Shown here: positions 1-64,000 of the stretch, in pieces | Layout: each line of letters begins with the position of its first letter | Position numbering within the stretch: position 1 is the first letter of the stretch | Source: Strigamia acuminata | Lineage: Eukaryota; Arthropoda; Chilopoda; Geophilomorpha; Linotaeniidae | Reading direction: 5' to 3' | Assembly: GCA_949358305.1 (NCBI GenBank) | Contig: OX442314.1 | Span: 7,929,060 to 7,993,059 of the forward strand | Length of the DNA: 64,000 nt | Made by a program: the position numbers and the translations under genes | Notes under the pieces: model-generated | The model's database searches: none | Seen by the model: the letters and a program-made list of their open reading frames with translations, nothing else | Told to the model about the DNA's origin: nothing

Positions 1-329
1 TTATTCTTCTTAATAAAAAACGCTAGATTCAAATAAAAAGGCAAATTTATTTATTTCTTTTTATTGTTTAAATATTCTTTTTTATTACTTAATTTATTTG
101 ACGCTAGAAACATATTACGTTGGCAACAATAGACGCTGGCAACTTACGACGCTGAATAAATATTATTAAAAATTACAAAAGAAATATTGATTATAAAACG
201 CTTAATTCGGAAATGCTGGCACATTAAAACTTAATAAAATATACTCCATAATTTGTTAGTTTTTTTCAGTTAACTTAAAAAAATGACAGCTACTATTTAT
301 AAAAACAATCCGACATTTGATCAGTTGCA
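1..329. other. AT-rich intergenic sequence, no gene seen
   Basis: Long A/T runs and no open frame with recognisable similarity. The next feature is a decayed Tc1-type transposase, so this may be part of the same element, but no terminal repeat was found. Confidence 0.5.
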
Positions 330-780
330 GCTAAAGTAATCCCTAAAAAAAGTAGACTTGTCCAAGTCCTCTAGTGGTTGCAATCAGAACTGGTCATTTG
401 CAATTTCAGCAGCAAGCTGAGTATGACTAGGCAGCGACAATTTTTATGGCCAGGATTGTACCTTCAAGCAAGATGGAGCACCCTTCCATATGGCCAAGAC
501 CATAATGAAATGATTTAACACAAAAAAATTACTTTTACCTTAGACAGGTAATTCACCAGATATGAATCTCATGAAAAATATTTGGCTGCTGATGTAGAAA
601 CGATTAAGAGCTCACAAATCCAGAAATGAAAGCTGCAATAACACAAGTGTGGGAATCAATCACCGCAGAGGATGACAAAAACTGACATCATCAATAGTGT
701 GAAGGATTGCTGCAGTGATCAGGTGAAAGCACCATCCCACCAAATACTGAGGTAAAACTCATTTAAAATGGTGGTTTTAA
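330..780 (+). pseudogene. Tc1/mariner transposase relic (C-terminal half)
   Basis: Conceptual translation in shifting frames gives the catalytic-region hallmark QDGAP-H-AKT near 465-500. It is followed by a line resembling SPDLNPIENLW near 550-585, and then a C-terminal stretch (PEMKAAITQVWESI) near 620-665 ending close to an H-PTKY motif near 735. This order is the one expected of the DDE domain of Tc1 transposases. Stops and at least two frameshifts interrupt it, so it cannot encode an active enzyme. The N-terminal helix-turn-helix part and the terminal repeats were not found. Confidence 0.6.
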
Positions 781-1079
781 TTTTTTTACTTCAAGTTTCT
801 AAACTTTTGCAACAGGGAACACATATTTCCATACTTTTGCTTTGGAACAGATGAAGAAAAATCATCATTTCTCTCTCATTTTTTATTTTTTTTTTAGTTT
901 ATACACTTTGTTTTAAAGCTGAATAAAAGAGCAACAATGTGTAGTAACTCGTCATATTTGTCAATCATTTATTTGCACGCAACAAAGAAGAAAGAAAAAA
1001 TAATTTTTGGAATCATTGATGTTTCCAAACTTATGCTTTCCACTAGTATATGTACACACACTGTACACTGGACATTAAA

Positions 1080-1175
1080 CACTCGTTCGTCTTTCCCGTC
1101 GCTGCACTCGTTCGTTTTTTCGGTCGACGCACTCGTTCGTCTTTCTCGTCGCTGCACTTGTTCGTTTTTTCCGTG
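1080..1175. repeat. Short minisatellite, CACTCGTTCGT-based
   Basis: Three to four imperfect copies of a unit of about 30 bp built on CACTCGTTCGTCTTTC-CGTCGCTG. The reading frames that cross it have no similarity to known proteins. Confidence 0.55.
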
Positions 1176-1206
1176 GCCGCCTTTGCCTACTCGATTCGTT
1201 TCAATC

Positions 1207-1440
1207 ATGGCGAATCCAAACAAAGTAGAATTCGGAAGAAGTGTCCGCCAAATGGAGACTTTATTGTATCGAAATTTCGAGTACGTTAAGGAGCGCGTAA
1301 ATTCTTGTGGCATTACTTCGAGGCGTTGTCGCTTCTATCAAAAGTATTCATGCAAACTTCGTGTGGTAACCGAAGGAAATATTGTTGTTGACGACAAACA
1401 ACCGGACCATACGCTGTTGCGATCCGGGTATTTTAACTAA
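1207..1440 (+). CDS. FLYWCH-type zinc-finger fragment
   Basis: From the ATG at 1207 the frame runs 77 codons to a stop at 1440. The product has the spacing of a FLYWCH domain: an FGRS-type opening, then LLYRNFEYV, then SRRC followed by C-KLRVVTEGN, and a terminal PDHT. The canonical tryptophan of the WRC signature is replaced by arginine, and the last histidine of the H-x-H pair is not obvious. FLYWCH domains occur in DNA-binding host proteins and commonly at the N-terminus of MULE transposases. With no downstream transposase in frame, this is most likely a transposon-derived fragment. I see no splice site that would extend it. Confidence 0.4.
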   Translation: MANPNKVEFGRSVRQMETLLYRNFEYVKERVNSCGITSRRCRFYQKYSCKLRVVTEGNIVVDDKQPDHTLLRSGYFN

Positions 1441-2090
1441 CTTAATCTTTAATCTAAGCTGGGTTAACTCGCAAGTGATATGCCGTTTATAGGACTTATA
1501 ATCAGGTTTGGCATCTTTGGTTTGTCTAGGGTGTATTGGGGAATAAATACATGTGTGGTTTAAACAAAAGCACAATAATTAATTCGGTTCTTTATACAAT
1601 AATAAATAATGAAATGAAATGCGTCTGTGTCGCGGAATAATAGAAATAGAAGTGAATGGCAAATGGCGTGTAACAATAGTTACATGCAACACGCGATCGG
1701 CGTGTATAACAACGGATCGTTGTTAAGATGGCTTCGTCTTCTCTAACGTTTAACTCGCACGTACGATGGCTGGGCGGGAACTCCGGAGTGGCTCTCGGTG
1801 GCTCCTGCGTCGGCGATGGTTCACGGTGAGCAAGGACTTCTCGTACGACGACGATGGCGAGCGTTCGCGCGCTCACGTTGGCGGTGATTTACGAGGAGTC
1901 TGAACTTCTACTTCTCAAAGGTGTAAATTAGCGGTTGCTAAGTCACACAAGGCGCAAACGGGTGCTAGCTTTGCACAATGGGCAAACCAAGCAGAGGTCT
2001 CAAAATACACAAACGTTAACACAATCAATACGAGCGAGATTCTCGAGCGTAGCAGTGACAAGGTGTTGTTAGTTTAAGTGTATATTCAAG
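1441..2090. other. Non-coding sequence, no gene recognised
   Basis: A minus-strand frame at 1592-1876 has no recognisable domain or signal peptide. The part near 1900-2090 (AGCAGTGACA and flanking GC-rich sequence) resembles LTR material seen elsewhere in the window, but I could not define ends. Confidence 0.35.
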
Positions 2091-2209
2091 AGTGTGCCAA
2101 AATTGGGGTTCCAAGCCTGGCACACTTCTGAGTTGCGCAGAAACTCTGCCCAATCAGCTCGGTTTGGTGCAACAAAGGAATCTGTTGCACCAAAACGGTT
2201 AATTACCAT

Positions 2210-2626
2210 TCACCCCAGCCAATTTGGGGTGAAATCTGCTTGGGGAGTATTCTCTTTCAACGTATCCCATGTCTTTTGATCGATTAGGTTTACAGTTGAC
2301 CCCAAATCAATTAATACGCTTACTTCTTGTTTTTCAATTTGCACTGCGACGCCATTATTTGGTCGTGCTGTGGTCACACAAAACGAATGGTCACTGTCAT
2401 TTCCATCATATTCATATTCATACTCATTAACTCCTACATACTGCACACGGTTCTTATTTCCACGTCCTCGACCTTCGGCACTCTTTAACCTGCAAACCTT
2501 CGAAAAATGGCCCAGTTTATGACAATAACCGCATTCCTTGTTTTTCGCGACCGTGCAATCGTTTGCCAAATGCCAAATAGCATTCTTTCGCCACTTGGGT
2601 CTTATCTTCCCACCTGTTGTCCACAT
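2210..2626 (-). pseudogene. Ty3/Gypsy fragment: zinc knuckle plus aspartic protease
   Basis: A 138-codon minus-strand frame contains a CCHC-like knuckle (C-GYC-HKLGHFSKVC, about residues 33-46) and, near residues 100-125, a retropepsin segment VSVLIDLGSTVNLID. The catalytic triad is DLG rather than DSG or DTG, which would be expected to disable the protease. The same protein family recurs on the + strand at 7098-7466 and 18999-19345, where the triad is the normal DSG. No LTR or reverse transcriptase adjoins this fragment, so it is a dead insertion. Confidence 0.75.
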
Positions 2627-2871
2627 TAAGGTGCTCTGCTGCTCAAAAAATTAGAAACACGTGAAATTTGTTTGTTTTGAAATGATCTCGTCATTTTATG
2701 GTTTTCTAACCTATTCCAATCGTTTTTTTACATCAAAATAAGCAAGAAACCTTATTTTTAAATGGAAACTTTTATTTTTCTCTTGTAATCAACTAAAATG
2801 AAAAAAAACACTGGTTCAAAAAATTATGAACAGTTGGTTAACAATGATTTATGACAATGTAGGCAATGATT

Positions 2872-3593
2872 TAGTACCATTTAATACCAAATAAAGTTAC
2901 CCTGCCTTAGGATAACTATGTACACCCCGTCTGAAATGGAATTAATTAGTGATTTTAATGTGCAAAAGTAGCCGCAGCTTAGTGGACTGGGGTATTGTCT
3001 TGCTGAAAGGTGGCTTTTCTGCCTTCGAGTCTAGTTTTGTAGGGACAGAAATGTTTCTTTAGCATGTCCTGATATGCATTTGCATGCATTCTTTTAGAAA
3101 TTAAGGCTAAAGATGTTTTTTCCTTAAAAATAAAACCACTCCATATCATCACAATTACTCCACCTTTGAAAAATACTCCTCTTCTTTATTTAAATTATGC
3201 CAATAGTATTTATTGCCATCTGGGTCATTAAGGTTGAACTTTTTTCATCACAGAAAATTATTTTCCTCCATTCTGCATCCCAGGTTTGATATTTTTTTGC
3301 CCACTTTAATCTGTCTTCTTTGTGCTTCTTTTTCAGGAATGGTTTTGCCTTCTTTTTCATCTACTTACTATTGTCATTCTTCTTCAAAACTCAAGTAAAT
3401 GTGGTATTTTATACATTTACACTCAATTCATTAGCAATTTTTCGAGCAGACTGATTTTTATTTACAGTCAAATGGAAAATGCGTCGCAGACCATGTTATT
3501 TCCACATTAAAATCTCTAATTAATTCCATGTTAGACAGGGTGTACATAGTTATCTTAAGGCAGGGTAACTTTATTTGGTATTAAATGGTACTA
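2872..3593 (-). mobile_element. Tc1-type transposon relic with ~85-bp inverted ends
   Basis: The left end (2872-2960) and right end (3507-3593) are inverted copies of each other, starting TAGTACCATTTAATACC. Between them the minus strand encodes a broken Tc1 transposase: FCDEKKFNLNDPDGNKYYW (first catalytic Asp region), an IWSGFIFKEK-like segment, the YQDMLKKHFCP region, and a FQQDNTPVH motif (second Asp). Several stops and frameshifts are present. A further Tc1-like terminus (CTGCTCAAAAAATTAGAAAC) begins near 2638, suggesting nesting with a second element. Confidence 0.7.
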
Positions 3594-3677
3594 AATCAAA
3601 TCAAATCAACGATTTTCGATGCCACGAGATAATACGTAAAGCTCTTACTCCATTTCCTCCACCGCTGGTCCAAATTC

Positions 3678-4534
3678 CAGTGTTGTATCTCGTTCACTAA
3701 ATCGCGAACTAGTTCTAGTTCGCGTTCATCATCGTTTTCAATTTAGGGAACTAGTTCTAGTTCCCGTTCACCCCCAAAACTCCAAGTGAACTAAGTTCTA
3801 GTTCAGTTCTAGTTCAGTTCTAGTTCAGTTCTAGTTCAGTTCATTTTACAAATATTTTTTTGCGAATTCAAATTTTTATTTACACCATTTTATACTGTAA
3901 ACTGTGGGGTCTCCATTCTCCGTGTTTTTCCCCAGTCGTTTCCACAATTCATCGAGAAGATTCAGGGGTGTTAGCCCCGTTTCAATCCAACAATCGACCA
4001 GCAGATTCATGCCTTCGAAGGAAAACGTCAGGGCGACGTCTACCGATTTTACGAGATCGCGCCGATCGCGAACGGACGAAAAAGTCCAAATTTTGGCCCG
4101 AAAACGATTGTAAGTATCCACAAAACCTTGTAGATGAAGTCTTGGCGCACAATTTGGTGCCAAGAACACAACAAACGGACCGTTCGTTGGCCTGGAAACG
4201 ACGAAAAACCGAAAACGAAAATTCGGCAATCGTCGCCATGTGTTCGAAAATGGTGAAAAAAGTCGTAAATTTCAAAAAATACCGCGATTTTGTGTGTTGG
4301 ATAAATTCCTCCAATCGAGCCTCATGGTAAAAGAAATCGTCAATGATTGGCTGTGACATAAAACGTCCGGTGAACGAACTAGAACTGAACTAGAACGTAG
4401 TTCCCGTCAAAAAAACGAACTTCGTTCGTTTTTCCCGTTCTTTCAAAACGGGGAACTAGTTCGCGTTTGTAGTTCGCGAACTACAAACTAAGTTCGCGAA
4501 CGCGAACTATTAGTTCTCGTTCGATACAACACTG
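3678..4534. mobile_element. hAT-type MITE, 857 bp, 8-bp TSD
   Basis: Both ends read CAGTGTTGTATC inward (perfect 12 bp). They are flanked by the identical 8-bp direct repeat CCAAATTC at 3670-3677 and 4535-4542; an 8-bp duplication and a CAGTG-type terminus are hallmarks of hAT transposons. Subterminal regions are packed with inverted copies of GAACTAGTTCTAGTTC and GTTCGCGAACTA motifs. Frames inside (3860-4330 on +, 3982-4359 on -) show no transposase motif, so the element is non-autonomous. Confidence 0.85.
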
Positions 4535-4734
4535 CCAAATTCCCATCTGTGATGACAAAATGTCCAACTGGCGGCAAGTTCAAGTTCCCCGCCATCATTC
4601 CGCACTAATAACATTAAGCACCGGTGTCTAATCAGTTTATCAACACACTCACACAGTCAGAGTTCGTGGATGTCAATTTCCCACGTTGATGTCAGCGGAT
4701 TTGCTTTTCTATCCTCGTCGCCAATGTAGTGTTG

Positions 4735-5229
4735 TGTATCACACATAAAACGAGGACCGATCTCGAGTGTAGCATAACATTAAGTGTATCATTTAATCAG
4801 CTGTTCACAATGAGGTAACACCAGGCGCCAGGTGTTGCCTCCAATACATGCTGCCATCTAGTGGCTCATTTATACACTAAGCGACATCACAAACATGTGT
4901 ACTCACAAAAAATGGATTTATTTAGTATGTTTGTTGGAATTTTGCAACCATTTCCGCACAATCACGTTACAAGTGTATAAAAACGTCCATGTCAATAAAA
5001 TCAGTTCTTATTTTTCAAGATGTTAGATTGTGTACTGCTAATCTTTTGACGCTTGTGTTTTAATTCCAACTGATTAAGGTGGGTGTAGTGTTGTGGATAT
5101 TGTCAGTAGCTGCCGCTACCAGTCTGATCACCCGGCGGCACAGGGCGATTGATCTTATGTAATAAAGTGGAATCAGTTTGTTACATCTAATCGACACGTT
5201 CACTTCCTGTCCCGGCTAATAACCTTACA
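4735..5229 (+). mobile_element. Solo LTR of a Gypsy element, with primer-site remnant
   Basis: The first ~165 bp (4735-4895) is nearly identical to 14522-14690, which abuts the decayed Gypsy pol, so both are LTR material of one family. A TATAAAA-like box near 4977 and AATAAA near 4997 fit promoter and polyadenylation functions of an LTR. It ends CTTACA followed by ATGGCGACGAGG near 5230, a typical LTR end plus primer-binding region. No gag follows. Confidence 0.55.
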
Positions 5230-5285
5230 ATGGCGACGAGGTGAAGTAGAATATGAATTCGTTAAATCCGTCGCGAAAGTAAAGG

Positions 5286-6960
5286 ATGTGACGGTGACGA
5301 CCACAACTCCTATCGCGTGATAGTACCGGGTATAAGTCGCGTGAAATAGTGATAAAATACGAGATAATAAAGACAAGAATAGTTTCTCAAATCATAACAT
5401 TTATTGTTGTTTAAACAATACAATCAATTCTAGATTATATAATAACTACTGCCGACATTTGGCAAGTTAAAAGTGCAAATTAAACTATACATCGAATAGC
5501 CGAATGGCTCTAAAATAATAACATTACGGTTCCTTGGATCACTGGATTCGGGAACGGCAGAACGCCCGCTTGACCGAGGTTATAGATGTCATCTGCTAGC
5601 CGGGCTGGCTGTGTCCTCGCGGTTTCCGTCGGCGCTTCGTAATCGTGAACTGGTTCCTTCGCGCTCTTGGTTCGTATCGTGTAATGTATCGTGGGTTGAT
5701 CCGAGAGGTGCGGTTGACTCATGGGCACCGCCACAACTTAGGTTGGACATTGGTTTGACTAAATGAAGTCATTTAGTCACCAAGGTTCCGCTTACGAATT
5801 ATCTTTAATTCGTGTTGTTGTGAGTTAAATATTTTAACGGCTTTGATTGATAAATTGTTGTCAATTTATTATTACGAATTTATTCGTTATAAATCAAACA
5901 AGTCTCGTGACTTTATTTGGGTTTGTTAACTTGACTTTAAGTTGAACAATTGAGTTTATTTTTAGCTGTCAAAATAATGAAGGTTTTAGTCGTCGCAACA
6001 CACAATTGCCGTCAAAGTTCACCTTGCCTAGCAGAACCGTATTGCGCGTGCCCTAAGTAACAGTACGGTGAGAGACGATACTGATACTCAGGGGGGTATA
6101 GCCCGCAGTTCTGCACAACAGAATTAACCACACGAGGTACTACTCATAAGTAGACTGCTTTGGCACCATTACCGAAGGGACGTGCGTTCCCAAACACTTG
6201 GTGCTACTGGCGGTAACTACACGTGTGCAGACTGTGTTGGCACCAACAGGTGATGGAGTCAGTCTCTTTCAGTAACAGTGCTACTGACGGTTACTAAATA
6301 CTTTGGTACCGCACATGGCTCTATTGTCCGACCACAAGAATACTTATGCGAAAGGCTTTCTCCTTGGCAAGACCGTTGACAGAAACATTAGTATCCTGAC
6401 CTACGCCTTCAATTGACGGGGGTTGCATGGTTCAGCAGAACCATGCTTGAGTTGTAAAAAGACAGTTATTTGACATGACCATAATCACATAACCAGACAA
6501 ATACATATAACTTTTTCAACTGGCTAACTTCCTGTTGTCAGGGAGTTTTATACTTGGTGGGATTAAGTTCCACCAATCTCGTATTACAGGAAATGGATAC
6601 AGAGATGCAAGTTCGGATTATGCTAATCTTTTAGCATAAACCGGAACTGGATACCGGGGACAGGAAGTGGATACCCAGGACACATTCCCGAGTCACACAT
6701 TAATCCTTTAATCTGCATGGTCACTATTCCAAGAATGTGACCAATTCTTTCTTCCAATCATTCAATGCAATAATATAACTTTATAATATTGTTAAGTTAA
6801 ATAATCTATACGAATATATTAAATACTTACTTATTATATTGAATGTTATTCATTTATTTCTGTATCTTCGCATTTACTGCTGATTTGCGATAGCGCCATC
6901 TAGTGGCGACATTGCACATTGACAAATGCGGTTTTAGCAGAAGAAATCTTTGTAGCTTTG
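5286..6960. mobile_element. Old LTR copy, family of the 31.6-44.7 kb Gypsy element
   Basis: It begins TGTGACGGTGACGACC, as do the intact LTRs at 31559 and 43073. It stays collinear with them across the CGCCCGCT, GGTGCGGTTGACTCATG and TTGACGGGGGTTGCATGG blocks, with many substitutions and indels. The right end is unclear (somewhere 6930-6990). It appears to be a solo LTR, since no internal retroelement sequence flanks it. Confidence 0.7.
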
Positions 6961-7097
6961 GCCGTGATACTTTGATATCATGAAGAAAGGATTGTTTTTT
7001 CTTATCAAACGAACATATTTGTAATTAAAACACCATAAATAACTTTATTTAGGAATTACATCGGTTTTACAACAAATACAGTAAAATTACCGTCAAA

Positions 7098-7466
7098 ATG
7101 GCGCAACGGCGCCTTCTGGTGGAAAATCAGGCATTTATAGCTCTTTTAATTTGTCATAAGGAGTGTGGATTTTGCCACAAACTCGGGCATTTCGCGAAGG
7201 TGTGCCGAATGAAGAATCCCACTGCAGGACGAGGTCGAGGTGCGAAGGACCGAGTACAGTACGTCAGTGTGAGTGGAATTCAGGAATATGGCTACGAAAG
7301 CGATTATTCATTTCGTGTTGCGACGTCGGCGAAGGAGGATTGCGTGAGCGTCTCAATTGCTCAACAAGAAGTTAAAATGCTTATCGATTCTGGCTCTTCG
7401 GCGAATTTGATAAATTTGGAAACATGGAAAATGTTGAAGAAGAGAGGAGTAGTCGCACATCAGTAA
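7098..7466 (+). pseudogene. Ty3/Gypsy fragment: zinc knuckle and protease (DSG)
   Basis: A 122-codon frame encodes ECGFCHKLGHFAKVC (CCHC knuckle), a basic GRGRG linker, and the retropepsin core VKMLIDSGSSANLINL with an intact DSG triad. It matches 18999-19345 at both DNA and protein level, including about 100 bp downstream (ACCAGATGGCGCGACTTG). It stops soon after the protease, so only a fragment of the element remains. Confidence 0.75.
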
Positions 7467-7610
7467 AGACTGATTTCTTATTTTACCACCAGATGGCGCG
7501 ACTTGTCTCGCGCATGCGCTCTTTCCTATCGCGGATCTTGTCTATTCAAGCGAGGAACAAGACAGGAAAAGAGAGAAGCATTTATTAAGAAAATTAAAGG
7601 TTCATTCACT

Positions 7611-7865
7611 TGTGTAAACTTATTTTCCATAGCAACTCTTTGTACGATGATTGTTAATAAATTGCCCTATTAACGTGTTTTCAGTTAGTAAAAGAAAGGC
7701 TTAATTAGATTTTGATTGCTATATAATTATTCACACTGAATGTAGCGTTTAGTAAATTTGATCAGACACTGTGTACGCTTTGACGTATCTTGAACGCCCC
7801 ATTGTATTTTACACGCACAAGTTAATTGGATTTTGTGGTTTCTAAGTCAACACTTATTGCGATTG
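7611..7865 (+). repeat. Repeat segment also found at 31.4/44.7 kb and 51.4 kb
   Basis: The run from TGTGTAAACTTATTTTCCATAG through CAGACACTGTGTACGC to CACGCACAAGTTAATTGG is shared with 31398-31558 plus 44726-44795, and with 51438-51660. Here it lies just upstream of the DEG/ENaC start codon at 7921. It could contribute promoter sequence, but at the other copies it is not adjacent to a channel start in the same orientation. Confidence 0.6.
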
Positions 7866-7920
7866 GGCTCAGTTCGGGGCCGAGTTTTGGCCGCACGAGC
7901 TAGTTGTAAAAATTGTAAAA

Positions 7921-10900
7921 ATGAAAGCAACTTTAGCGGTCAAAAGACACGTGGCCATGGCACGGAAGAAGGCGAGAAAAAAGGGAAAAGGTAACGTGTT
8001 TGATTGAAAAATGATTGAAAAGAAAAAATAATTGTATAGAATCGCGGTCATCCATCAGGTGTACGCGATTGCTGCGATCTGCCCGGCGCGCAATCGAATC
8101 CCCCCGAGAACACGGGCCAAGTGTTCGGTGAATTCGTCGACACTACGACGTTGATTGGGATTCGCTACATTCTCAAGAAGAAAAGCATTGCCTGGCTGTT
8201 GGCGTACGTTGCGTGCATGACTTTGAGCATCTATCAGTCGTTGCAGTCTGCACACGCTTACGTGGAGTATTTTATTTTATTTTTATTTTTTATTCGTGCC
8301 CACTTATGTTTATTTCAGGCAGGACAGCCACGAGCGAGTGTCGGTCGAGAGCAAGCAGTTGTTGCCATGGCCGTCAATCACGTTCTGCAGCAACGTCGTT
8401 CTACAATCGGCGATCGAAATCAGAGACAACGTACCCGAGTATGTCGAACTAAGTTCTCTGAGCTGCGACCAACTGACCAACAAAACCTACGTGGTAACTT
8501 AACTCTGGTAAAGTGTATAGTCTGTGTTACATGATTGTTTGGATCGGTCGAGGGCAGGATCGACAGGTGATGATTAATAGGCACGAAATAGCGGAATATG
8601 TGCGCAGGAAGTTGACGGAGAAGGAAAGACGAAATCGGTCGCTTGCCACAGGCGACTGGGTTAAAGGATGCACCTTCAGTCACGAATCGTGCAACCTTTC
8701 GTAAGATGCTACGTTCACACTTAAACCACTTTTGTACAAAAGTCGCCACTTTTGTAGAAAACCTGTGTTCACACTACCAAAGGTTTTCTACAACTCAAAA
8801 CAAGATGGCGGACTTTTCTACAACTCAAGTTGTAGAAAAGTTTTCTTAAACTTGACGTCACAACTGCAAAACACGCCCCCATTGTGTCATGTGACTGATC
8901 CTAGGAAAATCCAAAAAATAAAATGGACGCCATTTAAACTTTCAAGGCAACTTTCGGCATTAAAATAAAGCACTTTCAAATGCATCAAAAAATTAATACA
9001 ATACATCAAAAGATGGGGAATAAAACGATCTTTCTTTAAAAAAAAAGAACGTATTTCTAGCCCAAATGGTTCGTGAAATACGAACGGAAATGTGTTTTGT
9101 TCGTTTCGATAGAGTGGAAATAGATCGTGCATTTTCGTTTCGACCCCAAAATTGTCAACTTTTAATCTCGAAAATTTTTTTTAAAAATATGTCGGTTTAC
9201 TAAACTGGCATCCCTCTTTCTTTTAAAAAAAAGTAGAAGTTTCTATCTTTAATAGATCATTAGTTAAAAGCAACAATGCAAACCCCTAACAATCTAACAG
9301 TTGTACAAAACTATTCTTAAGTGTGAACAATTGATTTCGGATTTGTAGAACTTAGACTTGTAGAAAATGATAAGTTCTACAAAAGTGGTTTAAGTGTGAA
9401 CGTAGCAAGAGTTCGATTGTCAGAGTTGGCTTTATTCTGTTTGATTTTTCTAATATTTTTCAGAGATAAAAGCCTGTTTCACGAATTCAACAACCCTTAC
9501 GACGGCAATTGCTTCACGTTCAATCCAGCGATTAATCCTAACAGCGGATCGACGGCAGACATCGAGTCGAGTACATTTATCATTTGTGTAATTGCACGTT
9601 CGGCGCTTTATTTACGGTTTTGCCATCGGTTTAGGGTTGATTCTGGACTTTTTTCGTGCTGGCAAGCACGTGCAAATGGCCAGGAGCAAGCCCTTCGTTA
9701 CCGTTTTGATCCATTCACCCGGTACGACGCCGCTGATGGATTCGCCGCAAGCTTTCGACGTCTACGGCGGGCAAAACGTTAACCTGGCTTTACGATTGGT
9801 AAAAAGCAGGAATCCAAGTACACGCGTGTGTAATACGTAACATTTGTTTAGATCAAACGAGATTTTATGTTGAAAGCGCGAAGGAAGATTGCGAGTTGCG
9901 TCGTCGATGGACCGTCTGGAGACGAGTATCGCCAAGAAAATTTCTACTACGCCGACGAGACTCCGTACAAATATTCGCACGCAGTAAATTTCCATTTTTA
10001 ATTTCCATTTCAATTTAAATATGAAATATAGTAATGCAATTTGAGTAGGCGTGCATGAAAACCTGTTTACAAAAAAAAGTTTACGGTCCTTGCAACTTTC
10101 TCGACGCTACGTTCACCATGCTGCGCAATAGGTCGTACGAAGACGCACTCGTGCTCCAAATTCCTCCGATAAGTGAGTCGAATCCTAGAATCCATCGAAC
10201 GGAGAAAATAAAAAGGTTTTGTTCACACGTAGCCGCTTGTCACCAGACCGAGAATATCAAGGTTGGAATGGAAGAATGCAAGTGTCCATTTCCCTGCAGG
10301 TCTGAATTGTCCATTTTTTATTAGGCCGAGGCTATTTCCCCCAACGTTGGGGGAAATAATATGTACCTTATTTCCCCCAACGTTGGGGGAAATAGTCGGC
10401 CCTCACTGGCCAGACTATTTCCCCCAACAACTTTTTTTTGTACGGTAGGGGGAAATAACATGTACCTTATTTCCCCCAACGTTGGGGGAAATAGTCGACC
10501 TTCACTGGCCAGACTATTTCCCCCAACAACTTTTTTTTGTACGGTATGGGGAAATAACATTTCCCTTATTTCCGCACACAGTATGATGACAATGTTTTGC
10601 TGAATATGCCGTATACCGAATATTCGGCCCATTACAACTGATTACATAATTTATGTAGGAGATAAAAATATCAAATACCAAATTTATTACTAAAATTATT
10701 CAATATTTATTGGTATTGGATTACATGTGTAACAAGTAAAATCTTCTACACTGTTTAAATCATTAAGAAAATTCACATCCTTGTAATCATACTCAAGTAA
10801 ACAATCACGATGAAACCACTCACTGCACTTGTTGCATCTTATCATACCTCTCACCTTCTTTGTTCTGCAGAAGCAATAGACTCTATCATAACATTTTTTT

Positions 10901-13900
10901 TTCTTTGGTTTTAATCCGGAAATGTTATCGGATGGAAAACATTCAAACTGCGTACTATGCTGCGAAAAAGACTTCACCAAATGTTTTCTTAAGGCAGGGT
11001 GACTAGGGCTGAAATTGCTGGGATTCTTATTAGCACAGAGAAACAAAGCATTTGCAATTGCAAATAACCCACAATCATGTGAATTTTTTTGCTTTGCACA
11101 ACTTTGTACCTGTACATTTAATTTCAATGAGTCATTACATAACCGAACCAAACTACTAACAACAGAAATGTTTTTATCATGTACATCACTCAGAAGTGAA
11201 TCGTACACGTTTATAACGATAGCACTTTCCCCAATTTTGCCGGAAACAACATTCCAATGGTTATTATTCACGTGGCAAATCTGAACGAAATAATCTGAAC
11301 ACGGACTGAATGTTGGTAAACGGCTAGCACCAAAACTTACTGATTGTAGTCCTTGAACAGAAGGGTAATCTCTTTTCATCATACCCATAGCTGCATCAAT
11401 AATACTACCGTCGAGAAAAGCAATGCCCCTTAAAATCGATAAATGCTTCATGTTTAGCGGAATCGAACATACTTCAACCCATTCTGTATTTTCTTCCGCA
11501 TCATCACTAAAAAATTTCAATTTCTTAGTTCGTAAGCATGGCTTGGATAAAACTCTCTTTTTGCCAATTACTGATGTCATGACACCTTTTGGACGGCCAC
11601 GAACACAAACCAATCTGGGAAAATGCGCGACAATTGCATCCTGATTATCAATTTTTTCACTTAACTCATCGCCCGTTATTTCACGTTTTTCATCACTGGA
11701 CTCCGTTATTTCACGTTTTTCATCACTGGACTCCGTTATTTCACGTTTTACCCCACTCGACTCCGTTATTTCACGTTTTACCCCACTCGACTCCGTTATT
11801 TCACGTTTTACCCCACTCGACTCCGTTATTTCACGTTTATCCTTACTCGACTCCGTTATTTCACGTTTATCATCACTCGATTCCTCTTCCATTGTTTCAA
11901 TCTGATCGTCAAAAATATTACAATTCGTTTCGTTCTCGTTAACATCGGCACAAGACTCCTTTACGTCTATTTCAGATGGAACGATCTCGACCAAAGTAAA
12001 CTTTTTCTTTTCGCACATAAACTCACCAAACTTTTCTAACATTTCAAATACTTCATGAAACTCTTTGGTTCCGCATGTCTTCAACGCCTCCGTAATCGTA
12101 TTCATAACTACTTGGACTTTCAAATATTTTTCACGCTCAGTTAAAGGATTTGTCAAATTAGTCGTCACTTTCCTGGATCCATCTTTTTTACATACAGAAG
12201 CTAGTTCAACCGAGTCATTATAATACTTACGTTGCCACCTCATTGGAATCAAACCAATATCAAAAATTTCCAACTCGCATTTCCGTCTAACTGCAAAAAT
12301 GTGGCAACACGGCAAATGACGCATACAGAAAAGTTTGCAAGTACAACTGATGTCTGTCGTTTCTGAAATTCGATGGTGCTCGATGGTTACACTAAATCTA
12401 CCGTTGTCCAAATTTACGATCTCCTTGCAATTTTCACTAGACACGATCTCGCTAACAATTATGTAAAAGGCAAATGAGGTTACGGCACTAGCTATGGAAT
12501 TAAAAAGCTGTAAAGGTAATGAGGAGTACAACTGTTCAACTTTCATTGCCTGATTAAAACAACTTAAACGCGCCTTATCGAATATGCCATCAAGAAGCAA
12601 CTTTAAGTTGTCATAAAAAATGTGCAGAGCAGAATAAGTGCGAATAATACATTTCAACTTACTGTTCATGGACTCGACTCTATTATTTGTTGTATCCCCC
12701 ATGTTATAAGTTGTAACTCGACTGTACATACACCAACTCTCACGAATTAAATACCAACGATTCATAAAACGAATAAATAGTTCATGCTTCGAAAACTTAC
12801 TTTCAAACTCGGAAAAGAATTGTTGAAATTTTTCAACATCGTGTGCGTATAGCATTTCTTGTAATAAACTTTGTGCATTATCCACATCATCACCCATAAC
12901 TTTACATTCTTTGGTTAAAGCTTTAAAGCTCTTTAGAACATGAAATAAGCAAAGATCGTGTTTAGCAGTCGGGAAGTATTTTCGAATCAATTCGATTTCG
13001 GTAAAATCTTTGTCAGTCATAAAACTCGACCAATCAATGTTGAGTGGACACAACAGATTGTTGGGGGAAATAGTCTGGCCAGTGAGGGCCGACTATTTCC
13101 CCCAACGTTGGGGGAAATAAGGTACATATTATTTCCCCCAACGTTGGGGGAAATAGACACCTCGTTTTTATTAAAGGCTTTTATTTAACTTGACTTGAAC
13201 GTTTGTGTGTGTGGTTCAACGTCCGGTCACGTGACCTGAAAAGTAACTTTTCAAACCGCAGCGCCACCTGGCGGAACCCGTGTCCTTTAATGGAGGCTAA
13301 AATGTTTGTCGCGAAACGAAAAATGCTGTTTTCTATGTCGAAATGACATTTGTAAATTTTGAAACCAGTCTCATTCGACTGGAAATCAATATTTGCACCT
13401 GCCTGTATCTTTTGTTTTTTAATATTATTTTGAAAAAGTACTTTGTTGAAGATCACGGCAATTACGAAACAATCTGCAATAGTAGCGCACTCTGGCGGCG
13501 ATTTGAACACCAATATAAAAGCCTTTTTCAAAAACTTGGTTTTTTATATTTACTTGTTTGTTAGAAAATCAAATGACTTTATCGTTATTTGCAGGTATTA
13601 TGCGTATGAAACGTCACTCGATACTACAAGTCTCGGTGAACCAAATGACCAAGTAGAATTTTTTTAAAAAATTAAAATGAATGCGTACGCATTTGATTCA
13701 ATTACGTAGGTACGCTGCGGGGGTCCCAGCGAAACGGATGAAGCGAAAGAAATGTAAGTAAACTTCACGTTATGAATTGTTTGAATTGTTAGAAAGTGCA
13801 AATTGAATCGAGACGGACGTTTGTTTGCAGGAGCTACATGAGAGTGAGCGTTCAGTTTTCGAGCAACATTTACACCCACCACGAAGAAGTGTTGGACTGC

Positions 13901-14206
13901 GACGTGAGTTTATTTGTGGTTTGGCTTAGTTTGGCATTTGAAATTGTTTTTTGGCTTCAGCTGACGCAATTTTTGGGATTTTTGGGTGGCAACATCAGTC
14001 TGTGGCTCGGCTTGTGCGTGTTGTCGTTGCTCGAAGTGGTTCAACTAGTTTGGGATATGATCCTGGTCGGCTGGAGAAATAAATGGAAGAAAAAGAAAGT
14101 TGCGCGTCACTACCCCGTCAACATTCAGCACGGTCATCGCATTTCCTACGCGTACCAGTACGGTAAATGTTCGACAGGCTCGACTCGCAAACGTGTTACC
14201 TATTAG
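7921..14206 (+). CDS. DEG/ENaC (pickpocket-type) channel, 13 exons, complete
   Basis: Subunit of an amiloride-sensitive-type cation channel in the plasma membrane. Exons, each bounded by GT-AG with matching phase: 7921-7990, 8059-8266, 8319-8493, 8567-8700, 9464-9570, 9635-9798, 9852-9983, 10049-10172, 10233-10299, 13595-13652, 13710-13753, 13831-13903 and 13961-14206. Together they give 1602 nt, 533 residues, normal for the family. Visible in order: a basic N-terminus, a TT-IGIRYI segment just before TM1 (WLLAYVACMTLSIYQ), LPWPSITFCSN (family FPAVTIC), YDGNCFTFN (family YGNCYTFN), a LILDF/IHSPG palm region, the cysteine thumb ending KCPFPC, and TM2 with GGNISLWLGLCVLSLLEVV. The glycine-x-serine filter is present (NIS/GLC region). 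The 60-nt intron 10173-10232 could be retained in frame. Introns 4 and 9 carry transposons. Confidence 0.88.
8707..9407. mobile_element. Non-autonomous DNA transposon in intron 4 of the channel gene
   Basis: The ends TGCTACGTTCACACTTAAAC at 8707 and its inverse at 9407 continue for about 30 bp of near-perfect inversion (to CCACTTTTGTA). Internal copies of TTTTCTACAACT make further inverted pairs. A 3-bp AGA flanks both sides (8704-8706, 9408-9410) but is too short to be sure. No transposase frame is present. Confidence 0.7.
10696..13053 (-). CDS. MULE-encoded protein: transposase part, SWIM, ULP1-like protease, PHD finger
   Basis: Uninterrupted 785 codons. Residues ~1-45 look like the second half of a MULE DDE domain (FMTDKDFTEIELIRKYFP, then C-LFHVLKSFK). 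A SWIM finger (CTC-x9-C-x-H) sits at ~236-255. Seven or so copies of a 10-residue unit EITESSGVKR (30-bp DNA repeat at 11675-11880) occupy ~390-460. A C48 ULP1/SENP-like peptidase follows with NNHWNVV (His ~598), VYDSL (Asp ~615) and SHDCGLFAIA (Cys ~658). A C4HC3 PHD finger (CFCRTKK...CNKCSEWFHRDC) ends the protein at ~728-780. The first half of the transposase is absent because the right terminus follows directly, so the element is probably internally deleted yet keeps an open frame. Confidence 0.82.
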   Translation of the reverse strand: MCPLNIDWSSFMTDKDFTEIELIRKYFPTAKHDLCLFHVLKSFKALTKECKVMGDDVDNAQSLLQEMLYAHDVEKFQQFFSEFESKFSKHELFIRFMNRWYLIRESWCMYSRVTTYNMGDTTNNRVESMNSKLKCIIRTYSALHIFYDNLKLLLDGIFDKARLSCFNQAMKVEQLYSSLPLQLFNSIASAVTSFAFYIIVSEIVSSENCKEIVNLDNGRFSVTIEHHRISETTDISCTCKLFCMRHLPCCHIFAVRRKCELEIFDIGLIPMRWQRKYYNDSVELASVCKKDGSRKVTTNLTNPLTEREKYLKVQVVMNTITEALKTCGTKEFHEVFEMLEKFGEFMCEKKKFTLVEIVPSEIDVKESCADVNENETNCNIFDDQIETMEEESSDDKREITESSKDKREITESSGVKREITESSGVKREITESSGVKREITESSDEKREITESSDEKREITGDELSEKIDNQDAIVAHFPRLVCVRGRPKGVMTSVIGKKRVLSKPCLRTKKLKFFSDDAEENTEWVEVCSIPLNMKHLSILRGIAFLDGSIIDAAMGMMKRDYPSVQGLQSVSFGASRLPTFSPCSDYFVQICHVNNNHWNVVSGKIGESAIVINVYDSLLSDVHDKNISVVSSLVRLCNDSLKLNVQVQSCAKQKNSHDCGLFAIANALFLCANKNPSNFSPSHPALRKHLVKSFSQHSTQFECFPSDNISGLKPKKKKCYDRVYCFCRTKKVRGMIRCNKCSEWFHRDCLLEYDYKDVNFLNDLNSVEDFTCYTCNPIPINIE
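11675..11880. repeat. 30-bp tandem repeat inside the MULE ORF
   Basis: About seven copies of a 30-bp unit beginning CTCCGTTATTTCACGTTTTA, in frame with the minus-strand ORF and encoding a charged 10-residue repeat. Confidence 0.9.
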
Positions 14207-14521
14207 GCAGAACTAATAGAATAGAATTTATTAAGTCATTAATTTAATTAAGTAGAGGACGGTTGTTTACATTACATCTTACTTTACTGCCACAAGTAAT
14301 CAATACGAACTGATTAAAATTGATTTTACTTTAGGTAGGCACGGCATTTGTGTGCAGTAAATCTGTTTTTTTGTAAACACATTTAAAAATGATCAATAAG
14401 ACAGGTTAGGAAAAGCGTTTGTAAAGATAATTACATGTTAGTCTTAATCCCTGCTCTACAAATGTTTGTTTGTTCCGCGTGTGAACAAAAGGGAAAACCT
14501 AGCTACAAAGCCTGAACATTG
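14207..14521. other. 3' flank of the channel gene
   Basis: AT-rich sequence after the stop codon. I see no canonical AATAAA close to the stop and no gene. Confidence 0.4.
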
Positions 14522-17500
14522 TAGTGATGTGTATCACACACAAAAGGAGGACCGATCTCGAGTGTAGCACAACATTAAGTGTATCATTTAATCAGCTGTT
14601 CACAATGAGGTAACACTAGGCGCCAGGTGTCGCCTCCAATACATGCTGCCATCTAGTGGCTCATTTATACACTAAGCGACATCACATCACTCTTTTTTTT
14701 TTCAGAATTTAACAACACTTGTACAAACATGATAATAAATGATAATAAATTAAATGATTAAAAGTTACGAATGATTCTCATTATTTCCAACAATATTTTT
14801 GGTCCAGACCTGAACTCTTTCCTTTTTCCTTTTTTTTTCAACTCTTAAAACACTTTTTGTTATTCATTAATAAAGTTAATTCGACAACAACATCCATTCA
14901 AGATTTTACGATCTAAAGTACATTTTCAAATAATCTGGAGGTCTTCTATTCCGTTTAGACCTTCGCAACGGTTCCGGTGCTGGGCGTTTCAATGGCCTGC
15001 CTCTCGGTGGTACGCCTCTCGATGGTGACCCAGGCTGCAAATGGGTATCTACTCGTGGTTCCTCGGGTCCCGCCTCTATTTGGATGTTGTCTTCCCCTCG
15101 TTTCTCGCCATCCTTGTCCAATGGGATGTAACGTCTTATTTTTGTCACATTTCTTTTTATGATTCTCCCATCAGGTGTTTTTAACGAAATACAATTCTCA
15201 TCTTTGCAATTAACAGTCATCAAATCGTGTTCGTAAGCCAATTCCAACTTGTGAAACCTCGACTTCGCCACTAAAACTCTATCTCCAACCTGAATTTCAC
15301 TCTCTTTACTCTTCCGGCTGTGATCTGCAAACTGTTTCGACTTTGCTTTTTTCTCTGCATCTTTGTTCTTCACAATCCGATGTAGTTTTCTTTTTTGCTC
15401 AGTCATTATCTGTGGAATCTTATTCCTCATCTTTCTCGTAGTCATAAGTTCGAATGGCGACACTCCTGTCGTCCGATGTGGAGTGCTTCTATACGCCTGT
15501 AAAAAAGTTCCGAGTGTTTTCTTCCAATCTTCATTTTCGATCCGCGCTGAACGAAACGTCTAAACAAATGACTTGTTCAGGCGTTCGACTTAGCCGTTGG
15601 CCTGTGGCCAGTACGGTGTGACCCTTCTATGTTGCGTTTCACATTCGTTCATAAAGTCACGAAATTGGTCCGAAATGAACTGCGGTTCGTTGTCGGACGT
15701 CAACGTCTCCGGAAGTCCCCAACATTCGAAAACTCCACGCAACCAATTTATTATTTTTTCTGCTTTTGTCGATCTTAAAATTCGTGCCTCTGGCCATCTT
15801 GAGTAATAGTCCACGGGGACGATTATCGAATGTCCGTCATTGAATGGCCCGCAGATGTCCAGCACTAGGTCCCGCCAAGGCCCTTTTGGCAACTCCGTGC
15901 TTTTGATTGGCTCTGGCTTCTCCGTCGTGCTGCTATTAAACTGACAGGCCCTGCACTGCTGTACTGCGCGCTCCACATCATGATCGAGACCTAGCCACCA
16001 GACCTTTTCACGCAGGCGTTGTTTTGTACGTACTACGCCCTGGTGGCCCCCTGTGTGCCAATTCAATGACATTCCTTCTCAACGCTGTCGGAATCACAAT
16101 TCTCGTGCCCCGGAGTAACACATTTCCCGTCATCGTTAGTTCATTCCTAATTGGCTCGAATTTCTGTAACTCTCCGGTAAATTTGGTTGCATTCTGTAAA
16201 CTTGTAGCAATGGTGTAGATCTGACTAGCGGCCCTGGATGCTGTTTCCACTTGTTTCAATGTCATTGCCCTTGGAATGGCATTTTCAAGAATGTAATGAA
16301 CGTGTTTTTCCATCTCCCTGGTCAATGTTTTTCCTTCTCCAACCGGAAGCAACCTGGAAAGTGCATCTGCTATGTTCGAACTTCCTGGCCGATGTTTGAT
16401 CGCAAATTCATAGGGCTGAAGCTTCAAAAGCCACCTTTCAATTCGAGCACTGGGTTTAGACTTCACCGAATATATGATTTCCAATGCCTTATGATCCGTA
16501 ATCAACTTGAAAGGCATTCCTATCAGATAGAGTCGGAACATCTTGCAGCCCCAAACGACTGTGAGCGCTTCTTTTTCAGTGGTTGAGTAACGACGTTCAA
16601 CGTTGGATAACGTCCTGCTCGCATAGGCGATAGGGTGATTCAATCCATCCACCTGCCGTTGCACAAGCACCGCTCCTAACCCGACTGGTGACGCGTCGAC
16701 TATTAGCTCGGTTTCTACATTCTTCTTAAAGAAAGCAAGTGTTCCCGAGTTGCACAGACTATCCTTTAGCTTGTTAAAAGCGTCATTTTGTGATTTTCCT
16801 CAGTTAAATACGACATTCTTTCTAGCCATAATTCTCAAAGGCTCTGCAATGGTCGCGAAGTTCGGGATGTATCTTGCACAATAGTTGACAAGCCCCAAAA
16901 AGCTCCGAATCTCCATTTCGTTTTCGGGTGCTGTTGCATTGCGAACCACTTCAACCTTCTGTTCAGCCACGGAAATGCCCTATTTCGAAATCACGTGGCC
17001 CAAAAATGTCAGTCTTGTAACGCCGAAACAGCATTTCTTCAAGTTCAGCGTCAAACCATTTCGCAGTAACGTCTCTAATACCTTTTCCAATCTCTCATCG
17101 TGCTCCCTCGTCGTTCGTCCATGCACGATGATGTCATTGAGACTATTTCGTGTTCCTTTGCACTCGGCCAATATGTTTTGTACAATCCGTTAATACTTTT
17201 CTGGAGCACTCGCGATGCCAAAAAATAGTCTTTTATGTCTAAAGAGTCCACGATGAATTACGAAGACTGTGTACTTCCTCGAATTTTCTTGCAAAGGTAT
17301 TTGCAAATACCCCCATCTGCAATCTAATTTCGTTATGATTTCAGCCCCATCTATTTCTTCTAGAACTTCTTCCATAGTGGGTAATGGTTGGCGATTACGT
17401 TTCACGGCTTCATTTACCGCGCGCATATCCAAACAAATTCTTATCGATCCGTCCGGCTTCCGTACAGGGACCATCGGCGATACCCACTCTGTGGGCCCGG

Positions 17501-17768
17501 TGACTGGCTCGATAATATCCTCCTTTAATAAATTATCTATCTTCAAATCGACTTGTTTGCGAATATGAAAGGTAATTCTTCTTACCATTTGCGCCACCGG
17601 CCTCACTAATGGATCCATGTAGAGTTCAAGTTCATAATCTTTCAACTTGCCGAGCCCATTAAATACATCTTTATATTTCTTAATTCGATTGCTCAAATCA
17701 TTCCGGAGTTTTCCCACAGTTTCGTCAAATAACGCGTTGTCGTCCACTGCGTTTATCATCGGCGACAA
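14522..17768 (-). mobile_element. Decayed Ty3/Gypsy element: LTR plus broken pol
   Basis: Read on the minus strand, 17768-17190 encodes the start of a reverse transcriptase (VRKPDGSIRICLDMRAVN; TKLDCRWGYLQIPL). Then 17171-16980 carries the active-site region, where the expected Y-x-DD box reads SLNDIIVHG. Segment 16670-16008 is RNase H (ASRTLSNVERRYSTTEKEAL; TDHKALE). Segment 16072-15590 is integrase (H-x-H, C-x2-C finger, DICGPF, SDNEPQF), and 15463-14906 is the integrase C-terminal region. Stops or frame changes separate all of these. Near 14522-14690 lies a 165-bp LTR segment nearly identical to 4735-4895. The element cannot encode an active polyprotein. Confidence 0.85.
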
Positions 17769-17778
17769 ATTATTCCCC

Positions 17779-18039
17779 CCCCCCCTATTTTTGGATCATT
17801 TATCCCCCAAGAATGATTTAATTCGCCCCCGCTCAAAACACCCCCAATTAAAATTCGGTACTCCCCTAACGTTTGAGCCCCCTAATAAATTCGTTTACCC
17901 CCAACTGATTTTCCCCCAATTATGTTCCCACGTACCCCATGTTTTTCAAACGTACCCCAACTAAGTAAAACGTTTTCCCAACGTTCCTGAATGTCATGTC
18001 GCATCAACGCGTAGGATACTGGGTATATAAGGCTGTCTA
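17779..18039. other. Poly-C-run sequence, probable MULE terminus
   Basis: Many TTTCCCCCAA-, TACCCCAA- and ATCCCCC-type motifs, resembling the TTTCCCCCAACG ends of the MULE at 10.3 kb, lie directly upstream of a MULE-type N-terminal ORF. No matching right terminus was found. Confidence 0.4.
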
Positions 18040-18066
18040 GTGTCATTCAAAAACATATTCGTAGCA

Positions 18067-18522
18067 ATGGCACCCACTCGACTTGTCATTATCGATTCTG
18101 AATCCGATTCCGATTGTAATTCCAATTGCGAGCCACAAGCGAAGCGTAAGGCGTTTGAATGGAAGCAGATTAGAACATTTCCGTGCGCTGAAGAAGCCAA
18201 AGAATACATTCATTCTGAGAATATGTGGACATATAAGCGGAAACATGCGACTACAGAGGGAAACAAATATAATTGCAAATATTCGAGCTCTTGCAATGCC
18301 AAAACACTTTTACTTTATTGCTGTGACTCGAACAAGGTGGAAGCACACCACACTTTGGCTGTTCACTCCCATGACTTGAGATTAGCAAGAGGTATCCCTG
18401 AAGAAGTTAAGAAGAAAATTGTAGAACTTCACCAGAATGGCATCACAAAACCTAAATTAATTCTGCGCAAGCTCACCGAATTTGGACTGCCTGAACCACC
18501 GGCTGTTTTTAAAACATTTTAA
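18067..18522 (+). CDS. N-terminal fragment of a MULE-type protein
   Basis: From the ATG at 18067 (an upstream in-frame ATG at 18040 is less likely) the frame encodes about 151 residues. An acidic opening is followed by a WTYKRKH-type segment, a cysteine/histidine domain (YNCKYSSSCNAK ... VEAHHTLAVHSHD, like FLYWCH or WRKY-type fingers), and a predicted helical region EVKKKIVELHQNGITKPKLI that suits the linker before a MULE DDE domain. It ends at a stop without any DDE domain. The larger MULE ORF at 10.7-13.1 kb lacks exactly this N-terminal part, so the two may be complementary fragments of related elements. Confidence 0.5.
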   Translation: MAPTRLVIIDSESDSDCNSNCEPQAKRKAFEWKQIRTFPCAEEAKEYIHSENMWTYKRKHATTEGNKYNCKYSSSCNAKTLLLYCCDSNKVEAHHTLAVHSHDLRLARGIPEEVKKKIVELHQNGITKPKLILRKLTEFGLPEPPAVFKTF

Positions 18523-18603
18523 TTTAATTAATTTTAACTTTTTAACAAATAGAAAATAACAAACATTAACATTACTGCAAAAATAAATAAAAAATAAAAG
18601 TAA

Positions 18604-18685
18604 AAATTTTCACAGCCAAGAGGATTTGAACCTGTGTGAAAAGATTTTTGGTCCATTGTCTTAACCACTGAGCCACCACTACACA
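18604..18685 (-). repeat. tRNA-like sequence (SINE or tRNA pseudogene)
   Basis: On the minus strand an A-box-like TGGCTCAGTGG (18675-18665) is followed 33 bp later by a B-box GGTTCAAATCC (18632-18622), the RNA polymerase III internal promoter pair. I could not fold a convincing anticodon arm or acceptor stem, so it is probably a tRNA-derived SINE rather than a working tRNA. A second copy, cut off before its A box, is at 53080-53148. Confidence 0.55.
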
Positions 18686-18998
18686 CTATTGTTGCCTTCA
18701 TGCAGGCAGTCATGTTGGTGAACAAAGTTGTGATGTCATATGTCTTGTGATATCAAATTACCTGGGTTCCAGAGTAAGGTTTGAACAGGCTAATCACCAA
18801 GTGTAGTGCTACACTTGACCTTTTTACTCAAAAAATAAAAAAATAGTGTTTCAACACACAATAAAGAATCCTGTGTGTTGTAACTGTTTGTAACAATGTG
18901 AGAGAGCGTTGCATTTAAATATTAAAAAGAAACATTGCTCAGGTCATGTGAATACTTTATTTAACAATAATTTTAACAATTGTGAGGGACACACTCCT

Positions 18999-19440
18999 GC
19001 GGTCTCCTTGTTTGCCAACGAGTGCACCGTCGCGAAAGGAAAGGAGTGTGGATTTTGTCACAAACTCGGGCATTTCGCGAAGGTGTGCCGAATGAAGAAT
19101 CCCACTGCAGGTCGAAGTCGAGGTGCGAAGGACCGAGTACAGTACGTCGGTGTGAGTGGAATTCAGAAATATGGCTACGAAAGCGATTATTCATTTCGTG
19201 TAGCGACGTCGGCGAAGGAGGATTGCGTGAGCGTCTCAATTGCTCAACAAGAAGTTAAAATGCTTATCGATTCTGGCTCTTTGGCGAATTTGATAAATTT
19301 GGAAACATGGAAAATGTTGAAGAAGAGAGGAGTAGTCGCACATCAGTATAGACTGATTTCTTATTTTACCACCAGATGGCGCGACTTGTCTCCCGCATGC
19401 GCTCTTTCCTATCGCGGATCTTGTCTATTCGACGAAGTGA
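18999..19440 (+). pseudogene. Ty3/Gypsy fragment: zinc knuckle and protease, second + copy
   Basis: Encodes ECGFCHKLGHFAKVC and VKMLIDSGSLANLINL, nearly identical to 7160-7466 at DNA level, including the non-coding 100 bp downstream. The homology ends near 19425, where the hairpin repeat region begins. Confidence 0.75.
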
Positions 19441-19475
19441 CCAACCGCAGCACAGGACCTCTATTTTCTCTCGGC

Positions 19476-19640
19476 TTTCCTGCCCAGCTTCGACGGCAAT
19501 CGAGAACCCTGTATGCCGCGTGTGATGGCCTCAGCGTCGGCGCACTTTCTTTTGTACTTGGCGTACATCATTTCGCCGACGCTGAGGCCATCACACGCGG
19601 CATACGGAGTTCTCGATTGCCGTCGAAGTTGGGTAGGAAA
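19476..19640. repeat. Long hairpin: 67-bp inverted arms, 31-bp loop
   Basis: The arms 19476-19542 and 19574-19640 are inverse copies with only a few mismatches, for example CTTCGACGGCAATCGAGAAC versus its inverse. If transcribed it would fold into a nearly perfect stem. Confidence 0.9.
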
Positions 19641-19829
19641 TCCGCCCGTTCCCCTGCCATACACAGTCACTGTATATTGAATTATTGATGTTTGCACTCG
19701 ATGCGCTTGTTTGGGTTGCGGTATTCTTTCGTCGCGCAAAATCGATTCGCGGTAAATCGATTTGCGGTAAATTGAGTTGCGGAAAATATTTACACGCCAG
19801 ATGACACGCCCCTTATTATGACACAAATA

Positions 19830-20000
19830 TTAAAAATTAAACAAAATCAAACATAAAATTATCAAAATCATTTTAAAAATTCACCAAAATCATTTTAAAA
19901 ATTCACCAAAATCAAACATAAAATTATCAAAATCATTTTAAAAATTCACCAAAATCTTTTCAAAAAATCATCAAAATCGATTTAAATTCAGTATAAATTA
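19830..20000. repeat. Degenerate A-rich tandem repeat
   Basis: Iterations of ATTATCAAAATCATTTTAAA and AATTCACCAAAATC, grading into the 21-bp array that follows. Confidence 0.7.
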
Positions 20001-20002
20001 TC

Positions 20003-20345
20003 AAAACCAACTTGAATTCGTTATAAATTGACTTGAATTTGTTATAAATCGACTTGAATTCGTTATAAATCGACTTGAATTCGTTATAAATCGACTTGAA
20101 TTCATTATAAATCGACTTGAATTCGTTATAAATCGACTTGAATTCGTTATAAATCGACTTGAATTTGTTATAAATCGACTTGAATTCGTTATAAATCGAC
20201 TTGAATTCTTTATAAATCGACTTGAATTCGTTATAAATCGACTTGAATTCGTTATAAATCGACTTGAATTCGTTATAAATCGACTTGAATTCGTTATAAA
20301 TCGACTTGAATTTGTTATAAATCGACTTGAATTGGTTATAACTTA
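20003..20345. repeat. 21-bp tandem array, ~16 copies
   Basis: The unit CGACTTGAATTCGTTATAAA plus T is repeated with only scattered substitutions (TTTG or TTGG for TTCG). No open frame of note. Confidence 0.93.
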
Positions 20346-20634
20346 CAACTACATTTCAAAAGTTTAGAAAGTGAGTGAAAAATTCACTCACTTTGTGAAT
20401 AACACCAAAAATATGACTTAAAAGTTAAGCAAAACCAATTTATACCATCAGATTTGAATAAAACAATTATTTTTCATCTAAAATAACTTATAGTTACCTA
20501 TATTTAGTTATATAGTTTAGTAACAAATTGAGATTTTCAAAACCTCACTTGTGTCAAAAGTTTAGAAAGTTGAAAAAATCATTTCATAAGTTTAGAAAGT
20601 GCAACATAATTCCTTTATTTCGACTTGAAAATAG

Positions 20635-21105
20635 GGCATTTTTATTTTTTTCATCACTTCTGCGCATTACGCGAAGGGCGCCATTGATTTCGGCAATCTG
20701 GGCATGCGCGAAGATGGCGAGCACAGATACGACTGTCATCGCATGTACAGCAACAGTAAATTGGCCAATATGTTGTTCGGACTGGAGTTGAAGCGCCGTA
20801 CGGAGGGAAAAGGCGTTTATGTTTACATGGTGTCGCCCGGGATCGTTTGGACCAATCTGGGCCGCCATGTTCGTTTGCCGCTGTGGAAGAAGATTCTGTT
20901 GGCGCCATTGGTTCTGTTGCTCGTCAAAACGCCGACGGAGGGCGCGCAGAGTGTCATCTTTTGCGCATGCTCGGATCAGATTTATGATAAATCGGGGAGT
21001 TATTTTAGAAATTGTGCGCCGGCGCAGATCGATACGAGAATCGCGAACGAAACGAGCTGGAAACGGCTGTGGGAAATGTCTGAGGGTTTAATCAAAATTC
21101 TGTAA
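20635..21105 (+). CDS. Short-chain dehydrogenase/reductase (retinol-dehydrogenase-like), 3' exon
   Basis: NAD(P)-dependent oxidoreductase of the classical SDR fold. The exon opens directly after a possible acceptor (ATAG at 20631-20634) and encodes 156 residues. Features are ITSAHYAKGAIDFGNLG (catalytic serine strand; RDH11-14-like SSxAH), HRMYSNSKLANMLF with the YxxxK pair, VSPGIVWTNLGRH (PG motif after the active site), a hydrophobic WKKILLAPLVLLLVKTP, then TPTEGAQSVIF. The Rossmann TGxxxGIG part is absent: repeats fill 19.8-20.3 kb and I found no upstream exon. It is either the last exon of a gene whose 5' part is not recognisable here or a truncated copy. AATAAA at 21192-21197 is a plausible poly(A) signal. 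Confidence 0.75.
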   Translation, partial: GIFIFFITSAHYAKGAIDFGNLGMREDGEHRYDCHRMYSNSKLANMLFGLELKRRTEGKGVYVYMVSPGIVWTNLGRHVRLPLWKKILLAPLVLLLVKTPTEGAQSVIFCACSDQIYDKSGSYFRNCAPAQIDTRIANETSWKRLWEMSEGLIKIL

Positions 21106-21521
21106 GTTTTTATTTTATTTTATAGAAATGGCATTTTTGCGGTTTTTTGTATTTTTTATTTTGGTTAGCAAAGCTTTGTAAGTAGGCGGATAATAAAAGA
21201 TTTGTAAAACTGATTCGGATATTATAGTTCAAAAATCTCTCGCTGTGGCGCTGCTAAGGGATACAGAAACACTCAAACTGCAAACATTTTGGCACTTGTG
21301 ATCATTTTATTGCATGATGAATTCAAAATTACATTTATATCACTTTGTGTATTAAATAATACATACGAATAAAGTGATTTTAATGACATGAATGGCACTC
21401 TACACTACAAACAATTAATCAAAGCCAATAGGCCTAACCTAGATAGAAAATCTAAAGACCAAATAGCAAATTTGTTACAATTGTGACAGAAAGTTGAAAA
21501 ATATTTTTGTTCAGTCATGTT
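21106..21521. other. Intergenic, 3' flanks of convergent genes
   Basis: Holds AATAAA for the dehydrogenase (21192-21197). Otherwise AT-rich with no coding signal. Confidence 0.5.
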
Positions 21522-24500
21522 TTAACGTCTCTTTTGGAACCAAATCAAAAACATTCTACTCTGATGCCAATTAAAAGTGTTTAAAATGCAACTATAGAAA
21601 GACAGTAATGACATGCCCAAACCTAATCCTACAATGCTACCGACATCGCTTAGCAGTTGAGATAGCGGATATTTCTGTTGCTCTTCCGTAGTCTCCAAGA
21701 AGTTACCAGAAAATCTAATAGTTATGTATGTGGTAGAATTCAATGCATATTTATTCCCATACACAGAAGTTGTGTAAAAACTAATATCGCAAGGCAGTCT
21801 ACACGTGCATTGTTTTTGACTAGAGTCGAAATTCTTAAAGTACATGAAATGTGCGGTAGTAATTTCCTTCGATGTGTTACAAACTGGCAAATTGGGTCTC
21901 TCCATATACGGCAATCTGAAACGCAACATAATGTGGTGATATTTACAAACTACTAGCCAGTAAAGCTTTACACATTACTAAGCCACAGGTGTGATGTGAA
22001 AAAAGTAAATACCTGCAGGTAACATTTTGAAATAAATTGTTTTGGATGCAAGCATTTTTACAGTTGAAATAAGCACTTTTGTTCTCTTCACATGGATTAT
22101 GCTTTGTATTTTTTTGTATGGTCTATTGGTGGGAAATCAAAGTTAGTATGTACGAGTAATAGTGATTTAGGATAAGCAAGTGTGTAATTTATTACCTTAA
22201 ATAGTCGAAGTGTTACAATATTCATCCATCCATAATTTAAAGCCAAAGGTGCCAAAATGTTAACCTTTAATTCCAGGTTATTTAGGAAAATCTGAATATT
22301 ATTATAATTTAATAAATGACAAAATAAACACGCTCGGGTTATAATACACTTAAGTAGTACTTGTAGGTGTATTCGTGTCTAACAGTGCTACCATGAACCA
22401 AGGATAACATGTGGACTGACCCAGTATGGGGGAGGAGGGAGCTGAGTGGTGTGGTGAGGGAAAGATGTGAAAGAGAGAGGTAGCGACCACTGACGAGACA
22501 AGACGTGTCCAAGGCCTGACGTGAGTAAGGGCAACCCTGCCCTGTGCTGACTCTGTTCTCCTCACCATTCACCACGGCGAAACTCAGTAGTATGGCGTGT
22601 CCCATACTGCAGCCTCCATGAGTGGCTGCGTGGGTCGTACTAGGTAAGTACGATATGAATGTTATGTTGAACCGACCACGTCACCCATGGGGTTCACACC
22701 GTGTGTGTGACGGGTTGGTTGCCGCTGCGGCTTGCCTTACTGGCACCCCAGCAATAGGTGACGGGGTTCTCCAACCCCTAGACAACGATATTAAAGGTCA
22801 ACAACCAGCAATATGGAGTCTCTTGTCATTATTACGTGAGTATGCGTCCCAAACCGGGGTAACCAGTCTCCGGGTTACCTTGGCTAAGACCATACCAGTC
22901 ACAGAGTTTGCGACAAAATTCTCAATAAATAATTATAAGGTTTATGTATCCTTGAGCTAGTGATACGCCCAATAAATGGGATGGGAGTTTGTCATATGTT
23001 TTTGTAAGCGGAGTCAAATTCATTATATGCTTGGAAAGGAGGTCCTACTAAGTACTAAGTGAACAAATGGTGTTGAACTACCTTTAGATGCTGGTCGCAA
23101 ACTTTTGAAGGGAATAAATTTTCTAATGAAATTAAAAGGTCAGCATCTAGGGTGATTGATTTTTCTGGAAAACATTGATAAATTTTAAAAATAATTTGAC
23201 AACTGTTCGATGTGCACAAGTTTAGATAATTTGTGCCAATTTTTAAATGTCTATTTTTTAAATTAGAATACTTGTGTATAAAAAATGATGGAACTATACT
23301 CTGACATACTATAAGAGTAGCCTTTCTTCCATTGGCCCAGCCTCATTACTCCTAACTGTAGACTGTGTCATACCACCAGGAAAAGTAGTTTTGTTTTTTT
23401 CTTAATTTTTTTGATTATTCTAATGATTAAAATGATGAAATTTTATTTGTATTTTATAAGAAAATGTTTTTTTTAATTGATGAAATAATGTTTTAGGTTG
23501 TTTGCATTTCATAATTTATTTTTTTTAGTTTATTAGTTGCTTTGTCAGGAAAGCAAACAATTTCCTAACAATAGGTAATCGATTGCAATGTCTGGACATC
23601 TAACGCAATTCTGGTGTTTTGGTCTATTTTTTTGTATCAGTACACCAGTAAAATAGCTCGGCCAATGAGAGAAAGGCCACTCTTATAGTACGCCAGATGA
23701 ATTTGATGTGAAATGGCTAAATTTTCAATATTGACACTTTCTTTATAAATTACCTGTGTTTATTTGTGAACAATTACCGAAAGCAAGTGGAATAAGATGC
23801 CTTGACACATTTAGCCCAGGCACATTCTGCAAAAAAATTTCATTTTGTGTTTATTGTTTTTCAGATTTTGTGCGTGCTAGTACTTGAATCGTGATTGTGC
23901 CATGGACATTGAGTGTTTCCCAGATTTCTTCCAGTGATAATTTGTTGCTGAAAAGTTGCCAAGGCGATATTTCATTGCAGTTTTTGTTGGTGTATTTGAG
24001 TGAGTGTGATCTGGCTGTGTCCATTTCGTCGTTTTGTTTCTGACCACAGACCGTGACAGACTGAAATTCGGTGTAGCGGCGTTTATCTATTCTAATGATT
24101 TTTGTTACCGGTTCATCAATGTAGTAGTTGATACGAATTTGCAAGCAATACAAAGTGAATCCTGTGATTACCAATATCATCACAAATTTAAACTTTCCTA
24201 ATATTCCATTTCCCATGGTTTGCTCTTCGTTCGCAGTGACTTTTTTCTTGCACAACTCATACACACAGCCAATCTTGTCGACGGAAGTTTTTTGATTAAT
24301 GTTTGTTGCAATGTAATATAAATACCAAATGATTTCGGGTAACGAGATCAACGATAGATCGAGAAATAGGCCCAGATTGCCTCCTAAATCCGACATTAGA
24401 GCAATAACGTCGTAGATGTATTGTTCTTCATACAAGCTAATTTTTTCATTAGTTATTGCTAAAGCTACGGATGCAGTTTTATCATCATCTGCTATGCCTA

Positions 24501-27500
24501 AATCAATGGTTGTTGAAAAGGTTATTTGTTCACAAGGACGTCGACATAGACAATTAGAAACAGGATCTGTGTAGTCAATCAAATCTGCTGCCACAAAAAA
24601 TTGTTGGAATGTATTTTTCGAACCGTTGCAAAGTGGTAAATCTGCTTTCGTAAAGGGAAATCTTGAAAAGATAATTTTAAATTATAATTTTTTAAATTGT
24701 ATGATAACATCAAAGCTGTGATTGAGAAGAGGCGCCCAGACCAAATTTACTGGAAGTGTGACCAATGGAACATGAAGTGTGGAGGCAGACTAACTACAAC
24801 TTCTTACACCACTGAACCGAGAACACTAATTGAACCTACCATGTACAACCATCTTCCTGAACCAACGCATGTTGAAGTTGTCAAACTTATACCGTACTGC
24901 CTCGTTTAAATTTTTTTTGGTCCGACTGCCAGGCGGTAATATGAAACCAGGCGGTTAAATGAGCCAGGCCTTTATCCAGAAAAATTGTTGAAAAAAAAAA
25001 CCCGGAAAACAAAGTAGTATAAAAATAATATTTTTTTGAAAGTAAATTGGAATTTTTATTATTTGTCGTACGAAAGCTTTTTTTTAATCGGAGCCATAAC
25101 TGTGCTAACACGGAAACAATGTGACAACCAAACAATGAAGGCAATTTATATACCGTACAAAACGTACCGTGTGCGTACGTTATGCAGACGTACGTTTACC
25201 CGGCGCCAATTTGAAACCCGGCGTCAATACGGGGCCGGCGTCAATAGAATTTTGGACGTACGTCTGCCCGGCGTTAAAACGGGCCCAGCGCCTAAGTGAA
25301 TCCAGGCGTTTGAATGAGGCAGTACGGTACACAAGCTTTGAAGATTTGAGCCGCTCAGACTAGTGAGAAACCATCACAACTAATTCAAGCAACCCTGACG
25401 GGCACCGGCAGGGAATTGCGAGATGAAAACGTTATATGGAGTAGGAATAAAGTAAACAACGCAGAAAAATAAAGAAATCGATGACTTGATAAATTAAAAA
25501 ATTAAAAAATCAGGTAAAAATTTGAATCATTAAATAATAATTAAATATTTCAAAGGTACGCTTTGTCGACGCCATTCTGTCGACGCCATTCTGTCGACGC
25601 TGTCTTGTCGACCAAGTCTTTTTGTCAAATTTAGCTGACGACAAGGCGACCTGGTCGTCAAGACGGCGTTTACAAAGTGAAATTCGACCATTACTCCCTG
25701 GAAAAAGATTTTTTTAAAAAAACTGATAAGGTTAGGTTTGCAGGGGTCAAGGGAGGCCGCCAGCTCCCCCCCCCCCTTGTTAAACATTCTTAGGAATACG
25801 AGCAAAAAAAACCTTTGACGTGACTCAGCCTAAAAACGGCGGCGATGAAATGAATGGCGACAAAATGAATTGACTTTCCTTGTCAACCTTGTGACTGGTA
25901 TGGTCTTATCCACGGCAGTCTGGGGATTGACTTCCATGGGAGGGACGCATACTTACGTAAATGATTGAGACAGGGACTCCGGATTGTTGGATTTTGGCCT
26001 TTAATCGTTTTCTAGGGGTCGGAGTCTCCCATCTACCCATGTGTGGCAGTGCTGTTAGGCACGCTACACCAGCCACATGAATTTTTTAAGTCACAAAAAA
26101 TTAAATTTGCAAAATTGTACCTTCAAAAGTAATTTTAATAAAATCAAATAAATTCAAGATTCAAAGGATGGTTTACACAGACTCGTCATTGAAATTTGAA
26201 CTGGAATTACTCAGAATACCTGAGATCAATTTAAGTTAAATGATCAATTTATTTAAAGAAAAGAAAGTCGAAACTTTGTTTTTATTAAAATTATTTTTGA
26301 TGGGTCTAGGCACGTATTCTTACTTGCATGTTAGATGCTTTTTAAATTCTTTCACTAAACAACTACGATAGCATTCACTGTATTCATCTTCACTGGAGCA
26401 TTCATTTATTGGCGAATTAAGAAATTTGAACTAAAAATTTAAAATAAAATACGGTTATGAATAGTAACTTTAATTTTATTGGCAAAATCTTACTTTCTTA
26501 TAATTTAAATAAATTTTTGATGTTTCACCAGGATATTGCATTCCTACCTGAAAGGGTTTTCCAAAATCATAGAATGTGAGGTAAAGCTAAGTTCAAAAAG
26601 GAAAAAAAAAAGAATACAAACCACAATTTTTTTTATTTAAATTACCCAATACGACCCTTTAGGACATAGGTAGTCGTAGGTTTTTTCCATTTTTACTGCT
26701 AGTTCTTGTCCAAGAAGTGAGTCACTTGTAGCTTTTGCTGCATAAATGAATTATTAAGGTGTATTGAAGTCGATGGTGCTATACTCTAACTCACTACAAG
26801 TTGTGCCTTTCTTCCATTGGGCGAGCCTAATTACTCCTAACTGTGTACTGCAGCAAACAATTTTAGAATTTTTTTTTCGACTACAATGTCTGTACATCAA
26901 GTGCAATTCTGGTGGTTTGGTCTATTTTTTTGTATCACTACACAAGTGAAATGGCTCGCCCAATGGGAGAAAGGCCCAACTTGTATTGAGTTAGAATATA
27001 AATGTTTTTATACTTACGAAACTGAAAAGTTGGGCACAATCCGCCATCCATGTTGGTTTGAGTCAAAACAACTGTCGTGTTTGAGTTGGAATATTCCTGC
27101 GCGAATTAAAGAGTTTAAATTACGATTTTTTCTTTAAATAAATAAAAATTCTTTTTATCTCTTTTTGCCTTGATTTTTACGCTCACTACTTCCTTCATCA
27201 AACTAGTTGCTTTCCAAAGTTCTTCTATGTGAAAACCGAGGGTTTTACGCATATTTTTTCATTACTTTTTATTACTTTTATTTGTATCGAGTTCATTTTC
27301 AGCATTTTGTAATTTGTAGTTTTGGTGTTTGTAATTTGCATTTATTTTCCCTTTAAACTTTACCTATTTACTGAGCAATAATCCCTACCTTCTCACCCTA
27401 AAACTTCACTTCTTCAACTTCCACTTGACCTTTCTTGGAATCAACTAATTGCGGTCAAATTATTTCCACTCTCCAATCAGAGAGCTCCACATACCCTTTT

Positions 27501-30500
27501 CCCCCTTTTTATTCTCTAGTCTGAAAATAAATCACCAGTGTTTTTTTATACAACTCAAGAGAAGGTCTCCTTTATTTTATTTCCTACATTTACCAAGGAC
27601 TTTAAGATAATTTACAAGTGTGATTTCACATTTTGGTGCCGAAACCCAGGAAACCTTCGAATCTACATCTACATCTACAGCTAGAATCATCTAAAACTAC
27701 CGAAAATGGTGAGAAATTACGATTTTAAGAAGAAGTCTTTTGCGGCGGCCATTACAGTCACGGAAACGCTAATCAACACGGCGACCACCGCGCTGACCGG
27801 CAACGCCGCCATCTTGAAGGACACTTTAGAAATATGGATCGACCAATTGGATTCAAAACAAAATCGTGCAGCAAAAGCGTTCGAAATAGCTTTAGAAAGC
27901 TCAAAAACGGACGCAGATGTTAGCTCACTCACCGAGGAAATGGACGCTTTGGACGATCGAGTGCTGGTGTTGAAAGCGGCTATAAAAAGGTATTCAAATC
28001 AATTATACCCAATTGTTATTTTGCCGCCAGTTGTGAACAATGCACCCGCGACGAACGGCGCCGCCAAATTCAAAAGAAAGGCACTCGAGATTCCAAAATT
28101 TGATGGCAAACATCCGGAAATTTGGAGCAGCTTCTGGAAAACGTTTTGTTTGCAAGTGAACGACGACGCCGACCTTGACGATACGCATAAATTCCTTCAT
28201 CTGCGAGCGCATCTGACAGACGAGGCGTTGGAGGACATAAAAGGATTGGAAATCACCGACGCAAATTTCCTGATTGCAACAGAACGGCTAAAGAAAAAAT
28301 ATGGCGATCCGGTAGTATTAGAGAACAGATATTTAAACAATTTACTTTGCTTGCCACAAGTGCGTGACGAGAGTGACAATGAAGGACTGCAGCGTTTACA
28401 TCGTCATGTTGAAATCAACGTAAAAAACTTGGACAATGTGGGGGTGAAATTAATTGAAATTCAAAAAACCTTATTTCCAGTGTTAGCATCGACGCTCCCC
28501 CGCACCCTAATTCGGGAATACGACCGAGAGAACGATGGAGATCGATCCGTTCCGAGACTAATGGCATGGCTGCAGAATTTCATAGCCAAAGAGGCGAAGT
28601 ATGACATGATGCGGAAGAAATCAGACGTCCCACCAACCAAACCTCAACCTCAACAAACCAAAAATCCAAATAAAGAGGAGAAAAGGAAATGGGATCGAAA
28701 AGACAAGAAACACCATCCAAGTTCCGCATCAACAATGTCCGTAATAATTGATAAATGTCAGTTTTGCAGCTCAAAGGAACACATCCGTAGATTGTGCCCC
28801 CTCACCGCAGATCAAAGAAGGGAGAAAATAAAATCCAAAGGAATTTGCATGCGCTGCCTGGGCAAAGTGGCGCACAAGACGGAGGAATGTCGCACAAAAA
28901 TGAAGTGTTTCAAATGCGATGGACCACACCACACGCAAGTTTGCAACACCCCAAAGAATGCAAACAGCAAAGAAGCCACCACCAAGGAGGTCCACAGCAA
29001 CGCCGTGGTTAAAACTAGCCAGGAACAGTTCGAATTTTTGATGGTTGTCATGGCAAGATTGAGTGGCGACAAACTCCACACATCGAGCATCTGTTACATC
29101 GACGGCGGAGCCCAAAGAACATTTATCCGATCGGACGTGGCCAGAAAACTCAAACTAAAGAAGTTAGGTACCGAAAAAATTAACCTTTCTGTTTTTGGCA
29201 AAGATCCACAGTCCGTGACGTACAACCGAGTCCAGCTAACGATTCAACCAGCAAATGGAGCGAGTCCAGCCATCTCAATCGATGCCATAGAAATTCCTCA
29301 AGTCACAACAACTCCAACTGAAGTTCCCGATAAACAATTGGATGCAGAACTGAAAAAACGAGGGATTCAAGTACAATGCAGGCAAGCATCTCTTCACTCA
29401 AATGAAGTTGACATTTTGATAGGAGTGGACCACTACTGGAAATTAATGACGGGACAGACGGAATATATCGAAGACAACTTAATTGCTGTGAAAACCAAAT
29501 TAGGATGGACGTTACACGGACGAACCACTCACGGCAAGCAAGTGATCGCTTCATCAACCCGCATAAACAAAATTAGCATTGTCCACTCATCTGACGAAAT
29601 TCTACGCAAATTCTGGGAACTTGAAGCCATCGGGGTGCAACACGAGTCGCTTACATCAGTGGAAGACGCGGAAATTTTGGCGAAATTCGAAAAATCGATC
29701 AAATGGAATGGAAAAAACTATTCAGTCGAATTGCCATGGACTGTCAACCCAAATGAATTACAGGACAATTACCAAATTGCCGAACAAAGATTTTTAAACC
29801 TGCTTAGATGTTTCAGAAAGCAACCGAATTTATTTCTGGAATACAAAAAGGTGATTAGCGATCAATTGGCGCAAGGAATCGTAGAAGAAATACCACCAGA
29901 TGCCAGCGAGGGACCAGTTTACTACATGCCCCATCGACCAGTAATTAAAGATGAGAGGCTGACAACAAAACTTCGGATTGTTTTCGACGCCTCGTCGCAC
30001 AAAAAGGGACAACTGTCCCTAAATGACTGCTTGTCAAAAGGAACAAACCTCTTGCCATCTTTGATCTTCATTTTATTGAATTTTCGTTCCAGAAAGATAG
30101 CAATAATGTCGGACATCGTGAAGGCATTCCACATGATTGAAATTTGCATTTATTTTCCCTTTAAACTTTACCTATTTACTGAGCAATAATCCCTACCTTC
30201 TCACCCTAAAACTTCACTTCTTCAACTTCCACTTGACCTTTCTTGGAATCAACTAATTGCGGTCAAATTATTTCCACTCTCCAATCAGAGAGCTCCACAT
30301 ACCCTTTTCCCCCTTTTTATTCTCTAGTCTGAAAATAAATCACCAGTGTTTTTTTATACAACTCAAGAGAAGGTCTCCTTTATTTTATTTCCTACATTTA
30401 CACTTTTCAAACCAAGGACTTTAAGATAATTTACAAGTGTGATTTCACATTTTATATTATAAGTTGGGATTTCCATAAGAGCGTGAAACTTCTTAGAGCA

Positions 30501-30878
30501 TTTGTCGGCATCAGCTTTGACTTTTCCGTAAGTTTTATTCCTAAGTATGTCCATTTCTTTCGTATTTCTATTGCAGATCATCAAGCTTGGTAAAGCGACA
30601 TCTTCCGATCCACTCGTTACATCAACAACCGTTGGATAACTAAAGTAATGCATTATCCTGTTGCAGGTCTGATAAGTGAGCAAGCACGTGCAAAATGAGA
30701 ATAAAAGTAGCCAAAAGGTGTGATGCTTCGTCCAATGTCTTCTACTGCTTACGAAATCATCCAAACCAATTATATTACATCGAAGTTTGTTTTCATCATT
30801 TTTCATCAATTGGTTAATTGCCCGACGTAGTTCTCTCAATCTTAGCCCATTTCTTTTCACCGAATAATTATTCTGCAT
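21522..30878 (-). CDS. Tandem (two-module) DEG/ENaC channel gene, interrupted by BEL
   Basis: Eleven coding exons, minus strand. Module 1: exon 1 = 30878-30455 plus 27227-27187 (split by the BEL insertion), then 27096-27018, 26737-26646, 26547-26494 and 26430-26324. Bridging exon: 24661-23884. Module 2: 23826-23755, 23164-23082, 22264-22196, 22122-22013, 21915-21522. Exon 1 encodes a cytoplasmic N-terminus, TM1 (FWLLLFSFCTCLLTYQ), SYPTVVDV and LPSLMICNRN. Module 1 continues through GGLCPTFQF and paired-cysteine exons to LPLCNGS, CLCRRPC and TM2 (GGNLGLFLDLSLISLPEIIW). The same exon then runs on to TM1 of module 2 (FKFVMILVITGFTLYC) and TEFQSVTVCG. Module 2 repeats the same exon pattern and ends with CTCRLPC and TM2 LSDVGSIVGLGLGMSLLS. 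Phases agree at all junctions except exon 7/8 (one base short). About 767 codons in total. Confidence 0.78.
22265..23081. other. Intron between module-2 exons, with unidentified insertion
   Basis: The GC-richer block 22340-22960 differs in composition from its surroundings and has no recognised protein. It may be a solo LTR or other insertion, but no defined ends were found. Confidence 0.4.
23299..23696. mobile_element. MITE copy A (TATACTCT... family)
   Basis: Inverted ends of ~45 bp (ACTATAAGAGT-GCCTTTCTTCCATTGGC and its inverse near 23640-23690) are shared with copies at 26.8 kb and 49.6-51.0 kb. It sits in an intron of the tandem channel gene. This copy holds the intact sequence TTTGTATTTTATAAGAAAATG near 23450-23470, equivalent to the insertion site used by another element in copy C. 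Confidence 0.75.
23884..24661 (-). CDS. Bridging exon: end of DEG/ENaC module 1 fused to start of module 2
   Basis: 778 nt with one open frame of 259 codons. From its start come LPLCNGS, the thumb cysteines NCLCRRPCEQ, a palm strand, pre-TM2 and TM2 of module 1. A linker of about 45 residues (ATNINQKTSVDKIG...NEEQTMGNGILG) follows, then TM1 of module 2, YYIDEPVTKIIRI, FQSVTVCGQK and a finger segment LSLEEIWETLN. The exon 1 counterpart in module 1 reads YNIEELWKATS. Both channel ends are cytosolic in this family, so a cytosolic linker is topologically consistent. An internal methionine in the linker (TMGNG) could in principle start a separate module-2 protein. Confidence 0.85.
24697..24889 (+). 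pseudogene. FLYWCH zinc-finger fragment
   Basis: The translation contains QIYWKC, KCGGRLTTTSYTT and MYNHLPEPTHVEVVKL, the W-x-C, C and H-x-H-like blocks of a FLYWCH domain as found in MULE transposons and some host factors. It has no start codon context or continuation and abuts the MITE at 24892. It lies inside an intron of the channel gene on the opposite strand. Confidence 0.55.
24892..25327. mobile_element. MITE with CCGTACTGCCTC ends, TA duplication
   Basis: The left end CCGTACTGCCTCGTTTAAA at 24892 and the inverse CCGTACTGCCTCATTCAAA at 25327 are flanked by TA on both sides (24890-24891, 25328-25329), as for Tc1/mariner-type elements. The internal sequence is rich in CCAGGCG and CCCGGCG motifs in inverted orientation. 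Confidence 0.75.
25330..26323. other. Intronic/unassigned sequence
   Basis: Contains a GTCGACGCCATTCT triplication at 25567-25610 and otherwise no recognised coding sequence. Most of it would be intron 5 of the tandem channel gene. Confidence 0.4.
26782..26999. mobile_element. MITE copy B, internally deleted
   Basis: The ends TATACTCTAACTCACTACAAG and its inverse TATATTCTAACTCAATACAAG match copies A and C. The central ~170 bp found in copy A is missing. It lies between exons 27018 and 26737 of the tandem channel gene. Confidence 0.75.
27228..30449 (+). mobile_element. BEL/Pao LTR retrotransposon, deleted
   Basis: The 5' LTR is 27228-27630 (TGTGAAAACC...GATTTCACA). It is followed by a primer site beginning TGGTGCCGAAACCC at 27634. 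The 3' LTR is present only as 30141-30449; its 5' part was lost in a deletion that joins reverse-transcriptase sequence directly to LTR. Relative to the 5' LTR the 3' copy has one 11-bp insertion. Flanks TTCTA (27223-27227) and TTTTA (30450-30454) fit a 5-bp target duplication with one mutation. Removing the element and one flank restores the open frame of a DEG/ENaC exon. Confidence 0.88.
27706..30189 (+). CDS. BEL/Pao Gag-protease-partial RT polyprotein (truncated)
   Basis: 827 codons. Order seen: Gag with the KFDGKHPEIWSSFWKTF region typical of BEL/Pao Gag (~125-350), three cysteine knuckles (CQFCSS, CMRCLG, CFKCDGPHHTQVC; ~350-420), then an aspartic protease segment CYIDGGAQRTFI (~465) in which the usual D-S/T-G reads DGG. 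A BEL RT start follows (YYMPHRPVIK, LRIVFDAS, LNDCLSKGTNLLPSL; ~735-800). The frame then leaves RT before its catalytic YxDD block and ends in LTR sequence. RNase H and integrase are gone, so the element could move only with help. Confidence 0.85.
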   Translation: MVRNYDFKKKSFAAAITVTETLINTATTALTGNAAILKDTLEIWIDQLDSKQNRAAKAFEIALESSKTDADVSSLTEEMDALDDRVLVLKAAIKRYSNQLYPIVILPPVVNNAPATNGAAKFKRKALEIPKFDGKHPEIWSSFWKTFCLQVNDDADLDDTHKFLHLRAHLTDEALEDIKGLEITDANFLIATERLKKKYGDPVVLENRYLNNLLCLPQVRDESDNEGLQRLHRHVEINVKNLDNVGVKLIEIQKTLFPVLASTLPRTLIREYDRENDGDRSVPRLMAWLQNFIAKEAKYDMMRKKSDVPPTKPQPQQTKNPNKEEKRKWDRKDKKHHPSSASTMSVIIDKCQFCSSKEHIRRLCPLTADQRREKIKSKGICMRCLGKVAHKTEECRTKMKCFKCDGPHHTQVCNTPKNANSKEATTKEVHSNAVVKTSQEQFEFLMVVMARLSGDKLHTSSICYIDGGAQRTFIRSDVARKLKLKKLGTEKINLSVFGKDPQSVTYNRVQLTIQPANGASPAISIDAIEIPQVTTTPTEVPDKQLDAELKKRGIQVQCRQASLHSNEVDILIGVDHYWKLMTGQTEYIEDNLIAVKTKLGWTLHGRTTHGKQVIASSTRINKISIVHSSDEILRKFWELEAIGVQHESLTSVEDAEILAKFEKSIKWNGKNYSVELPWTVNPNELQDNYQIAEQRFLNLLRCFRKQPNLFLEYKKVISDQLAQGIVEEIPPDASEGPVYYMPHRPVIKDERLTTKLRIVFDASSHKKGQLSLNDCLSKGTNLLPSLIFILLNFRSRKIAIMSDIVKAFHMIEICIYFPFKLYLFTEQ

Positions 30879-30939
30879 TGTATCGTTTACTTCTTCGTAC
30901 AGAATTCAAACTATGGTTTCTAAGTCCCTATAAGGCCAA

Positions 30940-31558
30940 TTAATGTCTTGTAATCAACTTGTAAGTACTGTGCAAGCTCTGTAGCCCGGACACACGCCCT
31001 GTCGAAAGGCCTGGACTGGGTACAAATTTAGTACCGGGAAATCTGGATGGGTCGGGCCACAGGGACAGACTATGGTGGGCCAGAGATGGTTCACAGGCCG
31101 GAAGGGGCACTTCCGGTTCCCAATTGGCGGCGCCAGGTTGCGCACGAGAAACACACGAGGTGCGCAAGAGCTGTGGAAGCGCCGTGTGTTGCAGTGACGT
31201 GACACAGACTGTGTGGGCAGCTGGTCAAAAGGCCACCGAGGAATTCCCGGTAGTCTGGTTCTACGTCTGGGCTACAGTGTGTAATTAGATGTAGGCCTAT
31301 TACGAGTTTTTACCTGCTTTTGGTGGTGAGAAAAGGTAACAGCAAGTTATTTGTTGTCGAGTAGTGCTGAGTTCAGAATCAACTGTTCTTTGTTTCCTTG
31401 TGTAAACTTATTTTCCATAGTAACTCTTTGTACGATGATTATTAATGAATTGTCTTATTAACGTGTTTTCAGGTAGTAAAAGAAAGGCTTAATTAGATTT
31501 TGCTCGGTATATAATTATTTGCAGTGAATGTAGTGTTTAGTAAATTTGATCAGACACT
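30940..31558. repeat. Repeat segment duplicated at 51181-51601
   Basis: ACACGCCCTGTCGAAAGGCC and the following ~70 bp, and later CGGTAGT-TGGTTCTACGTCTGGGC onward, recur at 51181-51600. The 3' part also recurs at 7611-7770. An inverted pair CTGTAGCCCGGA / TCTGGGCTACAG lies at its ends (30979, 31265). No gene recognised. Confidence 0.65.
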
Positions 31559-33211
31559 TGTGACGGTGACGACCACAACTCCTATCGCATGATAGTACCG
31601 GGTATAAGTCGCGTGAAATAGTGAATAATACGAGATAAAATAAAGACAACAAGTTTCTCAAAACACTACATTTATTGTTGTCAAACAATAGAATCAAATC
31701 TAAAAGTTATACAATTCTAATGCCGACATTTGGCAAGTTAAATACAAGTTAAACTATACAAATAATTGGCTGTGAAACAGCCCTAAAATAATATGATTAC
31801 GGTTAATGGTGATCCTGGGTTCGGGAACGGCAAAACGCCCGCTCGACCGAGATAAAGATGTCATCTATGCGTAGCCGGGCTGGCTGTGTCCTCGCGGCTT
31901 CCGTCGGTGCTCCGTAATCGTGAAACTGGTTCCTTCGCGCTCCTTCGCGTTCCTGGTTCGTATCTGGTGTAATGGTGTTTAGTTCGATCCGGGAGGTGCG
32001 GTTGACTCATGTGCACCGCCACAACTAGGGTTGGAAATTGGTAATGAATAAATGAAGTCATTTATTCGCCAAGGTTCCGCTTGCGAATTATATTTAATTC
32101 GCGATGTTGTGAGTTTAATAAATTAACTCAATAAATTGTATTCAATTTATTGTTACGAATTTGATTCGTCATACAGTGAAATAAGTCTCGTGACTTACTT
32201 CGGTTGTTAACTTGTTGCCAAGTTTAAACAATTAAGGTGTATTTATCAACTACAAAATATAATAAAGGTTAAACATCGCAACACACAATTGCCGTCAAAG
32301 TTCGCCTTGCTGAGCAGAACAGTATCGCGCGTGCCCTAAATAACAGTGCGGTGAGAGACGGCACTGATATTCAGGGGGATATAGCCCGCAGTTCTGCACA
32401 ACAGAATTAATCACCCGAGATACTACTCATAAGTAGACTGCTTTGGCACCATCACCGAAGAGATATAACTTTCCCAAACACATAGTGCTACTGGCGGTAA
32501 CTGCATGTTTTGCATGCAGACTGCTTTGGCACCATCAAGTGATGGAGTCAATCTCTTTCAGTAACAGTGCTACTAACGGTTACTAAATACTTTGGTATCA
32601 CACGTGATTCTATTGTCCGACCACGAGGATACTTATGCGGGAGGCTTTCTCCTCGGCAAGACCGTTTGACGGAAACATTAACAGTCCGAACTTCGCCTTC
32701 AGTTGACGGGGGTTGCATGGCTCAGCAGAGCCATGCTATGCATGGTCCGGTAGGACCATGCCCTGAGTAAGAAACGGCTATTTGACATGCGGAACATACC
32801 AAATAACCAGAAAACAAGACTAACTTAACTTCCTGTTGTCAGGGAGTTTTATACTCGGTGGGATTAGGTTCCACCAATCTCGTATCGCAGGAAGTGGATA
32901 CGGAGATGCAAATTGGGATTATGCTAATCTTTTAGCATAAACCGGAACTGGATACCGGGGACAGGAAATGGATACACAGAACGGAAATGCATTCTGAAAA
33001 TGGGTTTCATGTCGCGTACCCGTGATAAAGCAAGAATACCTGCTTTATCTGATTAAATATTGATAATATAACTTTATATTATCGATTTAAATCACATTTA
33101 TTCGTATCAAACATAATAATATGTTTGTGAACTTTTTCTACGCAAAATAGTAAGTTCGAGGTTGAATTTGCCGCTAGTACTAGTGGCGCCATCTATTGCT
33201 AATTTGTCACA
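31559..33211 (-). repeat. 3' LTR of the Gypsy element
   Basis: 1653 bp. Contains tandem stem-loops at 32715-32736 and 32740-32761. Differs from the 5' LTR at about 32490 (C/T), 32649 (G/A) and 33110 (A/G). Confidence 0.95.
32715..32761. other. Tandem stem-loops in LTR, conserved by covariation
   Basis: Two hairpins GCATGGCTC-AGCA-GAGCCATGC and GCATGGTCC-GGTA-GGACCATGC. Older copies at 6425-6446 and 63299-63322 keep one stem with altered but still paired bases. Confidence 0.7.
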
Positions 33212-33594
33212 CATCCCCCTTAATAACTAAACATATACTCTTATATTTTATGTTATTCTTTAGGAATATCATTTGTGTCAAATTCATCCATATTAATAAA
33301 TATTTTATTTCCAATATTTATAAGGCCCATGAGTGTTTTTAATAAACATGTTCTTATCCTTAGGATGCTCAAAAATTGTTTTTATTTTTTTTTCTTTCAG
33401 AGACGGTTATAAAAATAATTTGGTTACTAAAACAATAAACATGAAGTCATTCTCTCATAACGAAGAAGTACTTCTTACAAAAAAATCTTAGTTAAAGTAA
33501 TTTTTTGGTTACATAATATATTCTTTTATCACAGAATCAAACAAATAAATTGTTATTATTATTATATATTTTTTTTTTTAAAATTCGATACAGC

Positions 33595-35205
33595 TTAATC
33601 TTGACCTTTTTCGGTCTCCGTGGCGGGCTTTTGCCTATCCTTCGAAGAGGAACCTTTGCCACGTTTCTTGGCGGGAAGAGGTTCTTCCGGTTGCCGATCT
33701 ATGAAGAAGGCAGTGGTCGCAACAACTTCCGTGGCGATGGGAGTCTCGGGTGCTTTATCCCCTGCTTCAGGCTGATCAGTCGATCCGTCTTCTTCATTGA
33801 TCATCTTTTTGAGATCTTCGTAGATGTCAATCACCGGGGGCAAAACCAAAATCCAGCCTTCACATATTTGGTTTTTCAGTTCATCTGCGATTTTTCCCAC
33901 GAGCAGATTCCAAAGATGCTCCAAAATGTTGAAGCCCTCAACGCGACGTGGATTCAAGATCATTTGCATGATCCTGGTCACATATCCTACTGTTATTTGA
34001 TCGGGTAGACCCGTAACCAATTGACGAGAAATGATAATTGCAAGTCGAGCCACGATGGGGTAGTAGTATTCAACCTCCCAAACAAATAACTGTCCTATCT
34101 TGGTGTTCGGAAGAACTTGGTAAGGTTCAATCAAGAACTCGTTCGAAATTCCGTGCTCCACAACGTTTGGCATGGGGACTAGTGCGGCTTCGTCCGTTTG
34201 AGTCGCATTATCTACACAGACAATACTTGGCATTTTTTCCAAACCCATTTGAAGGCCAAGGGGCGTTCTTCGCGAATTCATAAATTCAGGATCCTCGTAT
34301 ACAGCTTTGCCATCGTTGGATAATAAAGCTTTACAAAGGTGGCAGGTTGCCCATTTTCGGGGTTCTGGATCGAACAACCCTTTAATCACGAACGAAACAA
34401 ACTTGGGGTTCCAGGGTTGGATTTTTAATCGTCGTTTCGTTCCGAGACAATTCCCGCACGATGCCAAATGGCATCCTGTCCCGGAGCCGGACATCCAGCC
34501 TACCCCGAAACAGAAAGGGCACGGTATTTCGCCCTTCGCGAGCTCCAAATTGTCGTGTGGAATTCCCATTTCCAGGTCGCGATCGCAGGCGGCTTTTCGA
34601 CGTAGTGTCTTTTCTTGCTTACTAGCTGCTCTTTGTTGAGCAGTCATCGGCTGCAGTTTGGGGGCTCTGGTGGACACAACCGTACGTTTCCCTCTAGCCG
34701 TATTATATCTAGGAGTATACACTACTTCGCGCGAAGTCGTGGGTGGCGGCGAGTCGTAATGAACGTACTCTCGCTGTTTGCGTTTGTTGTCTTGATGGCG
34801 GTTTCCCTCGGGATTTCGATTCGCCTCTAATTTGACAATCTCGTCCAGACTTCTCTCATGAGAGGTCGACGAATCTTCCATTCGACTCGTACTTGGTTTA
34901 TGGATCGGCTGTAACGGATGGCTTTTGGAGAAACTATCCTTTTTTGGTATAATGAAGGTTTCTTGTGTAACCTCCATCGCTGTTTTGGGTACAGCCGTTT
35001 TTGGGCGAATTTCCTTTGGGAGAGCATCTGGGTTGTTTCGGGCCCAGGTTAATATGTCCCATCCTTTTTGGTCGAGCACAATAGGAGTGTTTGGTGCTCC
35101 CGGGATCGTTACGATGGTCGGGTTGACCGTGGGCGTATTGTCTTCCTCTGAAGAGCTCGATTGAATCACAATTCGCCGCTTTTTAATTGGTATCTTCTTG
35201 ACCAT
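33595..35205 (-). CDS. Gypsy third ORF, 536 aa, unknown function, DnaJ-like Cys motif
   Basis: Lies downstream of pol in the position where errantiviruses carry env, but I see no signal peptide, no hydrophobic fusion peptide and no membrane anchor. The N-terminal half is basic and low complexity (KKRRIVIQSSSSEE; many S/T/P/R/K). Residues ~230-265 hold CPFCFGVGW ... CGNCLGTKRR, resembling the CxxCxGxG repeats of the DnaJ zinc domain, and CHLCKALL follows at ~297. The C-terminal ~200 residues look globular and partly helical, ending in a K/E/T-rich tail. It is probably nuclear or cytosolic and nucleic-acid or chaperone related, by inference only. The frame is intact in a young element, suggesting it is used. 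Confidence 0.8.
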   Translation of the reverse strand: MVKKIPIKKRRIVIQSSSSEEDNTPTVNPTIVTIPGAPNTPIVLDQKGWDILTWARNNPDALPKEIRPKTAVPKTAMEVTQETFIIPKKDSFSKSHPLQPIHKPSTSRMEDSSTSHERSLDEIVKLEANRNPEGNRHQDNKRKQREYVHYDSPPPTTSREVVYTPRYNTARGKRTVVSTRAPKLQPMTAQQRAASKQEKTLRRKAACDRDLEMGIPHDNLELAKGEIPCPFCFGVGWMSGSGTGCHLASCGNCLGTKRRLKIQPWNPKFVSFVIKGLFDPEPRKWATCHLCKALLSNDGKAVYEDPEFMNSRRTPLGLQMGLEKMPSIVCVDNATQTDEAALVPMPNVVEHGISNEFLIEPYQVLPNTKIGQLFVWEVEYYYPIVARLAIIISRQLVTGLPDQITVGYVTRIMQMILNPRRVEGFNILEHLWNLLVGKIADELKNQICEGWILVLPPVIDIYEDLKKMINEEDGSTDQPEAGDKAPETPIATEVVATTAFFIDRQPEEPLPAKKRGKGSSSKDRQKPATETEKGQD

Positions 35206-35795
35206 AATTCTACAAATATAAAAAACGTCTTAGTTTTATTTGCAATACTTTGGTATGCGCGCGCCCTCTATTGAGAAAACGCGTAACTGAATTTACGAAT
35301 TTTATAATTATAATTCGTTATAATTTTATATTTTCGTGTATTGATAATTTTATCGAACTTACGAAAATGTCCTGCTTCCTTTAGAAGCGTATCTTGTGGA
35401 ATTATGAGTGTAGTCGCCTCGACGACAACTTGGAGTTTAGAGCACGTGGCTTTCAAATCCTCCGCCGCTAATAAACGAATTCCGCTGGTTCGTATTTCTT
35501 CGAATATTCAAAGAAATTTCATGATATATATATATAACTTTATATGCATAATCATAATACCTGTATTCGTTGATTAACAGCTAACAATGTCAACGCGTTT
35601 GACCGTGATTTTTGTTGAATTCGACGAAGTTCTTCTTCTCTCACGTGTGTGTTAGAAGACTGAATATAGAACGAATCTTTTACTCTCCACCCGGGGTCAT
35701 AATTTATCAGGTGACTTCGCGAATTTTGATTTGAATATTCAATAACTGATTTAAATCAATATCTTTTAGAATATTCTTTTTATATTTAGAGTCGT

Positions 35796-38700
35796 TTAAC
35801 GACGTTCTTGAACCATCTGCACAAAATCCGTAGTATATTTCGGATTTGGCTTCGAAGTTCTTTTCGGTCTCGAGATTATCTCCGGAAGGTCAGCTGTTCG
35901 CTTCCGTTTATTTGAGTTATTACTTCGTGGGTCGATAATCTCGTCTCCATTTTCATTTGAGGTAGGAATTATTCTTTCTTCTGGTTCAAGACTTTCTTGA
36001 GGAAGTTCTTCCATATCTTTTTCAAGATTTTCACGAGAGGTTTCTTCCATATCTTGATTATCTAATTCTTGTGAATTAGATTTGTTAAATTCGGAATTTG
36101 CCGACATCCAATCAGGGTTTGGATGATCTTCCAGTTTTCCTTTTTTCTGACCCAGGGTCCATGTCTCAATCGGGTATGAAGGGATATACGGGGTGAGATC
36201 ATCCGTATTTATTGATGGTTCAATTGAATCATCTAATAATTTTCGTAAGGTGTATGCACCTCCTGTTAGTACGGCCGTGATTTCCCACGGTCCGTCTCGT
36301 TTTTCCGCAAATCCTTTAGTAATACCTTTGTCTTGATTGGAAAGAATATGTGTATTCTTCCAGACTAAATCACCTACTTCATATTTGCAAATATGAAATT
36401 TATTGCGGTGAATTCTGTCGTGTTTCTCGTAATTTAGTTGGATTCTACGGTGCATTTCTTGGTGTGCTCTCCGTAAAATCCCGAGTAAATTAAACACGAA
36501 TTCCTCAGGGTTATTTTTATCGAATTTATTCGCGTGTTGAATAATTCGCGGGTCGAAAGGTAGTGTTACTATTCTTCCCGTATTTAATAAAAATGGCGTC
36601 GATCCGGTTGCTTCGGATTTTGCCGTTCTGGATGCAAATGCAAATTCATTCAGAAAACGTGGCCAGTGAGAGTGCACATCAGAATAAATCGCAAGCATTA
36701 TTTTGATATCTCTGTTTGCCCGTTCTGTGGGGTTGGCCTGAGCATGATAAGGACTTATATGAGTCATTTTAATGTTATGCCTTTTGCAGAAACCCTCATA
36801 GATGGTTGATGCGAACTGTTTTCCATTATCACTGATAATTTTCCTGGGGTATCCCCATCTATGTACGATATCACCTAACTTTGTTATAATTGCTTCACTT
36901 GAAGCTTTGCTTAATGGGGCTAATTCTACCCATTTAGTACATTGATCGATTCCTACTAAAATATATTTATGTTGGTATTGACCAGCGGGTTTGGGACCCA
37001 TGAAGTCTAAACAAAGAACTTCCCATGGCTGTGCCATATTGTGAGGAGTATAACTCGCTCTGTTTTTGCGGTGTTGACTAGGTTTGTATTGTTGGCAATG
37101 AACACAACTACGAACATAATTGCACGTGTCTTTGCTCATTTTAGGCCAATAATAGATGAGTTTCGCTCGTTCGAGCGTTTTACTCATCCCCGCGTGTCCA
37201 CTTAACGGATGTCCGTGGCATGCGAACAACACTCGTCGTACTAACGAAGGTGGAATCACCGCTTTAAATCCGTTGCCGGAATCATTTAATTCTTCTTCAA
37301 ATGTTGGTTTGAAGAAGATTAACATTTCAGAGTCATTACTATTCTCATCTTCATTATCATGATTTTCTTTGAAATCTAGTTGGTAGCCTTTGATGTCTTT
37401 CATCCATCGCTTAGTTTTCTTATTCCTTCTTTGCTCAACTTCATCTAATTTTAGATGAGTTATTATTTTTCTACATTCATAGTCTTTGAGCTGAGCTTCG
37501 ATGATTTCTGCTCTGGTAGGAGGAACTATACTTAGTACTTCGGTTAAAGCACTAAATAAAGTTTCTGGTTCTACATGACCTTTCTCCCCCTTTTCCAAAG
37601 AATTATTTAATTTTTTGGAATAATCAAACTTTACTGACACGTTTGTTAAGAACTGACAGGGTTTTGGTTCTTCTCTACGAGTAACTTCTTTATTTCCGTC
37701 CCATTCGGGCCAGAATTGAGTTATTTCTGTGGGTTCGATGTAATCATCCTTCGGAATGTCTTCAATACTCAAAGGAGCTCTTGAAAATGCGTCTGCGACT
37801 TGATTTTGAGTACCACGACGATACTTAATCTTAAAGGCGCCACATTGCAGTTTAATTGCCCATCGGCCAAAACGACCAGAAGGTTCTGGCGTTCCCATTA
37901 GCCATTTTAAGGCTTCTGCATCTGACTCCAGGGTGAAAGACGTGTATTCTATGTAGGGGCGGAAACGTTCTACAGCCCATACTACCGCTAGACACTCTAG
38001 TTCGGGAGTAGTGTAACGTTGCTCGGCTCCTCGAAGTACGCGACTAGCGTAAGCTACGGGTCTTGGAGTTTTAATCCATTTGTCCTTGTTTTTATCAAGA
38101 AAGTCCACATCTTGGCATAACACCGCTCCTAATCCTGAATGTGAAGCATCTGTTAGAATCACAAAGGGTTCGAGCATGTTAGGCATTAACAAAACTTGAG
38201 TTTCGTCGCATAAAATGTCTTTAATTCTTTCGAAAGCGTCTATTTGCTCTTGTCCCCAGACAAAGGTTGCTTTCTCGTGCATTATGCTAGTCAGTGGAGT
38301 AGCAATTTCACCGTGGTTAGGAATAAACTTCCTAAAGAAATTTGCCAACCCGTGAAACCTTTGTACATCTTTCGATGTTTTTGGGGTGGGAAATTTTCGT
38401 ACTGACGCGATTTTATCAGGATCCGGGGCCAATCCATTCGGAGTGATTAAGTGTCCCAGAAATTTTAGCGTAGTTCTGCCGAACTTAGACTTTTCTTTAT
38501 TTACGGACAAGTTTGCTTTGTCTAGTCGTTCTAATACATCTTTAATGTGACCGAGATGTTGATCCCAAGTCTGAGAAAAGATAATTACATCGTCTAAATA
38601 GACTAATGCGTGTTTATATAACGCGTCACCCATAACTTGTTCCATTAGGGCTTGAAATGTACAAGGCGCGTTACATAACCCAAATGGCATACGTACAAAT

Positions 38701-41700
38701 TGATAGTTGCCTTTCGGAGTATAGAAAGCAGTTTTCTGCTTATCTTCGTCTTCCATCTCTACTTGATAATATCCTTTTGTAAGGTCAAGTGAGGTGAAGT
38801 ATTTTGCCTGATTAGTATTGTGCATGAGCAAATCAATACTGGGCATTTGGATTGCATTGATTTCGGTGATCGCATTTAACCATCGGAAATCAATACATAA
38901 CCTATATGTGCCATTTGGTTTGGCAACTATTACGGGATGACTTATGTAAGGTCCCGTAGATTTCTCAATGAGATTCTCTGCTTCTAGCTCTTCAACTAGT
39001 TTGGTCATAATCGCAATTTTAGCTGGATTGTACATGCGAAACGGTTGTTTTTTCCATTTCGCGTCCTTTTTAAACGTAATTTTATGCTTAGTAAGGTTCG
39101 TACAACCAACTTTGTCCCGAAAGACGTGCTTGATTCCGGAAATTACTTCTAGTAATTTGGTCTTATCCTCGTCGGAACAATCACAATCTTTCACCAACAA
39201 TTCTTCCCAATTGTCGGGTGTATGAGTGACTGTTCCGTCGTCTTTTAGTGTGCGTAACCTCGCTAGACTGTCATTAAATTCGTTATCCACGTAAGGCGCA
39301 GTCCAACCAGGTTTGTTGTCACAGTCAAATACAGCTCGTGCTGGATTTAAATTAATTGTTGTACGACGCATAAAATTGTGTCCTAAAATTAGGCCACACA
39401 CGTTTCGGTCTAAAATGATGAAATTCATTGGAGTGAATTCTACTCCATCTGCCCATTGAACACAAAGGGTTATTTGTCCTAGCGGGATATGAGTTATGCC
39501 GACGGCACAAACTTTCATATTTCGGGGGCAATCTTGAATGAAGTCAGGGGAGGCACAAGTACTGTCAAGTAATTGTAATCCAATAAAACATTGGGTGGCT
39601 CCTGAATCCATTAAAGCATTATAGGTGAGTCCACCTATTGTTATTTTCATTCGGGGGTCGTCGCTACTGTTTCCCAAACGTTTGATGTGTTCAACTACTT
39701 CAGCTCTCTTGAGCTGATGTTCTTTGACATATTTACGAAGTCTATGATGTCTAGATAATTTCGAGGAGATATCTAAATTTTCCATCATTGCTTCCAAACT
39801 TTCGCATACTCCTCCACTAGAACTAGTGGTTTCCTCTCGAACAGGAGGATTTGTAGCGCTTTCAATTATTGCATTCAAGGACTCTCGCCAAGATTCGTCC
39901 CCCTTATCCGCAGGAAAGAGGTCGTCATCGAATGATGTAAATGGATTTTCGGTCTCTTCCATCGAAAAAGGAGTGTTGGGATAAGGTTCCTTAAATACAT
40001 ACTTTGGATTCCTTTTCCTAGTTCTACGATTAGGTCGTTTAATTTCCTCATCCTGAATTACTAATTTATTCAGAGTTTCGTTTAGAACATTTTCTATTTC
40101 TGAGGACAATGTATTACTCTGGTTTTTTAGGGGGTTTTCGGTAACCCCCTCTACTAGTTTTTTTGGAGCCGGTGGACCTTCAATCGCCAAAGGCGGAGTG
40201 GTCGCATTTTTTGGATCCAAAAATTTAGTGAATAGATCCGACATGGATTTTGTCATACTAGTTTGCATAGTAGTTTTGAAATCTTCAAGTTTTTGATCCA
40301 AAGATTCAGCGGTTACCCAATTTTGTCTCTGTCGTTTAAAAAGATCAGAGGCGGGGTTGGTATTGGTATTATTACCAGTACCTTGGGGTTTGTCCTGAAC
40401 AAATTTTCTTTTTTGTAACAAAGGACATTCCCTCTTAAAGTGTCCTGGTTGATTGCAATGGAAACATTTTCCAGTTGCTTTCTCCGATAGGGCACATACC
40501 ATGTTGTTGAATCCAACATCGTTTTCAAGATTGTCTGTCTCGTCAGATTCCATAGGTACAACTTCTGGTTCGGCGTTCAACGTCTGAGTAGATCGTATGA
40601 GTGGGCGCGAACTCCTGGCGTCTTTACCTCTTTGAGTATTTGACGGGACAGTTTCGTCCTCTTTATTGGCAATAGTGTCCACACTAGCGTTTTGGGCTTC
40701 GAAAAGAGCCCTATTCTGTCGGACAAATTGAAATATGTCATTGAATGATTCTTCATAGAGACCTCTATCGATTATTCGATTGTAACTAACTAAGTTCAAA
40801 TTCTCGAGAAGAGTGGGAGCTTCATCTCTTTTTGAATAAGATCCTTGAGCTTGTTTAAATCTCAAAAGAAATGTATAGAGTGGCTCTTCTGGGCCCTGGA
40901 TTAAATTTCGAAGCTTTCGGGCTCGAGTGACAGGGATCATGTCAAACTCCGCCAAAAATAACTTTTCGAAAGTTTTCCAGTCAACAAATTTGTCGATGTT
41001 ATCGGTATGCCATTCGTGGGCTATACCAGATAAATAAGTTGGTATTCCGCGTTTTACCATCTCATCCAGGGTTAAACCTTTAGCGACAGCGACTGTTTTG
41101 GCTGTGGCTAGAAATTTAGCCACTTCTTTCTGTTTCCCATCGAAAACAGGCATATCCTGACCTTTGAAAAAGGTTTTGCTCGAATTGTTTGCATTATTAT
41201 TTTGCTGTGCATTATTCTGCATAAATTGTTGTACTTGATGTGCACAATCAGTTTGAATATTTCGCACATAGGTAAGGATGGTTCCCAAGTCGTCGGTAGA
41301 AAATCTCGCTTGAGATGAACTACCATCGGAGGATGCCGAACCAGAATTTTGTTCAAAATTGGGCAGATTTCCCTTAGGGACCTGATTGTCCTGGGGGATT
41401 TCTTTCCTTGGAGGAACATAATTCTCATGCTGTGTATGATTGCCAGATGGTACATGTTGTCCATGTGGAACACTACTTTTATTTTGTACACGTTCTGGGG
41501 GTGTCTGATTTGAACGAGTCTTTCCCGCCGGTAAATTTTGAATAACGGGGGACGGTGAGATCGGATCGGATCTCCTTGGAGTTCGATTTGACACTTTTTT
41601 TGACTGTGTTGGGGGGACAAACTGTCCTTTCCCCGGTGTCGGGGGGACATAATGTCTATTTCCAGATGTTGGAGTAACATACTGTCTATGTCCCGAGTTT

Positions 41701-42266
41701 TGGGAGATATTTTGTCTATTCCCTGAAGTTTGGGGGATAAAACCCGAATTACTATTGTTAATCATTCGATTAACACTAGTCGATCTAGACCTTGGTTTGG
41801 CTAGATTTAAAGGACTATTAGAACTGGGTGTTCTTTGTCCAGAACTTTGTTGACTACGGGATCGGCTAAACGATGGTTCGCGTACCATTCTATCGTTTAG
41901 CTGGGGAGTCGACACTATCCGGGCTTGATATCCCAACCTCTTTTTAGGAGAGGGAAAGTCCAGCTTACGATTCGTGGGAATCGTTTTTCGTGGGGTTCGG
42001 TGTGAAGTCCGCGAATGCCGACTTTCGTTCTCCGAATCTTCATCTTCATCGGGTCTAATTCTCTGATTTCTTTTCTCAAGTACGCGTACATGATTAACCG
42101 CTTCGGTTATTGTTTTGAAATCAACCCGATTCAGATTATAGAGTTGACAGTACTCTGTCAAATCGTCCGGAATTAAATCCGTTTGGTCTTCGAGTCGGAC
42201 GTAACTATTTTCCAAGTTTCCGTCATCGACTTCTCGTTCATTCATATGAATGTTTTCGTCAGACAT
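35796..42266 (-). CDS. Gypsy Gag-Pol fusion polyprotein, 2156 aa
   Basis: Start chosen at the ATG 42266 (MSDENIHMNERE); the open frame extends 35 codons upstream. Numbering from the frame start at 42371: a long disordered S/T/P/Q-rich N-terminus (~50-370), Gag capsid-like region (~395-560), one CCHC knuckle CFHCNQPGHFKREC (~635), protease with ALMDSGATQ (~920), and reverse transcriptase with LCIDFRWLN, SLDLTKGYYQ and the YLDD box (~1257). Then come RNase H (LTDASHSGLGAVL; LESDAEALKWL), the integrase H2C2 finger (HGHPLSGHAG ... CVHCQQ, ~1715-1755), and its catalytic core DFMG / SDNGKQF / PTERANR (D,D,E). All key residues are intact and no frameshift divides gag from pol, which is unusual. The element is probably autonomous. 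Confidence 0.93.
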   Translation of the reverse strand: MSDENIHMNEREVDDGNLENSYVRLEDQTDLIPDDLTEYCQLYNLNRVDFKTITEAVNHVRVLEKRNQRIRPDEDEDSENESRHSRTSHRTPRKTIPTNRKLDFPSPKKRLGYQARIVSTPQLNDRMVREPSFSRSRSQQSSGQRTPSSNSPLNLAKPRSRSTSVNRMINNSNSGFIPQTSGNRQNISQNSGHRQYVTPTSGNRHYVPPTPGKGQFVPPTQSKKVSNRTPRRSDPISPSPVIQNLPAGKTRSNQTPPERVQNKSSVPHGQHVPSGNHTQHENYVPPRKEIPQDNQVPKGNLPNFEQNSGSASSDGSSSQARFSTDDLGTILTYVRNIQTDCAHQVQQFMQNNAQQNNNANNSSKTFFKGQDMPVFDGKQKEVAKFLATAKTVAVAKGLTLDEMVKRGIPTYLSGIAHEWHTDNIDKFVDWKTFEKLFLAEFDMIPVTRARKLRNLIQGPEEPLYTFLLRFKQAQGSYSKRDEAPTLLENLNLVSYNRIIDRGLYEESFNDIFQFVRQNRALFEAQNASVDTIANKEDETVPSNTQRGKDARSSRPLIRSTQTLNAEPEVVPMESDETDNLENDVGFNNMVCALSEKATGKCFHCNQPGHFKRECPLLQKRKFVQDKPQGTGNNTNTNPASDLFKRQRQNWVTAESLDQKLEDFKTTMQTSMTKSMSDLFTKFLDPKNATTPPLAIEGPPAPKKLVEGVTENPLKNQSNTLSSEIENVLNETLNKLVIQDEEIKRPNRRTRKRNPKYVFKEPYPNTPFSMEETENPFTSFDDDLFPADKGDESWRESLNAIIESATNPPVREETTSSSGGVCESLEAMMENLDISSKLSRHHRLRKYVKEHQLKRAEVVEHIKRLGNSSDDPRMKITIGGLTYNALMDSGATQCFIGLQLLDSTCASPDFIQDCPRNMKVCAVGITHIPLGQITLCVQWADGVEFTPMNFIILDRNVCGLILGHNFMRRTTINLNPARAVFDCDNKPGWTAPYVDNEFNDSLARLRTLKDDGTVTHTPDNWEELLVKDCDCSDEDKTKLLEVISGIKHVFRDKVGCTNLTKHKITFKKDAKWKKQPFRMYNPAKIAIMTKLVEELEAENLIEKSTGPYISHPVIVAKPNGTYRLCIDFRWLNAITEINAIQMPSIDLLMHNTNQAKYFTSLDLTKGYYQVEMEDEDKQKTAFYTPKGNYQFVRMPFGLCNAPCTFQALMEQVMGDALYKHALVYLDDVIIFSQTWDQHLGHIKDVLERLDKANLSVNKEKSKFGRTTLKFLGHLITPNGLAPDPDKIASVRKFPTPKTSKDVQRFHGLANFFRKFIPNHGEIATPLTSIMHEKATFVWGQEQIDAFERIKDILCDETQVLLMPNMLEPFVILTDASHSGLGAVLCQDVDFLDKNKDKWIKTPRPVAYASRVLRGAEQRYTTPELECLAVVWAVERFRPYIEYTSFTLESDAEALKWLMGTPEPSGRFGRWAIKLQCGAFKIKYRRGTQNQVADAFSRAPLSIEDIPKDDYIEPTEITQFWPEWDGNKEVTRREEPKPCQFLTNVSVKFDYSKKLNNSLEKGEKGHVEPETLFSALTEVLSIVPPTRAEIIEAQLKDYECRKIITHLKLDEVEQRRNKKTKRWMKDIKGYQLDFKENHDNEDENSNDSEMLIFFKPTFEEELNDSGNGFKAVIPPSLVRRVLFACHGHPLSGHAGMSKTLERAKLIYYWPKMSKDTCNYVRSCVHCQQYKPSQHRKNRASYTPHNMAQPWEVLCLDFMGPKPAGQYQHKYILVGIDQCTKWVELAPLSKASSEAIITKLGDIVHRWGYPRKIISDNGKQFASTIYEGFCKRHNIKMTHISPYHAQANPTERANRDIKIMLAIYSDVHSHWPRFLNEFAFASRTAKSEATGSTPFLLNTGRIVTLPFDPRIIQHANKFDKNNPEEFVFNLLGILRRAHQEMHRRIQLNYEKHDRIHRNKFHICKYEVGDLVWKNTHILSNQDKGITKGFAEKRDGPWEITAVLTGGAYTLRKLLDDSIEPSINTDDLTPYIPSYPIETWTLGQKKGKLEDHPNPDWMSANSEFNKSNSQELDNQDMEETSRENLEKDMEELPQESLEPEERIIPTSNENGDEIIDPRSNNSNKRKRTADLPEIISRPKRTSKPNPKYTTDFVQMVQERR

Positions 42267-43052
42267 AATAAAAGGTTCTAAATTCTTTATTTCTAAAGAA
42301 CGATAACACACTTTATAAAAATACACTTCAAAATAACAATACACTTCGATAAGGTTAAGCTTAAACTCCACGTGGTGGTTAAACGTGTTAAACTATCGAT
42401 AAATTTTAAACAATCAAATGAATCCTACTACAAGTAAACTAGCGTCGGGTGAGAAGGCGCTTTAAACTATTTGTTAAAATAATAGGTGAAATACACTTAA
42501 CTTTAGCTGGTTTACGGCGTGGAAAATTCGAATCGGGACTGAACGGGACGGCGTGGTCAAGATGGCTACTGGAGCACGTGTCTGCAGGTCTGGTCTGGAT
42601 ACGAATGGTCGTCTGTAGTCTGGATCCGCGTGGCATCGAGGATCGATAATCCTTTAATCCCTCGACACTTTATTGGTGGAAAGTTATTTTATCCAATGAT
42701 AAAATGGAAACTAATCCTTTATTTTAGTAGTTTTCTACTACGTCCGCACTTTGGCCTGGTCAATCTCGTTACTGATTGGATATTTCTTACGAAAATATTC
42801 AACTAACATTGAAATTTTACCAAGCTTTTTTCGTGAAAATTAAAATTAATTTTACTTCGATTTTAAGTGTTTTTTCAACACAACGAAACTTTCCCTTTAA
42901 TGTTAGAGTTCTCACGAACCCCAACGTTCTTAAAGAGAATTCCCTACTTCGCAAAAGCAGAGACATCTAAAAATGTTTTGAAATGTTATAATCTTTATTT
43001 ATCTCAATTTTCACTTTTATTTAAATTCGATAAATTTAAAACTGTGCAACCT

Positions 43053-43070
43053 ATCTCGGTGGGACCTCCA
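43053..43070 (-). other. Primer-binding site, tRNA-Gln
   Basis: On the element's sense strand TGGAGGTCCCACCGAGAT is complementary to the 3' end of a eukaryotic tRNA-Gln (acceptor GGTCCCA, CCA end). It lies 2 nt inside the 5' LTR. Confidence 0.85.
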
Positions 43071-43072
43071 CG

Positions 43073-44725
43073 TGTGACGGTGACGACCACAACTCCTATC
43101 GCATGATAGTACCGGGTATAAGTCGCGTGAAATAGTGAATAATACGAGATAAAATAAAGACAACAAGTTTCTCAAAACACTACATTTATTGTTGTCAAAC
43201 AATAGAATCAAATCTAAAAGTTATACAATTCTAATGCCGACATTTGGCAAGTTAAATACAAGTTAAACTATACAAATAATTGGCTGTGAAACAGCCCTAA
43301 AATAATATGATTACGGTTAATGGTGATCCTGGGTTCGGGAACGGCAAAACGCCCGCTCGACCGAGATAAAGATGTCATCTATGCGTAGCCGGGCTGGCTG
43401 TGTCCTCGCGGCTTCCGTCGGTGCTCCGTAATCGTGAAACTGGTTCCTTCGCGCTCCTTCGCGTTCCTGGTTCGTATCTGGTGTAATGGTGTTTAGTTCG
43501 ATCCGGGAGGTGCGGTTGACTCATGTGCACCGCCACAACTAGGGTTGGAAATTGGTAATGAATAAATGAAGTCATTTATTCGCCAAGGTTCCGCTTGCGA
43601 ATTATATTTAATTCGCGATGTTGTGAGTTTAATAAATTAACTCAATAAATTGTATTCAATTTATTGTTACGAATTTGATTCGTCATACAGTGAAATAAGT
43701 CTCGTGACTTACTTCGGTTGTTAACTTGTTGCCAAGTTTAAACAATTAAGGTGTATTTATCAACTACAAAATATAATAAAGGTTAAACATCGCAACACAC
43801 AATTGCCGTCAAAGTTCGCCTTGCTGAGCAGAACAGTATCGCGCGTGCCCTAAATAACAGTGCGGTGAGAGACGGCACTGATATTCAGGGGGATATAGCC
43901 CGCAGTTCTGCACAACAGAATTAATCACCCGAGATACTACTCATAAGTAGACTGCTTTGGCACCATCACCGAAGAGATATAACTTTCCCAAACACATAGT
44001 GCTATTGGCGGTAACTGCATGTTTTGCATGCAGACTGCTTTGGCACCATCAAGTGATGGAGTCAATCTCTTTCAGTAACAGTGCTACTAACGGTTACTAA
44101 ATACTTTGGTATCACACGTGATTCTATTGTCCGACCACGAGGATACTTATGCGGGAGGCTTTCTCCTCAGCAAGACCGTTTGACGGAAACATTAACAGTC
44201 CGAACTTCGCCTTCAGTTGACGGGGGTTGCATGGCTCAGCAGAGCCATGCTATGCATGGTCCGGTAGGACCATGCCCTGAGTAAGAAACGGCTATTTGAC
44301 ATGCGGAACATACCAAATAACCAGAAAACAAGACTAACTTAACTTCCTGTTGTCAGGGAGTTTTATACTCGGTGGGATTAGGTTCCACCAATCTCGTATC
44401 GCAGGAAGTGGATACGGAGATGCAAATTGGGATTATGCTAATCTTTTAGCATAAACCGGAACTGGATACCGGGGACAGGAAATGGATACACAGAACGGAA
44501 ATGCATTCTGAAAATGGGTTTCATGTCGCGTACCCGTGATAAAGCAAGAATACCTGCTTTATCTGATTAAATATTGATAATATAACTTTATATTATCGAT
44601 TTAAATCACATTTATTCGTATCAAACATAATGATATGTTTGTGAACTTTTTCTACGCAAAATAGTAAGTTCGAGGTTGAATTTGCCGCTAGTACTAGTGG
44701 CGCCATCTATTGCTAATTTGTCACA
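43073..44725 (-). repeat. 5' LTR of the Gypsy element
   Basis: 1653 bp, presumed promoter of the minus-strand transcript. Same two stem-loops at 44229-44250 and 44254-44275. Confidence 0.95.
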
Positions 44726-44729
44726 CACT

Positions 44730-45549
44730 GTGTACGCTTTGGCGTATCTAGAACGCCCCATTGTATTTTACACGCACAAGTTAATTGGATTTCGGGGAAA
44801 ATGAATTATTAATTACGATACTAATCGTTTCAATCGTGTTTTAAATGGAGTTCGTGCGGTTGGTTTTCGCAGTTTGGTAAGCGCCACCACATGACGATAA
44901 ACAGAATTAAATACAATTTTGAAAAATATTAGAATTAAAATTTAAACAACAATTTTTTAACTTTATCAAAATCTGCCGAAAATTCTAAAATTCGACTGCA
45001 GTGGATGGAAATTAAACATTTAAAAAAATGTATATTTTGCTTTTCGCTATCTAGATATAAATATCAAAATCTGCCACCAGACGCCACCAGACGCCACCCG
45101 TGCATGATACCTCCCGTGTGTAGTGTTTTAAACCTAAAAATCGTGCGGTTTTGGGCGATAATTGTACACGTGGCGGAGTATTTCTTTATATTTAGCACCA
45201 TGCTAACACAAAGGTTAAACTCGAATCGAATTTCAAATACAAATTGAACATCTAAGGGTCAAAGGTTGACAGCGAAAAATCTAATCAAAGCGCTCACCCA
45301 GTGCAATGATGGCGGACAAAGCGCTAACAAAACCTCGGTTTGTTTACCCTTGCAAATTTACATTTAACCAAGTAACTGATTTGTATTTCTTGTTTCAGGT
45401 TCAGTATTAATTTCATCGTTCGGTTTGGCGTCTTTCGAGCTTGATGTTATTTCCAAGTTGCTGCTCCGTCGGGAGTATATTATTTTTGTTTTTACTTTTC
45501 GTCTTGCTGTTTTGTAAGGTTTGTCCAATTAAGCTAAAATTATCACACA
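44730..45549 (+). repeat. Segment duplicated at 51602-52365
   Basis: Continuation of the 31398-31558 repeat beyond the Gypsy insertion; near-identical to 51602-52365. Possible exons within are degenerate: the 51672 copy has an open 25-codon frame before GTAAGC, while this copy has an early stop. Confidence 0.7.
45444..45514 (+). CDS. Possible signal-anchor first exon
   Basis: An ATG opens 23 codons of strongly hydrophobic sequence (SILFLFLLFVLLF) followed by a GTAAGG donor, as in the first exon of a secreted or membrane-anchored protein. The assembly gap starts 35 bp later, so nothing downstream can be tested. In the duplicate copy (about 52260) the ATG is ATA, which argues against function there. 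Low confidence. Confidence 0.25.
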
Positions 45550-45749
45550 NNNNNNNNNNNNNNNNNNNNNNNNNNNNNNNNNNNNNNNNNNNNNNNNNNN
45601 NNNNNNNNNNNNNNNNNNNNNNNNNNNNNNNNNNNNNNNNNNNNNNNNNNNNNNNNNNNNNNNNNNNNNNNNNNNNNNNNNNNNNNNNNNNNNNNNNNNN
45701 NNNNNNNNNNNNNNNNNNNNNNNNNNNNNNNNNNNNNNNNNNNNNNNNN
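45550..45749. other. Assembly gap (200 N)
   Basis: Exactly 200 unknown bases; the true length may differ. Confidence 1.
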
Positions 45750-45869
45750 GGCTATGTAAAGGGGTAGACAACCACTATTTTTCGAAAAATTGTGGCGAGC
45801 ACAACTGTTGACGAGTCGAAACGAAACTTTAGCATTGAAGCATTATTGTGTCGTACTATAACATGTTAT

Positions 45870-46203
45870 AGTTATGACCGGAAATGGGTTCCACCAATTA
45901 GATCGATCGAATGATCGATTTGACCGCTAACTCTCCTTTTCCCCAGAAAATGGAGGTTAAATCGTATTTAACAACAATAAGCATTAATATATATTTATAT
46001 TAATGTTAACTAAACTTTGTTTCCTTCTAATAAATATAAACTTATATTTATTTGCAAAATCTGTATTCGCGATTCGAATTTACCGCTGTAATACGATCCC
46101 GCCATCTAGTGACGACACGGAGCAGTGACAAATGCGGGTTTTACCGATAAATCTTATAAATTCGGCAGTGTTATTCATAAATACCACTTTTCATTTGTCA
46201 CAT
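45870..46203. mobile_element. 3' part of an old LTR of the large Gypsy family
   Basis: Matches the end region of the 1653-bp LTR family (CGCCATCTAGTG, TTATATTAATG, ending CATTTGTCACA at 46202) with substantial divergence. Its beginning is lost in or beyond the gap. Confidence 0.55.
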
Positions 46204-46650
46204 CTTTTCAAATTGTTTACAATTTACTGCACATACTACACATACACGAAAGAAACCATTTGATCAGTTACTTTCAAACTCTATTCTGTGTCTAATTACA
46301 AAGTCTGAGTCTTTTTTCAATAATATGTATAATTATTTTTTGCCAATAACCTTTTGTCTACAGTCGTATTGTATGTAATGATTACATTGAGATATGTTTG
46401 TAGAAATGTGTTTGTCAAAATATGTCATGTCTTTTCAAACATTTTTTACATTTTTCTCAAATATTTTCAATTTTTGAACATTTAAAAAATTTTTTCAGGG
46501 AGCCGCTAGGCGGAGACCGGTCGGTCGGGATCACATGACCAGACCTGTGATGACGAAAACGACGACAAAAGGCGGGTAATAACACTCGGGTAATGCCAGG
46601 CGTGCCACAAAGTAAATGAATCAATTATAAAACTAAAATTGTTATAATTT
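46204..46650. other. AT-rich intergenic sequence
   Basis: No gene recognised. The block 46498-46615 is GC-rich (GGCGGAGACCGGTCGGTCGGG) but non-coding in all frames as far as I can see. Confidence 0.4.
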
Positions 46651-46656
46651 TAAATT

Positions 46657-46662
46657 TTTATT
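46657..46662 (-). terminator. Poly(A) signal of the small peptide gene
   Basis: Minus-strand AATAAA about 45 bp after the stop codon of the peptide gene. Confidence 0.5.
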
Positions 46663-46704
46663 TCATTTAATATAATTGCATTAATTTTTAAAATTGTTAA
46701 AACA

Positions 46705-46949
46705 TTACTTCATGGTGTTAGGCGATTGGCACGCACACTTATCATTGTCGTCACAAGTAGTTTCCAACTTCCTCTCCTCACAGTCGTCAAAGCAATCTTT
46801 TAGTTTACAGCTCTCAGTAGCCATCACTGCTAATCAGGTTATAACATATCAGCAATACTTAATAATGAATGAATTTTTTTTTTTAAATATAACTTACCCA
46901 AGCAGGACAGAATAACAAAAACACAGAACAAGATGAATTGTAATTTCAT
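46705..46949 (-). CDS. Small secreted CS-alpha/beta-pattern peptide (defensin/toxin-like), two exons
   Basis: Exon 1 is 46949-46898 (17 codons plus one base) and encodes a signal peptide, MKLQFILFCVFVILSC. Intron 46897-46827 (71 nt, GTAAGT...TTAGCAG) follows. Exon 2 is 46826-46705 and completes a 57-residue precursor with a stop at 46707-46705. The mature part has six cysteines spaced C-x4-C-x3-C-x8-C-x5-C-x-C, which is the CS-alpha/beta scaffold of arthropod defensins and short scorpion-type channel toxins. It is acidic and lacks the basic patch of potassium-channel blockers, so target and activity are unknown. AATAAA at about 46662-46657 (minus) fits a poly(A) signal. Intact, with correct splice phase. 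Confidence 0.75.
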
Positions 46950-47099
46950 TTTCGACGGATACTCTCGTGGGAGAACAAAGTTGACTGGTGGCTTGGTGGA
47001 AGATCTGCTGTGCTGGATTGTGAAGTGACTGCCGTAGTTGTGATACGGTTTATGTTGACAGAGAGGAGGTAATTAATATTTAATGGACAAGTTTTGGAA

Positions 47100-48190
47100 T
47101 ATGAATGGAGTTTGATTAATTCTATTCAATTCATTTGATGCAACACTTTAAATTTTAATATTTTAATTAATTAGAGTTTATTGACTGTTGATTATCAGAG
47201 TAAATATGAAATAGAAATAAGAAAAATACATTAAAACTATATTTGTCACGAGGCAAAAATTTTATAATTTTTATTATAAGTTTTTTATAATTTTAAGTTT
47301 TTCTAGTTTTCTCAAAATTGTTTCAATAATTTTCAAATTTCTTCAAAATTTTCAAATGTTTCTTCAATTTCTCGTAATTTCTCAGGCAATTTCATCCATC
47401 TTATCATAAAATGGATTTCTTTTTTTAAAATGTTATATTTAGTGTGAATAATTTTTTTATTGCCTGAAAATGCATTTATCTGTTAAAAATTTGAAAAAAT
47501 TGAAAAAACTTGAAATAATAAAAAAAAATTTAAAAAAATGTAAAAAAGTTACTTCGTATAATAAAAAATATGATAATTTATAAAAACTTTGCCTCGCACG
47601 TGTCAAGGGTATAGCTTTAATGTATTTTTTTTATTGCTATTTTATATTTTTTCTGGTAATCAATTAAAATTTACACAAGTAAATGTATATTTTTCAAGAT
47701 TTTTTCGTTATTTTTGTCAAAATATGTCAAATCTATTAAAATTTTCTGCAATTTCGCACATATTTTTTAAAATTTTCTTACATTTGTCACATTTTTAACA
47801 AAAAGTTTGCCAATTTTCAAACTTTTCTTAATTTTGCCAACTGTTTAACTTGACTTGAATGTTTGTGTGTGTTTCAACTTCGGGTTTTAACGACTTGAAT
47901 GTTTGTGTGTGTGTTTCAACTTCCGGATTATGTAATTTGGAAAAAAATAAATTTAAAAATTAATCATAAGATTGGTAGGCTTTTCTGGTGCAGTTTTTGG
48001 TGTACTTTCCAATTAAATTGATGTTAAAAGTAGTTAAAAAGTAGAAAATTCTGATTTACGGCGAAATGTAATCAAACCTGTTGGAAACCGTGTCCTTTAA
48101 TTGATGCCAAAATGTTCGCTTGATTTTGAGTGGTGAATAATTCGAGTGGTGAAAAAATCAAATTGTTGTGTTTACATGCAGAAAATATTT
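47100..48190. other. AT-rich sequence with a dispersed repeat
   Basis: 47845-48130 contains CTTGACTTGAATGTTTGTGTG and CCGTGTCCTTTAATTGATGCC, a diverged copy of 13185-13310 (intron 9 of the first channel gene). No coding sequence recognised. Confidence 0.45.
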
Positions 48191-48504
48191 CGTGATTGCT
48201 TTCAGTTTTCGACCAATGGGGAAGTGCCAGAAGCGAGTCGTGCATTTGTAATAAAAATAGTTCGAGTTCACTCGAATTAAACAACCTTCTGCGAGGGATT
48301 ACTCACTACTCAAATAATCCTTGTCATCCCTGTTTACATCTTTTTTGTGCACACGGAATATTTTATCTCACTCGAAAAATATTCTGCACATGTAAACGTA
48401 GTATATGTAAGTCCCTTAGTGGACAACCCTGGAATAAATATTCATGATGTTACTACAACCGCCGTTGACCAGCATATTATTTCTCCACCTTTTCACCCTG
48501 CATT

Positions 48505-48727
48505 TAACAACAGGTTATGGGCTCAGCATGCTTCCACTGCATATAAAACATTATACAAATAAAGAAATCTGCATAAATCTGTAAATTTATAAATATTGAA
48601 AAAAAACAAGATGGCAGATTCCTCAAAAATCAAGAAACTTGATGAAAACAACTGTGTAACCTGGAAGCTATTGATTGAAGCAGTTTGTGTCAAGAACTCA
48701 TTTTATAGCCACAAACTCATTTTATAG
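48505..48727 (+). pseudogene. Ty1/copia Gag start, fragment
   Basis: A primer-site-like GGTTATGGGCTCAGC (48513) precedes an ATG at 48611 that encodes DSSKIKKLDENNCVTWKLLI, resembling the copia Gag opening (K-I-x-K-L-x-x-x-N-x-x-x-W-K). It stops in the following tandem repeat. Confidence 0.5.
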
Positions 48728-48890
48728 CCACAAAAACTCATTTTATAGCCACAAAAACTCATTTTATAGCCACAAATAATCTCATTTTATAGCCACAAAA
48801 AATCTCATTTTATAGCCACAAATAATCTCATTTTATAGCCACAAAAAAATCTCATTTTATAGCCACAAAAAATCTCATTTTATAGTTGTT
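48695..48890. repeat. ~22-bp tandem repeat, 9 copies
   Basis: CTCATTTTATAGCCACAAA with a variable A-run of 1-7 bases between units. Confidence 0.92.
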
Positions 48891-49069
48891 GGATTATTTT
48901 CATACGTCATCCCAGCATGATTGTTTTTTCTTTGTAAGGACCACCCACTGGTCTCTCCTCCTTTTACCTTCTCTCCTTTCACTTCCTGTACTGCTAGAAT
49001 AAACGCCAGTCGCAGCACACGTTGCTCTGCGACCTAAAATACAATATATCTGCTTGAATCTACCATCAG
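48886..49069 (+). mobile_element. Probable copia LTR
   Basis: Starts TGTTGGATTATTTTC and ends CTACCATCA, immediately followed by GGTTATGGGACCAGC, the usual copia primer-site context. AATAAA lies at ~48998. Assigned from these ends and the adjacent copia Gag fragment. Confidence 0.5.
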
Positions 49070-49786
49070 GTTATGGGACCAGCATCAGCAATCACTGTGT
49101 AATAGTGAGTTATAAACTTTTTTCCTGAAAAATTGAAAAAGAACACCAAAAATTGAAAAGCCAAGCCGTGAACGAGCGACCACGTGTACACCCGAGTTGA
49201 GAAACGTGCATCAAGCCACATCAAGCCGTGTAACCACACAACGCAATTCAAACAGTGCCAGGCAAATATTTTTGGAACTTTTAAAATAAAATACGGTTAT
49301 AAATAGTAACTTTAATTTTTTTGACAAAATCTTACTTTCTTATAATTTAAATAAATTTTTGATGTTTCACCAGGATATTGCATTCCTACGTGAAAGGGTT
49401 TTCCACAATCATAGAATGTGAGGTAAAGCTAAGTTCAAAAAGGAAAAAAAAAAGAATACAAACCACAATTTTAATTTATTTAAATTACCCAATACAGCCC
49501 TTTAGGACATAGGTAGGCGTAGGTTTTTTCCATTTTTACTGCCAGTTCTTGTCCAAGAAGTGAGTCACTGGAAGCTTTTGCTACATAAATGAATTATTAA
49601 GGTGTATTGAAATAGATGGTGCTATACTCTAACTCACTACAAGTTGGGCCTTTCTCCAATTGGGCGAGCCTAATTACTTTTAACTACAGACTGTGTACTG
49701 CCACCAGGTTAAATACTTTTGTATTTTTAAAATTTTTTGATTATTATAATGATTAAAATGATTTAAATTTATTTGTATTTTATAAC

Positions 49787-50781
49787 CGGGTGGGACCAGA
49801 TGCGCGCATTTCAAATGCGCGCAGAATTAAAAACGGTAGCAAATGCGCGCGTCTTAAATTCGCGCCCACAATTAAATTGATTGTTGGAAGTTAATTAATA
49901 AATAAATAAAAACAAATTGTCGGTGTTAAATTCGCGCGTTAAATGCGCGCGTATCAGACGCGCGCGTATCAAATGCGCGCAAGTCAATTGCGCGCAATTG
50001 CGTCATCTACACGTGACGCGTTGTAACGTCATGTATACGTGACGCCGCTCACCAAGTCCGGTTGCAGATGTTATGGAATCGCCTGCGCAACGCCGGCGAA
50101 CAAGGCGTAACATTGCAGTTGTTGTGGAACCTGTAGTCAACCACCCACAGCTGCAACTGATGAGGAAAAGTATGGCGGAGATGCTAGATGAGTGGGCCAA
50201 CATCAGGGAACGGCAGCGACTCCATGCCATTGCCCAACTCCCCGAGGTAGTTCGTTTATTCAAATCGCAATTACCTGGTGGTGCAGTTGGATCCAACAGA
50301 TTCCACCTGTCTCCTGTGCAGTGCACACAAGTGCAATGTTGTGTACAGGTGTGGGAACACTGCATGCTCTGTCTGTGTACAAAGGGCTGTTGAGGTTGAT
50401 GTGCTTCTGAAATGCCATGTCTGTCGCATGGTGATCAAGAAGCGCAGCTACCTCACCAGACTCTTCTTGAAGCCCACTGACTTACAGTCACTGGAAAACC
50501 CAAGTCTAAAGCAACAAGTTCAAAAGTGAAAAAGAAAGCGGTCTTTTTACTATTGTTATGCGCGAATTTGAGACTGGTATTTTAAAAAATTCATTTAAAT
50601 TAATTCATTATGTTTATTATTTTTTATTTAATTCTTATAAATAATACATTTAATACGCGCGCATTTAAGACGCGCGCATTTGAATTGCGCGCATTTGAGA
50701 GCGCGCATTCAAGACGAGCGTATTTGATGCGCGTATTTAACTTGCGCGCGTAATTAGGACGCGCCCATTTGGTCCCCGCCC
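49787..50781 (+). mobile_element. MULE-like element, 995 bp, GCGCGC-rich ends, 9-bp TSD
   Basis: The 9-bp direct repeat TTTTATAAC flanks it (49778-49786, 50782-50790). The ends GGGTGGGACCAGATGCGCGC and GGGCGGGGACCAAATGGGCGC are inverted copies, and both subterminal regions are filled with AAATGCGCGC-type motifs. The empty site is visible in MITE copy A (TTTTATAAGAAAATG near 23455). Confidence 0.88.
50073..50529 (+). pseudogene. RING-finger-like ORF inside the MULE-like element (frameshifted)
   Basis: The first frame (50073-50393) begins MESPAQRRRTRRN and continues through a helical LQLMRKSMAEMLDEWANIRERQ region. The second frame (50278-50529) carries CLLCSAHKC, YRCGNTACSVCV and KCHVCRMVIKK, the spacing of a C3HC4 RING finger with the usual histidine of CGH changed to asparagine. 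One frame change near 50278 (or an undetected short intron) separates them. It might be a captured host ubiquitin-ligase fragment or an element-encoded protein. Confidence 0.55.
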
Positions 50782-51180
50782 TTTTATAACAAAATGTTTT
50801 TTTCATTCATAAAATTAAGTTTTATGCTGTTTTTAATTCATCAGACATGTTTGTTCAGTTTATTAGTTGCTTTGTCAGGAAAGCAAACAATTTTAGAATT
50901 TTTTTTATTACAATGTCTGTACATCAAGTGGTTTGGTCTACTTGTATTTTTTTGTATCACTACACAAGTGAAATGGCTCGCCCAATGGGAGAAAGGCCCA
51001 ACTTGCATTGAGTTAGAACATAAATGTTTTTATACTTACGAAACTGAAAAGTTGGGCACATTCCGCCATCCATGTCGGTTTGAGTCAAAACAACTGTCGT
51101 GTTTGAGTTGGAATATCCCTGCGCGAATTAAAGAGTTTAAATTACGATTTTTTCTTTAAATAAATAAAAAATTCTTTTTA

Positions 51181-52365
51181 TCACACGCCCTGTCGAAAGG
51201 CCTGGACTGGGTACAAATTTAGTACCGGGAAATCTGGATGGGTCGGGCCACAGGGACAGACTATGGTGGGCACCGGGAAATTCCCGGTAGTTTGGTTCTA
51301 CGTCTGGGCTACAGTGTGAAATTAGATGTAGGCCTATTACGAGTTTTTACCTGCTTTTGGTGATGAGAAAAGGTAACAGCAAGTTATTTGGTGTCGAGTA
51401 GTACTGAGTTCAGAATCAACTGTTCTTTGTTTACTTGTGTAAATTTATTTTCCATAGTACCGTAACTCTTTGTACGACGATTATTAATAAATTTCCTATT
51501 AACGTGTTTTCAGTTAGTAAAAGAAAGGCTTAATTAGATTTTGCTCGGTATATAATTATTTACAGTGAATGTAGTGTTTATAGTAAATTTGATCGGACAC
51601 TGTGTACGCTTTGGCGTATCTAGAACGCCCCATTGTGTTTTACACGCACACGTTAATTGGATTTCGGGGAAAATGAATTTTTATTACGGTACTAATCGTT
51701 TCAATTGTATTTTAAATGGAGTTCGTGCGGTTGGTTTTCGCAGTTTGGTAAGCGCCACCACATGACGATAAACAGAATTAAATACTTTATCAAATTCTGC
51801 CGAAAACTCAAAAATTTGACTGCAGTGGATGGAAATCAAACATTTAAAAAAATGTATATTTTGCTTTTTGCCATCTAAATATAAATATCAAAATCCGCCA
51901 CCAGACGCCACCCGTGCACGATACTGTAGTGTGTAGTTGTTTTAAAACTAAAAATCGTGAGATTTTGGGCGATAATTGTACGAGTGGCGGGGTATTTATT
52001 TATATTTAGCACCATGCTAGCACAAGGTTTAAACTCGAGTCGAATTTCAAATACAAATCGAAGATCTGAGGGTCAAAGGTTGATAGCGAAAAATCTAAAT
52101 CAAAGCGCTGACCCAGTGCAAGGATGGCGGACAAAGCGCCAACGAAACTTCGGTTTACTTACCCTTGCAAATTTTCATTTAATTAAGTAATTGATGTTTA
52201 TTTCTTGTTTCAGGTTCAGTATTAATTTCATCGTTTGATTTTGGCGTCGTTTGAGCTTGATATTATTTCCAAGTTGCTGCTCCGTCGCTAGTTTATTATT
52301 TCTGTTTTTACTTTTCGTCTTGCTGTTAGGTAAGGTTTGACCAATTATGCTAAAATTATCATAGT
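51181..52365 (+). repeat. Segmental duplicate of 30985-31558 plus 44726-45549
   Basis: Collinear with both flanks of the Gypsy insertion and lacking the element, so it serves as its empty site (51598-51601 = CACT). Contains an open frame starting at 51675 before GTAAGC at 51750. Confidence 0.75.
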
Positions 52366-53079
52366 GTAATAAATTTATTGTTATAACGAATAGTTAAAAA
52401 TGGCTTGGTTGGTTGGCTGGCTTTAGAACACCATGTTAAAAAAATTTGATACAACAAACTTTTGTTATAACGAGGGTCGAGATATTTGCGATTTTAATCA
52501 ATTATTGTCCGAAGTTTGATTGCACTGGTCATTCCTGAATTTTGTGGTACTTTTTGAATCTCTTCAATGGTACTTTTGTGGATTTCTTCAGATGTACCAG
52601 TACGAGGTTTTACTTGATTTTGAGAGATTTTGTGAGATTGTGCTTGGTTTTGTGAGATTTTGTTGCATTTTTTGAGATTTTGCTAAAGTAAAGTTGTATG
52701 GTACCAAATAAGTGTTACAGGTACCGTATCAGTCCCACAAAATGTGGTATTTTTTGAAAAGTACTGTGTACCTATACCGGTACTGCTGAAGAAATCCACA
52801 AAATTATCACAAAATCTATAATTCAAGCTGACTAGTGCCATCAAACTTTGAAAATTCGGACAAAAATTGATGAAAAATGCAAATATCTCGAGAACAAAAG
52901 CTCGGATCGTCAAAAACTAAACAACAAACGAAAGAGGGGAAAAAACTGCACTAGAAACGATCATTAAACAACACTGCCAACAGCTAATGATTAATGTATA
53001 TTTAATTTGTGTGTATACATTTTTTTGAGTCAAACGTTAACAAACATTAACTTTACTGCTAAAATAAATAAAAAATAAA
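52366..53079. other. Unassigned AT-rich sequence
   Basis: TGTGAGATTTTG-type motifs repeat loosely at 52610-52690, and imperfect inverted segments surround GGTACC-rich sequence at 52550-52790. No gene recognised. Confidence 0.35.
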
Positions 53080-53148
53080 AGTAAAAATTTTCACAGACAA
53101 CAGGCGGATTTGAACCTGTGTGGAAAGATTTCTAGTCCATCGCCTTAA
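53080..53148 (-). repeat. Truncated copy of the tRNA-like repeat
   Basis: Matches 18590-18664, including the B-box GGTTCAAATCC (53116-53106), and stops exactly at the TTAA that borders the 7-kb element. Confidence 0.6.
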
Positions 53149-53559
53149 GGGGCTAGCCTACCTTATTATTTTGACATGTTTTGGTCAATAGATGGCGCTG
53201 ATTACTAAAACCAAATCACCTACAATATTATCACACACTAGAAAGTAGTGCATAAAAGGGGTTCCAACTTAATCCTTTCTTGGAATTAAAAGGGGTTGTG
53301 GGTATTAAAGGGGTCAAGTGTTTTTTATTTAAAAAATAAATAAATGCTATTCAGAATAAACTTTTGGCCAGAATTTTGATTTTTCAGTTGTGATAAAAAA
53401 AAATAGATTTTAATAAAAAAAATTTAATGTAATAATTTTGATTTTTTCAAAGGTTAATTACAATTATTATTGGCAAATAGTCGTGAATTTGCACAACTTT
53501 GCTGTGTATTTGCCGTGATTTTCTGGCAAATTTATCGTGAATTTGCGGAAAATTTGCTG

Positions 53560-54195
53560 TGAATTTGCGGAATATTTGCTGTGAATTTAGGGCAAGTTTA
53601 CTTTGAATTTGCGGCGAATTTGGGACGAATTTGCGGCAAGTTTGGGACGTATTTGGGGCGAATTTGTGGCAAATTTGCGATGAATTTGGGGCGCATTTGC
53701 GGCAAGTTTGGGGCGAATTTGCTGCAAATTTGCGGCGAATTTGCGGCGAATTTGCGGCGAATTTGCGGCGAATTTGCGGCAAGTTTGGGGCGAATTTGCG
53801 GCAAGTTTGGGGCGAATTTGCGGCAAGTTTGGGGCGAATTTGCGGCAAGTTTGGGACGTATTTGCCGTGAATTTGTGGCAAATTTGCGGCGAATTTGCGA
53901 CGAATTTGGGGCGAATTTGCGGCAAGTTTGGGGCCAATTTGCGGCAAGTTTGGGGCCAATTTGCGGCAAGTTTGGAGCGAATTTGCCGTGAATTTGTGGC
54001 AAATTTGCGGCGAATTTGGGGCGAATTTGCGACGAATTTGGGGCGAATTTGCGGCAAGTTTGGGGCGAATTTGCGGCAAGTTTGGGGCGAATTTGCGGCA
54101 AGTTTGGGACGTATTTGCCGTGAATTTGTGGCAAATTTGGGGCGAATTTGCGGCGAATTTGCCGTGAATTTGCCGTGAATTTGCCGTGATTTGAT
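53560..54195. repeat. 11/22-bp tandem array (left arm of the TTAA element)
   Basis: Alternating 11-mers CGAATTTGCGG and CAAGTTTGGGG, about 55 units. Long frames in all directions through it (poly-GRICGKF or poly-RKFAANSPQI) are artefacts of a period lacking stop codons. Confidence 0.93.
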
Positions 54196-54319
54196 GCAAA
54201 TTTGGGTCAGATTATGTACAATTTTGAAACGATTTGTTGCGACTTTTGGGAAACTTCTTGCCCATTCTTATTGGCAAGAAGTTGTGATAATTTATATGAT
54301 TTCACGTGAGTTTATTCGA

Positions 54320-54460
54320 TACATTTACAATTTGAAATGAATTTATTCAAAATATTTACAATTTGAAATAAATTTATTCAAAATATTTCCAATTTGAAAT
54401 GAATTTATTCAAAATATTTACAATTTGAAATGAATTTATTCAAAATATTTATGAATTTCC
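54320..54460. repeat. ~31-bp repeat, ACAATTTGAAATGAATTTATTC
   Basis: Four to five copies of CAATTTGAAATGAATTTATT plus CAAAATATTTA, directly 3' of the transposase gene. Confidence 0.85.
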
Positions 54461-54488
54461 ATTACTTTATTAGATATTTTTACAATTT

Positions 54489-57309
54489 TTACTTTTTGCG
54501 TTTCCTATCTTGCTTTGGCTGTATATTTTCATTACCCGTTGTTTGGTGATTGTTTTCTTCTGTTTGCTCATCAATTATTTCGTCTTGATTTCTTTTCTTT
54601 TGTAATGCAATATTTTTATTTTCTTTCTGTTTGGTTTGAGCATTTAGAATATAGTCAGGGTCTCGTATCGGCATATTCCTTGTATGCCTGGGGTCCACAA
54701 TTTCGGGCAACAAACAGTTTAAATAAAATTTGTCCAATTGTTCCTTCATGTTGTTTTCCCAAAATGCGTCATCTCTTACAATTTCTTCAACTGACATTCC
54801 CAAAGGTGTCCATAAAACAAAATAACACTTTAATTTTCTAGTAATGTGCAGCTGTCCCTGAATTTGGTAATAATACTCATGGGTCGGTTTTAGGAATAGC
54901 TTGCCGTTTTGAATTGAGCAGTAAGTGATTTTTTTTCCCTCAACTGCCTGCAAAGGTGTCAAATTCTTCGCACATGATGGGCACTTCACTTCAACAATTG
55001 CATCTGTTCCAATTATGGCATCAGGACTGGCTCCCAAGTATCCCTTCTCCAGATCCACAAATAGCCCACATGCAATTGTTTTCAACCCATACACTTGTTC
55101 AAACTTTGCTATAGCAAATGGCTCACTGTCATTTCCATAACGCATGCCCTGAGTTTTTACAGCAGAATATAAAATGGTATGAACATTGGTTTTGCATGAA
55201 GTTGAAGGCCTCATTTTACAGATTTTTCCGTACACTGAGGCTGTCAATCTTCGTTGTCGTTCCTGCAGCCAAACAGGTGACATGGCTTGACCAACAGTTA
55301 TCTTTTCTATGTCGTTCCTCTGATCTAAAGAGACTTGTAAACTTTTCAGTATCTTCTTTTTTTCCTCTTCATAGATTGTGGTGTCCATGTCAGGTTGTTG
55401 GGCATTCTTTCCATAATCTGCATCTCCCATTGGTAGAATGTTTGAAGTTTTCTTTCGTGGTTTCAGAGCAGCAGCCTTTCGTGCTTCAATGTTATAGTTT
55501 TTTTTATCTTGACGTCTGCTAATAAATGAAGCAGTGAATTTCCTAGGACTGCGGTTAAACATCACTTCATGAACTCTGCCGTGTAGGTTGTTGTTGGAGT
55601 TGATTGAAACTACAGCAGCTTCACAACGACTTTGGTATGAGTGCCCACGACTGAAGTTAACTCGTTTTCCTCCTATAAACTTTGCTATTACTGAATTCGC
55701 ATTTTCCACTATATTGTTAGTCACATCGTGGATTAAGCTAAAAGCATTATTATGCACTCTTTCCACTACTTTTAGCATCTCTGAAAAAAGTCCTGTTGCT
55801 GACAATTGCTGTACGAGGTTTGTTTCACTTTCTTTTGGCCCAGAGCAAAAATAATTAGCACAGTTAGTGTGGTCACCAAACACGTGATACGGGCCATTTT
55901 TAACATCCTTCTTCAGTAATTGTGTTCTTTCAGAAAGTGTTAATTCATTTTGTTGCTTTCGATACTGAACTGCTTTTTGCACAGCAGTTCTAAGACGGAG
56001 TACTTGTCCACTAATAATTCGTCGTAGTGCTGGTGTTCCCAGCTTGGTGTTGCCTGCAATATCTCTGATCTTATTACAATAGTTTCGCAGAATGTGATTT
56101 CGACATTCTATTTTTTCAATGATCAAAGCATGTCCGTACGGCATTGCATCCAAAAGTCTTTTGTAGACACTACTATCTCCATCTCCGATAAGCCGAGCGA
56201 ATCTGACGCCATGCATTTCCAAACTTCGTTGAAAGCCTTCAACAATTCCATCGGCTTCCATCCCACCAGAACTACCTGTCCAGTTTTTGTAACATCGATG
56301 TTCAGGTGTAGTTTCTTGCTTTGTGTCATAAAAGGTACAAGTCGAGCAGTACTTATTCCTTATTGCAGCAAACAGAATTTTTTTAGTTCTGGCACCCATT
56401 ATTATTGCCTGAAATGTGCAAAAATTAAGAAATTTTAAAAAAAGTATAAAAAATAAATTTCCGATTGTTACCACGCCAGATGAAGAGTTGTATTTCGTTC
56501 CGTAAGAACGAGTTGCCCAAGAACCATCAGCAATCACAGTTATCAGTGGAATTCCATCAGTGTCCAAATCACTGCTTGCAGTAGCAAGTTCTGCTTCTTC
56601 TTTCCCAGCTGAAATCATTTCTTCCATTGCTGCTTTCTGATACACATTTCCCAGAGTTGCCTGAGTCTTATTGTATGTTTGTTTTGCCATAACTGGCACA
56701 TCAAGCACAGCCAGGACTTCTTCTAATTGGGAATAGCCACCTCCTGTTGTTAATATTCCCGAAACTGCAGATTCATTCGAATTCATTTTCCCATCATCGA
56801 TGGGTTCACTCCGTATCTTCTTACGTAAATTACACAGTTTGCACACAAATGTCCAAACTGTATGCAGCCCTTCCCTGCTTTCATTGACAAGGTCCATATC
56901 TTTAAATGAGCAGTCAAATGGATCGTGATCTGATATGGTTTTGATAGCAGAAAATACATGTCCTATGTCAACAATACGTCGACCCAAGTAACTGAAAAAA
57001 AATAATTTTGTAACACAGTAAAAGAATTGACTTTGTGATGTATGAATACCTTTCACTTTCTTGGCTGTATGAACCAGCAACTTCATCACTGATTGGTGTA
57101 TTCATCTCTATAGGAGAGTCACCTCCTTGATTTCGACCAGGCCTAGGTGTTGAACATAACTCTCCAATTTTAAGATGTGCACTGTCAAATTCATCAGTAG
57201 AATTTGGCAATTGAAATGAATGATCACTTCCATGATCAACAGCACATTCATTTGCAATTGGAGTATTCTCATTTTGAAAACTCAAATGTGACAGTAGCAT
57301 TGAATCCAT
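54489..57309 (-). CDS. Transposase fused to YqaJ-type nuclease, 3 exons
   Basis: Exons 57309-57050, 56991-56472 and 56408-54489 join in phase to 900 codons including the stop; translation may begin further upstream, where the frame stays open to an acceptor-like ATAG at about 57354. The N-terminal half holds ITVIADGSWATRSYG, SSGV|AIIMGARTKKILF, CYKNWTGSSGGMEADGI and RLIGDGDSSVYKRL, the signature of the Mutator-like/Kolobok DDE family. The C-terminal third has RRLTASVYGKICK, YGNDSEPFAIAKFEQ, LGASPDAIIG...IVEVKCP and YYYQIQGQLHIT, the E / D-ExK / Q pattern of the YqaJ lambda-exonuclease-like nuclease fold. The tail is lysine-rich, nuclear-signal-like (RKRKK). The intron 56471-56409 is 63 nt and readable through, so isoforms are possible. 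Confidence 0.85.
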
Positions 57310-57429
57310 TTCTGACTGCCCATCAATTTCAATGCTTTCAGGATCCTCGAATTCACTATTAATTTTTTTTTAAAATACAAATTAATGTTGGGTCAATTAT
57401 TTTTAAAGTTTTTATATTTTTATATTTGT

Positions 57430-58200
57430 CTTGCATAAAATCGCACCTAATCTGGCCCAAAATTGCCACCAAAACTGGTCCAAATGCATAAAATCGCACC
57501 AAATCTGGCCCAAAATCGTACCAAATTCGACCCAAAATCGCACCTAACCTGGCCCAAAATTTCAACCAAAACTGGTCCAAAATTGTATAAAAGTGTCCCC
57601 AAAATCTCAGAAACATTGACCAAAAATAGTTTAAATTATTGGCCAAAATCGAACAAAATTTTGCACAAAACAGCTAATTTCATTGCCATAATCGTACAAC
57701 TTCTTGCCAACAATAAAGGGCAAGAAGTTCCCCAAAATCGCAGCAAATCTTGGCCTAAATTGCACCAAAACTGGCCCAAGATGGCACATAATCTCTGGCC
57801 CAAGATTGCACATAATCTGGCCAAAAATCGCAACAAATTCTACCCAAAATCGCAACAAATCTTGCACAAAATCACAACAAATCTTGTACAAAATCGGTTG
57901 AAATCATTCCCAAAATCACACGATTACTTGCCAATAATAATTCACGGCTTATTGCCGCATATTCACAGCATATTTGTTGCCAAACATCTCATAAATATTG
58001 GCCAAAAATCGCTTTGAAACTGGCCAAAAAGCGCCTGAAAACAGACCCGAAACGCATAAAAAATGGCCAAAAATTGGAAGAAATCTTGCCCAAAATCGTA
58101 TGACATTTGGTACAAAAACAAATAAAATCTTTGACAAAATTTTTATATCTTTATTTCTGTCTTGCCTAAAAATCGTATAAAATATTCCCAAAAATCGCAC
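57430..58200. repeat. Degenerate 11-bp array (right arm of the TTAA element)
   Basis: Alternating CCAAAATCGCA and CCAAATCTGGC 11-mers; roughly the reverse complement of the left-arm motifs. Confidence 0.8.
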
Positions 58201-58249
58201 CAGAATTGGTGGTCAAACATCGCATAAATATTGGCCAAAAAGCGCATGA

Positions 58250-59250
58250 AAACAGCTGTTGTGACCATCGCTGCCATACAACGCGTGTGTGTTGCAATTT
58301 GTGCAATTTGTGTTTTGTTTGGTGATTTTTATTAAAATTTATAAATATAAATATACAAATGCATTTGCAATTTTTTTTTACGGAAATTAGTAGAAAACCG
58401 GCCGACAGTAGACAGCTGATGGCCGCGACAGCTGACTGCCGACAGTCGACGTCCAACAGTCGAAAACGTATGGCCAACATCGAAAACGTACGGCCGCAAA
58501 TTCGTGTCAAATTTGCCGCCAATCTCAAACAAATTCCCCGCCAATCTCAAACAAATTTCCCTCAAAAACGTGTCAAATTTGCCGCCAATCTCAAACAAAT
58601 TCCCCTCAAAAACGTGTCAAATTTGCGCAAAAACGTGTCAAATTTGCCGCCAATCTCAAACAAATTCCCCGCCAATCTCAAACAAATTTCCCTCAAAAAC
58701 GTGTCAAATTTGCCGCCAATCTCCAACAAATTCCCCTCAAAAACGTGTCAAATTTGCCGCCAATCTCCAACAAATTCCCCGCCAATCTCAAACAAATTCC
58801 CCTCAAATTCCCCTGCAAACACCTATAAAATTTGCCGGAAAAACGTGTCGCATGAAAACTGGCCAAAACTCGCATGAAAACTAGCCAAAAAGTGCATAAA
58901 AACAGCTGTCGACAGTCGACGTCCAACAGTCGAAAACGTATGGCCCGCCAATCTCAAACAAATTCCCCGCCAATCGGCAGTCAGCTGTCGTGACCATCGC
59001 TGCCATACACCGAGTGTGTGTTGCAATTTGTGCAATTTATGTTTTGTTTCGTGATTTTTATTACAATTTATAAAAAAAAATATATATATACAAATGCCGC
59101 GACAGCTGACGGCCGACAGTCGTCGGCCAACAGTTGAAAACGTATGGCTGACATCGAAAACGTACGGCCGACATCGAAAACGTACGGCCGACAGTCGAAA
59201 GCTGACGGTCGACAGTCAAAAACGTACGGCCGACAGTCAATGTAGTGATT
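58250..59250. repeat. Duplicated block with GACAGTCGACGTCCAACAG motifs
   Basis: The block 58255-58460 (CAGCTGTTGTGACCATCGCTGCC ... AAACGTATGGCC) recurs at 58975-59165, with many GTACGGCCGACA units. Non-coding as far as can be seen. Confidence 0.65.
58495..58830. repeat. Tandem repeat AATCTCAAACAAATTCCCC / CAAAAACGTGTCAAATTTGC
   Basis: About 12 imperfect copies of two alternating ~20-bp units within the right arm of the TTAA element. Confidence 0.88.
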
Positions 59251-59345
59251 GCCAAAGAAATGAGCGGTGACGAAGTGATTGCCAAAGAAATGAGCGGTGA
59301 CGAAGTGATTGCCAAAGCAATGATTGGCGACGAAGAGATTGACGA
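59245..59345. repeat. 33-bp tandem repeat, 3 copies
   Basis: GTGATTGCCAAAGAAATGAG followed by CGGTGACGAA, three times with the last diverged. Confidence 0.85.
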
Positions 59346-59399
59346 TGAAATGATGGCGCCGAAGTAATCCATCAATAAATTTGGGTGAAAATTTAGGGT

Positions 59400-60100
59400 T
59401 TTTTTTGGTTAGGCATCGAAATAATCGGCACCAAAGTGACCCGACATCCAAAAATATGACCCAGAATTAAAATAATATAAAATTTCAAATAAATAAATTA
59501 CTTTTTAGTTTTTGGTAAGCCATAAAACTTTTTTAAGTGGTTACAGGTCCTCTTCTTTCGCCGAGCACTTTGCCAGATTCTTGCTTTTGTACTTTTTCTT
59601 TTTGACATTTTTTATGATTGCAATGGTCGTATTGAATCAAAAGAAAAAAAAATGATCTGTGAAATCATATGACTGAAAAATCACATGACTAAAAAATCAC
59701 GTGACTAAATCATATTCCTACGCATGCTAAAGTAGTGTATCGGTACACTTCACTAATAGGTGGCAGCACAATCACATCTAAAACATTTGCTTCGTAATTT
59801 CAAGTTTACAGTAACAATTTCAAAAATTTTCATAAATAAAAATTAATGCAACATATAAAATTGTTTTATCTAGGTTTCTATTACTTCTATTTTTAAAAAA
59901 AATAAAATTTTTTTTTTTAAAATCATGTTCTAATTTTAATGATTGAAAAACAAATTGAACAAATATCACAAATGTAACATAATATAAACATTCAGTTTAT
60001 TAATTAGTATTTAGAAAAAAAAAAAAGAAAAAAAAATATGCAATAGTCATTTAGCTATGACGAAACTAAGACCGCCTTGTAGCATCAGAAAACAGGCAAG
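59400..60100. other. AT-rich right end of the TTAA element
   Basis: No coding sequence recognised. Poly-A/T runs and CACATGACT/CACGTGACT repeats at 59665-59705. Confidence 0.45.
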
Positions 60101-60124
60101 ATGGCGGGTAGGCTAGCCCCTTAA

Positions 60125-60490
60125 CAGAGAAAAATTTTGACATTTTTGAGAAAAATTTTGACCTTTTTGAGAAAAATTTTGACATTTTTGAGAAAAATTT
60201 TGACATTTTTGAGAAAAATTTTGACATTTTTGAGAAAAATTTTGACATTTTTGAGAAAAATTTTGACATTTTTGAGAAAAATTTTGACATTTTTGAGAAA
60301 AATTTTGACATTTTTGAGAAAAATTTTGACATTTTTGAGAAAAATTTTGACATTTTTGAGAAAAATTTTGACATTTTTGAGAAAAATTTTGACATTTCTG
60401 AGAAAAATTTTGACATTTTTGAGAAAAATTTTGACATTTTTGAGAAAAATTTTGACATTTTTGAGAAAAATTTTGACATTTTTGAGAAAA
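60125..60490. repeat. 21-bp tandem array, ~17 copies
   Basis: Unit AGAAAAATTTTGACATTTTTG plus few variants, starting immediately outside the right TTAA of the Kolobok-like element. Confidence 0.95.
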
Positions 60491-60910
60491 AAATATCGAG
60501 GGGATTGCCAACTGCTACAGAGGGTACTAGCTGATACTCGTAATTATTTTATTGCATTATTAATTGAAAGTTACATTCAAATCACTTGCGTGTAATAACA
60601 AACGGAATAAAGTGTATGGCAATACAATACAATTAATTTTTGTTTTTAAAAGGATAATTATGTAGTTCATACGTACATTTTGAAAGTGCCACCGAACGAC
60701 GGTTCACAGCATTACAGAATTTTTAAATTGTTAATATTTTAGTAATTTCTAACAAGAATCCAATTTTAAATAACGAAATTCACAACATTGAAATAACATT
60801 GTTTCATCATCTGTAATTTAAAAAAAATGAAATACAATTATGTATTCTATGTGTCAGCAACTGACAAAAAGATTTAAAACATTCTTGCATACTGATAGCT
60901 TTTATTCAAC

Positions 60911-61315
60911 TCATTTTTTATCACCTCTTTTGAACCAAATAAAAAACTTTCTACGCAGATACCAATTGCTAGTGTTTAAAATCCAAACGTAGAGAGAAAT
61001 CAATGACATTCCCAAACCTAATCCCACAATGCTGCCTACATCGCTTAACAATTGCGATAGTTGATATGACTGTTTCTCTTCTGAAGTCATTATAAAATTG
61101 TCACTAAAAGCAACGATTATCAGTGTGCTAGACCCATAAACTCTTTTATTCCCCACAATAATGGTTTCGTAATAAATCTTTTCGCAAGGTTGTTTACATT
61201 TGCATTGTTTTTGATTCGAGTTATAATTATTTAAGTACGTTAAATGAGCGGTAGTGATTTCTTTTGTTGAGTTACAGGCTGGCAAATTCGGTCTCCCTAT
61301 ATAAGGTAATCTGAA
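60911..61315 (-). CDS. DEG/ENaC channel, last exon (partial gene)
   Basis: The minus-strand exon starts after an acceptor (GTTTCAG at ~61316) and encodes LPYIGRPNLPACNSTKE, the thumb/palm CKCKQPCEKIYYE, a palm strand, and TM2 with QLLSDVGSIVGLGLGMSLIS, then a short basic tail and stop. It is a close paralogue of the last exon of the tandem gene (21915-21522). The TM2 pore helix is almost identical (LSQLLSDVGSIVGLGLGMSL). Upstream exons are not in this window: a degenerate LTR starts 60 bp upstream, so either the gene continues past 64 kb or it is truncated. Confidence 0.8.
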   Translation of the reverse strand, partial: FRLPYIGRPNLPACNSTKEITTAHLTYLNNYNSNQKQCKCKQPCEKIYYETIIVGNKRVYGSSTLIIVAFSDNFIMTSEEKQSYQLSQLLSDVGSIVGLGLGMSLISLYVWILNTSNWYLRRKFFIWFKRGDKK

Positions 61316-61482
61316 ACAAACCAGTTTGATGAATAGTTAATCTGCCGACAAGGTTTATGTTGGTAAACTTGTGACGATGTCGACCACAACTCCTATCGCG
61401 TTTATAGTACCGGGTAAAAGTCGCGCTCAAGTGAATAATAATACGAGATAAATAAAGTATGAACGAGTTATCAAAACAACTA

Positions 61483-62632
61483 CTCCCTCTGTCCCAAATT
61501 ATGGTATACATTTGGGGTGTTTTTTCTGTCCCAAATTATGGTATACATTTCTAGTTTTATTTGATTTTTATCATTAAAAATAAAAAATAAATACAAAATT
61601 AATTTAATTAAGTTAAATTATTAATAAATTAAGTCAACAATAAACAATGTGGAGTAAACAATAACAATAAATAATACTCCCTAACAATAATAACAATAGT
61701 GATTAACAATGAAAATTTTGTCGTGCAGTATCAAGTGCATCCTGACTGCATGTGTTGAAGTTTGTAATTGTTGCCACCTTTTGCTGTCATCACTGACTCC
61801 ATACAGCATTGTAGTGTCAAAAATACGTTGTCAAGTTTGTCTTTGTTTAATTCATTGAATGCATTCTGTACACATTCAATTAATTTGTCAATTGATTTTG
61901 GTGAAGCTTTGTGTTGTAATGATTGGATTGAATTGAAAAATCCAAGATCTAAAACGTTTAGGTCTGGACTATTTGGTGGCTGTGATTTAAATTGAATACA
62001 CCATCCATCTTTTGATCCTTCGGCCAACAAAACAGCATCATTGTCACTACTCACTAGAATGGGGTTTGGCGTTATCTTGCTGCACAAAGATGGGCTTGCG
62101 TTTATTTGCGACTGGGAATTTATTTCTAATAGCTGGAAAAACATTTTCCATCATCATTTTTTTACACATTAGCAGGAATATGTCCTTCATTATATTGTCT
62201 TTTAACTTCTTGCCAAATTCGTGAAATAGTTAGTCTAGTAACTCCAAGTTTTCCTGCAATTTCATTAATGGCGCCACGACTCAACTTATTTCTTACATTG
62301 CTTCGTTTTAGCAAGAGTTGCAGTATATAATTTCGCTGATTATCAGTTAATTGCTTCTTTTTGGTCACTTTTCTTTGCAAACAGCCATTTTCTGAATTCA
62401 TTTTTATTTTATTTGAAGCACAACAGGTGCCATTTAAATTTGAGCCCATTTTGAGAAAATTCAATTCAGCAATAATGGAACAATAAACTAATTACCCATA
62501 ATGCCACCTAGTGATCAGAAAGTGCACTTAATTTGAAAGATTATTCATTTAAAATATCTTAAAATTATACAAAACTAACGATAATCGAGAATTTTTTATA
62601 GAAATGTATACCATAATTTGGGACAGAGGGAG
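61483..62632 (-). mobile_element. Mariner-like element with Stowaway-type ends, 1150 bp
   Basis: The ends CTCCCTCTGTCCCAAATTAT and its inverse extend ~30 bp, flanked by TA (61481-61482, 62633-62634). A second copy of GTCCCAAATTATGGTATACA occurs just inside the left end (61529). The plant Stowaway/mariner consensus begins CTCCCTCCGTCCC, strikingly alike. Confidence 0.88.
61731..62464 (-). pseudogene. Broken mariner transposase (plant-like DD39D type)
   Basis: 62464-62162 encodes a helix-turn-helix region (LTDNQRNYILQLLL; GAINEIAGKLGVTRLTISRI). Then a shifted frame gives FVQQDNAKPH (second catalytic Asp), and 62144-61731 gives PPNSPDLNVLDLGFFNSIQS and NVFLTLQCCME. The PNSPDLNVLDLGFF block is the signature of plant-type mariner transposases. 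The first catalytic Asp region between the two parts is missing and frames are broken, so the copy is inactive. Confidence 0.75.
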
Positions 62633-63724
62633 TACATTTTATTGGTACCATCCAATACAATAAACACTGAATTATACAGAGTGGAAGAAAAGTCTGTTCC
62701 CCTCAAATATTTCCCGAGCAATTGCATTTAGGCCAACTTTGATGAAGCAATCGTATAGGAAGTTGGGTGAGAGCAATCCAATGATGTCATCAAATTTGAC
62801 CTTGTAGGTCATTTTCAAAGTCATTTACTTGCTAACTTCTAAACCAATCAGGTTAGAGCAAAATTTCCAATTACAAAGTTGTAGAGCACCATCAAATTAG
62901 TACTATCCAGAGAGTTCGACTTGCCATGCAGAACGGTATCGCGCATGGCCTACGCAGCAGTATGGTCATCCATGAAATGGTAGACGGTACTGCGTACGCA
63001 GGGGGTTATAGCACGTGGCTCCACACAGCAGTTTAATCATCTGGGGTACTAATAGCAGACAGACTTAGTTGGCACCAAATACAATGGAAATCAGTTTACC
63101 AAACACATGGTGCTACTTGCGGTTACTGCGTACAGACTTTTTTGGCACCATCAGGTGATGGAACCAATTTCCGATAACACCGGTGCTACTGGCGGTAACG
63201 GAATGTTGTTATACCGCAAATGACCACTCAGCCCTGACAGGAGAATACCAAATGCACACAGGAGGGTATGCTCGTCGAGGCCTTCAATTGACGGGGGCTG
63301 CATTATTCTGTAGAATAATGCAACGGTTTCAAGAGATACGCAAATCACCATGAAACCAAATAACCAAAAACAAGATAAAACCGGGGGTTCACTTCCTGTT
63401 GTCAGGAAATACATACCCTTGGTGGGATTAAATCCCACCAATCCCGTATAGCAGGAAATGGATACGGAAGAGCATAATTCGGATTATGCTAATCTTAGCT
63501 GAGAACCGGAAATGGATACCGAGGACTGAGAATGAATTCCTAGAATGCATTCTGTTTCAATTCCTCAATCTCTCAATCCGAAATGTTCAATTTCTTCTGA
63601 GATTTGACGAGACTAATCGATTTCTTGGCAGATAATAATAATGTGTTTATATTACTGTTTTCAATTGTTCATCGGGTTTACAATAAATATTACGCATATT
63701 TATTTTAAGCATTTATAACTATCT

Positions 63725-64000
63725 AGGGTTGCACCGAATATTCGGTTTATATTCGGTAATTCGGCCTATTCGGCCTAAAATATTTATTTATTTTAAAAAT
63801 GATATTTTTAAAGGAAATATTGCATTTTTTCTGTAAAAATTGCTTTTCAGAGGCAAAAATTGCACTTTATAGGCAAAAAATCACACTATTGAGGCAAAAA
63901 TCGCACTATTCAGGCAACATTCACTATTTTTAGGCAAAAATTGCATTTCTTTCAGAAAAAGGAAATTTTTAACTTAAAAAATTACATTTTTTGGGTAAAA
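63725..64000. repeat. Transposon terminus (ACCGAATATTCGG) and A-rich repeats
   Basis: GGTTGCACCGAATATTCGG is a palindromic end typical of a DNA transposon, followed by TTCGGCCTATTCGGCC and a loose ~25-bp AGGCAAAAATTGCACT repeat to the end of the window. A short related ACCGAATATTCGGCC occurs at 10616. Confidence 0.5.

What the first reader, a model, noticed from the sequence alone, without database searches (positions are those of the whole stretch)
21522..30878. A natural tandem DEG/ENaC: two channel modules encoded as one gene
Seen directly: a single uninterrupted exon (24661-23884) encodes the thumb cysteines and TM2 of one DEG/ENaC module, a ~45-residue linker, and TM1 plus the SVTVC segment of a second module. 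Exons before and after supply the rest of both modules with matching order and phase: both have the exon pair ending ...C then LPxCN. Known: DEG/ENaC subunits are single two-TM polypeptides that assemble as trimers with cytosolic termini. Inference: this family contains a four-TM concatenated subunit, which would constrain trimer stoichiometry. I know of no described natural example.
Basis: partly seen in the sequence, partly recalled or inferred. Interest (0 to 1): 0.92.

Follow-up and report, generated by a model that had tools for sequence, protein, structure and literature searches.

The report
Two-in-one DEG/ENaC channel gene family
A genome that looks like a centipede's appears to hold about two hundred genes that each fuse two sodium-channel subunits into one four-pass protein, although channels of this type are known as threesomes of single subunits.

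Summary
Exon 24661-23884 (minus strand) reads open through TM2 of one DEG/ENaC module, a 38-residue linker and TM1 of a second module; introns from A3 on are GT-AG and in phase. The same genome yields 216 non-overlapping exons of this kind from two queries, a lower bound. In the window's own clade most lie in A1-bridge-B6 order (70 of 88). An intact paralogue encodes one 797-residue, four-TM frame. The linker is under purifying selection and is 38 residues in 28 of 30 paralogues. All four Strigamia maritima proteins found cross the same fusion. Divergent clades (25-27% identity) share the architecture, and 25 of 25 sampled B modules group together (99/92), so the fusion is probably old. Expression, function and stoichiometry are untested. 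Nine paper searches listed no natural tandem DEG/ENaC. Best reading: an expanded, perhaps sensory family of two-module DEG/ENaC subunits.

The parts
30450..30878 (-). Module A first coding exon (A1), 5' part: start codon, cytosolic N-terminus, TM1, LPSLMIC segment
   Evidence: Pfam ASC 3.7e-13; 55% identity to Strigamia T1JEH2 over 136 residues; 74% to the paralogue at C1:7778844
27228..30449 (+). LTR retrotransposon (BEL/Pao-like by my reading; gag/protease frame 27685-30189, truncated in pol and in one LTR) inserted in exon A1, antisense to the gene
   Evidence: Pfam DUF1759 and DUF1758; LTRs identical over about 280 aligned bp except one 11-bp indel; flanks TTCTA / TTTTA
27181..27227 (-). 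Module A exon A1, 3' part beyond the retrotransposon (IEELWKATSLMKEVVS)
   Evidence: continuous exon in paralogue L063 (IPTYNVDELWKATNLT); same run in Strigamia P0001
27018..27096 (-). Module A exon A3
   Evidence: GT-AG, phase fits; counterpart of B2
26646..26737 (-). Module A exon A4
   Evidence: GT-AG, phase fits; counterpart of B3
26494..26586 (-). Module A exon A5
   Evidence: GT-AG, phase fits; counterpart of B4
26324..26430 (-). Module A exon A6 (cysteine-rich, ends ...LTC)
   Evidence: GT-AG, phase fits; counterpart of B5
23884..24661 (-). Bridging exon: module A LPLCN to TM2, linker, module B TM1 and SVTVC segment
   Evidence: 50% identity to Strigamia T1JEH2 with no gap in the linker; 148 genome matches
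24313..24411 (-). TM2 region of module A, pore motif GLFLDLS (Asp in place of Gly)
24199..24312 (-). 38-residue linker between the modules, read as cytosolic
   Evidence: length 38 in 28 of 30 paralogues, omega 0.52 (95% 0.30-0.79)
24136..24198 (-). TM1 of module B
   Evidence: hydropathy peak at the same place in paralogue L063; omega 0.41
23754..23826 (-). Module B exon B2
23082..23164 (-). Module B exon B3
22196..22291 (-). Module B exon B4
22013..22122 (-). Module B exon B5 (cysteine-rich, ends ...VTC)
21522..21915 (-). Module B last exon B6: LPVCN, thumb cysteines, TM2, stop
   Evidence: Pfam ASC 2.1e-12
60911..61310 (-). Last exon (B6) that follows, in strand order, the A1 and bridge of the next tandem gene, both outside the window
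   Evidence: 60% identity to B6; A1 C1:8005498 and bridge C1:8003452 on the same strand

Best explanation
The locus is one member of a large, old family of tandem DEG/ENaC genes. Each gene encodes one four-pass polypeptide: module A (TM1 - ectodomain - TM2), a short cytosolic linker, then module B (TM1 - ectodomain - TM2). The family probably arose by one fusion of two DEG/ENaC genes and then expanded, largely in arrays. Shown by sequence: the fused frame, its conservation, a lower bound on family size. Inferred: the two modules are made as one protein and sit next to each other in a trimeric pore, with the third place filled by a module from another chain (a second tandem chain or a single-module subunit); I give this stoichiometry about 0.45. 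Also inferred: a sensory, perhaps chemosensory role, from the expansion alone. The window's own copy carries a young retrotransposon in its first coding exon and is probably a null or polymorphic allele.
For: Open bridging exon with an ASC match and exons matching the other ASC parts; spliced model in phase; 216 non-overlapping bridging exons from two queries; 84 of 88 clade-1 bridges without a stop in the match; 70 of 88 bridges with A1 next upstream and B6 next downstream on the same strand, and 0 direct A1-to-B6 neighbours among 246 pairs; intact 797-aa paralogue with 11 exons, GT-AG introns and four TM peaks; linker omega 0.52, 95% 0.30-0.79, length 38 in 28 of 30; the linker Met in only 9 of 30, so no conserved restart; four of four Strigamia proteins cross the fusion; divergent clades at 25-27% identity are co-linear; 25 of 25 sampled B modules one group, 99/92. 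Engineered ASIC1a chains of two, three and four subunits gave currents (passages of PMC4529235).
Against: No transcript or protein evidence. The window copy is interrupted in A1 and has Asp at its module A filter Gly. A modules were one group in the quick tree (SH-aLRT 81) but needed two changes in the careful tree, and the single rows three; the bootstrap had not settled. Four of 25 B rows (L069, L082, L083, L085) have no bridge located next upstream. Some of the 216 carry a stop, one is half of a split exon, and some near-identical ones (for example on small contigs C32 and C50) may be assembly duplicates. AlphaFold2 of the bridging exon failed (mean pLDDT 35.5). The sensory role rests on expansion alone.
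Confidence: 0.87

Rival explanations
1. The bridging exon serves two separate proteins: some transcripts end after TM2 of A, others start before TM1 of B, so the modules are never joined.
For: No transcript data exclude it; the window copy has a Met in the linker.
Against: The linker stays open, of nearly fixed length and under purifying selection; its Met is in only 9 of 30 paralogues; Strigamia models join the modules; clades at 25-27% identity keep the same frame.
Confidence: 0.06
2. Joined chains form two linked trimers: three tandem chains give one A3 pore and one B3 pore, tied by three linkers.
For: All 25 sampled B modules form one group apart from A and single rows, as expected if A and B each meet their own kind; no two bridges follow each other in clade 1, so two modules per gene is the rule there.
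Against: No structural evidence; a 38-residue linker also suits neighbours within one trimer; engineered ASIC chains work.
Confidence: 0.25
3. Two tandem chains form a four-module channel.
For: One study reports ASIC1a mainly as tetramers by cross-linking (passages of PMC4529235); an even module number removes the mismatch.
Against: DEG/ENaC channels solved so far are trimers (established knowledge); the centipede PDPNaC1 assembles as a homotrimer (abstract and passages of PMC12714832).
Confidence: 0.1
4. The window copy is a pseudogene and tells nothing about function by itself (compatible with the family reading).
For: LTR element in coding exon A1 with nearly identical LTRs; Asp at the filter Gly.
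Against: The other exons are open and in phase; pairwise omega with four relatives is 0.23-0.43, so constraint lasted until recently; the insertion may be polymorphic or spliced out.
Confidence: 0.65

Closest known systems
DEG/ENaC (Pfam ASC, PF00858) channels: ASICs, ENaC, pickpockets, degenerins
   Same: Each module has TM1, a post-TM1 Cys segment, a cysteine-rich ectodomain, and TM2 with a G-X-S type motif
   Different: Known subunits have one module and two TMs (established knowledge); here two modules and four TMs in one chain
Centipede BRTNaC1 and PDPNaC1 (Scolopendra)
   Same: Best PDB sequence matches of module A; channels of the same family
   Different: Two-TM subunits; PDPNaC1 is a homotrimer; both lie outside the B group, and outside the A group in the quick tree
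Strigamia maritima T1JEH2, T1JEG4, T1JGJ4, T1IYF0
   Same: Uncharacterized proteins that cross the same TM2-linker-TM1 fusion; 45-53% identity over 31-83% of the query
   Different: Gene models are partial; named only 'Uncharacterized protein' in the listing
Engineered ASIC concatemers
   Same: Covalently joined DEG/ENaC subunits that give currents
   Different: Laboratory constructs, not natural genes
Two-pore-domain K+ channels (recalled, no call)
   Same: Natural fusion of two channel modules in one chain
   Different: They pair into a four-fold pore; here two modules meet a three-fold pore

Membership tests
DEG/ENaC (PF00858) | Profile match above the gathering score | tested here: met
   52.6, 47.3 and 49.8 bits against 23.6 for three window frames; 139.4 bits for the 797-aa paralogue
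DEG/ENaC (PF00858) | Two TM helices per module | tested here: met
   Four hydropathy peaks in L063, two per module
DEG/ENaC (PF00858) | G/S-X-S selectivity motif in TM2 | tested here: inconclusive
   Module B: G-X-S in 25 of 25 rows. Module A of 29 other paralogues: G-X-S in 21, G-X-A in 8. Window copy: GMS in B, but DLS in A
DEG/ENaC (PF00858) | His-Gly motif in the N-terminus (recalled) | tested here: not met
   No His before the Gly in the window A1 or in the 10 A1 exons fetched, e.g. LIGLDD, IIGLED; before TM1 of module B many have NG, none HG
DEG/ENaC (PF00858) | One module per polypeptide | tested here: not met
   Two modules in one frame
DEG/ENaC (PF00858) | Trimeric sodium-selective channel activity | not testable with these tools
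   Needs expression and recording

The most novel reading that the evidence does not exclude
Centipedes use hundreds of natural four-TM DEG/ENaC concatemers as a main environmental receptor class, and these assemble in a way not seen in single-module DEG/ENaC channels (a fixed A-B pair with an exchangeable third module, or two linked pores).
Probability: 0.35. Interest if true: 0.95.

Novelty: new variant of a known kind. Interest (0 to 1): 0.88.

Why it matters
DEG/ENaC channels are taken to be trimers of single two-pass subunits. A natural, apparently old and much multiplied family with two modules per chain makes it testable how a three-fold pore copes with two-module subunits. It offers natural counterparts to laboratory concatemers. 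It may also be an unexamined sensory receptor family: Strigamia lacks insect odorant receptors, and sodium transport is among the functions enriched in genes duplicated in its lineage (passages of PMC4244043). That paper has no hit for ENaC, degenerin, pickpocket or sodium channel in its main text.

Tried and rejected
Assembly artefact: rejected, because the same fusion recurs at over 200 places and in Strigamia. Restart inside the linker: unlikely, Met not conserved. Ribosome-skipping 2A motif: 0 of 30 bridging exons scanned. Three-module genes: no two bridges follow each other in clade 1; one fragment-bridge neighbour is, by my reading, a single exon split by an insertion. Structure prediction of the bridging exon with five rows failed (mean pLDDT 35.5), so no fold search was made. 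Whether the genome is Strigamia maritima itself is not settled: the whole-genome search with P0003 did not complete; in the loci held, the best matches of the four Strigamia proteins are 56-62% identical, which suggests another centipede but covers only part of the family. Spread outside centipedes is untested: three protein searches returned four Strigamia proteins and two weak hits covering 5-7% of the query. They did not return ordinary DEG/ENaC channels in general, so they cannot show absence elsewhere.

Rows left out: for I copied by hand 88 bridge rows, 15 bridge fragments, 101 B6 and 100 A1 rows. The other 45 bridge rows (25-34% identity), 10 short fragments and the remaining low-identity rows were not used there. 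Each search scored 141-150 candidates (93), so counts are lower bounds. P0004 was dropped from the tree for its short overlap; the window bridge (L031) fell out because its TM2 did not fit my pattern. The 14 single rows are last exons with a stop after TM2, chosen from the 30 loci; I did not look upstream of them, so 'single' is assumed.

Full report
Check of the observation. The stop-to-stop frame 24681..23851 on the minus strand is 276 aa. Its first half matches Pfam ASC positions 352-455 at 5.1e-14; the frames 30905..30363 and 21974..21522 match ASC positions 5-85 and 318-450. A spliced model from 27226 to 21522 has GT-AG introns from exon A3 on, continuous phase and one stop, at the end. 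Each module A exon from A3 on has a module B counterpart of the same phase: A3/B2, A4/B3, A5/B4, A6/B5. Translating the exon from its first base gives stops, because it starts with the last base of a codon.

The window copy is interrupted. An LTR element lies at 27228-30449, antisense to the gene, with a gag/protease frame (DUF1759, DUF1758) and a truncated pol. Its two LTRs are identical over about 280 aligned bp apart from an 11-bp indel, and the flanks TTCTA / TTTTA look like a 5-bp target duplication with one difference. Exon A1 is continuous at that place in the paralogue L063 (IPTYNVDELWKATNLT), and Strigamia has the same run, so the element sits in coding sequence. The module A pore motif reads DLS, where 29 of 29 other sampled paralogues have Gly first. 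The copy is probably a recent null or a polymorphic allele; pairwise omega with four relatives is still 0.23-0.43.

A family, not a gene. The window lies at C1:7929060-7993059 of a 237.5-Mb assembly. The bridging exon protein finds 148 matches there: 88 of at least 170 residues at 48-100% identity, 84 of them without a stop inside; 15 fragments; and 45 more at 25-34% identity that still cross the linker. A second query, from a C11 clade, gives 141 matches. The union of non-overlapping bridging exons is 216. This is a lower bound, since each search scores about 150 candidates, but a few carry a stop, one is half of a split exon, and near-identical ones may be assembly duplicates. Searches with the last and the first exon gave 101 and 100 rows of the window's clade (as copied). 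In strand order 70 of 88 bridges have A1 next upstream and B6 next downstream within 20 kb, 9 have A1 only, 8 B6 only, 1 neither; the median span of the 70 is 5.3 kb. Among 246 neighbouring exon pairs within 25 kb, A1 is followed directly by B6 in 0, and bridge by bridge in 0.

An intact example. L063 (C1:7778600-7782500) has 11 exons with GT-AG introns and one frame of 797 aa from Met to stop. It has four hydropathy peaks, at 54-72, 366-384, 438-456 and 761-779. Pfam ASC matches in three stretches, the best covering profile positions 26-449 in the second module. The two modules share 26% identity over 150 residues.

The linker is coding and constrained. In 30 paralogues it is 38 residues in 28, 39 in one and 35 in one; a Met at the window's linker position occurs in 9 of 30. 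Pooled omega over 429 of 435 pairs is 0.52 for the linker (95% column bootstrap 0.30-0.79), 0.15 for TM2, 0.41 for TM1 and 0.37-0.42 for the ectodomain parts. The pairs are not independent, so the intervals are rough. A 2A-like motif occurs in 0 of 30.

Age and spread. Protein searches at E 0.001 returned only Strigamia maritima proteins: P0001 with both modules, and P0002, P0003, P0004, each crossing the fusion. Identity of the bridging exon with P0001 is 50% over 268 residues, with no gap in the linker. The searches are not sensitive: other DEG/ENaC channels were not returned, so absence elsewhere is not shown. In the window's genome, clades on C6, C5, C3 and C11 are also tandem; four clades align co-linearly at 25-27% identity, with small exons missing from three rows. 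In a tree of 64 C-terminal halves, 25 of 25 B modules form one group (99 bootstrap / 92 SH-aLRT; the bootstrap had not settled). Four of those rows (L069, L082, L083, L085) are B by similarity only. The 23 A modules form one group in the quick tree (81) and need two changes in the careful one; the 16 single rows, with BRTNaC1 and PDPNaC1, need three and lie outside the B group. One old fusion is the simplest reading. The single rows are last exons that stop after TM2, taken as single-module without a look upstream.

How it may work. DEG/ENaC ends are cytosolic (established knowledge), and the linker is short and slightly basic (7 K/R to 4 D/E in L063), so it should be cytosolic. Engineered ASIC1a chains of two, three and four subunits gave currents (passages of PMC4529235), and ASIC2a-3 concatemers form functional trimers (abstract and section headings of PMC10329638). 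So linked modules can sit in one pore. I favour an A-B pair completed by a third module from another chain (about 0.45), then two linked trimers (0.25), then a four-module channel (0.1). A sensory role is inferred from the expansion; in Strigamia insect odorant receptors are absent and sodium transport is among the functions enriched in lineage-specific duplicates (passages of PMC4244043). The link of that statement to this family is my guess.

Novelty. Nine paper searches, several aimed at tandem, fused or concatenated DEG/ENaC and others at centipede channels, listed no natural tandem DEG/ENaC. I saw listings, and of five papers passages or abstract and headings. Subscription journals are mostly missing from that library. 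I file it as a new variant of a known kind: DEG/ENaC by homology, but breaking the one-module-per-chain rule.

Noticed in passing
window 8130-14206 (+): A separate DEG/ENaC gene on the plus strand, by my reading of the frames (TM1 near 8190, cysteine segment near 10060-10300, TM2 near 13960-14070); it looks single-module.
   Followed up: partly
window 10341-13170: A DNA element with weak MULE, Ulp1-protease and PHD matches (frame 10696-13092) and gggggaaataag-type ends lies inside that second DEG/ENaC gene.
   Followed up: partly
window 35796-42392 (-): A 2198-aa uninterrupted gag-pol frame with RT, RNase H and integrase matches, suggesting a young LTR element.
   Followed up: partly
window 54489-57101 (-): An 870-aa frame that joins a Mutator-like transposase match with a YqaJ / viral-exonuclease match.
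   Followed up: no
window 33595-35229 (-): A 544-aa open frame with no Pfam match at 0.01, near the gag-pol frame.
   Followed up: no
G000 C6 2.2-5.5, 11.2-11.4 and 13.2-13.7 Mb; C1 26.8-27.0 Mb; C4 1.9, 3.0 and 12.0 Mb; C9; C11 5.0 Mb: Further groups of divergent bridging exons, so the family total is probably above 216.
   Followed up: partly
25 B-module rows of the tree: The motif before the pore reads D-x-G-S/N in 23 rows (others DIAN and NIGS) instead of the D-x-G-G usual in A and single rows, a possible mark of a different pore role.
   Followed up: no
P0001 residues 1-160 and 173-380: The Strigamia model repeats the module A start, either a model error or a further duplication.
   Followed up: no
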